A program made the position numbers and the translations under genes. A stretch of 45,791 nt of DNA, from assembly GCA_026770585.1 (NCBI GenBank), contig MU646327.1:957524-1003314 (forward strand), written 5' to 3'. This document shows, piece by piece, positions 1 to 45,791 of the stretch. The notes beneath the pieces were generated by a model. The model searched no databases, was not told the DNA's origin, and saw nothing but the letters and a program-made list of their open reading frames with translations. This DNA comes from Baffinella frigidus (Eukaryota; Cryptophyceae; Cryptomonadales; Baffinellaceae). The first letter of the stretch is position 1; every line of letters begins with the position of its first letter.

Positions 1-204
1 CTGAACCCTGGACCTTGAACCCTGAACCCTGAACCCTGAACCCTGAACCCTGAACCCTGAACCCTGAACCCTCAGCCCTGCACTCTGAACCTTGAACCCT
101 AAACCCTAAACCCTGAACCCTGAACCCTGAACCCTAAACCGTAAACACCAAACCCTGAACCCCAAACCCTGAACCCCAAACCCCAAACCCCCTTCACCCC
201 CCAG
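1..204 (+). repeat. Degenerate telomere-type heptamer block (CCCTGAA variant), intronic
   Basis: Nearly uninterrupted 7-nt units, mostly CCCTGAA with some CCCTAAA and CCCCAAA, ending in a CCCCCCAG splice acceptor at about 197-204. It fills the intron upstream of the first oxygenase exon. The units are imperfect and the block abuts an exon, so this is interstitial, not a chromosome end. Confidence 0.9.
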
Positions 205-3200
205 GCGCTCTTGTCACGGCCCGTGCCCGGAAAGCACATCGTCTTCGACGGCCGACTGCTGCACGGCGCACCTGCGGACGCGGACGCTTGGGCTCTTCCT
301 GGGGGCGGGGCGGGCGCGGGGCCCCGCATCACCTTTTTGGTCAACATCTGGTGCGCCCCACTCTGTCTCACAACCTCGATCACGAAAGAAGGACGTGGTG
401 TGTTGGTTCTAACATTGGCGCCATGCGGTTGGGGCCCGCATCACGTTCCTCTCAACATCTGGTGCGCCCAAACGGAGGATAGGTTTCAGAGACGATTGGA
501 CCCTGTTCGGCACACCAAGTGTCTGGTGCGCCTTCGCTCGCCCCGCCACCATGTTTCCCTCCCGTCCCCACGTGCCCCTTCCGTTTCCACGTTCCCCTCC
601 CGCTTCCATCTAGCGGGGTGCTCCCCCGGATTCGGTTCCCCCGCTAGATGGACACGGGAGGGGCCGCCACATTTCCCCGAAGGAGAGGGCTGGGTGCCGT
701 TTCCCTCGGGATGGCTTCTGTTGCACCGCCTCTGTACCGTGTGGAGGCTGGGCGTCCGGTCACGCACGCCAGCCTCCTAGGATAGTGACCCTTCCTGCTT
801 GCTCCTGCGAACCCGAGACCCTAGACCCTAGACCCTAGACCCTAGACCCTAGACCCTAGATCCTAGACCCTAGATCCTAGACCCTCGACCCTAGATCCTA
901 GACCCTAGATCCTAGACCCTAGAACCTAGATCCTAGACCCTAGAACCTAGACCCTAGAACCTAGAACCTAGACCCTAGACCCTAGACCCTCAACCCTAGA
1001 TCCAAGACCCGAAACCCAAGACCCAAGACCTTAGACCCCAGACCCTGCACCCTACACTCCAGACCCTACACCCTACACCCTACACCCTACACCCTACACC
1101 CTACACCCTACACCTCAGACCCTACACCCTAGACCCTACACTCTAGACCCTAGACCCTAACCCCTAACACCTGGTCGTGGTGTTTCTCATCCGCAGGTTG
1201 AACCACTGCCCATCATCGGCCGAGGCATTCCCAGACGACAAAATCGGAGAGCTTTCCGACTGGGTGGTCCCGGAGAGCGCGGTGGCTTCGGAGGAGGGGC
1301 AGGCGGTGCATGTCAGCCTCGTCGAGCACGCCCAGGTTCGTTTGGGGTTTAGGGGTCAGGGTTTCGTGGGGGGGGCACGCTGGGAACCGACTTGTTCCGA
1401 GAACGAGTATTGTTCTTTTGAGCTGCCAAAGAAAATTAGTACACAAATAGTCACGTCCCAGAGCATTTTTGTAGTGAATTTCGTGTAGTGTAGATTTTTG
1501 AAAGACACGCAGGCCGTGCATGTCATCCTCGTAGAGCACACCCAGATTCGTTTGGGGGTTGGGGTTTCGTGGTGGGCTGGTTGCTTGGGACGCCCCTTGC
1601 CTGGTGGCCCTGAGGCTCGTAGCGAGCCCGGCAGCATCTCGCAGCGGCACCCTTGACCCCCAAACCCTACACACCCTAAATCCTACACCATAAACCCTAG
1701 ACCCTGAACCCTAAACCCTAAACCCTACACCCTAAACCCTAAACTCTAAACCCTAAACCCTACACAAACACTAAACACTAAACACTGAACACTAAACCCT
1801 AAACCCTAAACCCTAAACCCTAAACCCTAAATTCTATACCCAACACCCTAAACCCTAAACCCCAAACCCTAAACCTAAACCCTAAACCCTCAACCCAAAA
1901 CCGATTCGCAGGCAGGGGAGGAGCTGACGCAGGTGACAATGGCATTCAAAGCAGAGGCGAAAGCCAAAGTCAACATTCCGCTACCGCTCAACGCACTCAA
2001 GGGCAAGTTGTCTCAGGCAAGTGACCCGCTCCACCCTCCCCGAACAGTCTACTGCAACGCCACAGACTTCTCAAATTCTTGGACACGACACTGGAGGTAT
2101 TTCTGGGTTGCCTTTTGACGAATTATGGTCACGTCCTTGGGGCAGAAATTGCCTTTTGAGGGGGAAATGACTCCAAAGTTGGCGACACCAGAGTGTCGCC
2201 AAGATTTTGAGACTTTCCCTGTGGCGAAAGCGAAAGTCAACATCCCGCTTGCCCTCAACGCACTCGAGGGCAAGTTGTCCCAGGTGAGAGACCCCACCCT
2301 GCCCAAACCCTGTCAACCCCTTGGTCGGATAGCGAGGGGCAAACGGGTCGGGTATTTTCTTGCCAGCCTTCCAAGTGGGAAGGCTAGCGCCCACAAACTG
2401 GACGCGACTAGTACAAATTTTCGATGCGTACCCGATCCGTTTGTCCCCTCACTATCCGACCAAAGATTATTTACGGACTTTCTGGCTCCGCCTCACTCGG
2501 GTTGGCCGACTGTTCTCGAGTTGGAATGCTGTGTGTGCGGTACGAATCCGTCAACTTTGGAGCGGGAAAGAGCCCAAATAGACTGAGACAGAGCTACACG
2601 TTGGACACGCTGTGTGCGGCCTTTTGTAGGTTTCGAGTGAAACGTGGATGCACTCGTCGTCCTTTTTTGTCGGAAAGCTTGTTGGTGCGCGAATGGGTTG
2701 CGTGTAGTGCCCCGCCAAAGATGTTTACCCGTTGACGAAGCAGTCAGGGTGTATCGATGGATGGCAACCCTAGACCCAGAAAACTAGAAAATCCTAAACC
2801 CTAAACCCTAACCTGAAAAGCTCATCCCCAACCCCTAACCCCTGAACCATGACCCTTCAACCCTGAACTCTAAACTCTAAACCCTAAACCCTAAACCCTA
2901 AATCCCAAACCCCAAACCCCAAACCCTAAACCCTAAACCCGAAAACCTAAACCCCAACCCCTAACCCCTAACCCCTGAACCCTAACCCTTCAACCCTAAA
3001 CCCCAACCCCTAAACCCTGAACCCTAAACCTCAAACCCCAAATCCCAAACCCTAATTCCCAAACCCCAAACTCCAAACCCTGAAACCCAAACACTAAACC
3101 CTAAACCCGAAACACTAAACACTAAACCATAAACCCCAAACCCCAAACCTCAAACCCGAAACCCCAAAGCCCTAGACCCTAACCCCCAAACCCTAAACCC

Positions 3201-3432
3201 CAACCACTAGCAGGAGGGGGGCTCGTACCTGATGGCGTTCGGGGACCCGGAGGTACCCCTCAACCCTAAACCCTAACCCCTAACCCCTAAACCCTGAACC
3301 CCTGAACCCTAACCCCCAAACCCTAAACCCTAAACCACAAACCCCAAGCCCAAAACCCTAAACCCTAAACCCCAAAAGGTGCAAGCAGAGGCGGCGTGCG
3401 CGTGCGCGATCGTGGAAGACCGCAAGATGAAG
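205..3432 (+). CDS. 2-oxoglutarate/Fe(II) oxygenase-like protein, 3' part of gene (partial)
   Basis: Proposed exons: 205-350, 1197-1335, 1912-2016, 3214-3252, 3379-3432. All junctions keep frame: TG|G restores Trp in VNIW|LNHCP, and later junctions are phase 0. The first exon reads VPGKHIVFDGRLLHGAP followed by PRITFLVNIW. That matches the C-terminal half of a 2OG/Fe(II) oxygenase fold, with the distal metal-binding His (LHGAP) and the Arg (PRITF) that would hold 2-oxoglutarate. The upstream HxD motif lies outside the window, so substrate and activity cannot be judged. Exon 3 ends at a GC donor (cag|gcaagt). Introns are packed with CCCTAAA-type heptamers. The last two exons encode EGGSYLMAFGDPE and VQAEAACACAIVEDRKMK; I could not find a convincing terminal exon or stop after 3432. 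Family call is by motif only; the exon chain is an inference supported by phase. Confidence 0.72.
806..1170 (+). repeat. Heptamer block homogenised for CCCTAGA, then CCCTACA
   Basis: Between the first two oxygenase exons the heptamer is mainly CCCTAGA (about 820-1000), then CCCTACA (about 1060-1170). Each sub-block is internally uniform but differs from its neighbours, showing local homogenisation. C-rich on the sense strand. Confidence 0.9.
1505..1560 (+). repeat. Decayed copy ('echo') of exon 1197-1335 3' end
   Basis: About 45 nt at 1510-1555 (caggccgtgcatgtcatcct and following) repeats the end of the preceding exon around 1299-1345, including the stretch after its donor (cgtttgggg). Several mismatches. 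It lies in the intron downstream of the exon it copies. Confidence 0.8.
1651..1900 (+). repeat. Heptamer block (CCCTAAA), intronic
   Basis: Mostly CCCTAAA with CACTAAA and CCCTACA variants, leading into the acceptor ccgattcgcag at 1911. C-rich on the sense strand of the oxygenase gene. Confidence 0.9.
2221..2283 (+). other. Second copy of oxygenase exon 3 (possible alternative exon)
   Basis: A 60-nt stretch matches the end of exon 1912-2016: AKAKVNIPLALNALEGKLSQ here against AKAKVNIPLPLNALKGKLSQ in exon 3. It has its own donor (cag|gtgaga), whereas exon 3 uses GC. Four of six differing codons are synonymous, which suggests protein-level constraint for some time. No strong acceptor is visible directly upstream, so it may be a relic or use an upstream AG. 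Confidence 0.65.
2284..2764. other. Intronic spacer with a dispersed-repeat fragment
   Basis: No exon recognised. The stretch around 2500-2600 (tttggagcgggaaagagccc, then agactgagacagagct) recurs in diverged form near 22280-22385, 30165-30295, 31540-31600 and 33005-33110, marking a dispersed element family. Confidence 0.5.
2765..3374 (+). repeat. Heptamer blocks on both sides of a 39-nt micro-exon
   Basis: CCCTAAA/CCCCAAA/CCCCTAA heptamers fill 2765-3208 and 3262-3374, broken only by exon 3214-3252. The acceptor of the last exon (cccaaaag at 3378) is made from heptamer sequence itself. Confidence 0.88.
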
Positions 3433-3455
3433 GTACCCCGCCAGACTTCATAGGC

Positions 3456-3614
3456 TAACGGACTCAAGATGCGGTGGTTAGGCCTACGGTATTGACTACA
3501 GTAGGCCGTAAGGTCCTAGGGGGGCTCCTACGAAAAATCCTACGGCCTCCAAAAAATCCTACGGCCTACCGTAGGTAATACCGTAGGCCTAACTACCCCA
3601 TTTTTAGTCCGTTA
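3456..3614. mobile_element. Foldback element with ~35-bp terminal inverted repeats
   Basis: The left end TAACGGACT...GGTTAGGCCTACGGTATT pairs with the right end AATACCGTAGGCCTAAC...AGTCCGTTA. The interior is itself rich in CCTACGG/CCGTAGG palindromic units. No coding capacity; a non-autonomous MITE-like element. Confidence 0.8.
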
Positions 3615-3619
3615 CCCTA

Positions 3620-4490
3620 TTAGAGTATTGGCAGGGGTCGCCAAAAGTCAATTCCCCGGAAGGAATAAGGGAAAAATGTCCGACTTTTGGCATTGTTCGG
3701 CGCTCAAAATCAGCGCTCGGAAATAGCCGAAGCCCCATGACCAATATGGCATGGCACTCAGCCGCATAACCGCGCATCGTTGGGTGCCCTTAGAGCCTAG
3801 ATACCCACAGGTACCCACTCGAGGCTGTCTGTGGCCTTTTTATGAAATCTGCCAAGTGGCTGCGTAAACCCTCTTCTTGAGGATGCGCATGGGAAGTTGC
3901 ATGGGAATTGGTCGCGTTGCGTATCGACTGCCGTACGCAACGTGAAAAGGCCACGGCCAGCCTCTTCCTCAGGAATGCTACCGAGACAGAAAGGAGTTCG
4001 ACGATATTTGCCCCCCCCCCCACCCCGGACTGATTCCGGCAAGGCCACTTTTTTGGGTGGAGGGTCGGAAACAAGTGACACAGGCTGCGTGAGGAGGGGG
4101 GGGCTCAACTTCTGTTAACCCGGGCATTGTAACTTTGTACCGGCGACTGTGACTTTGTTCCTGATCGTGTCCCCGATAGCCACACTGGGCGAGTGCTTCC
4201 TTCCTTCTACTGAACCTCCCTGGCGTGCCTTTTTATTTCCTCCAGGCACGAATCAGGCCCGGGGTTGAGTCACACGAAAAGAATTTCCACAACTTTGGAC
4301 ATAATTCTTCGAAGCAATTGACTGTTATCCTGATTACAACCAGAGCTTAAAAGTCTTCAGGGCAAATTCAAAAGGCACGCCAGCGAGGTTCAGTAGTTCT
4401 GCCTGGTACCAAATTTAGAATGGACTTGTTGGCGGTAGTCTATGAGCTCCTCGCACGGGTTGGTTCTGCGTCACATCCAAGATTCAAGAC
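3620..4490. other. Spacer without recognisable gene
   Basis: Mixed unique sequence with a poly-C run near 4010-4024. Short open frames exist on both strands (for example 3790-4118), but none has a recognisable motif or a compelling start. Confidence 0.5.
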
Positions 4491-4600
4491 GAGTAAGTTC
4501 CGTCTATGGTGGGAGTTAAAAGAGTTAGTTCCGTCTATGGTGGGAATTAAATGGTGGGAGTTAAAAGTGTCCGTCTATGGTGGGAGTTAAAAGAACCTAC
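4491..4600 (+). repeat. Tandem copies of a TCCGTCTATGGTGGGAGTTA unit
   Basis: Three to four imperfect copies of gtccgtctatggtgggagtt, followed by aaaagaacctacaggaccta. The latter phrase recurs at 6690-6715, 10975-11000, 11098-11125, 15270-15295 and 22965-22990, so this is one end of a dispersed repeat family. Confidence 0.75.
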
Positions 4601-4709
4601 AGGACCTAAAGATGAATCGCACCTCAACAACAGGTGAAAGAGAGGAAGCAGATGGAACGAGCGCTAGGACGCAAGGGCGGACGTGGGCGATAGAAATCCG
4701 CATATCCCT

Positions 4710-4831
4710 TACAGGGGTACCTCGCTCATAAGAAAGCGCCCCCCCCCTTAGAAACCCCGTAGAGCCCTAGGCATGGGCCTACTGTAGGGTCCTGGGGGGA
4801 TTTGCTTTCTTATGAGCGAGGTACCTTTGTA
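4710..4831. mobile_element. MITE family A, copy 1
   Basis: Starts TACAGGGGTACCTCGCTCAT and ends with its inverted counterpart ATGAGCGAGGTACCTTTGTA, about 122 bp. The interior is C/G-rich with CCCTAG and CCTACAGTAGG motifs. TA at both outer ends suggests TA target duplication (Tc1/mariner-like MITE). Confidence 0.9.
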
Positions 4832-5006
4832 ATTAATCCTCAAGTGCCCCCTAGGCGCATACACCCTACGGTAGGGTCCTAGGACCTGTCCAGGGCGAGT
4901 CAGGGTGAATATTCACCCAATGGTCAATTGAGGGATAAGTGGCGGGGGGGGGTCTTGAGTGGCGAGCGGGTCATGTTTGACCCGCAGCAGGTCGTAGGCG
5001 CCTACG

Positions 5007-5111
5007 TATCCCTCAAGTGGCGATGGGGTCAAAATTGACCCCAGAGAGGTCCTAGGCTCCCACGTGTGCCCTACAATAGGGCGTATGAGCCTACTCACCA
5101 TTTAAGGGATA
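5007..5111. mobile_element. MITE family C, copy 1
   Basis: About 105 bp with ends TATCCCTCAAGTGGCGATGG and CACCATTTAAGGGATA. Other copies lie at 5529-5632, 14815-14927 and 29891-29995. Sequence just upstream (about 4893-4985) holds further broken pieces of the same family. Confidence 0.85.
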
Positions 5112-5265
5112 GGCCTAGGTAGGAGCGTAAGATGCTTCTCGCCACTTGAGATAGCCTCCTCGCTTACCATCTACAGTCCCCTCAGTGTATCATCGCAGGA
5201 TACCCACGTCCCCCTAGGTGTCTGTATCAGGGCGGATGTGTCCACCGCCGCTGTCTGGCAGGACC

Positions 5266-5506
5266 TACAGGGGTACCTCGCTCATAAGAAACCGTCCCCC
5301 CGTAGGACCCTACAGTAGGGCTATGCCTAGGGCCCTATGGGGGTCCTATGGGGATGGGCGGTTTCTTATGAGCGAGGTACCCCTGTACAGGGGTACCTCG
5401 CTCATAAGAAACCGACCACCCCCTAGGACCACCATAGGACCCTAGGCATGGTCCTACTGTAGGGTCCTAGGGGGGGGCGGTTTCTTATGAGTGAGGTACC
5501 CCTGTA
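5266..5506. mobile_element. Two MITE family A copies joined at a shared TA
   Basis: Copy 2 spans 5266-5387 and copy 3 spans 5386-5506. The right end of one (GGTACCCCTGTA) and the left end of the next (TACAGGGGTACC) share a single TA. The TIRs are intact. The arrangement suggests insertion of one copy into the TA target of another. Confidence 0.9.
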
Positions 5507-5528
5507 GGACGAGCCCGCTTCGGGCCGT

Positions 5529-5632
5529 TATCCCCTAAGTGGCCAGTAGGCTCATACGCCCTACCGTAGGGCCCTAGGACCAGCCTAGGACCTCAGGCCC
5601 CCAAATTTGGAGGCCTGGTCACTTAAGGGATA
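5529..5632. mobile_element. MITE family C, copy 2
   Basis: Ends TATCCCCTAAGTGGCC and GGTCACTTAAGGGATA. The interior shares aggctcatacgccctac with the copy at 29891-29995. Confidence 0.85.
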
Positions 5633-5813
5633 TCGACTGTACTCGGGGTGAACCCTATTAAGATGTATTAGGTTCGCGCGTGAGTAAAGGTTTCATCAAG
5701 AGCGAAGGACGTGTGCTGACACTGCCCCGAGTGGCATTGTCCTTTCCCACGGGACACGTCTTGAACAAAACGTGGGTCCAGGAACGGATACCTACCGCTC
5801 AAAACGCTACGAG

Positions 5814-5853
5814 ACAGCCCAACCCCGAATATCAAGTAACGGGGTTGGGCTGT
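5814..5853. other. Perfect 14-bp stem hairpin
   Basis: ACAGCCCAACCCCG and its exact inverse CGGGGTTGGGCTGT are separated by a 12-nt A/T-rich loop. No T-run follows. Function unknown; it may be a core of a decayed foldback element. Confidence 0.8.
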
Positions 5854-5870
5854 AACGTGACCAAACACTT

Positions 5871-6260
5871 GTGGCGTGTTTCCTAAGAAACGTTCCAATA
5901 CATGACTTTGAGAACGTCGTCCGTATCGTTCAGAGCGGCGTCGAGGCACTTCTTCCTATCAGTATCCGATCGACCGAACGCCCCGACAGCCGTGTGCCGC
6001 GACTCACATGCAGGCTCCGGTTCGAACGAGAGAAGAGATTGCACCGACGAGGACCGCTGCTCTGCGAACGCGAACGCGTGTGGATGCTGAGATACGTCCA
6101 TGGCGAGGAGACGCGTCTCGTCGGAGAGACACTCGAAGCTGGCGTGAGGACCCTGGGCGGAGCAGGGAAGACCGCCCAGCGGTTCGCCGCGCTCCTCTTC
6201 AAGACCACCGATTTGAAACTCTCACGTCGGTCCTTGGACGGGGCGTTGCTTGCGGGATGA
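5871..6260 (+). CDS. Unrecognised ORF, left copy of a duplicated ~100-residue C-terminal segment
   Basis: The frame from 5961 to the TGA at 6258-6260 encodes an Arg/Glu-rich stretch (IRSTERPDSRVPRLTC ... WMLRYVHGEETRLVGETLEA ... GKTAQRF ... LSRRSLDGALLAG). The same segment is encoded on the minus strand at 11504-11822, ending at the same stop. That copy has six extra in-frame residues (EMRRGG) and scattered substitutions. Homology starts exactly at a CAG in both copies, which could be a shared splice acceptor, so residues before 5961 may be intronic. I do not recognise the family. It is probably the 3' end of a duplicated gene, functional or not. Confidence 0.45.
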   Translation: MACFLRNVPIHDFENVVRIVQSGVEALLPISIRSTERPDSRVPRLTCRLRFEREKRLHRRGPLLCERERVWMLRYVHGEETRLVGETLEAGVRTLGGAGKTAQRFAALLFKTTDLKLSRRSLDGALLAG

Positions 6261-6714
6261 GTGGGTGCCAAGAGGGAGATCGCTTGAAGGAGCGATCAAA
6301 CCCCCGAAATTCGCAACGTTTCGAGGATAAGACAGGCAAAATATATTACATAACCCGTACTCTTCGCGGACGCGACAACTTCCCCAAGTCAATCTAAACG
6401 GAATCGCAAATATTTAACGTGTCACGTCCAAAAAGATGTCACGAAACATGAACGAACCTTCTTGAAATGCTTGCAAGACGAAATCTCCACTCCAGATTCG
6501 GTGGGTCCCATCTCGATGCGACGCTTCAATCTCGGAATGATCCCCAATGAATCTCAAGTTTTGACCAGTTTGGACTAACCCTTTTTGTTGTCTCGTGCTC
6601 AGAATGCTGCGATCCTCTGCATCGGGGGGCTTGTTGTGACCGAAAGGAAGCATGCCCTTTTTGCAGCTCCAGTTCCAGTGTCCGCCTCTGGTGGGAGTTT
6701 AAAAAGCCTAAAAA
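5960..6714 (+). repeat. Left arm of a long inverted duplication
   Basis: By eye roughly 95% identical to the reverse complement of 10975-11822, from CAGTATCCGATCG outward. It includes the ORF stop and several hundred bases of apparent 3' flank. Small indels (18-nt in-frame, ~85-nt near the inner end) distinguish the arms. No target-site duplication is evident at the outer ends. Confidence 0.92.
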
Positions 6715-6959
6715 CCTTAAACGACTTGCGTTCCACCAATCTAGGTTCCCCATGCCCACCCTTCGAGGTGTTTATGGTTGACTAGAGCCCTCTAGTCTCG
6801 ACCCACCTTACATCCTGACGTAAAGCGGTCGTGTATGTCAATTTGATCAACATCGCCTTTCACCCGTTTGACGGGCGAGGAAAAACAGTTCATGACGGGT
6901 GCAACAAGAATCGCTCAAAGATTCGCAAAATCTCACTGTTACGTGAAAAATAAACCGTA

Positions 6960-7480
6960 AACAGTGAACCCTAAACCCTCAACCCTCAACCCTAACCCAT
7001 AACTCCAAAATCTTTGACCCTTGATCCTCAAACCCTGGACTCCTGAACCGGATAGTAAAACCTGAAAACCTGAACGCTAAAGCCAAAATCCTGAACCCTG
7101 AACCGTGATCCCTAACCCCTCAATCTAAACTCTAAACCGCAAACCCTACACCCTGAACCCTAAACCCCAAACTCTAAACTAAACCCTAAACCCTACACCC
7201 TATATCCCAAACCCTAAACCCTGAACCTTAGACCCTTAACCCTAAACCCTAAACCCTAAACCTTACATCCTGAAACCTAAACCCTGAACCCTGAAACCTA
7301 AACCCTGACCCCTAAACCCTAAACCCTAAACCCTAAACCCTAAACCTTGAACCCTAAACCTTAAACCCCCAACCCCCAACCCCAACCTCCCAATCCTCAG
7401 CCCCCAAACCTCCATCAATCCTACATTGAGAGTTCAGGGTTCAGGATTTCGGGCAACTAAACCTTAATCCAAAAAAATCG
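6960..7480 (+). repeat. Heptamer block (CCCTAAA, CCCTGAA, CCCTACA), C-rich on +
   Basis: Long degenerate telomere-type block preceding the EGF-like exon on the + strand. It includes a few reversed pieces near 7428-7450 (gttcagggttcaggatttcg). Confidence 0.88.
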
Positions 7481-7620
7481 ATTTCTGACCCTGAACCCTG
7501 CACCGACCCAAAACCCTTGGTTGGGGTTTGGTGCAGGGCGTTGGTCAGGACGCTTCAGGACGCTGCAGGGTGTTGGTCAGGACGCGTCGCCCGCCAGCAC
7601 ACGTCTTGGCGTCTTCACAG

Positions 7621-7715
7621 TGACGCATCCTTCGTGTTGGACAGGCGGTGCACCGACCTAGAGGGCTGCGAGTGCCTGCCTGGCTGGGAAGGATCAAGCT
7701 GCGTGCTGCCTTCAG
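7621..7715 (+). CDS. Exon encoding an EGF-like domain (gene fragment)
   Basis: After an acceptor (cgtcttcacag) the exon encodes DASFVLDRRC, then CTDLEGCECLPGWEGSSC. The C-x5-C-x-C-x(8)-C pattern with GW-x-G is that of the second half of an EGF-like domain, typical of secreted or membrane proteins. The exon ends at cttcag|gcaagt, a GC donor like the one at 2017. Upstream, short repeats of ttggtcaggacgc look like exon-edge copies. No start, stop or partner exon could be assigned with confidence; a Cys-containing stretch at 7760-7850 (TCSEHRC) might be a following exon. Confidence 0.55.
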
Positions 7716-7822
7716 GCAAGTCGAGCAGTGCCATGCAGGCTTGAGAGGAAGGGAGGAGCACGCTGCCCACCTCTGTGCCCATGGGAACATGCAGCGAGCA
7801 CAGGTGCGTTTTCTTGAATTCC

Positions 7823-7836
7823 AGGTACCCCTGTAC
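7823..7836. mobile_element. Solo end of MITE family A
   Basis: GGTACCCCTGTAC matches the right end of family A. No partner end is found nearby. Confidence 0.5.
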
Positions 7837-7851
7837 AAGGGAGGCGGCATG

Positions 7852-8120
7852 TGAACCCTAAACCCTACAACCTGAACCCTAAACCCTAAATCCAGAACCC
7901 AAAACCCCAAAGCACCTAGCCAGACGCTCCAGCAGGCAGGGGTTATGTACAACCCCAAACCATCAACCCTCAACCCTCAACCCTCAAACCTAAACCCTAC
8001 ACCCCAAACCCTACAGCCTAAACCTTAAAATCTGAGACGTAAACCCTCAACCCTCAATCCTCAACACTAAACCTGAACCATAAACACTAAATCCCGAACC
8101 CTCAACCGTAACCCCTAAAA
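7852..8120 (+). repeat. Heptamer block, C-rich on +
   Basis: Degenerate CCCTAAA, CCCTCAA and CCCTACA units between the EGF-like exon and the acidic exon. Orientation matches a + strand gene. Confidence 0.85.
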
Positions 8121-8132
8121 AATAAAGGCTGA

Positions 8133-8408
8133 ACACGTACCGCTAAACTGTCCGCATTTGTACTTGCGGACGGGTTCATCCCTCTTCAGCTGAGCTCTCC
8201 AGACGCAGTGGAACTAACTGGTTTCGACGAGGTGGTTGCTAAGGTGTCGTCAACCGTCAACGTAGAACCTTCGCCACCAGTAGACCTCTTGGGCTTCTAC
8301 AACAACGCGCCGGGTGACATGGAGGAGGAAGAAGACCTTGTAGGTCAGGTGTTGGGATCTGAAGATTCCGAGAAATCCAGGAACATCTTAGAGGACGAGG
8401 ATTCCGAG
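8133..8408 (+). CDS. Acidic hypothetical exon
   Basis: The frame is open from 8133 to a donor at 8408 (tccgag|gtagca). It encodes FVLADGFIPLQLSSPDAVEL, then STVNVEPSPPVDLLGFYN, then an acidic tail rich in Glu/Asp (DMEEEEDLVG ... SEDSEKSRNILEDEDSE). Composition and absence of stops suggest coding; I recognise no family. It could belong to the same + strand gene as the EGF-like exon. Without splicing the frame ends at 8501. Confidence 0.45.
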
Positions 8409-8509
8409 GTAGCACTCTCTACTACAGCTCGTACAGGATTCTGCTGGAACGCGTCTAGTAGAAGTACTGCTGCTCGTGGAACCTTGTACCACAGCTGGTA
8501 GAAACGTAG

Positions 8510-9215
8510 AAACGGTGAACAGTAAAAAACAAAAACAAAAAATAGGTAGTCTCCCCTTCCCCTCTTTTTAGCGCTGGTTCCAACAGAAAAAATGGCTCCA
8601 ATTTCACAAATGGCTCCAATGCACAAATGGCTCCAAAAACGATGGCTCCAACGTTTTGTTTTCTCCAATGTCTGCACCAAGTTTCTCTACAGAAATGGAG
8701 AGTGCTGTGGTTGGACACTAGTCTGGCGGAAGGGCTCCGCTCGGGCGCTAGAGACACACGGAGACATCGTGTGCCCCAGAACTAGATAATTCCCCAAGAA
8801 ATGTAGTGTTTTCGTGGTAGGAGTGCGACTACGCGTTGTGTGTAAATAAATTTCTCGGCATCGAAGCAGGGGCCCCCAAAATGAACTGATCTCGCCCCCA
8901 CTTACCCCTGTCAGTCCACCCGCACATCCCCCCCCCCCAATAACAGAACAATCTCCTCAGTCCAATACCCCTCCCGCCTCCACCCGTCGCGACCATCCAC
9001 ACCACCACCCGGAGAAACGCACTCGGCACTCAGATCACGACATCCCACTGCCGCCCACCCCCGCCCCCCTCCCTTTAAAACGCCCGGCCCCTCCAAACGC
9101 AAGCCAATACTGCCCCCGTTGCTTCGCACTTGGATGTCACTGGATTGATGACTGCCCCGAAACAAAGCAACAGCTCAAACCAGACGACTTTCGACGAATC
9201 CAGCAAACAGCTCGT
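8510..9215. other. Spacer between acidic exon and zinc-finger ORF
   Basis: 8580-8660 holds short direct repeats of atggctccaa (five copies on the + strand). 8930-9075 is C-rich. No recognisable gene. Confidence 0.5.
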
Positions 9216-9220
9216 CGGGC

Positions 9221-9227
9221 TATAAAA
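9221..9227 (+). promoter_or_regulatory. TATA box upstream of zinc-finger ORF
   Basis: TATAAAA lies 49 nt before the ATG at 9270, a spacing compatible with a start site near 9250. The surrounding ctataaaaaggtccaat is the clearest TATA element in the window. Confidence 0.5.
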
Positions 9228-9269
9228 AGGTCCAATCAGAATAAAAACGCGGAATCTCTTGCGACACCA

Positions 9270-9494
9270 ATGGAGATCGACCCCTTGCCGTCGATTTCCT
9301 TGGTGACTGCTCCAATGACCGAAGGGGCGATGCCCAACATCCCCATTGCCCCGATCGTACCGGGTGGCAACTGCGAAATGGAGGGCGGGTGCCAGCACCC
9401 CGCTGCGGGAGTCTGCGACGATAGGGAATGCCAAATGCGCTTCTGTGAACACCACCGCGGCGATCACATGTGTGAGAAACGATTCCCAATCTGA
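9270..9494 (+). CDS. Small Cys/His zinc-finger-like protein, 74 aa
   Basis: A complete single-exon frame with an ATG start and TGA stop. After a hydrophobic/Pro-containing N-terminus (MEIDPLPSISLVTAPM), the C-terminal half holds C-x5-C-x7-C-x4-C-x4-C-x2-H-x4-H-x-C (GNCEMEGGC ... GVCDDREC ... FCEHHRGDHMC). The spacing resembles AN1-type or B-box-type treble-clef zinc fingers but matches neither exactly. A TATA box sits 49 nt upstream. It lies between two inverted arms, so it could be cargo or the tail of a transposon protein. Role unknown: a Zn-binding adaptor or nucleic-acid binder is an inference. Confidence 0.55.
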   Translation: MEIDPLPSISLVTAPMTEGAMPNIPIAPIVPGGNCEMEGGCQHPAAGVCDDRECQMRFCEHHRGDHMCEKRFPI

Positions 9495-9877
9495 AACTGA
9501 GTAGGTATCTTAGGGGGTAAAGGGACAGGTCACCTTCAAGCTTTTCAACAGGTCACCTTAAGGCTATCTAAATAAGGACCCTCAGGGGGGTCCAGAATAC
9601 AAACGCCGCCCAAAACCCTACATCAGGTGAGACGAACAGCCGACAATCATGAACCAACGATAGAATGAGTGGAACCTTGCAGGCCAAGGTTCTTTAAGCC
9701 ACACATGCATACATGCAGACGACTCAGAAGGTCCACAGGACCTTGTGGCATGCCCCACCAAGTGCCTCTCTGAAATGTCAAACCTATGAGAGGTGGAGGC
9801 ATGAGTCTTGGAAGGTCAAATGTGGTACAACCATCGCGGAATAGCCACGGGGTAAATTCAACCACATACAGCCGGAT
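9495..9877. other. Gene-free stretch with direct repeats
   Basis: acaggtcacctt occurs twice near 9524-9560. Open frames here lack motifs. Nothing else recognised. Confidence 0.4.
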
Positions 9878-9960
9878 GGAGGAGTCGGCTCCCTGAAGGA
9901 GCCGACCTGAGTTGGATTGGCTAACCGATCGGATGAGCGGTTAACCAATACAACTCCTCC
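9878..9960. ncRNA. 83-nt three-way-junction fold (candidate structured element)
   Basis: Outer stem GGAGGA (9878-9883) pairs with TCCTCC (9955-9960). Inside are two hairpins: TCGGCTCC/GGAGCCGA with a 5-nt loop, and GTTGGxTTGGxTAACCG/CGGTTAxCCAAxxCAAC with a 10-nt loop. All three helices are visible in the DNA. It could be a structured RNA, a cruciform or a transposon end. No tRNA anticodon or T-arm signature is present, so it is not a standard tRNA. Confidence 0.5.
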
Positions 9961-10122
9961 CTTTTTCAAGAACCCGACCCCGCCCGGAATGATAGGTCTA
10001 TATCGATGAGACCAGACTGTTAAATCTGTCAAAACTCGTGGACCTACCAAACCTCTCCTTCGTCGTTTACTTCATCCGCGCCAATCTTCGGGGAGCATCC
10101 CTCGGAGACAGACTGAGCGGGG

Positions 10123-10129
10123 TATAAAA
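10123..10129 (+). promoter_or_regulatory. Possible TATA box
   Basis: TATAAAA within gcggggtataaaatggaccg. Only very short frames follow (ATG at 10129 stops after three codons), so no gene is assigned; it may drive a non-coding transcript. Confidence 0.3.
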
Positions 10130-10220
10130 TGGACCGATCATAGTCTGGTGATGGCACGGGTTAGGCAATAACGGCGAACCCTCTTTAATAAATTCAGTAA
10201 CCAGTAGTAGGTAGATGTGT

Positions 10221-10290
10221 TCAGTGTTTGAGGATCAAGGTTTGAGGTTTAGGGTTGAGGGTTTAGTGTTTAGGGTTGAGGGTATTGGAG
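10221..10290 (-). repeat. Short heptamer block, G-rich on +
   Basis: gggtttagtgtttagggttg and related units, with a second short block at 10578-10626. Opposite orientation to the blocks at 6960-8120. Confidence 0.75.
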
Positions 10291-10974
10291 GTGTGGGTTA
10301 TCCTTTGGTATCCCTTATGTGGCGAGACAGTTCTGGATGCCTTTCGTTTCAATGAAATTTACTACACACACGTGTAGTAAAGTGAATGGTGCGGACGAGG
10401 GTTTCCCGGGGCTAAAAATTCAGGGTTTTCTCGGATCGTTAAGCTCCAATTATTCAATTTGTTCAGCTTAGCGAGCCTGACAAGCTTTTTCTAAATTTTT
10501 CCGTTCAGGGGCTGCCGAGCCCAAAAATGTCAAAGTCGACATTTTGACGAAGTGACGACTTGAGGCGGCGCCGGCACATAAGGGATAGGGTTTCAGGTTT
10601 AGGGTTTAGGGTTTCAGGTTTAGGGTTGCTCACGGTTAACGGTCAATGCAACTGTGAGATTTCGCAATCGTGCAGAATCCCTGGGCGATTCTTTTTGTAC
10701 CCGTCATGTACTTTTTTGATCACCCGTGAAACAGGGGCAAGGCGAGGTTGATTAAATTGACACAAACGACCGCTTTAAGTCAAGGAGGTGTGTCCTGGAT
10801 CCGGCCGCCCTCGGCCTTAAAAATTATTATGCCTACCCCTCTTTCGGACCCCGAAAAGAGTCTCAGGGCACACTAACGACAGGCAATCGTAACCTGCTCT
10901 ACGAAGTGTCTTGACAGGAGGCTGGGATCTCCCTACTCACCCGTAAACCCCCGGAAGCTGGGCATTAGTTTTTT

Positions 10975-11822
10975 TTAGGTTCTTTGAACTCCCACCAGAG
11001 GCGGACACTGGAACTGGTGCTGCAAAAAGGGCATGCTTCCTTTCGGTCACACCAAGCCCCCCGATGCAGAGGATCGCAGCATTCTGAGCACAAGGTCCTT
11101 TAGGTCCTTTAGGTTCTTCGAGCTCTCAACATAGGCGGACACCGGAACTGGCAACTTTGGTGCTTTGGTGTGGTGCTTTGGTGGTGCTTTGGTGCAAAAA
11201 GGGTTTAGTCCAAACTGGTCAAAACTTGAGATTCATTGGGGTCGTTCCGAGATTGAAGCGTCGCATCGAGATGACCCACCGAAATCTGGAGATCTCGTAG
11301 CAGAGAGTTCGTTCATATTTCGTGACATCTTTTTGGACGTGACACGTTAAGTATTTGCGACTCCGTTTAGATTGACTTGGGGAAGTTGTCGCGTCCGCGA
11401 AGAGTACGGGTTATGTAATATATTTTGCCTGTCTTATCCTCGAAACGTTGTGAATTTCGGGGGTTCGATCACTCCTTCAAGCGATCCCCCTCTTGGCACC
11501 CACTCATCCCGCAAGCAACGCCCAGTCCAAGGACCGACGTGAGAGTTTCAGGGCGGTGGTCTTGAAGAGGAGCGCGACGAACCGCTGGGCGGTCTTCCCT
11601 GCTCCGCCCCCGCGCCGCATCTCGCCCAGGGTCCTCACGCCAGCTTCGAGTGTCTCTCCGACGAGACGCGTCTCCTCGCCATGGACGTATCTCAGCATCC
11701 ACACGCGTTCGCGTTCGCAGAGCAGCGGTCCTCGTCGGTGCAATCTCTTCTCTCGTTCGAACCGGAGCCTGCATGTGAGTCGCGGCACACGGCTGTCGGG
11801 GCGTTCGGTCGATCGGATACTG
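10975..11822 (-). repeat. Right arm of the long inverted duplication
   Basis: Reverse-complement partner of 5960-6714. It contains two copies of the gcggacactggaactggtgc dispersed repeat and a small tandem of gctttggtg at 11158-11195 that the left arm lacks. Confidence 0.92.
11504..11822 (-). CDS. Unrecognised ORF, right copy of the duplicated ~100-residue segment
   Basis: Minus-strand counterpart of 5961-6260 with the same stop (TGA, 11504-11506), and six extra residues (EMRRGG) after VRTLG. Upstream of 11822 the two copies diverge abruptly at CAG, consistent with a splice acceptor. This copy lies head-to-head against the 5' end of the RWP-RK gene. The frame can be followed to 11878 but that part is not shared. 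Confidence 0.45.
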
Positions 11823-11828
11823 GGGAGA

Positions 11829-14441
11829 TGTTCCTTCACGGGGGGATCCGTTCCTGGACCCATGCTTCCGTTCCTCAACCGAGGGACCCTGAAACCCAGT
11901 GTTCCGCACTGTCACGTGTTGCGTCGGTGTGCGCTGATGGGGTGGAGGGGCAGCGTGAGTACGTCGCCGGGCGGGCAGAGAGCACGTCGAGCGTGAGCAC
12001 GCTGCCTAGCCCTCGCGTTGCAACCGAGTCAACGTGGCGGCGGGAAACCATCACTTACAAAATGCTCAAGGATAACTTCCACCTCCCGCTCCACACGGTG
12101 GCCAAGAAGTTCAGCATGTGCACCACGGCCTTCAAGAAGATGTGCAGACGACTGTCTGTCTCCAAGTGGCCGCACCGTCAGGTAACCACATTTGATGTCT
12201 TCTGGCTGGCCCGCGGGCCACCATCTAACTTGCAGAAGCACTGCGCCCCGTGCTGTGGCCTCATTGTCACCATCCGACTCCCCTTTCTCACCATGCCCCC
12301 CCCCGTGCAGTTGCGGGGCGTGGACAAGCGAATCGCGACAGTCAACGCGCAGCTCGCGTACGGGGCCGACAAGCAGCAGCTGTTCGCGGAGCTTGGGACG
12401 CTCACCGAGGAGAAGGCGCGGCTGGCGCGCGGCGTGCTCGGCCCGCGCTCCGACAGCGGCAGCTCGGAGGAGGAGGAGGACGAGGACGCGACGCCCCCGC
12501 CCAACCGAGCCCCAACCGACCCCCCCGATGAGGATAGCGACGACACCGGGGAGGGCGATGGAGATGTTCCTGCAGGGAGGGCCATGTTCCCCGACGACGG
12601 GGCGACGCTGGGCGGGCGGGGCGAGCTGGTGACGGAGCAGGAGCTGCGCGACAACTTCCACCTCCCGCTCCACACGGTCGCCAAGAAGTTCGGCATGTGC
12701 ACCACGGCCTTCAAGAAGATGTGCAGACGATTCTCCATCGCCAAGTGGCCGCACCGGCAGTTGCGCGGCATCGACAAGTAAACCCCACACCCTCAACCCT
12801 AAACCCCAAACCTGAACCCTAAACCTGAACCCTAAACCTGAACCCTAAACCCTAAACCCTAAACCCTAAACCCTAAACCCTAAACCCCAAACCCTCAACC
12901 AGGAAGATCGCGGCGCTGAAGGCGGAGCTGAACTACGCGACAGGGGACACCTTCGGTTGCCGGCGCAGCCTGACGATGCTCGAGGAGGAGAAGGCGCGCC
13001 TCTCGCTCCTCCCCTCCTTGCTCCTCCCGCTGGCCCTCCCGCTGGCGCCGCACGTGGCGCCGCACGAGGCCGTCTCGTCCCCGCGCAGCGAGAAGTTCAT
13101 CTCCAAGAGCATGGCGACGCCCGCGCCCTCTCAACAACCATCCTCGTGGCTCTCGACGCTGGCGCCTTCGCAGCCATCGAGCGGGTCGAGCGACCGTGTC
13201 GGGATCCGGAACCTGCTGTGCGAGGAGGAGGAGGAGGAGGAGGATGGGGATGATGATGAGGGGAGCAGCGACACGCCGCCCTTGTGCGCCATTGCGGAGG
13301 GGAAGCGCGAGGTGCGGCTCAGCGACGACGGGCGCAACACCGTCACGGAGGAGGTCCTGCGGGAGCACTTCCACCTCCCGCTGCAAGACGTGGCCAAGAA
13401 GTTCGGCATGTGCACCACGGTAAACCCTACACCCTACACCCTACTCCCTGCACCCTGCACCCTGCACCCTACACTCTACACCCCACACCCTACACCCTAC
13501 ACCCTACACCCTACACCCTACACCCTACACCCTACACCCTACACCCTACACCTCACCCTACACCCTACACCGTACACCCTAACCCTTGACTCAAAACCCT
13601 AAATCCCTAAACCCTAAACCCCAAAACCCGCTTGCAGGCGTTCAAGAAGATGTGCCGGCGGTTCTCGATCGCGCGGTGGCCGCACCGGCAGCTGCGGGGG
13701 CTGGACAAGAAGATCGCCGCGCTCCGCGCCGAGCTCACCTACTCCACGGCGGGGGGCGACAAGCACGCGTGCCGCCGCAGCCTCGCGATGCTCGAAGAGG
13801 AGAAGGCGCGCCTCTCGAGCGTCGCCATGGGCCTCGACCCCCTCTCGCCTGCGGCGCCCTCGCCCTCAGTCGCGCCCATGCTGTTTCCGTCGCCCACCGC
13901 GCACAAGGGCGCGCGGCACCTCGGGTCGGCCACGCCGGAGCCGACAGTCGCGACGCCGCGCCCCGCCGAGCCTGCGGCGGCCAAGAGCGCGCGCCCGTCC
14001 AACGCCGACTTCTTCTCGGCGCTCGACGTCCTGGCACAGGTGGCGGGCATTCGGGAGCCTGCACACCAGGGCCCCGCGGCCGCGGTTGGCCCGCCCGCCC
14101 CCGATCTGGGGCCCGGGGGGATGCTGGGTCAGCAGATGGTGTTTTCGCTGCGCGGTGAGGCTTTGGCTGGGGGTGGGCTGTTGTGGGGCTCTGCGGGGGG
14201 CTCTGCGGGGGGCTCTGCGGGGGGCTCTGCGGGGGGCACCGCGGCGCGGACGGATCTTCTGCAGCCGCTCTCGCCGCTGCTCCACGGCATTCAGCGCCAG
14301 GGGTCCCTGACGTTCCCGCACCTCGGCGCGATCCCGACGCTGCCTCGGGCCCCGCTCATGCCAAGGCTCTCTCTCGGCCCTGCGGGGCTTCAGGGCCACG
14401 TGCTCCCTGGCTTCGCTTCCAACTGCTGGAGCCTCGTTTGA
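11829..14441 (+). CDS. RWP-RK transcription factor with three tandem RWP-RK domains
   Basis: Exons: (11829)-12181, 12311-12777, 12903-13419, 13638-14441 with TGA at the end; all junctions keep frame. Each module reads FHLPLxxVAKKFxMCTTAF, KKMCRRxS(I/V)xxWPHRQ, then LRGxDKxIA. This is the RWP-RK DNA-binding fold with W-P-H-R-Q in place of W-P-Y/H-R-K. A Glu/Lys-rich helix (LEEEKARLS) follows domain 3; a related helix follows domains 1 and 2. Acidic linkers separate modules. The tail is Ala/Pro/Gly-rich with a (GSAG)n run. RWP-RK proteins are nuclear regulators of nitrogen response and gametogenesis in plants and algae; the target here is unknown. The 5' end is uncertain: ATG at 11829 or 12061 are candidates. 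The first intron (129 nt) is stop-free and a multiple of three, so retention would insert 43 residues right after the first WPHRQ. Confidence 0.9.
12778..12902 (+). repeat. Intron made almost wholly of CCCTAAA heptamers
   Basis: 125-nt intron: donor gacaa|gtaaacccc, then (CCCTAAA/CCTGAAC)n, then acceptor ccctcaaccag. The donor GTAAACC arises where an exonic G meets a TAAACCC-phase repeat. Confidence 0.9.
13420..13637 (+). repeat. Intron made of CCCTACA heptamers
   Basis: 218-nt intron splitting the third RWP-RK domain: donor cacg|gtaaaccctaca, then a long run of CCCTACA, then ccctaaac and acceptor cgcttgcag. Confidence 0.9.
14183..14238 (+). repeat. In-frame 12-nt coding minisatellite (GSAG)n
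   Basis: ggctctgcgggg repeats four times inside the last RWP-RK exon, encoding Gly-Ser-Ala-Gly units: a likely flexible linker prone to slippage. Confidence 0.9.
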
Positions 14442-14579
14442 GCTGCTGCCGGTGCCGTGGAACGCACGTGGACATGATGCAAGTAATTAAATGTGTATGT
14501 TTACTACGCGCGTGCTTCCTGTGCGTGTCTCGCCAGGCCGTTGTCCCCCGCACTGTTGTCAGGAACACATTTGAACCTG

Positions 14580-14701
14580 TACAGCGGATACTCGCGAATA
14601 AGGGCACTCACCGCCCGTAGGGTTGGTCCTAAGCTCCTAGGACTCGCCCTGCCGTGGGGCCCGAAAGAGGTGCGTGCCCGTATTCGCGAGTAACCCCTGT
14701 A
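14580..14701. mobile_element. MITE family B, copy 1
   Basis: Ends TACAGCGGATACTCGCGAATA and CGTATTCGCGAGTAACCCCT(GTA). Related to family A in its CCCCTGTA outer end but different inside. A second copy is at 18831-18940. Confidence 0.85.
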
Positions 14702-14814
14702 CGAGAGTCTCCCAGCCATATGCAAGGCTGAGCCTTTCCCAGCTGCCTGTTTTGATGTGTAAAACTGCTGTGTTGCCCCATCATGTGTAAGGCAACACAC
14801 ATCAGTTTGAACGC

Positions 14815-14927
14815 TACCCCTGAAGTGGTGATGGGGTCAACATTAACCCCACAGAGGTCCCAGGCTCCTCCGTATGCCTTAAGGTACGACGTATGCGCCT
14901 ACAGCTGTACTGGCCACACAAGGGATA
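14815..14927. mobile_element. MITE family C, copy 3
   Basis: Ends TACCCCTGAAGTGGTGATGG and GGCCACACAAGGGATA. The interior tcaacattaaccccacagag parallels the copy at 5007-5111. Confidence 0.75.
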
Positions 14928-15063
14928 GGAACCGTGTCCCACAGAACCCCTTGTCGTTTTTTAGGTTTACTGAAACGGATGGCATGCTTTTCAGGAACTC
15001 TCCTACATGTAAGTGAATCTGCTTTGGAAGCCTCAAACCTCCTTGCATGTAGGTGCTAGAGCC

Positions 15064-15125
15064 TACAGGGGTACCTCGCTCATAAGAAATCGACGCGCCC
15101 TAGGACCCAACAGTAAGCCTACTCT
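15064..15125. mobile_element. MITE family A, one end only
   Basis: TACAGGGGTACCTCGCTCAT followed by aagaaatcgacgcgccctag; no matching right end. Truncated copy. Confidence 0.7.
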
Positions 15126-15254
15126 GTCCAACCGTGGAGAATCGATGCTGAACAGTATCTTGCGAAAAATCGAGGTGATTCTGGGCAGAACCCACCCTGC
15201 GGTCTCAAACACAATGCGAATTCATGAACGCAATTCTAGGAACGCTGAGGCCGA

Positions 15255-15500
15255 ATGCCTGGTGTTGGGAGCTCGAAGATCCTCAAGGACCTAAAGGAGA
15301 GAGAGGTGAGGGCCACCTCGGGGAGGCAGGAAAGCAAGAAGGAAGGCCCATCTCCGAGGACCAGATCCTTTAGGTCCTTCAGGTTGTTGGAGTTCCCAAA
15401 ATAGGCGGACACTGGAACTTGTTCTGCAGAAAAACCATGCTTCCTTTCGGATGACATCACGCCCCCAGGTGCAGAGGATCGCAGCAGAAACCGGCCAGCG
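15255..15500. repeat. Dispersed repeat family F, two inverted pieces
   Basis: gggagctcgaagatcctcaa (15270 region) and its inverted form near 15365-15490, with gcggacactggaactt and catgcttcctttcgg. Same family as 6600-6712, 10975-11130 and 30005-30065. Confidence 0.7.
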
Positions 15501-15830
15501 GAACATCCTGGACTTTTTCTGTCTCAAAAAAAGACCGGCGAAAGCAGCAGGGTCCTGGCTTTTCTGCAGCACCAGTTCACCCATGGGTCTTCTGTCTTCG
15601 CAAGGGGAAAATTTATTGTGTATTTTTACTCATGGTCTTCGCTGCCGAGAGCCCCCCTCCAAATTTGAGGGAGTATCAGCATGATGCGGAACTCGAGAAC
15701 AAGAACGCCAGGGATGGTAGGGGCTGATGGCAGGGCCCGAATGAAGGGAACACATTGCATTTGGTAGGGCCCATGGGAGTGGCGCTGGAGGAAGAGGATG
15801 CATCGGGGATCTGAGGATCCTGCGGGAGCA

Positions 15831-15930
15831 CCACGTATTTTTTCGAGGAAAACAACCGCTTTTTTTTTCGAGGAAAACAACCGATTTTTTCGAGGAAAAC
15901 AACTGTATTTTTTCGAGGAAAACAACCGCG
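15831..15930 (+). repeat. Tandem TTTTTTCGAGGAAAACAACC units
   Basis: Four imperfect copies of about 24 nt, with a weaker outlying copy near 16047-16065 (aaggaaaacgaccgc). Not a CRISPR: units are adjacent without spacers. Confidence 0.85.
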
Positions 15931-16224
15931 GAGCGCTTAGACGCAGTGGAGAGAGGTGTGGGCCAATTCGAGAGGCCGGAAAGGGAAGGAACGGTGGACA
16001 GACGGGGCATCTGAGAAAAGAAGTCGCTTCAAGAACAGGGCATTGATCAAGGAAAACGACCGCATAACGCTCAGGCACGCATGGGGTGAGAGGCGAGGGA
16101 AACCTTGGGAGGCAGGAAAGCGAGAAGGAACGCCCGTCTCCCAGAACCGCCCACCCTTTTCTGGAAAATCCCGGATATTCTCGGTCAGCCAAAAAAGACT
16201 CCGGCGCGGGCTGGGATTTTAAAC

Positions 16225-16325
16225 GCGCTGACAGGGCGCGTGGAAGCCACCTGTTGGTGGTTGAGTTGAGAAAGGGCGGAAGGGCTTCACCTGAGGGCGC
16301 GTGGAAGCCAGCTGGTGGTGGTTGA
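16225..16325 (+). repeat. Direct repeat upstream of coiled-coil ORF
   Basis: agggcgcgtggaagccacct, then gttggtggttga, occurs twice (near 16233 and 16295), the second ending 12 nt before the ATG at 16335. May be part of a duplicated promoter or 5' leader. Confidence 0.7.
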
Positions 16326-16334
16326 TTTTGCCGG

Positions 16335-16967
16335 ATGGCGGACAACGCCGGCTCATCGTCGGGCGGGCACTTCGCAGTGCCTCTGCCTCCCCCAAGCCCC
16401 TCTCACGCTGCCGCATTATCGTCCAGCGGTAGCGGGCACTTTGCAGTCCCACCTCCACCTCGCGGAGGCAGGCCTGGCGTTCGCGTGAGAACCACCCAAG
16501 TAAGGGCGCCAAGCCAGGGCGGCTCGCCAAGCCCGGGTCGTGGGAGCATTTCCAACGCCTCGCCGGATCTGGATGACGGAACAGCACAGGACGTGCGAGC
16601 GCTCAGGAAGGAACTCGATGCTGAGCGTTCGCTTAGGGTGACAGCAGAACGCAAAGTTGAGCTGCTCGAGGACAAGTTACGATTGCTCTCCAACCACGCA
16701 CACGCGTCCGCGGATGCTTTGGAAATGGCGAAGATGGCGGCGGAGGCTCTTGGTCTCGGCGACGTCGCTGGCCCGCGAGGCTCGGGGCGATCCGCGATCA
16801 AAGCGCTGGGACATTGTGCTCAGTGCGCAGCGCGCGAGGCTGAGGAGAAGCGCGGCGCCGCGTCGAGGCTCGAAGCGCCGGCGTCCCCCTCTGGCCACTC
16901 ACATGGCGCTGCTCAGCTTGGTGGGGATTTCCGCTCGCCGAGTGCGCGCACGGTACAGTCCCTTTGA
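16335..16967 (+). CDS. Hypothetical coiled-coil protein, ~210 aa
   Basis: ATG-started frame with a TGA stop. The N-terminal ~85 residues are low-complexity Ser/Pro/Gly with a repeated GHFAVPLPPPSPS / GHFAVPPPP phrase. Residues ~85-130 form a charged heptad-like helix (DVRALRKELDAERS ... ERKVELLEDKLRLL) typical of a coiled coil. A Cys pair (HCAQCAAREAEEK) follows. I do not recognise the family. A donor-like ACG|GTACAG at about 16952 means the gene could continue into exons near 17013 and beyond instead of ending at 16967. Likely a structural or adaptor protein, by inference only. Confidence 0.5.
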   Translation: MADNAGSSSGGHFAVPLPPPSPSHAAALSSSGSGHFAVPPPPRGGRPGVRVRTTQVRAPSQGGSPSPGRGSISNASPDLDDGTAQDVRALRKELDAERSLRVTAERKVELLEDKLRLLSNHAHASADALEMAKMAAEALGLGDVAGPRGSGRSAIKALGHCAQCAAREAEEKRGAASRLEAPASPSGHSHGAAQLGGDFRSPSARTVQSL

Positions 16968-17432
16968 AACACCCTCGCTATTGGTGGACGCGAGTCACCA
17001 TTGGTGACTCCAGAGGCATCACCGCGGCGAAGTTTGCCGAGACATTAACGGTGGTGAGTCCACGCAGACCGCGCACGTATTGAGATGCAGACGAAAGCAG
17101 ACATCCTGCCAGGCTGGCAGCCGCATTCAGGCTGCCTCCAAACTTGTGCTTCACACGCGCGCCACCACCACGCTCGCCCACCACACATGGCGGGGTCTAG
17201 GTTTCGGCAGCGAGCTGACGGGTGCTGCGCCGGGGCGCTGCTCTGCAGGCAACGCAGCCGCGGCCAAGCTCAGCGACGCCGCTGCGGCCAAGCACCGCCA
17301 CGCCGCTGTTCGCGCGCCCCGCCACCCCTGGCGGCACCCTCGCCCCGGGAAGGTTGCACTGCCCTCCCACGAGCGGGGTTGCTGGAGTGGCGTTTGGGGG
17401 TTTCTGCAGCGTGGTGTCTTGCGCCGGTCGTT

Positions 17433-17573
17433 TTATTCCGGGGAAACATATTTTTCTTTCATTCGATTCCAATGAAAATTACTACACGAAGGATTGAATA
17501 TTACGAGTAAGAACGAATTATGTTGTAATTTTCATTGCCATCAAATGAAAGAAAAATAGGTTTCCCCGGATAA
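17433..17573. mobile_element. Foldback element family E, copy 1
   Basis: Ends TTATTCCGGGGAAACATATT and its inverse ...ATAGGTTTCCCCGGATAA. The inner inverted motif is AATGAAAATTACTACAC / TTGTAATTTTCATTG. Non-coding. Confidence 0.85.
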
Positions 17574-17684
17574 GTTCCCCCCTCAGCCTTGCGGGGCCAC
17601 GGAGCTGCGTGTGAGCTACAAACATAGGCAGCTGATCGGCAGTTGGTCGTGGATTGGGTGGCAGGGATCGCTGGCGCTGGTTGT

Positions 17685-17812
17685 TCGGCAATACATAACC
17701 AATCTCCGTTTGGCAATAAATTACCAATCTCTGTTTGGCAATAACTTACCAATCTCTGTTTTGGCAATAACTTACCAATCTCTGTTTGGCAATAACTTAC
17801 GAATCTGGCAGG
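17685..17812 (+). repeat. Tandem 27-nt repeat (TTTGGCAATAACTTACCAAT)n
   Basis: About five copies of ggcaataacttaccaatctc plus tgttt, increasingly uniform towards the right. Sits between two family E foldbacks. Confidence 0.9.
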
Positions 17813-17921
17813 GAGCGGGACGGGCAAGGGCGCATGATGGCTTCACTGAGCGCCAAGCCCTCCCTCGGTGAGGCTGAGGAGCCCGCCGCTGGGGATGCGT
17901 TGGGTGCCGCTGCAGGTGCGA

Positions 17922-18062
17922 TTATCCGGGCAAACGTATCTTTCTTTCTTTTGGTTCCAGTGCAAGCCACTACACGAATGATTTGATATTACCAGTAAGA
18001 ACGAATTGTGTAGTAATTTTTATTGCCACCACATGAAAGAAAAATGGGTTTCCCCGGATAAA
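17922..18062. mobile_element. Foldback element family E, copy 2
   Basis: Ends TTATCCGGGCAAACGTATCT and ...ATGGGTTTCCCCGGATAA. The inner part shares taagaacgaattgtgtagta with copy 1. Both copies have the same orientation. Confidence 0.85.
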
Positions 18063-18104
18063 CGTGCGGCCGCATTAGGGTCTGGGTTTACCCTGGCCGC
18101 TCGA

Positions 18105-18280
18105 CTCTAGACCCTGAACCCTACACCCTAAACCCTGAACCCTCGACCTTAGCCCCTGAACCCTAAATCCTAAACCCTGAGATCTAAACACTGAACCCTA
18201 AACCCTGAACCCTAAACCCTAACCCCTAAACCCTAACCCCTAACCCCTAACCCCTAAACCCCCACCTCCAACCCTGAAGC
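18105..18280 (+). repeat. Heptamer block, C-rich on +
   Basis: CCCTAAA/CCCTGAA/CCCCTAA units. 18281-18628 that follows holds a weak foldback with actactacac-type motifs and no gene. Confidence 0.85.
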
Positions 18281-18628
18281 ATCCCTGGACGATGCGCTCT
18301 TCCACGCATCCACTCTGAAATCTCATGTGAAACTGATTTAATTGAAACCATTTCGGCAACGAAACTTACTACACATAACGATCTTTACTCGTCATACGAA
18401 AGCAAACGTGAAGTAACATTTATTGAAATCCAATCTTTTAAATTAAATGCATTTTCCTATGGAATCGTTGGTGTTGCATTCACGCCTGGACGCTTCCCCT
18501 GCAACGAGACCCTGGCCGTGTCTTCTTACATAGCGTCGAACAACCGTGCCGCCCTACCACTCGAGGCTGCAAGAGGGAGTATTTTAAATGTGGGGGTTTT
18601 AAATTGAGTACCAGTCACGGGCAGGCTC

Positions 18629-18690
18629 GGTCACGTAGCTCAAGGAATTCACGGTCACGTAGCTCAAGGAATTCCTTGAGCTACGTGACC
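18629..18690. other. 38-bp perfect palindrome plus direct half-copy
   Basis: 18653-18690 is self-complementary: GGTCACGTAGCTCAAGGAA followed directly by its inverse TTCCTTGAGCTACGTGACC, with no loop. A half-copy (ggtcacgtagctcaaggaat) starts at 18629. It contains the CACGT core and an EcoRI-type centre GAATTC. Confidence 0.95.
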
Positions 18691-18830
18691 AAACGCCCCT
18701 ATTTGTGTGAAAATTACTACACACTTCCCCCCCCCCCTTCACTTGTAAAATAAACACTGTTTTAAAATAGTCACACTTCTAGCCTCGAGTGGCATACACC
18801 GATCAGTGTCAGGACCCCACCGCAATTTCC

Positions 18831-18940
18831 TACAGGGGGTACTCGAGAAGGACACGCAACCCCCTAGCGTCCTACGGCAGGGCTAGCCCTGGGACCTCAC
18901 TAGGGGTGGTGCGTGTCCGTGTTCGCGAGGAACCCCTGTA
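18831..18940. mobile_element. MITE family B, copy 2
   Basis: Starts TACAGGGGGTACTCGAGAAG and ends GTTCGCGAGGAACCCCTGTA, about 110 bp. Confidence 0.85.
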
Positions 18941-18983
18941 TCTGTAGAGAGACGGGCCTGGCTCACGGCTTTCCTGATACTAT

Positions 18984-18991
18984 GCTAAACC

Positions 18992-19074
<83 letters not shown>

Positions 19075-19585
19075 CCTAAACCCTCAACCCTCAATCCCAA
19101 ACCCTAAACCCTAAAATCTAAATCCCAAACCCTAAACCCTAAACCCTAAACCCCACACCCAGAATTCTAAACCCTCAACCCTAAACCCTGCACCCTGAAC
19201 CCTGAACCCTGAACCCTGAACCCTCAACCCTCAACCGCAAACCCTCAACCCTCAACCCTCAACCCTCAATCCTGACCCTTAAACCCTAACCACATTCCCT
19301 AACCCCCCCACCCTAAACCATGAACCCCCACCCCCACACCCTAACCCCTAACCCCTAATCCCTACCCCCCAACCCCTAAACCCTCAACCCCAAACCCCAC
19401 ACCCCAACCCCCACACCCCAAACCCCAAACCCCAAACCCCAAACCCCAAACCCGCAACGCTACACCCTGGCGACTCCCAGGACGGCCGCAGAGCGTCCCT
19501 ATACCCTAAACCTCAAACCCTAACCTCCACCTCCTCAACCCTCGACCCTCCATCCTCCACCCTCAACCCTCAACGATGCACCCTG
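18984..19585 (+). repeat. Long heptamer block homogenised for CCCTCAA, then CCCCAAA
   Basis: Opens with about 12 consecutive CCCTCAA units, then mixed CCCTAAA, CCCTGAA and CCCCAAA. Interrupted at 19460-19505 by a copy of the following exon edge (caccctggcgactcccagga). Confidence 0.9.
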
Positions 19586-19596
19586 GCGACACGCAG

Positions 19597-19757
19597 GGCG
19601 GCCGCGGAGCGCGATGGCGGAGTACCGGGCGTCTGTCGGAGACTACCGCAAGCAGATCCTCGACATGTACCGCAGCCCTCAGCCCCGCACCACTAGAACG
19701 CTAGAGGGACCTATTTCACATCCACGACTTGGCAGTCCTGAGCCCCGCACCACTTGA
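19597..19757 (+). CDS. Exon-like fragment, unrecognised
   Basis: Acceptor ggcgacacgcag at 19596, then an open frame containing ATG 19614 (MAEYRASVGDYRKQILDMYR) to TGA 19755-19757. The first half looks like a helical coding segment; the rest (SPQPRTT...) runs into local repeats and may be past a donor. The exon edge is echoed at 19466-19506. Heptamer orientation upstream agrees with a + gene. Confidence 0.35.
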
Positions 19758-19880
19758 CAGCCCAGAGCTCCATACCGCTTCACTCACCCGGACTTGTGTT
19801 CTCGACATGTCAGCCCAGAGCCCCACAAAGTTTCACACACCCTGACGTATGTTCTCGATGTGTCAGTCCAGAGCCCCAAA
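19670..19880 (+). repeat. Imperfect tandem repeats with 'cagagccccaca' phrase
   Basis: Phrases such as ctcagccccgcaccact, ctgagccccgcaccact, gttctcgacatgtcagccca and gttctcgatgtgtcagtcca recur at about 60-75-nt spacing. Confidence 0.7.
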
Positions 19881-20069
19881 ATGCTGGGCTCAATCGAACT
19901 TGTGGTGTACCCGGGCGACGCCAACAGCGGGGAAGGTGTACCGGGCGTAGCTGGATTTAGTCACGAGTGGTGGGACTGTGCATGTGCCGCTCGGTGCCAC
20001 AGCCTCTCCGTCTCTGCACTCTTCGGAAAGGGCTGTTTGCTCTTTCCATCGTACTGTGGGGCAGTCCAG

Positions 20070-20160
20070 TACAGGGGTACCTCGCTCATCAGGAGGCGCA
20101 CCCCCCTAGGACCCTCTAGTAGGCCAATACCTGAAGTCCTACGGCGGTCCTGCAAATCGG
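20070..20160. mobile_element. MITE family A, left end only
   Basis: TACAGGGGTACCTCGCTCAT then caggaggcgcacccccctag; the right end is not found. Confidence 0.65.
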
Positions 20161-20349
20161 GAGTTGGCAAACCGATCAAAGTACTTGACTTGGGAGGGCT
20201 AGTGAAGGAGACGGTTGGGGTGGTGAGAAAGGAGCGCGTTTGTGTGTGGGACACGCGGCGCGGTGTGGGGGTTGACTTTGCAGATTGATTTTGACTTTAC
20301 GGATTGATTTGAGGCGGGTCCGTTGTTCGTGTTGACGCAGTGGTGCGGG

Positions 20350-20470
20350 TACAGGGGTACCTCGCTCATGAGAAACTGCCGCCCCCTAGGGCCCTGCAGT
20401 AGGCCTATGCCTAGGGGCCTATGGTGGTCCTAGGGAGGGTGCGGTTTCTTATGAGCGAGGTACCCCTGTG
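20350..20470. mobile_element. MITE family A, complete copy
   Basis: Starts TACAGGGGTACCTCGCTCAT and ends ATGAGCGAGGTACCCCTGTG. The right end followed by CAG makes an acceptor-like cccctgtgcag directly before an open frame. Confidence 0.9.
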
Positions 20471-20825
20471 CAGGCAACGCAAGTACGGGCAAGGCGCGGG
20501 CGCAGCGGGAGGAGAGGGTGGGGCACAGGGCGCATCAACGGAGGGTGAGACACGAGGTGGATCGACGGAGACTCTCGTCCTGGAAGGGGACGCGTTGCCA
20601 GGGGACGCGTTGGGAGAAACGACGGAGTCGCTAGCTGTGCATGATGTGGGCGAGCAGCGTGATGGAAGTTGAGTGAAATCCTGGCAGGTTGCTTCTGTGC
20701 GTACCCTCCTTGGTCTGAATGATCCTCCCACGTCTCTGGAGTCCATCGCAGACGCTGAGGCGCTTCACCTTGAGAGAGCGAGAGAGCGAGCGAGCGAGCG
20801 AGCGAGCGAGATAACAACGAGATAG
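20471..20825 (+). CDS. Possible exons, unrecognised, low confidence
   Basis: An open Gly/Glu-rich frame follows the MITE to a stop near 20672 (GAAGGEGGAQGASTEGET...). A second candidate exon begins after cctggcag at 20687 and reads VASVRTLLGLNDPPTSLES, then IADAEALHLERARER before a (CGAG)n run and TAG at 20823-20825. The complementary strand of 20697-20769 is also open, so strand is not certain. Confidence 0.25.
20772..20815. repeat. (GAGC)n microsatellite
   Basis: gagagagcgagcgagcgagc run. Confidence 0.9.
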
Positions 20826-21031
20826 CGAGCGCGCGCGCGAGAGCACTTTGTTGATACAGACACGGCCGCATTGCATGCCTGCACATGCCAACACTGATGA
20901 TGAGTTCATTCCCTCGTGGGCGGCCTTCTTCTGAGTAGGCCAATCCCCGAAACAACCCACATGTCTAACGCCTACATAAATGACTTCTCTCCGCCCGAGG
21001 CGGGCCCGTCCCAGAGTGCGTCCTGACAGCA

Positions 21032-24000
21032 TCAGCCAACCATGACGCGCTTGCGGCCACGCATCCGCACGTCTGCCAGCTTCAGGAGCGTCCCCTGGAG
21101 AGTGCGGGAGAGGCGGGGGGTGAGGTTCTTGTTGTGGGACATGCGAAGAGGTATTCCGAGGACGGGCTCGCCTCAGGATGCGGCGCCCGGAGTAGAATGG
21201 GTGGATCTAATCCCGCCAGTTCCCCGAATCAACGAAATTTACTACACAATTGGCCAAATCAGTCGTGTCCAGCCCTGGACGTGACCAATTGTGTGGTAAT
21301 TTTCATGTATTCGGGGAACTCCCAACCATTTAAACCAAATACCTGGCGGGATGAGATCCCCGAACACGTGGCACGAGTGGGCGGGTGTGGCCACACGCAG
21401 CTTCGTCAGTCTGCACTCGACCGAGGGTGGGCTCGTCTGAACGCTACAAGTCCCGCGTGTCACACGGCGTCTCTGGTAAAGCCTTGCATCCTTAGGCGCC
21501 CTGAAAGCCTAGATACTCACAGCTCGTTGCATGAAAGGAGAGCGGAACATGGGGCACGATGTTGCTGGGGCCGGGTCTTTCTACTCAACCGAGTTGTTCC
21601 AGAGCGATCACTAATCCGGGCAGGCCTGGTACCATAACACCCTGTGAGGAGTCGAGAGTCACGGGGTTCTGCTAGAGTGGATTGATCATCTGTTGGCCAC
21701 GGAAAATAATGCAGCAATGGCAACAGGTGACGATGCTGGTCCTCTGCAGTCAACGTTTCCCATTGTATCATCTCGTGCGTGGCCACCAGATGCAAACCCC
21801 GCTCTACCACGCACCCCTGCCATGAATCGAAAGTCACAGGGGTCAGCGAGATCTACTCCCGCCGACTATTCAAGTTGCATACGATTTGGCCAAAATTACC
21901 ACACACTAGGTGCATAAACGTAATAATAAAACATTAGTGTAGTAACTTTCACTGCAAACTCGTTTTCAACTTGAATACTTGCATGGATGAGATCTGCAAC
22001 CTGGTGGCGCTTGGATTGGCGGTACCCGGGTCCTGCTGGATCTACTCGGGGAAGAGATATGATAGAAGGGACTACGAATAGGCTTTCAAGAGCCCATCCC
22101 ATGATAAAAGGGATTAGGAATAGGCTTTAAAGGGGAATACAAATAGGATTTAAAGACCTGGTGGCGCTTGGATTGGCGGTACCCGACCAGCACCATCGCC
22201 ATCAGCCCTTCCTGCGCCCCTCCAGACCACCTGCCGATTACTTCGCGTCCCGGACCGTACCAAACGCACGTGCGCCAAATCCTTGCTCTGGCTCCGTCTA
22301 TTTTGTCTCACCAATTTGGTGTCTCCGTCCATTTGGTCTCACAAATTGGTGAGGCCAGGCTCTTTTCCGCTCCAAGGTTGACGAAACTCGCGGCTGCGAC
22401 GCAGCAACTTGCCGCTAGGAACAGATCTCAAAGAAACCGCGAACACGCGCGGGGGTTCTCCGTATCACGAAGCATCCCACTACGCCATCTCCCTCATCCC
22501 GAGGCGGGCCCAAGGCGGGCCCAAGCTTAGGCGGGCCCAAGCTTCCCGAGGCGGGCCCACGCGTTTTTTTCCCTCCCGCCCGGAGAGGGCGCTGCAGGCA
22601 TCTATGTTCCAAGGGCATATATGATAGGTTATGAGCCTCTACGGGCATCTATGCTGTACGGTTATCAGCCTAGACCAACTTTCGAGAGTGGCGGCGACCT
22701 GGGTGTATTTAGAGCAGAACCTTCAGTTAAAAAGGGCACCTACAAAGATTTTATGGTGCGCGCAGGTTTTCTGAGGCAGAGGGATGACCTGGGTGGGTGT
22801 GCTCTCGAGCGCTCGCTCCTCCTACATAATGTCGGAGTTCCCCTCTTACCCAGAGGCCCTCTTCACCAGTCTCTGCACTGGAGAGCTAAATGCGACCCGA
22901 AAGCAAAAAAACTTTCTCTGCAGATCTTTTCTACGGAAAGGCGTGTCGTTGGGCTATGTTGGGAGCTTTTAAAACCTACAGGACCTAACAGGTGCTCTCA
23001 TGCGGAGAGGGGACGGGGGCGCGCGGCGACCTGGGTGTAGGTCGCCGGGGGAAACTGCAGTTGCCTCCTTTAACGAGGGACTTAAGTTGCTCGCTAACGT
23101 AAGCTTTCGGCGTCAAGAGGGAGGACCTTTCTCAGGCAAAGGTAGGACCTGGGTGTGGGTATTTAGGCTCTACAGGCACCTATGCTGTAAGGTTATGAGC
23201 CTAAAACAACTTCCAAGATCAGTGGCGACCTGGGTGTGTGTGCTCTCGAGCGCCCGCTCCATGACGTATAGGTCCACTGCCTTGTCCTCCACTAGCGTTG
23301 ATACCTGCCGCATTTGGGTTGGGGGTTAGGGGTTGGGGGTTAGGGGTTGGGGGTTAGGGGTTGGGGTTTAGGGGTTAAGGGTTAGGGTTTAGGGGTTAGG
23401 GGTTAGGGGTTAGAGGTTAGGAGTTTGGGGTTAGGGGTTAGGGGTTAGGGGTGAGGGGTTAGCGTTTGGGGTGGAGGGTTAGGGGTTAGAGTTTGGGGTG
23501 CAGGGTTTAGACTTGTGAGCGTGGCACGGTTAGTAGGCGTGCCACCACCAACCCCACCACGTTTGCTGACTGACTCAGCGAGTGAGTGAGTGATCGAGTG
23601 AGAGTGTGAGTGCGTGCGTGAGTGAGTGAGTGAGTGAGTGAGTGCGTGAGTGAACGAGTGAGATACACGCATTTCTCTCTCACGCTGTAGGGGTACGTCA
23701 AATCCCTGTTGGGTAGGCTCAACACTGCTCACCGCCTCTCACCGAACACGACAATCGGCGCCCCCCCCCTACACGGTGGCCATGGTTGTTTCGATCCGTC
23801 ATAAATACACGGTTCCATCTCACTGTCAGGGTTGGGAGGGGGGGGGACGTAAGAGAGGCCGAAGTCGATGATGCAGGGCGCGCGGTCGGCCGCCAGGAGC
23901 ATCACGTTCGATGACGTCAGGTCCCCGTGCACCTGCCACGCCAGGCCAGAAGTTGAAGTTTTGTTTTCCAACACGATCTTCGAGTAAAGTTGATTCTACC

Positions 24001-26485
24001 GGGGAAACACGCCAAAAGTGATGGTAATTGGAGCTCTTGCCATGCGGAACACGTCTGGATTTTAAAAAATCTGTACCAGGATAAGCCATCTATCCACTTT
24101 TAGCACGAACGAGTGTGTATGAAAATCCCACTTCTACCCTGGCGTGGCCACGCGAAATCGTGAACGGCCAAACCGCCGGGTCCTATCTCGGACTGGCCTG
24201 ACAGGGCACGTGACTGTGCATCCCTCCGACTACTCCTACGTGGGGCGTGTCCCCAGAGGCCATCTCACCCGGTCGGTGTGCACCTGCCCACCAGACCAGA
24301 GAAGGGATCGGACCAGCCTGTGGTCGTCGCTGGAGGTGCGTTCTGTGCACGAGATGCGGTCACTCGCCCGTCTCCACTCGAGGCTGGGATACGGACTATT
24401 TTCAAAACCTGTGTCTTCCTGAAAGTTTTAGTTTCGGCGGGGGGATCACGTTGATGCCGCAGTAAGCCTGAGCAACGCGGCCGACTCCAGCATACCACCA
24501 GGTCGGATCACTCCAACACATTTACGAAGAGTGCCCTTTCAGGCCTCGAGTCGCTGGGCCGGCTCAGCCTCGCAAGATTGCGTTTGGTGCGGAACCGTGT
24601 TCTGCATCGGGACTCCCACCACTCTTCGCTAGACACAGATGTTCCTGGTGGGCACCCTATCCGCTGTAGGTATATTCCCGGGACATGCGGCTGCACGGCT
24701 TGCTCGCTCTAGAGTCAACTCGGAACACTACGGGAACATTCTAAAGTTAATTACTGGATAATCTATTAATGAAACATGGCAAAAGTCAGCAATTTTTGGT
24801 CACGTTATCCCCGGATATCCGGGAGAGATGTGAATCGTAGCCTTCCGAGTGGGTGGGGGTAAAACCACATCGGCATCGTGCAACTTGCCGATTGAGCGCC
24901 CGACGTCCTTGAGTGCCTGCAAGACACGCTCCTCTCGGCTTCAGAGTAAGAGAGTTTTCCATGAGCATGCAATCCACACAGCGGGCTACGAAGCGATTCT
25001 CGGGGGCTCAGCAACCGCGAATCGGTTAGGGTATCCGTAGGAACAACCCTATGTTCCTACGGATTGCCTAACGTAGCACCTTGTGGTTTATGCATGGGTT
25101 ATTCACGAAATCCCTTCATAGGTCGCAGTGTGGGCTGCTATGGTACAGGTGGATTCCACCATCAGTATGTTACACGGATGCCCCCCTCAGTATGTCGAGG
25201 GAACATTCGCTGAATTCGAGAGAAGTTCTGCCAACAACCTGGTCTCGATGAAAAACTCGTGGATAATTAAATCGGAGCGATGCATCGAGGAGTACACGCA
25301 GATGAATTGAGTGGCGGGGTTTATCTCAGAAAAGCCTTTCTAAAAGTCATTTTCTCAAGTCAATTCCCCTACAGATTCGTCAACTTTTTCTTTTCTCTAC
25401 CCGCAAGTTGACATATTTGTGGGGGGGTTGACTTAAGAAAACGACTTCCAAAAAGGCTTTTCTGAGATAAGGGGAGGGAGGCTCAAGGGCCTTCCTAGGA
25501 CCTGTATCGAGAGTAATAAAGAAGAAGAAGAAGAACTAGGGAGGCGCACCGCTTTGAGGTCCGCCTCGGAAGGGAGAGAGCAGATCCAGGCCTTGAGGGT
25601 GTCTCCTTCCACGAGGGACATGTACATTCGCTTCGTCTGCCCAGATCGACGGATGGGGATGAGATGAGGAGTAGGCGCTCGATCCAGGAAGGTGGGTATG
25701 CACCCCACGATTCTATACACCACCGGACGACATGGATTCAACGGTGGGGTTGGTTGAGACATGCGAGTGGACCCAGCAGGCGGCCAACTCTCAAGGCAGT
25801 ATTATTCTCAAGTCAGCTCACAATTGGATTCACGGCACACCTCGTAGTCGATGTGGTAAACGCAGGGCACGACGACCCCGGACTTGCGCGATCGCAGCAG
25901 ACACCGCGCCTCCTGGCGCCCCCCGGGCCAAGGCTTCAGATTGACAGTCTCATTTCGCCAGGAGGTATCACCTTTCACAGCTCAGAGGGCGTGATGGAAC
26001 TTTGCGGGTGGCAACAGATCGGGATCGGCTCCATGTGGAGGTGTGAGCTTCACCCCAGTGCAAGTGACATGGGCATATCACATGGCAAGCACGAACATGG
26101 CTGGCATCCTCCCTACACATGGTGAAAGACTGCCTCTTCTCTTCGCTCGGGGATTCAGGGGTCCACCTGGTTCAGGCGCTTCTTGGAAAGCGACGCCTCC
26201 AGGGACGGGTGGCGGTACCGCTTCAGAACCCGCTCTTTCACCACCTGCCACGGGACACATTCGTCACGGACTAGTCTGCGGCAGTCTCTCGCCGGATCCC
26301 TGTCAGCTCCGGAACCAACGCATTGGCGAAGCTCAGCGGGGATTTATAGCACAGAGAACGCCCCCCGGGTTCCAGGGACTCACACACGCGCGACCGCAGA
26401 AGGTGGCGCGATAGACGCGGGCCTCCGCACCGTGCCCGATCACCTCCCCCTCTGCTGGGGGAGGTTTCGTCGCGGCGTCCGCCAT
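21032..26485 (-). CDS. BUD32: Bud32/TP53RK (PRPK) protein kinase of the KEOPS/EKC complex, nine exons
   Basis: Exons in transcript order: 26485-26384, 26244-26167, 25912-25841, 25636-25550, 24916-24866, 23932-23849, 23304-23230, 22211-22158, 21094-21032 (TGA included). Every junction is phase 0 and the product is 221 aa, a usual Bud32 length. Motifs: GHGAEA glycine-loop substitute (17-22); Lys37 in VVKERVLKRYRHP; alpha-C Glu61 in EARCLLR; HGDLTSSN with catalytic Asp134 and Asn139; DFGLS with Asp153; EDKAVDLYVMERA replacing the usual activation segment; C-terminal RGRKRVMVG. Bud32 is the atypical kinase/ATPase that supports Kae1 in making the t6A modification at position 37 of ANN-decoding tRNAs. 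All catalytic residues are present. Introns hold heptamers (G-rich on +), two foldbacks, a family D MITE and several copies of exon edges. The last exon's 5' limit (acceptor ctctccag) is the least certain boundary. Confidence 0.94.
21203..21359. mobile_element. Foldback element in last Bud32 intron
   Basis: Outer ends GGATCTaaTCCCGCCAG and CTGGCGGGAtgAGATCC. Inner inverted motif AAATTTACTACACAATTGG / CCAATTGTGTGGTAATTTTC. Shares the ACTACACAA core with family E. Confidence 0.85.
21849..21995. mobile_element. Second foldback in last Bud32 intron
   Basis: agatct...attcaagttgcata at left and tcaacttgaatacttgcat...gagatct at right. Inner aaaattaccacacacta / ttagtgtagtaactttcac. Confidence 0.75.
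22002..22190 (-). repeat. Two copies of the Bud32 exon-8 3' edge
   Basis: The phrase ctggtggcgcttggattggc plus ggtaccc occurs at 22004-22030 and 22158-22187. The second is the true exon end (YRQSKRHQ|); the first lies downstream in the intron with its own donor. Confidence 0.85.
22500..22562. repeat. AGGCGGGCCCAAGCTT tandem
   Basis: Four imperfect copies of aggcgggcccaagctt within the Bud32 intron between exons 7 and 8. Confidence 0.85.
22630..23229 (-). repeat. Repeated copies of the Bud32 exon-7 edge and flank
   Basis: gcgacctgggtg occurs at about 22694, 23026 and 23225, with gacctgggtg also at 22788 and 23146. The longer ctgggtgggtgtgctctcga (22790 region) duplicates the exon-7 end at 23230-23255. 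The flanking ctacaggcacctatgctgta is also duplicated near 22640 and 23172. Confidence 0.8.
23316..23512 (-). repeat. Heptamer-type block, G-rich on +
   Basis: ggggttaggggttgggggtt-type units fill the region directly upstream (sense) of Bud32 exon 7, i.e. CCCCTAACCCC on the coding strand. Confidence 0.88.
23577..23665. repeat. (GAGT)n microsatellite
   Basis: gagtgagtgagtgagtgagt run inside the Bud32 intron; pyrimidine-rich on the coding strand. Confidence 0.9.
24974..25133. mobile_element. MITE family D, copy 1
   Basis: Left end CCACACAGCGGGCTACGAAG, right end ...CTTCATAGGTCGCAGTGTGG. The middle has palindromic ccgtaggaac...gttcctacgg. Located in the Bud32 intron between exons 4 and 5. Confidence 0.85.
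25128..25310 (+). CDS. Small ORF antisense inside Bud32 intron, unrecognised
   Basis: From a GTG at 25128 (first ATG 25140) to TGA at 25308-25310. It encodes STISMLHGCPPQYVEGTFAE, then FERSSANNLVSMKNSWIIKS. Composition is protein-like and unlike the GC-rich neighbours, but no family or promoter is evident. It begins at the right end of a MITE, so it may be transposon-derived or fortuitous. Confidence 0.25.
   Translation: MWAAMVQVDSTISMLHGCPPQYVEGTFAEFERSSANNLVSMKNSWIIKSERCIEEYTQMN
25321..25470. mobile_element. 150-bp foldback element
   Basis: TTATCTCAGAAAAGCCTTTC at left, GAAAACGACTTCCAAAAAGG...CTTTTCTGAGATAA at right; near-perfect 25-bp arms. Confidence 0.9.
25487..25535. repeat. Dispersed repeat also present inverted at 41025-41070
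   Basis: aggacctgtatcgagagtaa then taaagaagaagaagaa matches the reverse complement of the stretch near 41030-41068 inside WDR26. Confidence 0.75.
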
Positions 26486-26489
26486 GACG

Positions 26490-27700
26490 ACCTGCGAAAG
26501 TGGACGAGTTGACTTTCAGATCTCAAACGGGGGGGAGGAAGGTCGGAGGAAGAAGAAATCCGGGACAGAGGCAAGGGGCTGGGTTCGGCCCTCAAGCCCA
26601 CCACCAGGTGTGACCCGATGCCCTCTGTGTGCGGCTGCACCCCCACCAGTTCCCTTGCCCGGAGTCTGTGCTGGGATTCAGCAGCTAGCCCGCCAACCCG
26701 GTTAAAATGAGGGGGCGTTCCCTTCGTTGGAGGGCGATGAGGGTGTTGCCCACCACCTGAGAATCATCACCAGGGCTGTCGGGTTCTATTTCCTGAGTTC
26801 TTGTGGTGTTGGGATTCCTTTATCTCTGACAGGATCAATGCGATCGCAGGTGCCCGGATCTTGGCTGTTTGGGAGGAGGGAGGGGGGGGGCTGGGGAATC
26901 CCACTGTTTCGGGGTGCTGCGGGCAGTTCTCACCTGGTGAGCATACCCGCCAACGCTGTTCACGCATAGTGTCTGCAGCCCAGAAATAGGGTTTGCAATC
27001 TAAGTGAAGGGTGCGTTGTCCAGGATTAGGGTTTGATGCACAGGAATGGGTCTTGCTTTCTAGGAGTAGGGTTTGATGCGGGGCATGGGTTGTGATACCT
27101 AGGAAAAGGTTCCGAGGTCCAGGGGACGTTTTTGCTTCCTAAGAGTAGGGGTTGAAGTACAGGTATAGGGTCGGATGCCTAGGGCAACATTTTCGGGTTA
27201 AGGCTTGGGAGGGGGGGCGAAGGGGTGCGCGTCTGCTGCCTGCCTACCACCATCAACCCGTTGCAACTTTTAACCGGATCGGGTACTGTCGTAATTTTCA
27301 GCTGAACCGAATAAATCTCTTCGGTATCTCCCGTCAGCAATTCGAGGTCCCTAGGGTTTCCTACCGTAGGGTCACAGAAAAGATTTTGTTTTAAATCAAA
27401 TACCCGAATCCTTGCAAAGGATCCTGTATAAGCTGCTACGGGTTGCTTGTGGTAAGCGATGGCGCCCCTGTCGAGAGGGAGGCAGCTAACGAACAGGGCT
27501 ACCGAGAGAATCGAATCGAACCCATCGATCCATCATTCTCTTCTCACTGGAGCAACCCTGGTCCCTCTACCCTTTAATCTTCAAGTCGGGTGCTGCAACA
27601 GACGCCCCCAGCAGCTCCCTTGCCTAGAGTATGTGCATTCCTTTCTCAACTCAGGCCCTGGGCCCTTGGGAATCTTGAAGTAGGACGCAATAGCAATATG
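26490..27700. other. Intergenic region between Bud32 and ankyrin gene
   Basis: Head-to-head spacer. It contains a poly-G run near 26878-26890 and a tandem array at 26985-27185. Open frames on both strands lack motifs. Confidence 0.55.
26985..27185 (+). repeat. Imperfect ~45-50-nt tandem repeats
   Basis: Phrases aggattagggtttgatgc, aggagtagggtttgatgc and agagtaggggttgaagta recur at about 45-60 nt. The tagggttt core hints at a heptamer origin. Confidence 0.65.
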
Positions 27701-27939
27701 CTGATTCATTCCCGACTGTGCTTGCCAGGCCGCGCCGGCGGCGAGTGAAGGGCGTCAGAGAGCAGCCGCCTGGCCGCTGCGCTCGGGGGGAGGAGGCTCG
27801 GGGGGAGGAGGAGGAGGATCGGGGGAGAGGCGAGGTGAAGGGGTGTCGGGGGTGGTGCCGCGAGGTGCGAGACCGGGCGCTGCATTGGAGCAGCGCCAGC
27901 ACGAACGACCGCTTCGGGAACCTTCAGGACGCCCTCACC

Positions 27940-28650
27940 ATGGAGGCGCTCTCCACCTCCTCGATGGATGGCAAGCTTCGGCATGCTGCGATGATGGGAC
28001 AGCTAGCGGAGGTGCGGCGACTCATCGCGTCTGGGGTGGACGTGTGCCCAGTAAACCCTGGTGGATGTCGCACGGCGCTGCATTATGCTGCGGAAGGTCG
28101 GGAGGATATTGTGAGGATCTTGCTCGATGCAGGCGCGGCCGCGTCTTCCAGAGACCTTGGTGGATGGACGCCTCTCCACTGTGCTTCAGTGAAAGACGGT
28201 CGTGGGGTCGTCAAGATGCTGCTGGATGCGGGTGCGGACGTGTCGGCTGTGTGCGTCAACGGATGGACGGCGCTTCATCTGGCTGCCAAACATGGCCGCG
28301 ATGTGGCGGTTGAGGCGCTCTTGGATGCGGGGGCGGGCATGGAGGAAGCGACATTCGGCCTGGAGGAATTCACGCCTCTGCACGTGGCTGCAGCCGGGGG
28401 ACGTCGTCGCGTGGTTCGCATCCTCCTGGCTGCGGGGGCCGACGTGTCGGCGCGAGACGCTCATGGACACACGCCCAGCGACCTTGCGTATGGACCGGTG
28501 AAGGCGATGCTCACGGCTGCAGAACAGCAGCGAAGCCTCGCGTTTGCGATGGGGTGGCAGGAGCTGGGGGCGGCGTCGCTGGTGCAGGGGCTTGAGCCGG
28601 AGCTGCTGCGGATGGTGATGGCGTGTTTGGCACCGAGAAGGGGGGGGTAG
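27940..28650 (+). CDS. Ankyrin-repeat protein, 236 aa
   Basis: Single open exon from ATG 27940 to TAG 28648-28650. Ankyrin repeats with TALHYAAEGR, TPLHCASVK, TALHLAAKHGR and TPLHVAAAGGR cores and LLDAGADV hairpins occupy roughly residues 10-190: five recognisable units plus a partial. A short helical tail (LGAASLVQGLEPELLRMVMA) follows. Ankyrin stacks are protein-interaction scaffolds; the partner is unknown. The frame is open back to 27718, so an upstream exon with acceptor gcttgccag (27728) is possible; ATG 27940 in caccatgg context is the best start. The first residues (with the codons before ATG: QDALTMEALSTS) closely resemble an exon of the neighbouring TORTIFOLIA1-like gene (see findings). 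Confidence 0.9.
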   Translation: MEALSTSSMDGKLRHAAMMGQLAEVRRLIASGVDVCPVNPGGCRTALHYAAEGREDIVRILLDAGAAASSRDLGGWTPLHCASVKDGRGVVKMLLDAGADVSAVCVNGWTALHLAAKHGRDVAVEALLDAGAGMEEATFGLEEFTPLHVAAAGGRRRVVRILLAAGADVSARDAHGHTPSDLAYGPVKAMLTAAEQQRSLAFAMGWQELGAASLVQGLEPELLRMVMACLAPRRGG

Positions 28651-28708
28651 GATCCTAGCGCTGGCCTCGGTCGCGCGGGGTAGCACCTCCAACTGCCGGG
28701 CCGTGTAG

Positions 28709-28836
28709 TGTAGGGGTACCTCGCTCATAAGATCCCCCCCCCCCTCTCTACATGTAGGGCCACCTAGGGCCCCGGGCATGGGCCTACCGTAGGGTCCTAG
28801 GGGGGGGCGGTTTCTTGTGAGCGAGGTACCCGTGTA
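28709..28836. mobile_element. MITE family A in the ankyrin 3' flank
   Basis: Ends TGTAGGGGTACCTCGCTCAT and TGTGAGCGAGGTACCCGTGTA, starting about 60 bp past the ankyrin stop. Confidence 0.85.
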
Positions 28837-28839
28837 AAG

Positions 28840-29367
28840 TTCTGTGAACGGGAACCCCGTCCGTCCGTCCGGCAAAATACCTCCACCGTTTCGTGTCACG
28901 CATTACTATGTTGCGAGCAATACAGAACGTGTAGAGTGCTGACGACCTCTCTAGTCGCCCCCACTCACACATAGCCGCTGTGGAGGTGCATACACAGCGG
29001 CCGTGTTGGTGTCAATCAAGGTCTCTCTCCCAGACGGAGCATGAACTGCTGGAAGAGCACGGACATCCTGAGGCCTCGGGATGCAGGAGGAGCACCTCTA
29101 CATGTAATGCCGAAAGGACGTTGCCTCGAGAGTGAGACAGGGGAGGGGGTACGCATGCGGCAAGGGGTAAGCCCGAAACGCGGTGGCGGCATCCGCAAGA
29201 AACACGCGTGACACTTGCACCGACACATGATCCCCAAAATCTCTCAAGCTTCATTCACCATCTCCCTCCACCCCCTCCACCATGTTAGTGCGCGTTAGTC
29301 GGTAGGCCGCTCCACGCAGCCTCCCCGCTTCTCATCATTTCCCCGCGTCTCATCGTTTCGCATCTTT
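28840..29367. other. Convergent intergenic spacer
   Basis: Between the ankyrin stop and the TORTIFOLIA1-like stop. A candidate + exon (after ctctctcccag near 29035: TEHELLEEHGHPEA) is visible but cannot be linked to anything. Confidence 0.4.
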
Positions 29368-32300
29368 TCAGAAGACGCCCGGGGAGTGTTCCGGGTGGAC
29401 ATTGAGCGCCTTGACCGCGGAGCGCGAGGGCGTCGCGTGCCCTCCGTACGAGGCTCCTGCGCGCGCCGGCGTCGGCGGGAGCGACGGCGTGCGCTGCCGG
29501 TTGTCTGCCACCCCCGAGACACCCCGCCCCGTTCAGACTCAGAGGGGCACGCGTTTCCTTCCGTGAGAAGGAACCGCCGGCAGCGATGTTTTTGTCTGCC
29601 GCCCCCCCCGTCCCGTCCAGCGCCCCGCCCCAAGCACTCGCAAAACCTACAGGGGTACCTCACTATTGAGAAACCGCCCCCCGCCTCGCCCCATCACTCG
29701 CGCATCGCTGCCGCCGTTTCTTACGTGTACCCCTCTAGGCCCGAGACATCGCTGCCCCGACCGTGAGTGTCTGTGCATGCACCACTGTCTCGTTCCGCGC
29801 CTCGCCCCAGCACTCGCAAGCCGCATCGCTGCCCGTCATTTCTTACGCGTACTCTCTATGGTCTCGCTGCCCTGGACATCCTTCAGGTCCTATCCCTTGA
29901 GTGGCGAGTAGGCTCATACGCCCTACAGTAGGGTCCTAGGACCTGCCTAGGACCTCTTGCGGGTCAAATTTGACCAGCTCGCCACGTAAGGGATAGGTTT
30001 TTTGCGCTTCCAACATAGGCGGAGACTGGAACTGGTGCTGCAGAAAGGCCGTGCTTCCTTTCGGAACACTGCGCTTTCCGCGGTGGTGCTGACTGGTCAA
30101 TACACGGTGGCGTCCCGCGTTTGTTGGAGGAGATATTCAAGGCACGCGAGTGTCTAGCTCTGCCTCACTCGCGTTCACCGACTATCCTCAAGTTAACATG
30201 CTGGGTGCGCGGTAACAAACCGTCAATTTTGGAGCTGAATGGAGCCCAGACTCACAAAATTGGTAAGCCCACATAGACTGAGACAGAGCTAGGACAATTC
30301 CTCCACTGTTGAAAGCGCTGGAGTGTGAGTGTTGAGGAGGGCGAAGGAAGGAACCGAGGTGCTGGAATGGTTTTGTGAGGACCGAGTCTAGGACGAGTCC
30401 GCTCCGGTCTGTGCTCACACGTGAGTGAAAGACCATCAAACAGCAAAGGGTGTGCGTTCACAGGTTTGGGGTCTAGGAAAGTACCCATATGCTGGAGTTT
30501 CAGCTCGATGGCGAAGACCTTCTGCTCCACCGTCTCCAGCCGCTCCCTGCATTCGGCATCACACGTGTCACCATCCGAATCATGACACGCGCGACCATCA
30601 GAATAGTCAGAGGGACACGCAACCTCTGCACCTGCGCTCCACCGTTTCGAGTCGCTCCCTGCATCACACGCGTCACCACCAGAATACTGACCATCTTCTG
30701 CCGCTCGCTGCATCCGTCACCACACCGATGCAACCCTGCCTCCAATACAAAGAACCCGCACACCTTCTGTTCCACCGTCTCCAGCCGCTCCCTGCCATCA
30801 CACGCGACACCAACTGTCAGGACCTAGTCCAGGACGAGCCCGCCTCGGGTCTTTAGGTCGACTGTACTTGGAGCAAGCCCCTACAAGGGCTGCATGGCCC
30901 GAGGCGGGCTCGTCCTGGACTAGGTCCTCGCACCATCATAATGCTGCAGAGGGACAAGCAACATCAGTGCCGTATGTTCCACGCCAGCTGCTCCCTGCAG
31001 CGCACGCGCCACCACACCGAAACACGCCGATGACCAGCACACGTGTCCCACTTGTCACCACACCGACACAGTCCTGCCGCCAATACACAGAACTTGCCCC
31101 CCTCTGTGCTGGACCAGAGTAGGGTCCCACCGAACGGCCTACACGGTCCTCCATTAGGTTGGTCTGCTGGACCATGGTAGGGTCCTAACGAAGGACCTAC
31201 AGCTGGGAGGGTGCGGCAGGGCCCTACGCGGGTTCCAATGCACGAGATACCCCTGCGAGCGGGAGGCGTGTTACGCCTCCCATGCCAGTCATTCCCTACA
31301 GGTTACTCGCTCACACGGCCACACGTCGTCTCCGGAAGGGTGATAGGCTGCTAGACATAGGCCTAATCCACACAGCGGGCTACGAAGGGATTTTCGGGCG
31401 GTGGGAGCCCGAGTTTCCGTTACCTTATTCCGTAAGAACCCGCCAATGTCCCTACGGTTTGCCTACCGTAGTGTCCTAGATCTCATCGCGTAGGGGTTAT
31501 TCAAAATCCCTTCGAAGTCCGCTGTGTGGTTAGGATCGTCACGACAGAGACAGTCTTGGAACGGACAAATCCGCCAACTTTCGCGCGGGAAAGAGCCCGG
31601 GGTGCCGACCTGGCCGAGTCGCCGAAGGCCTGGACCATCTGGATGAGGTTGGTCTGCTGCACGGTCATGCGGTCGAAGTGTGAGAGCAGCTGGTCCCACT
31701 GCTCGCGCGACGGCGCGAACCCCATCACCTGCGTCAGGGTTCAGGGTTTAGGGTTCAGGGTTTAGGGATTAGGGTTTAGGGTTTAGGGTTTAGGGTTTAG
31801 GGTTTAGGGTTTAGGGTTTAGGGTTTAGGGTTCATTGTTTAGGGTTTAGGGTTTAGGTTAGGGTTTAGGGTTCAGGGGATGCCAGTCAATCCCTACAGGT
31901 GTTACTCGCACACAAGGCCACGTTTCCGGGAGGTTCCTAGGCACAGGTCTCCTGCAGGATCCTGGAGCCGTGCGGGGCCACTTTCGAGCAACCATTGGAA
32001 CCACTTTCTCACAAGTCCCAACAGAGGAGTGTTCTGGGCGTTGCACACACCCGCGGGTATCCCTCGGAGCAAGTGTGTGCGCGCCAGAGCGGGGCGTCTG
32101 GCACCTACACCCTGCCCTCTTAACTAGGTGTAGCGTTGTTTCCAAGTTTTTCGGGTAGGGTGGAAGGGCGTCAGGAGGGTAGGTATCAGGCTACCGGAAA
32201 AAGGGAATTCAAACTCCCATAGCACGAGGCCGGCCCGTCAAATCATCTCAGTGATCAGGCAAATCCGGACCAGTTGTTTGTCAAGAACGAACTCTCTCTC

Positions 32301-35300
32301 TGGAAGGGCGTGCACCAGCCCCGGCTCCGCGTCACTTTCTCACACTCCCCACGAGTTGAGCGACCTGGGCGTTGCATAACACCAGGCAGCCCTGGTAGCA
32401 AACGAGTGCAAGAACGAGGGGGGCGGGTGAGAGGGCAAGCACCGGCCGGTGGAAAGAGGCCGGCCCTTTAAACCATCTCGGTGATCAGGCGGATCCGGAC
32501 CAGTTGGTTGACAACACATGATTCTCTCTCTCTGAAAGGGCGTGCGCACCGGGCCCGGCTCCGCGGCTCCGGCGCTCGGCACGTGCGGCTTCTCGCTTGC
32601 CGCCGGGTTGTTCCCGCGCTGCAAAACGCCAAGGGGTGTGGGGGTCAGGTTTTAGGGTGTAGGGTCTTGAGGGTTTGGGGGTTGGGGTTAAGGGCGAGAC
32701 GGTCACTGAGAGCGCCTGTCCTCGGCGCAGGGCAGTCTACCGCGTACCGTGCATTCAGGGTTTGGGGTTGAGGATTTAGGGTTTAGGGGTGAGGTTTAGA
32801 GTTTAGGGTTTAGGTAGTGTTCAGTGTTTAGTGTTAAGTGTTAAGTGTTTAGTGTTCACGGTTTAGGGTGTAGGGTTTCGCCCTCCTCGCGTGCTCGCTC
32901 ACCTCCAACCAACCCTTGCAAGTCTAGTGTGTTGGTGACCCCCCCCCAACCCCCCCTCCCGAGTTGTCCCGATTCGCACCGAAAGCAGCGCTTCCCGGTA
33001 CAAATATGCCACGCGAAATAGACTGGGACAGAGCTCGAAGGTGCCGCCCGCCCTCCCAACTGAATTGTTCCCACCAATTCGGTGAGAATAGGCTCTTTTC
33101 CGTTCCAAAGATCACGGATCTGTACCACGAATCAAGTACGTCAACGTAGGGGAGCAGCCAGCAAACCCGCCTGAGGTAGAGCTAGAAACCTGATGCGTTG
33201 CCAGTGCGGTGCCTGCCAGTGCGGTGTGACGTGTGCAGTTGTGGCGTTGTGGTGGGGTGCGTAGACAACCGGATGGGTCTAGCGCTGCCTCGGGCGGGTT
33301 GACTGGCTATTCTTAAGTTGTCATGATGGGTCTTAAGTTGACCTTGGAGGTGGAGAGCGCCTCGATGGTAAGCGCCTCCTGGCGGTTCCCGCCGCGGGAA
33401 GCGTTGGCGCTCGCTTTTTCCTGCAGCGGACGTCAGGGTTTAACTGCACTACGGCAGGGGGCTACACATCATCTCAACACTCGTGTGTGTGTGCGTGTGT
33501 GTGTGTAGGGGGGGGGGTTGAGAGAGAGAAAGAGAGAGAGAGAGGGGGGGGGGGGAGAGAGAGAGAGAAAGAGAGAAAGAGAAAGAGAGAGAGAGAAAGA
33601 CCTGCAGCGGCGTCCGCGTGGGCGTCGCGTCGCCCCCGGAACCCTCCCGCCCCAACGCCCCAGGCGCCTGTCCACGGCAGGTCGTTACTGGGAATTTCAG
33701 GACGCAACGTTTCATTTCGTGTACGTAGCCACCATCGATTTCGCAGCTACTCGTCCTTTCCATGTCCGATTCAAATACAAAATTTGGGATCCGGGTACAT
33801 TTTTTTAGAAAAGACTTGTTGTAGCTGAAATTCCGGCTTACGTCCTGGCGTGGCATGCAGAAAGCTCAAGTTAGAGACGTCTCCCCCGGGCACCTCCCGC
33901 CCCGACGCCCCGGGCGCCTGTCATGCAGAAACCGTCCAAATGAGTCGCGACTGAGTACAAAATCAATAATTAAAAACACTGTAGGCCTGTGAAAGACCTG
34001 GAATTGCTTTTACAATCGGTTCAGTGCTGGGAAGTCCCTCGTTGACAAGCACCTTGAGGTGGTCGCTAACGTACGCGTTTGACGTTGAAGCGCTTGCGGG
34101 AAAACTTGTGGCCGATTTCAAGAAGAAACTTTTTCAGAAATCGAGATTTTTTACCAGGATGTAAACGGTCCATCTAAACGATTCTCGTACAATTCTGAGA
34201 AAAAAAATCTTCGGAAAATCGGGCAAGTTTTCTCGCAAGCGCTCTACCTGGTTCTCCGCGTCGTCGTCCTCGACGGCTTCCTGCTCCGCCTCCTCCACCA
34301 CGGGGGTGCGCGCGCCCTGCGGAGAGGGGCGCGAGGGGTTTGTTTTGCTTCGTGGAGAGAGAGGGAGGGAGAGAGGGTGCGAGAGAGGGTGCGAGAGAGC
34401 GAGAGTGTGAGCGACAGAGCGAGAGTGTGAGCGAAAAAGAGAGAGGGAGCGAGAGCGAGCGGGAGAGCGGGAGAGAGAAGCAGACCTTCGAGACGGATGT
34501 GGAGAGGGCTACAGGGATGTTGTGAACGCCATCCTTGGTCTTCCACAGCTGGATCACCTGGTGTAGGGTTTAGGGTTCAGGGTTTAGGGTTTAGGGTTTA
34601 GGGTTTAGGGTTTAGGGTTTAGGGTTTAGGGTGTGGGGTTTAGGATTCAGGGAGTGGGGCTTAGGGTTGAGGGTTGAGGGAGTGAAGTGCAGGGTGCAGG
34701 GGTTGGGGTACAGGAGCTGCCTCTCTGAGAACTGTACCACACCTGCTCCGCCTAGCTCTTAACATCTCGCCATAAAAGAATTTCAGATGCCCTTTTGTCC
34801 CGCGGTAGGGTAGTGGGTGAAGTGGGCGAAGCGGCGGGAGGAGCGGGGATGTGGGGTGGCAGGCACGAAGGTGTGAGGTTGCTAACGCTGCGCTACGTGG
34901 ACAGAGGGGGCCTCTTGTAGAGTAACGGTGGCACAACTATGGCAAGCACGTTTTTAATCAGGCAGGACTAGTAGAGAGCGAGAAAGAGAGTAGGGAGAGA
35001 GAGCGAGCGAGAGAGGGAGGGAGGGGGGGGGGGCAGAGAGAGAGAGAGTGAGAGCGAGAGAGAGAACGAGAGAGAGCGAGAGAGGGCTAGCACACCTGGA
35101 CCGCGTGTTCGCGCACGGGCTTCATCTTGTCGAACTTGGCAGTCTCGAGGATGGTGCTGATCGCCTTCTTGTGCTCCGTCAGGATCCCTACATCCATCCG
35201 GTTGATCGCCACTTCCAGCACCTGTAGGGGTTGGGGGTTAGGGTTTCACGTTTTTTGTCAAGCCTTTGACATCCATACCAGTACCACCTCCCGCCCCAAC

Positions 35301-36937
35301 GCGTACCCCTGCTGCGCCCAGGGAATACGTGTCACTCTTGGAGCTTGTTTCGAGAATTCCATAGTTGTGGGATGATAGTTGCTTGGAGACTCCCACAGGC
35401 GTTGGGATGTTTTGACTAGGGTCATGCGCTCAAGGGTTAACGTGTCGCGAGTGTTGACCCACACCACGTTGACAGAGATGCCGTGCATGACTTTTCGCAG
35501 TTGGGTTCGGCAGCCGCACGGTGCCCTCGCGCCAGTCAGTCAGTCCGTCCGTCCGTCCATCAGTCACTGAGTCAGTGAGTCAGCGAGTCAGCGAGTCAGT
35601 GAGTCCGCCAGTCAGTGAGCGGGTGAGTCAGTCAGGCAGTGAGACATGCAGTCAGGCAGTCAGTCAGTCAAGCAGGCAGGCAGAGCTTGAGTGAGTGAGT
35701 GAGTAAGTGAGTGAATAGTCAGGCAGGCAGGCAGGCAGTACGGGGAAGCGTGGTCGGCAGGCGGTCCATCCTCTGCCTCTTCACCAGCTTGCTGATTGCT
35801 CAGCGGCCTCCCACTTCTGTGAATCCCATCATCTGCAAACGTTGGGATGGAAGGGAACGTTGCAACGCTGGGTGCGCGGCTCGGAAAAAATGCGTCAAGA
35901 TTTGGAGGACGCACCTCGATGACCGACTTGCGGGCGTTCCAATCCTGCGAGGCGAAGACACCCTGCAGCCGCTCCATGTACAAGCGCGCCATCTTCGCTG
36001 AAACCCCGTCCGGGCATACCTCCATCTGCCAAAGTGCGTTGGGCGTTGGGCACGGTCCAGGGTTGCACTCACCCTGGCCATGGTCACCCTCCCCACAGAG
36101 ACAAGCCCACGCGCGTGTTCGACAACTGCTGCGGTGGCTAGGTCGGCGGGGGCACAGGTCGCACGTGCGGCTGTGGAGAGGTGGGTGGTGGGTGGGGGGA
36201 ACCATGTTGGCGACGGCGATGAGCAGCTCCTTGCGGCCCTGGAACTGGTTGTTGCCGAGGATCGCAATGATGCGCGTCGTGAGCTTCTCGAGGTGGCCCT
36301 TGACGGCCGGGCCGGAGCAGAAGATGACGTGCGCCAGCGCCAGCGCGCACCCCTGCTGGGAGAACTCCTCGGCCGACTCCATTGTCTGGAGCAGCGGCTT
36401 GAAGAAGACGCCTAGGGTCGGGCCACCCTCGGAGTCGGCGGTGGAGGCGTCGGGGTCGAGCGTGTCGTCGTTGGAGGAGGCGTTGGAACCCCCGTCGCCC
36501 GCGCTGACAAGGACGCGCGCGAGCTCGCCGAAGGCAGTGCCGATGGCATCGCGCACATTGGGATCCTTGTCCTTGGTGCGCTTCACCAAGTTAGCCACGA
36601 CCTTGGCAAGCGACGGCTGAATCCCCGCAAACTGCGTGTTGGCCAGCGTAAAGAACATCTTGGCCACGGCGATGCGCGCAAAAGCACTCTCTTTGGTGTC
36701 GAGCGCAATCAGCGCGCTCGCAACCACCGACGCAAGCGCGACAGGCAGCGGCTCCTCCTCGCAGAGCGCATTGAACTCAGCAACGGCATTGTTCTGTGTG
36801 TCCCGGTCGCAGAGCTTGTTGAGCGACTTGCTCACGCGCGAACGCAGCGCCGTCCTCAACTTATCCAGCTCCAGCTTCGCCTGTTTCGACTCCTTTCCGC
36901 CCCGTGGGGTCAGGAGAGGGAGATCCGTGTCCGCCAT
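29368..36937 (-). CDS. TORTIFOLIA1/SPIRAL2-like microtubule-associated protein
   Basis: Exons in transcript order: 36937-36203, 36025-35915, 35221-35096, 34557-34486, 34316-34248, 33420-33343, 31728-31610, 30546-30485, 29504-29368 (TGA included); about 502 aa, all junctions in frame. N-terminal HEAT/TOG array: SKSLNKLCDRDTQNNAVAEF, KDKDPNVRDAIGTAFGEL, then SQDWNARKSVIE|VLEVAIN and ILETAKFDKMKPVREHAVQ|VIQLWK. The KFDKMKPVR...LWK signature is diagnostic of this plant/algal family. An acidic linker (EEAEQEAVEDDDAENQ) and a C-terminal coiled coil (NLIQMVQAFGDSAR|ERLETVEQKV) follow. Family members bind and stabilise cortical microtubules and minus ends, and affect growth direction; flagellar or cortical roles in an alga are inference. 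The first intron (177 nt) is stop-free and a multiple of three. Introns carry TTTAGGG blocks, CT-rich tracts and several MITEs. Confidence 0.9.
29648..29737. mobile_element. MITE family A, shortened
   Basis: TACAGGGGTACCTCACTATT at left, TTCTTACGTGTACCCCTCTA at right, only 90 bp. The interior is unlike other copies (ctcgccccatcactcgcgca, which recurs at 29808-29835). Confidence 0.65.
29891..29995. mobile_element. MITE family C, copy 4
   Basis: Ends TATCCCTTGAGTGGCGAGTA and GCTCGCCACGTAAGGGATA. Followed at 30005-30065 by a family F fragment (gcggagactggaactggtgc). Confidence 0.88.
30520..31015 (-). repeat. Array of decayed copies of TORTIFOLIA1-like exon 8
   Basis: The exon start (caccgtctccagccgctccc on +) is repeated at about 30528, 30641 and 30773, with a weaker copy near 30978. 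Spacing is 110-200 nt. Copies keep the acceptor-like ctgca on their right side but accumulate substitutions with distance. Confidence 0.85.
30819..30928. mobile_element. Foldback with perfect 31-bp arms
   Basis: 30819-30849 is the exact inverse of 30898-30928 (AGGACCTAGTCCAGGACGAG then CCCGCCTCGGG), with a 48-nt spacer. A piece of the arm (aggacgagcccgc) also occurs at 5507-5519. Confidence 0.9.
31368..31529. mobile_element. MITE family D, copy 2
   Basis: CCACACAGCGGGCTACGAAG...ATTTT and AAAATCCCTTCGAAGTCCGC...TGTGTGG form ~27-bp terminal inverted repeats. Confidence 0.9.
31735..31880 (-). repeat. TTTAGGG heptamer block
   Basis: Nearly pure gggttta repeats, the cleanest telomere-type stretch in the window, ending at the acceptor of TORTIFOLIA1-like exon 7 (sense: ...aaccctgacgcag). 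C-rich on the coding strand. Confidence 0.92.
32640..32880 (-). repeat. Degenerate heptamer block, G-rich on +
   Basis: tagggtttaggggtgaggtt, gtgttaagtgttaagtgttt and similar; inside the same TORTIFOLIA1-like intron as 31735-31880. Confidence 0.8.
33515..33600 (-). repeat. GA/CT microsatellite
   Basis: gagagagaaagagagagaga and poly-G interruption; pyrimidine-rich on the coding strand of the TORTIFOLIA1-like gene. Preceded by (GT)n at 33484-33507. Confidence 0.9.
34338..34482 (-). repeat. CT-rich intron tract before TORTIFOLIA1-like exon 5
   Basis: gagagagggagggagagagg on + is a ~145-nt pyrimidine tract on the sense strand, filling the intron between exons 34557-34486 and 34316-34248. Confidence 0.9.
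34562..34700 (-). repeat. TTTAGGG block before TORTIFOLIA1-like exon 4
   Basis: gggtttagggttcagggttt repeats end at the acceptor of exon 34557-34486 (sense: accctacaccag). Confidence 0.9.
34970..35095 (-). repeat. GA-rich microsatellite after TORTIFOLIA1-like exon 3
   Basis: gagagagcgagcgagagagg-type tract starting at the donor (sense gtgtgctagccctctctc). Confidence 0.9.
35535..35740. repeat. (GTCA)n/(GAGT)n degenerate tetranucleotide array
   Basis: cagtcagtcagtccgtccgt, gagtcagcgagtcagtgagt and caggcaggcaggcag runs in the intron between TORTIFOLIA1-like exons 2 and 3. Confidence 0.9.
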
Positions 36938-37094
36938 GGTCTCTGGACCCGATAATTTTGAATTAAAAAGTTGGGTTGTAAAATCGAAATCTATTCAAAA
37001 GTCATTATTTTGAAAATCCCCTTGATTTTTGTCGAAAGTTGACAAAATAAGCTTTGTTTGTGGACCCCCCCCTCTTCCTTTCAGCTTTTTTGGC
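36938..37094. promoter_or_regulatory. Short divergent promoter region
   Basis: Only 157 bp separate the start codons of the TORTIFOLIA1-like (-) and WDR26-like (+) genes. The stretch is A/T-rich, contrasting with GC-rich coding DNA, with tcaaaagtcattattttgaa and a polypyrimidine stretch (ccccccctcttcctttcag). Probably a shared bidirectional promoter; the ttcag before the + ATG might instead be an acceptor. Confidence 0.5.
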
Positions 37095-40000
37095 ATGGGA
37101 CGCCTTTGCGCACCCGGGGTGGCTCTCCTCGGACTCATTTTCCTGGGTGCTATCTCCGGTAATCCGGGGCGCGGCGCGGCGCCGGCAGCTGTGCGTGCCG
37201 CATGTTCTGGGACGTGCTCGCGCCCCGCGTTGCGCCTGCGGGGCCTTCGGGGAGGGGGCCCACCTGAACAGCTGGAGGACGCGGCCGGAATTCTGGTCGA
37301 GAAGGAGGACGAGGTTGTCAAAATTATGATGCAGGCTCTGGAGGGCATGGGGCTCCTCGAGACGGCGCGCTGCCTCGAGCGCGAGTCTGGGATCTCGCTG
37401 CGAGATGGCCAGGCGGAAAGCGTCTTGGAGCTCGAGCGAGCTGTCCTCGACGGACGTTGGGAGGACGCGTGCGGGATCCTCGAGGGTGCTTCATCCTCGT
37501 GGGGCACCTGCCGCGCCAGGTTCCCCGTGTATCGGCAAATGTACCTGGAGTTGCTCGAGGAAGGTCACCGCGCAGCTGCGGAAAGGTACCCTCTCCACGC
37601 CACCGGTGACGGGGGCCCACCCTGCTCATCCCATCCATGAACCCTGACACCCAACCCTGAACCCTTCACCCTGAACCATGGACCCTGAACCCTAAACCCT
37701 ACACCACAAACCCCAAACCCAAAACCTTGAACACTAAACCTTACACCCTACACCCTCAACCCCAAAAGTGTGAAGCCCCGCATGCCCCCCCCCTCCCCAC
37801 CTCCCTCTTTCAACAGCCCCCCCCCCTCCTTGAAACAAATGCACCGCGCAGGCGCTACGCAGAGCGGCTGGAGCCGGCGGCGCGCAGCAGGCCACTGAAA
37901 CAAATGCCCCGCACAGGTGCTATGTGGATCGGCTGGAGCCAGCGGCGCGCAGCAGGCGGCAGCGCGCCCAGCTCGAAGATCTCGAGGCCCTCCAGGTAAA
38001 CCATACACCCTACACCATAAACTATAAACCATGCGCCATGAACCATAAACCATAAACCAAACACCATAAACCATAAACCATAAACCATAAACCATAAACC
38101 ATAAACCACAAACCATAAACTTTGAGGCCCTGCAGGATCGCCCGACCCTGAACCCTCAACCCGACACCCTAAACCCTGAATCCTACATTCCCAACCCTGG
38201 ACCTTACACCCTATCCTGCAGGATCGCCCGCGGGGGGATATCAGGGATGCTGCCGGGTGGGAAGGGGGGGAGCTTCATGTGCGGATCAAGGTGCGGGTTT
38301 GGGTTTTGGGTTCAGGGTTTAGGTTTTGGGGTTTGGGGTTGGTGGTAGGGGTTTGGGGTTTAGGGTTGGGGTTTGGGGTTAGGGGTTTCGGGTTTGGAGT
38401 TTAGGGTTCAGGGTTTAGAGTTTAGGGTTTAGGGTTTAGGTTTTATGGTTTAGGGTTAGGGGTTTAGGGTTTAGGGTTTAGAGCTCAGTGTTTAGGGTCA
38501 AGGGTTTAGGGTTTAGGGTTTAGGATTTAGGGTGTAGCTACTGAACTCCGCTAGCGTGCCTTTCCAGTCCTTCCTCGGCCCGGATCCACGGTCCTCACGT
38601 GACCGACTTTCAGCCGAATATAAAATTCACAAGGTTATCATCCAAATAGGACAACATCAGCCATTTCGTCTAGAAAAAGATTTTAACGTGGACACCATCA
38701 ACGAAAATAATAAATGAGATTGGTCACGTGATTGCCCTGGATCCGGGCAGAGCAGGGTCTCGAAAGGCAAACTAGCTGTGTTCAGTAGAGGGTTTAGGGT
38801 TTAGGGCTTAGGGCTTAGGGCTTCGGGCGTAGGGCGTAGTGCGTAGGGCTTCGGGCGTAGGGCGTATGGTTTAGGGCTTAGGGCTTAGGGCTTGTGACTT
38901 TTGGCTTAGGGATTGGGGCTTAGGGCGTAGGGCTTAGGGCTTAGGGCTTAGGGCTTAGGGCTTAGGGCTTAGGGCTTAGGGTTTAGGGCTTCGGGCTTAG
39001 GGCTTAGGGTTTACACACACTCCAGACAGCTGTGCCGCCCGTGTCGCAGCGCTGCGGCGCAACCGTCCAGAGATATTCCACCTGGCTTTACCACCGCTTC
39101 TTGGGCTGCTGACTGCTGACTGGCGGAGAATTCATGTTGCAGAAAGTTGACATACACGGTGGTGGTCTGGCCTGGCTTGTAAGTGGTCAAACACCCCTAC
39201 CGAATCCCGCCACAACTGAGATGTAGCCCGGTACACATGACCGGATCGTGGCATACGAGTAAACTACGCTGGCACAGAAGGTGTAGCCATATCATGTATT
39301 TGTTAAGGGCGTATGTGCCTACCGACATTGAAAGATGCTTTTGAAAACAAATTGGGCTTACCTCAAGTACCTCGCAGGTGGTGGGGGGGGGTTAGCACAG
39401 CTGCCTTCCGCCATTTGTACCACGAAACTGTCTAAAAAAGTCATCCAGAGCTAACGCCTTTCGAACCGTAGGTGGTGGAGGAGGTGTTAGCACAGCTGCC
39501 TTCCGCCATCAACCTACCGAAGAATCGCCTCGGCACGCTCCTCGCTCAAGCCCAGTGGTCTCCTCCCGCTCTTCACACGTGAAAGCTTTTCGCAAGCCTA
39601 TACTCTCATATCCTGACCAAAACATGGCGTGGATCCTGCCAGCCGAATGTTGTGAATCTGCACTTCACAACCGGGAAATGAACATTTCTTGCGCGCGACT
39701 GTTTCGCACGCAGAGCGCGTGACCCTGGGACTAAAGCAAACCTCAAATCGCGTAATGGTGATGGGATTGCGTGCAAGCAAAGGCGGTAGGTGAGTGAGCG
39801 TTGGCGATCGGGACGTTGTTCCCCTACACGAAACAGCAGCAAGCCATAAGGCGTGGAAGAGAAACAAGAGCATCGAACAAACACACGCGAATCCAAAGAA
39901 AGGAGAGAATGGAGTGAAAACAGAGAGACCCGCGACGGGGTCCGCGCTGAAGCCTCAGGAGTCAATCCGAACACCTTAACCACGGAGCCACGATTTCAGG

Positions 40001-43000
40001 CTGCAGCGGAGCGACACGCTGTTCCCGTACACGAAACAGGAGCAGCAATCTCTGCTGGAGGACTTGACGTTTTCGCCGAAGCAGCTGCCGCGCCTCCTCG
40101 GAACACTCACCGCTCACTGGTACATGCTCCGCCCCCCCCCGCCCTCTGAGGCAGATGACGGTGCTTTTCGAACTCCTCGGAACCATCACTGCTCACTGGT
40201 ATCCCTCCATCACCCTCTGAGAGAGATGACTCAAACCAACTCCACCTTCACATCCTCCTCATTCGTTTCCATCACCGCTCACTGGCAATGCCCCGCCCAC
40301 CGACGCCCTCTGAAGGAGATTTCGAACTCTTTCTTTCAACTCCCGGGAATTTGAACCGATCTTTTTTTCAACGGCGGATTCGCGATGTTGACTAAACGAG
40401 TTGACTTATTACGTTTGAACGTTTCAGACGATTCAGGCCCTGGAATCGTGTCAACTCAAGAGAGACCTGCTCTATCTTCTTTCTTTACCTTGAACCTTCA
40501 CGGAGCAACCATGGTTGAGTTTTCGGCGAGGGGGGGCGAGACGTAAGAACACGAGGGGTGGCGGGAAGTAAGAATCCCTATGCATAGCCTCCGGACTGGT
40601 GGGATTGGCGGTGACGTGTGGTGGGGTTGGCTGTTTTTTTCAGCGACGAGGTGTGGGTGGTGAAGTTTTCGCCTTCTGGGCGGTACCTCTGCACGGCGGG
40701 GAAAGACGGCCGTGTCCTCGTCTGGAACAGGTCCCTTCGTTCAACCCTGCACCCTGCAGCTTAAACCCTGAACCCTGAACCCTGAACACTGAACACTGAA
40801 CACTGAACACTGAATCCTGTCACCCCTCCCCCGCAGCACACGTCTCTGCATTTTTGTTTTCGTGTGTTTTTTTGTGATCCGGGAGGTGCCCGAGTACTTG
40901 CGCCAATCGGTTGCTTGTTCCATGTTTCAACGTTGCAACCTGAGGGCGTGCTGGAAACCAAGAGGCGCTTCCTCTGTTCAACGCGGCGGGCAACACGTGT
41001 GTTGGTTGTGTCCTTCTCCTGTCTGTCTTCTCTTTCTTCTTCTTTATTGCTCTCGATACAGGTCCTAGCTGGTCGTTAATCTTGGTCGTGTCGACATTCT
41101 AGCCCACAGGGGGTGCTAACGCTACTAGACACTACTTACTGTGCTAACTACACTACACTACACTACACTACGGCTGGTGGCAGCGACGTGCTTCATCGTT
41201 TCTCCTCTTTCTTCTTCTTTTGACACAGGCCATAAAAGGTCGTTAATCATGGTCGTGTCCTGGGTCGTGTCCGGCAGAGCGACATCCTCACGGGACGAGA
41301 CGAGGAGGCCATGCCCGACGGTCCTGGTGGCCGCTCCGCCCTCGCGCACCCAGCATACCGCCCTCACGCACCTGGAGTGAGGACCTTCTAATCCTGGTCG
41401 TGTCTTGGTTGCAGTGACATCCTCGCGGGACGAGATGAGGAGGCTATGGCCGACGACGAGCACGAGATGCCGAATGCGGAAGGTGCCGGGACGCGACCCC
41501 TATCTTTGGACGTGACCCCTATCGTTGGACGTGCCCCCTGGACGTGACCCCTGCCCTTGCCTCCACGCGATGCCTGTTAGCTTCCTGCGGGGTGCCGTTA
41601 GGGTCTATCCCTCCCTGTCTCCTCCCATCTCGGCGCAACCCTCTTCTACACCACCCGCAGGGGAGTGTGTTCCAGCAGTCAAGCCTGCCTGCATGTACCT
41701 GTGTTGGTTGGTGGTTGGGTGCAGGGTTCAGGGTTTCAGGTTTTGGGTTCAGGCTGCTCATGGTGGACTCCATGAGCAGTGGCGTGCGCGCGCCTCGAAA
41801 AGTTTTCAAGGGGTAGAAGCTTCCCGCAGGGTTCCTACCCTCCGTCCCCTCTCTCCGCTCACCCCCCCCCCTGTGAATACAGGCGCGCGAGGGCAGAGCG
41901 GCTCCCCCGGCGGAGTGGGGGGATGCGGGGGGAAGAAGGAGAGTGTGTGGGAGGCACGCGTCCGGAGGGCGCTGGTTGTCTCCATCGCTGCTGAAAGCGA
42001 GGTCCGAGCTCGCCCCCCTGCAGGGTCTAGGGTCTAGGGTCTAGGGTCTAGGGTCTAGGGTGCAGGGTGTAGCCTCTCCCCTTGAACCCCACCTCCCCAC
42101 TTCCCCCACGCGTGTCGTGTTTACCACGCCGCCAACGTCGACGCGTCCGACATCGCTGCTGAAAGCGATGTCCTCGCCCCATTTCGGGGGGCAGGGTGTA
42201 GGGTGTAGGGTGTATGGTTGTAGGGTGTAGGGTGTAGGGTGTAGGGTGTAGGGTGTATGGGTGTAGGGTGTAGGGTGTAGGGTGTAGGGTGTAGGGTGTA
42301 GGGTGTAGGGTGTAGAGTGTAGGGTCAAGGGTGTAGGGTGTAGGGTGTAGCCTCCCCCCTTCCACCGCGTCTACTCTGGCGTGCCGATGATACATTCACC
42401 TGGTAGGTGCGCTGGTTGTCTCCATCGCTGCTGAAAGCGAGGTCTGAGCTCCGTGTAGGGTCGAGGGTCGAGGGTCTAGGGTCCAGGGTCCAGGGTCTAG
42501 GGTCTAGGGTGTAGGGTCTAGAGGCTAGGGTCTAGGGTCTAGGGTGTAGCCTCTCCCCTTCAACCCCGCCTCCCCCCTTCCCACACCTGGCAGGAAGAGG
42601 TAGGGAAACGTGTGACCAGTCGAGAGTGGTGGGATTGTGTTTGGGGGGGGGGTGCGTGTTACCTCGCGCTCCTTGCATGCATGTACGGGGCGACGAGACT
42701 GGGTGAGGAGAGGGGGCGGAGGGGCAGGAAGAGAGAGATACAGTTGCTTTACTGAGCGTCTCTGTCCGTGAATAAGAAACTTATGCGAGGGACCAAAAAA
42801 GAACTAAACCTTTAGTCCGTATATCAGATGTGGGTCGTGACGTGGGCGTCAGACGAGTCTCCGCTCCTTCCCACTCCTCTACTCTCACGCACCGAGAATA
42901 TCTGTATTTTAGGGGGCGAGGCGGCTGAGTGAGAAGAGCGAACGGAGAACCGCATGCTAACCCGTTCGATTTCATCTCGGCAGGTGTGGGACGTGACGTG

Positions 43001-45791
43001 GGCGTCGGACGAGTCTCCCCCCCTTCCCACTCCTCCACTCTCACGCGCCGAGAATACATATATCTATTTGCGGGAACGGAGGACCGCATGTGAACCTGTT
43101 CGATTTCGTCTCGGCAGGTATGGGACGTGACGTGGGCGTCAGACGAGTCGACGGTGGTCGCGGCCGGGTGGGATGACGTCACGGCGCGCGCGTGGGCGAT
43201 CCCTTCGGGCGTGCTTCTAGCACCCCTCCCACAGGTCACGCTCCGCCTAACCCATCGCCCGTTGGTGGTAAGCACCGCGTGCGCACGTGGTGCCTACACG
43301 GGAGAACTCAAGAGAAAGGGAGAGATCACGTTTCTTTGTTTTTACTGATTTCTGGCACACCTCGGCGAACGAAGGGCAATTGTTTTGAGGCTTGAATTAT
43401 TTTCAGGGGCGTGGTCTTGAGAGCTGAATGTTGTTGGGGGGGGGGGGCTGGACCAGTGACGATGAGAACTGGGCGATGACTTGCTGGGTGCCAACATCAG
43501 TTTTTCGCTTTACACCACCTACTTCATGCTTGGGGTCATGCCGCGTAGGTAGTCCATACATGCTACAGGTTTGGGGGTTTCTGTAGTCCCATCCCCGTGT
43601 ACTTCTTCTTCAACAAATCAACGCTCTCTCTCTCACACACACACTCTCTCTCTCTCACACACACACACTCACACACTCTCTCTTTTTCTCTCACACACAC
43701 TCTCTCTCTCACACACACACACACTCACACACTCTCTCTCACACACACACACACTCTCTCTCACACACACTCTCTCTCACACACACACTCTCTCTCGCGC
43801 TTGTTGGGTGACAGGTGCGGGAGCCGGTGTCAGCGGTGGCGTGGATCAAGGGTACCCCCTGGTGCGCACTCGGCGGAGGCGAGGCCGGCATTCTCGTCTG
43901 GCAGGTTGCCGCCCCCCTAACGCCGAACGCCAATGGTACAGGAGGACTTATTTGGCCTTGACTCGGTCCCTGTTAGGACTAGCGCGGGATGGGCACTGCC
44001 CCCCTACTCACTAGCTCTGCATTCTCGTGTGCCTGGTGCGCCTCTGCCCCCCCACTCCCTAGCTCTGGAGCCCGGACGGTGATTACTCTGGTGTGCGGTG
44101 CAAATTTGTCACTTGATGGGGTGAAAACGATCAGTTGACCCGACTGCGCGCGCCCTACCACATAGCGGACTACAACGGTGTTTTGTGAATAACCCACACG
44201 TGGACAAGCCCGCGATGTCCCTACAGTAGGCAATCCGTAGGGACGCCCCTGTGAGGACTGGCGCGGGATAATCCGTATCGGGAGAATCCACTGCCCCCCT
44301 CTGCCTCAGTCGGGTCGACTGATCTTTTTCACTCCACAAATTGACGGGTGTGTACCACAAACCGGGAAAAATATTTCCCGGTCCTCTCATGTTCAGGAGA
44401 CCATATTGAGAAATAATTTCCGGACTTCGCATGTTCAGGAGACCAGATTAACGCAGGCAGGGCTGGATAGTGGAGGGGGCGCGCGATAATGGTGATGGTG
44501 GGGGGCAGGTGCCGCACTTGGTCAGGGAAGAAGCATCATCATCTCGTTTTCTTTCTCACTCTTACACTCTTCCAAACACACTCACTCAGATGCAACTGCG
44601 CCCCACCAGCCGCACCCCAAGCCCTGGTTCCCCTCTACCCTCTGCCCTCCACCCTCTACCCTCTACCCTCTACCCTCGACCCTCTACCCGCTACCCTCTA
44701 CCCTCTACCCTAAACCCTAAACCCTAAACCCTAAAAACCTGTGTGTCTCCCTGGCGGGGCAGGTGCCGCAGTTGGGCGGAGACGCTTCATCATCCTCCTC
44801 TGCGCGACAAAACGCGCCTATGCGGTTAATCGAATCAAAGCGCCAGGGACAAAATACACGGTTATTCGGATCACGCCCAACACAGCCAGCTTTTTCAGGT
44901 GCCTCAGTTGGGCGGGGACGCGTCATCCTCCGCGCGGCAGAACAACGCGCCAGTCGCGCGACTCGACACGGGCGGCCGCGCGGTCCACGACCTCTTATGT
45001 ACCCAGGTGTCTGTACCCTCGGCCTACACCCTGAACTCCGAACCCTGCCCCCTCCCTCATGTGAGCCTGGCCACGACCTCCTATGTACCCAGGTGCTGCC
45101 ACTCCATACGAGGCTATGCAGGCGAACAGAATAAAAGGACGTTTTAAGGGTTTGTGGGGAAAGCTAAACGGAAAGCGTGTGGCAATGGCGCTAATTGCTG
45201 ACTGTTGGCGTGTTTCCTGGGCAATGGTCCAAGAATTGACTATGGAATCTGTTTGCATTGATAGCTTCGTGTGGCTCGCCACCTCTGCCCTTTTTTCTTC
45301 TTCTTTGGGATTACACTCTAGCCTGGAGATGAGTGATCCACGCCGTCAGGGGGTGTGTGCTAGGCGGTACCCCCGAATCGTCGCGTGCCGAGTCCCTTAC
45401 ACACCCTACGCTCTAACCCCCCCCTCGCCCCTCCCCGCAGGACGGGGGACGGATCGTAGCGCTGCTGAGCGAGCAGGTTGTGCGCATCTACGACGTCGCC
45501 CACCTCTCAGGTGCACACCCCACCCCACACCCTGAACCTCCCCACCCTCCAGGTGATAATGGTGCCGGTGGACACCATCTTCGCGCGCTAAACCCCATAC
45601 CACACACTCGCAGGCGCCGTGGCCGCTTCACCGCCCGGCTCACCGCACACCTCCCCGCACGCCGCGCGCCGCACCCCCACTCAAGACACGGCCCCGCCTC
45701 AAACCCCCACAGGCCCGCCTCAGAGCCCTGGAGGGCCCGCCTCAGAAGCCGCTGCGCGGGAGAGTCCCGCTGCGGAGGGTGTCGGGGGAGG
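37095..45791 (+). CDS. WDR26: WDR26/GID7-like LisH-CTLH WD40 protein (3' end outside window)
   Basis: Exons: 37095-37585, 37917-37995, 38222-38290, 39472-39557, 40000-40119, 40644-40730, 41415-41482, 41883-42001, 43118-43210 (or to 43234), 43815-43904, 44899-45006, 45441-45510, 45614-45791 (open at the edge). Intron phases vary (2,0,0,2,2,2,1,0...) yet every join keeps frame. LisH (VVKIMMQALEGMGLLETAR, ~73-100) and CTLH (LELERAVLDGRWEDACGIL...RQMYLELLEEG, ~105-157) precede the linker VLAQLPSAINLPKNRLGTLL and WD40 blades DEVWVVKFSPSGRYLCTAGK, VWDVTWASDESTVVAAG, VSAVAWIKGTPWCALGGG and DGGRIVALLSEQVVRIYDV. This family is the WD40 subunit of the GID/CTLH E3 ubiquitin ligase. Odd points: a hydrophobic leader (GVALLGLIFLGAI) followed by ALRLRGLRGG before LisH, and Pro/Ser/Gly-rich insertions in the propeller. 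Confidence 0.92.
37640..37770 (+). repeat. Heptamer block in WDR26 intron 1
   Basis: CCCTGAA/CCCTAAA/CCCCAAA units just after the first exon; C-rich on the sense strand. Confidence 0.88.
37831..37960 (+). repeat. 65-bp tandem duplication of WDR26 exon-2 acceptor and 5' half
   Basis: Unit 1 (37831-37895) and unit 2 (37896-37960) both read tgaaacaaatgc...gcacag|G, then cggctggagcc. Both have a usable acceptor. Unit 2 is used in the proposed model because it continues to the donor at 37996 in frame. Confidence 0.9.
37996..38220 (+). repeat. (CCATAAA)n-type intron with an exon-junction-like fragment
   Basis: Donor gtaaaccatacacc, then a run homogenised for CCATAAA to 38117, then tttgaggccctgcaggatcg (38119-38138), then CCCTGAA/CCCTAAA. 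The fragment joins sequence like the end of exon 2 (gaggccctccag) to the start of exon 3 (gatcgcccg). Confidence 0.85.
38291..39015 (-). repeat. G-rich heptamer blocks (GGGTTTA, then GGGCTTA) against the usual polarity
   Basis: 38291-38540 is gggtttagg-type; 38789-39015 is homogenised for gggctta. Both lie in a + strand gene, so they are G-rich on the sense strand. 38541-38788 between them is unique sequence. Confidence 0.88.
39373..39420 (+). repeat. Echo of WDR26 exon 4
   Basis: cgcaggtggtgggggggggt, then tagcacagctgccttccgcc, copies the acceptor and first 40 nt of exon 39472-39557 about 95 nt upstream; frame broken. Confidence 0.88.
40090..40335 (+). repeat. Three tandem copies around the WDR26 exon-5 donor
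   Basis: ctcaccgctcactg|gtacat (true donor, 40119), atcactgctcactg|gtatcc and atcaccgctcactg|gcaatg, each followed by a C-rich stretch and ccctctga. Period about 80-95 nt. Confidence 0.88.
40740..40820 (+). repeat. Heptamer block (CCCTGAA/CACTGAA) in WDR26 intron 6
   Basis: ccctgaaccctgaacactga-type units just after the donor; C-rich on the sense strand. Confidence 0.88.
41262..41460 (+). repeat. Two copies of WDR26 exon-7 start
   Basis: gacatcctcacgggacgaga (41279) and gacatcctcgcgggacgaga (41416) with preceding g-cag acceptors. The second is in frame with the neighbours. Downstream, ttggacgtgacccctatc repeats at 41505-41550. Confidence 0.85.
41965..42455 (+). repeat. Three copies of WDR26 exon-8 3' end with heptamer fill
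   Basis: ctccatcgctgctgaaagcg, then ag|gtc, at 41981, and again at 42420; a diverged copy (cgacatcgctgctgaaagcg) at 42149. They are separated by GGGTCTA and GGGTGTA arrays (42019-42065, 42190-42350). Confidence 0.88.
42019..42550 (-). repeat. GGGTCTA/GGGTGTA arrays, G-rich on sense
   Basis: Locally pure gggtcta (42020-42060), gggtgta (42190-42320) and mixed (42457-42550). Second exception to the C-rich-sense rule, again inside WDR26. Confidence 0.88.
42820..43140 (+). repeat. Three tandem copies of the start of WDR26 exon 9
   Basis: gacgtgacgtgggcgtc-type starts at about 42835, 42989 and 43124; the last two follow ttcgatttc(a/g)tctcggcag. The last copy is the true exon (VWDVTWASDES). Copies are 130-155 nt apart and share cacgc(g/a)ccgagaatat between them. 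Confidence 0.9.
43620..43800 (+). repeat. (CT)n/(CA)n microsatellite before WDR26 exon 10
   Basis: ctctctctcacacacacaca alternation, ending 14 nt before the acceptor gggtgacag at 43814; supplies the polypyrimidine tract. Confidence 0.92.
43885..44310 (+). repeat. Echoes downstream of WDR26 exon 10
   Basis: gcattctcgtctggcaggtt (true end) is echoed by gcattctcgtgtgcctggtg at 44019. ggactagcgcgggatgggca (43977) is echoed by ggactggcgcgggataatcc (44256). Confidence 0.75.
44158..44245. mobile_element. MITE family D, one-ended
   Basis: CCACATAGCGGACTACAACG, then gaataaccca and ccctacagtaggcaatccgt; the right end is missing. Confidence 0.6.
44505..44940 (+). repeat. Three copies of the start of WDR26 exon 11
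   Basis: caggtgccgcacttggtcag (44507), caggtgccgcagttgggcgg (44760) and caggtgcctcagttgggcgg (44896, true exon). The second copy stays open for about 20 codons (VPQLGGDASSSSARQNAP). Confidence 0.9.
44637..44735 (+). repeat. CCCTCTA, then CCCTAAA heptamer block
   Basis: ctctaccctctaccctctac then ccctaaaccctaaaccctaa; C-rich on the sense strand of WDR26. Confidence 0.9.
44980..45100 (+). repeat. Echo of WDR26 exon-11 3' end
   Basis: ccacgacctcttatgtaccc|ag (true donor at 45007) and ccacgacctcctatgtaccc|ag at 45071-45092, both followed by gtg. Confidence 0.9.

Follow-up and report, generated by a model that had tools for sequence, protein, structure and literature searches.

Local copies of exon edges in the introns of a WDR26-like gene and of other genes of Baffinella frigidus

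Tandem duplication is already known as a source of introns: under the Rogers model, a segment containing AGGT that is duplicated in tandem can create or lengthen an intron. Intron gain by tandem genomic duplication has been described in potato RdRp (PMC4974935), and direct repeats of 4-30 bp, with a mean of 11.4, have been reported near the two borders of introns (Rogers and Bendich, 2025; PMC11782384). The Baffinella genome comprises 534.5 Mbp with 41.1% repeats, and that of Guillardia theta 87.2 Mbp (PMC9756366); the word "intron" has no occurrence in the main text of that Baffinella genome paper. Here, we describe a locus in which the edges of exons recur within the neighboring introns. In the open-access literature searched, no earlier report of such copies at a comparable density was found, which is not proof of absence.

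The window, i.e., the whole stretch of DNA analyzed, covers 45,791 nt of the cryptophyte alga Baffinella frigidus (contig MU646327.1, positions 957,524-1,003,314), and its last part holds the following gene:

37095..45510, forward strand: WDR26-like gene, 11 modelled exons in a frame-consistent GT-AG chain
37095-37585, 37917-37995, 39472-39554, 40000-40119, 40644-40730, 41415-41482, forward strand: WDR26-like exons 1-6
41883-42001, 43118-43267, 43815-43904, 44899-45006, 45441-45510, forward strand: WDR26-like exons 7-11

In a profile search, the product of this gene matched the Pfam families LisH_WDR26 and WD40, and the WDR26 PDB chain 8qbn_7 was among its structure-database matches. The model holds no stop codon, and the gene probably continues beyond the end of the window; a transcript protein for the model was looked for and none was found. 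Genome searches used a 382-Mb assembly, much of which is N (14 of 20 sampled stretches throughout), and in its readable part good matches were confined to their own places, with no second WDR26 locus. The copies of exon edges in this gene are as follows:

37831..37892, forward strand: copy of the exon 2 acceptor edge, adjacent tandem with a 65-nt unit (repeat search and edge alignment)
39373..39414, forward strand: copy of the exon 3 acceptor edge (edge alignment)
39806..39841, forward strand: copy of the left part of exon 4, starting 9 nt inside the exon (repeat search and edge alignment)
40173..40201, forward strand: first copy of the exon 4 donor edge (repeat search)
40259..40320, forward strand: second copy of the exon 4 donor edge, GT changed to GC (repeat search and edge alignment)
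41258..41320, forward strand: copy of the exon 6 acceptor edge, its intronic part repeated again at 41050-41092
42137..42179, forward strand: first copy of the exon 7 donor edge (repeat search)
42405..42451, forward strand: second copy of the exon 7 donor edge, 96% identical (edge alignment)
42825..42907, forward strand: outer copy of the exon 8 acceptor edge (repeat search)
42940..43063, forward strand: inner copy of the exon 8 acceptor edge, preceded by 44 nt of intron (repeat search and edge alignment)
44019..44052, forward strand: weak copy of the exon 9 donor edge, p=0.037 (edge alignment)
44502..44543, forward strand: outer copy of the exon 10 acceptor edge (repeat search)
44756..44818, forward strand: inner copy of the exon 10 acceptor edge (repeat search and alignments)
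45071..45098, forward strand: copy of the exon 10 donor edge (edge alignment)

For significance, 20 WDR26 edges were aligned as 80-nt windows, each against its own masked intron, with 300 control intervals of the same length per edge drawn from the window's first 35 kb. Of the 20 edges, ten scored above all 300 controls, and nine remained after removal of one simple repeat, the intron 8 acceptor, which was dropped as an edge copy because it is a CT/CA repeat. The nine are the acceptors of introns 1, 2, 3, 5, 7, and 9 and the donors of introns 4, 7, and 10. A sequence-only reading of the locus had proposed these echoes, leaving room for the case that exon edges match unrelated sequence equally often; the copies lie far above the controls, and exon-edge copies in introns are a genuine observation. 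Seven of the nine sets that it listed were recovered in the repeat search (20 of 24 families shown) and the pair 44980/45071 in the edge alignments, where 44019/43890 also appeared, but weakly; the pair 39806/40009, absent from its list, came from the WDR26 edge alignment. Its statement that such scars stand at nearly every boundary was too strong, the share being about 45-50% of WDR26 edges (9/20 clear and a tenth weak).

The splice-site dinucleotide, AG or GT, is kept in 12 of the 14 WDR26 copies (one of the two losses by extrapolation), about the level that a decay of 6% per site would leave. Among the 12 copies (of 14) whose splice sites were tested in silico, one would give an in-frame, stop-free product, and 11 a broken frame or a stop. 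Judged from reading frame and homology only, the modelled exons would be the copies that are spliced in WDR26, and the intronic ones are most probably functionless. Since the splice sites of inner copies are often still intact, gene predictors should be used with caution at such loci. In places the units are nearly contiguous, as at 37831/37896 (unit of 65) and at 42825/42981/43117. The copy at 44756..44818 differs from exon 10 by five synonymous and no nonsynonymous changes in one alignment (with a 6-nt gap), and by three and two in another.

The gene next door offers a second case within the same window:

29371..36937, reverse strand: HEAT-repeat gene, whose 11 exons jointly encode the MMETSP protein P0011
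36203-36937, 35915-36025, 35096-35221, 34486-34557, 34248-34316, 33602-33667, reverse strand: HEAT-gene exons 1-6
33343-33420, 32550-32618, 31610-31728, 30485-30546, 29371-29504, reverse strand: HEAT-gene exons 7-11
33878..33917, reverse strand: copy of the left edge of exon 6, within the upstream intron (edge alignment)
31130..31172, reverse strand: weak copy (score 19) of the right part of exon 9, downstream (edge alignment)
30630..30791, reverse strand: two upstream copies of the left edge of exon 10 (30757-30791, score 29; 30630-30658, score 18)

This gene matched a Baffinella frigidus protein with 100% identity over 77% of the query, and its transcript support is at the protein level (P0011). 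By a Pfam accession it may be TORTIFOLIA-like, a name that stands outside our claims. The NCBI-named Baffinella protein P0010 has an extra stretch between the first two exons that is absent from P0011, and the public model seems to retain intron sequence between exons 1 and 2. At a cut-off of 18, copies were found at 3 of the 11 exons against 1 of 220 controls. When exons were chained to P0011, exon 10 had a second splice path (30764-30791 plus 30485-30518) with an identical protein; the copy at 30757-30791 keeps its internal AG-GT intact and, by its sequence, could be used as an exon of 28 nt without any change to the protein.

Beyond the window, kinesin motor exons were placed by Pfam in 13 loci, chosen non-randomly among 45 matches as those with at least two Pfam hits close together. 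Exon limits are those of the Pfam hits, refined by eye in five loci, so that junctions are approximate, and some exons lie near the end of a locus; exons with more than five N were left out, as was one Pfam hit in L031, itself one of the copies. Within 1.5 kb, 12 of 36 kinesin-domain exons had one copy or more, and 18 of 72 flanks had a copy against 3 of 720 control targets. The copies fall in six of the 13 loci, with none at the same cut-off in the other seven; counted over 14 loci, seven were without any copy at the cut-off. For the 12 kinesin exons tested, no second copy was found in the readable genome, the best match outside the own gene having 59% identity. One copy (L033 2743-2819, C101 kinesin) lies 221 nt from its exon and differs by ten synonymous and one nonsynonymous changes; in the readable genome it matched nothing besides itself and that exon.

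The copies are direct in 30 of 116 flanks and inverted in one. In 41 of 43 cases (p=2e-10 if independent; copies of one exon are non-independent), a copy upstream of the exon matches its left part and one downstream its right part; when a single copy is counted for each exon side, this holds in 26 of 27. Such a geometry is as expected of tandem duplication across the edge; neither random pasting of exon pieces nor partial loss of whole duplicate exons would yield the polarity. The distance from exon to copy has a median of 223 nt (range 65-914), the aligned exon part a median of 45 nt, and a single exon may have up to seven copies. A tandem unit would be expected to bring adjoining intron along; against this, the 70-nt flank on the intron side was significantly alignable in just 14 of 43 copies (one without a flank to test, and kinesin junctions being approximate), so that many units are either old, rearranged, or of other origin.

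Short local duplications are not restricted to exon edges. Across 161.6 kb, 378 local repeat pairs were counted, with a spacing mode of 130-155 nt, 174 pairs at 80-255 nt, and 71% below 400 nt. Local direct repeats were found for 19.5% of 892 80-nt windows over the whole window (far control 0.8%; inverted 10.4%). In the four sampled stretches that were usable, the share was 37.5% of 530 windows (far 1.3%; inverted 13.4%); the remaining 16 of 20 were left out, 14 for being N throughout and two for being N over more than half of their length. The WDR26 edges with a copy, 9/20, compare with 31/109 intron-only windows (p=0.19, with targets and cut-offs that differ somewhat), and there is no clear sign of edge-specific enrichment over the intron background. 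A local copy was present for 31 of 104 intron-only windows of the HEAT gene; in it, the interval 35663-36994 spans two exons, a complete intron, and a portion of a second one, with 17 of its 30 windows wholly exonic. Of 35 fully exonic windows in the two genes, 3 had a local copy. The most economical reading is that duplications arise evenly along the sequence, are purged within coding sequence, and are visible at edges because the exon side is conserved.

Other repeats were observed in the window. Local inverted repeats are dense at 4000-6000 and 18000-22000, where they reach 43% of 80-nt windows, and are rare at exons. Near-identical open-frame sequence occurs on opposite strands at 5933-6295 and 11454-11993, about 5.5 kb apart, and at 12600-13800 of the forward strand coding-like direct repeats (IAALKAELNYATG.. 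and IAALRAELTYSTAG..), 0.7-0.9 kb apart, are probably duplicated exons. Degenerate arrays of TTTAGGG-like heptamers are common in introns and elsewhere (1-1902, 2789-3376, 6951-8107, 18988-19574, 38295-39013, 42022-42549, and others), and one of them has matches at many sites in the genome. Furthermore, some copies have next to them a short repeat, perhaps a MITE, whose ends are AAAGTTGAC/GTCAACTT and whose core is TTTGTACC (37035, 39143, 39414; L031 and L033).

We consider it likely that the copies result from serial short local tandem duplications straddling splice sites, with the spare copy turned into intron and decaying. Short local tandem duplications, spaced most often at 80-255 nt, are very common in this genome, and we infer replication slippage or template switching as their source. 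Where a duplicated segment crosses a splice site, the gene would come to hold two copies of that site; use of the outer one (upstream donor or downstream acceptor) would leave the mRNA unchanged, and since this choice alone leaves it intact, selection would retain the outer site. The other copy, with about 20-90 nt of former exon, would become intron and then decay unconstrained, and repeated rounds would give several copies per edge and a longer intron around the same protein. From the Rogers model invoked by the sequence-only reading, what is supported is tandem duplication that spans splice sites and lengthens introns, by the direct orientation, the side-specific polarity, and the short spacings; AGGT-based intron creation is not supported in general.

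The divergence between exons and copies is more synonymous than simple decay would predict. Over 43 copies of 19 exons, mismatches at the three codon positions number 40, 52, and 168, with a dN/dS of 0.171 (bootstrap 0.125-0.239), or 0.187 with one copy per exon side; positions 1 and 2 differ by about 6% and position 3 by about 23%, with a correlation of 0.00 between their divergences. For 32 hand-listed pairs, on which the frame-shift check and the decay simulation were based rather than on the 43-copy set, dN/dS was 0.180, and wrong reading frames gave 4.2 and 1.6; simulated free decay beside a constrained exon gave a median of 0.40-0.55, the lowest 0.5% of runs lying at 0.25-0.35. The kinesins contribute most of the synonymous excess. 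The four copies of the HEAT gene give 0.19, and WDR26 alone 0.25, with codon-position mismatches of 8, 6, and 17 that are close to plain decay (positions 1 and 2 differ at 14/234, position 3 at 17/112, and intronic flanks at 27/210). In four multi-copy exons, changes private to one copy fall at 7, 12, and 14 of the codon positions, and shared changes at 2, 1, and 16. The private changes look neutral, in line with copies described earlier as decayed; the exon-copy difference is mostly synonymous, unlike such decay. The copies thus seem to decay freely at present, and part of the divergence seems older and made in coding sequence.

An internal AG-GT redundancy was rejected as the cause of the low ratio, which is 0.159 without it (37 copies) and 0.219 with it (6 copies). 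A three-base periodicity of mismatches, looked for without annotation in local repeats, was likewise set aside, with top-phase counts in WDR26 (39 vs. 40.8 expected), the rest of the window (128 vs. 121.0), the kinesin loci (338 vs. 322.6; 70 pairs, with L043), and the other loci (296 vs. 295.1; 67 pairs, the overlapping L002 and L007 both counted).

These data bear on a different origin, in which the duplications would arise in part by unequal exchange between diverged alleles or homeologues, anchored in exons as the parts that remain similar, making the copy synonymously different from birth, and which we regard as possible, at less than an even footing. Besides the low dN/dS, the shared synonymous changes, and the uncorrelated codon-position divergences, it would account for the intron-side flank being alignable in only one of the eight copies most diverged at third positions; moreover, the "haploid gene models" in Table 1 of the genome paper (PMC9756366) favor it, and from this we infer that allelic models were removed. 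Against it, third-position divergence fits one class of copies as well as two (a self and a foreign class were unsupported over one: BIC 188.5 for one, 189.5 for two, and 188.2 for a beta-binomial), WDR26 follows roughly plain decay, and in the readable genome no second copy of WDR26 or of the 12 kinesin exons tested was found and the strongly diverged L033 copy matched only itself and its exon, a weak argument since most sampled stretches are N. More tentatively still, the intronic half-exons may be snapshots of other coding versions, either earlier states or diverged alleles, rather than decayed copies of today's exon, with edges repeatedly copied out and replaced. In two exons of L033, nearly complementary breakpoints are locally suggestive of one event that divided an older exon at a single position.

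It is unlikely that the process is driven by a transposon, a short element with AAAGTTGAC/GTCAACTT termini that would either trigger the duplications or bring the splice sites with it, as introners do. In 6 of 43 copies the motif is found no more than 70 nt from the breakpoint inside the exon, compared with 51 of 1262 background windows (p=0.009), and a few copies in L031 and L033 directly adjoin it, but 37 of 43 breakpoints are without it and it was picked after inspection of the breakpoints. Telomere-like heptamers were rejected as markers of the exon-internal breakpoint (10/43 vs. 281/1847, p=0.2), which also speaks against this origin, with enrichment on the splice side (14/43, p=0.005).

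Birth of introns as in the Rogers model, where an AGGT-bearing exon segment is duplicated and the stretch between two AG-GT sites becomes a new intron, is improbable as a general account. P0011 does fit two splice paths at HEAT-gene exon 10, one through the 28-nt copy with its own AG-GT, and GT follows 5 of 10 WDR26 acceptors. However, the donor and acceptor neighborhoods of the 10 WDR26 introns share 15-28 of 80 identities in register against 23.3 +/- 3.7 off the diagonal, a likeness that old births could have lost; an internal AG-GT giving the same protein occurs in 6 of 43 copies only, four of them from one exon; and the exon parts that were copied show no excess of AGGT (7 observed vs. 8.7 expected).

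It is very improbable that two diverged haplotypes were merged into false local duplications: many copies do differ from the exon as diverged coding alleles would, and repeats make up 41% of the published draft assembly (PMC9756366), but up to seven copies per exon at 65-914 nt, private changes, and broad spacings are, in our judgement, unlike haplotype misjoins. That the copies are functional alternative exon halves under selection, as the low dN/dS might suggest, is hardly credible, given that they are partial rather than complete in-frame exons with both sites, would, through their splice sites, disrupt the frame or run into a stop in 11 of 12 WDR26 cases, and have neutral-looking private changes and splice dinucleotides at about the neutral level.

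Serial tandem duplication across splice sites would offer a concrete route to intron bloat without harm to the protein, in a genome far larger than that of Guillardia theta. Because one copy is under coding constraint and the other is not, every pair of exon and copy provides both an internal clock and a pseudogene test. If the copies hold older or allelic coding states, the history of an exon could be read within one genome, and if they are snapshots, introns would be a readable record of the past synonymous states of the neighboring exon.

Among known systems, the potato RdRp case (PMC4974935) is alike in its local tandem duplication beside or across splice signals; in Baffinella, the duplications run across splice sites already present and make introns longer, with a negative register test over 10 introns. 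Polyubiquitin dual-specific AG-GT sites (PMC10809524) resemble the HEAT-gene exon 10 copy, with its AG-GT and a same protein possible, but an internal AG-GT occurs in just 6 of 43 Baffinella copies. Introners (PMC9860276) likewise build introns from repeated units, and a TIR-like motif lies near some Baffinella breakpoints; the Baffinella units are, however, local copies of neighboring edges and not one family spread over many genes. The repeats of Rogers and Bendich (PMC11782384) are also direct and near splice sites, whereas in Baffinella the aligned exon part alone has a median of 45 nt, and the partner of an edge lies farther inside the intron, its polarity depending on the side of the exon. 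Duplications that span existing splice sites at high density, lengthening introns and leaving side-specific copies, are in this sense a variant of a known process.
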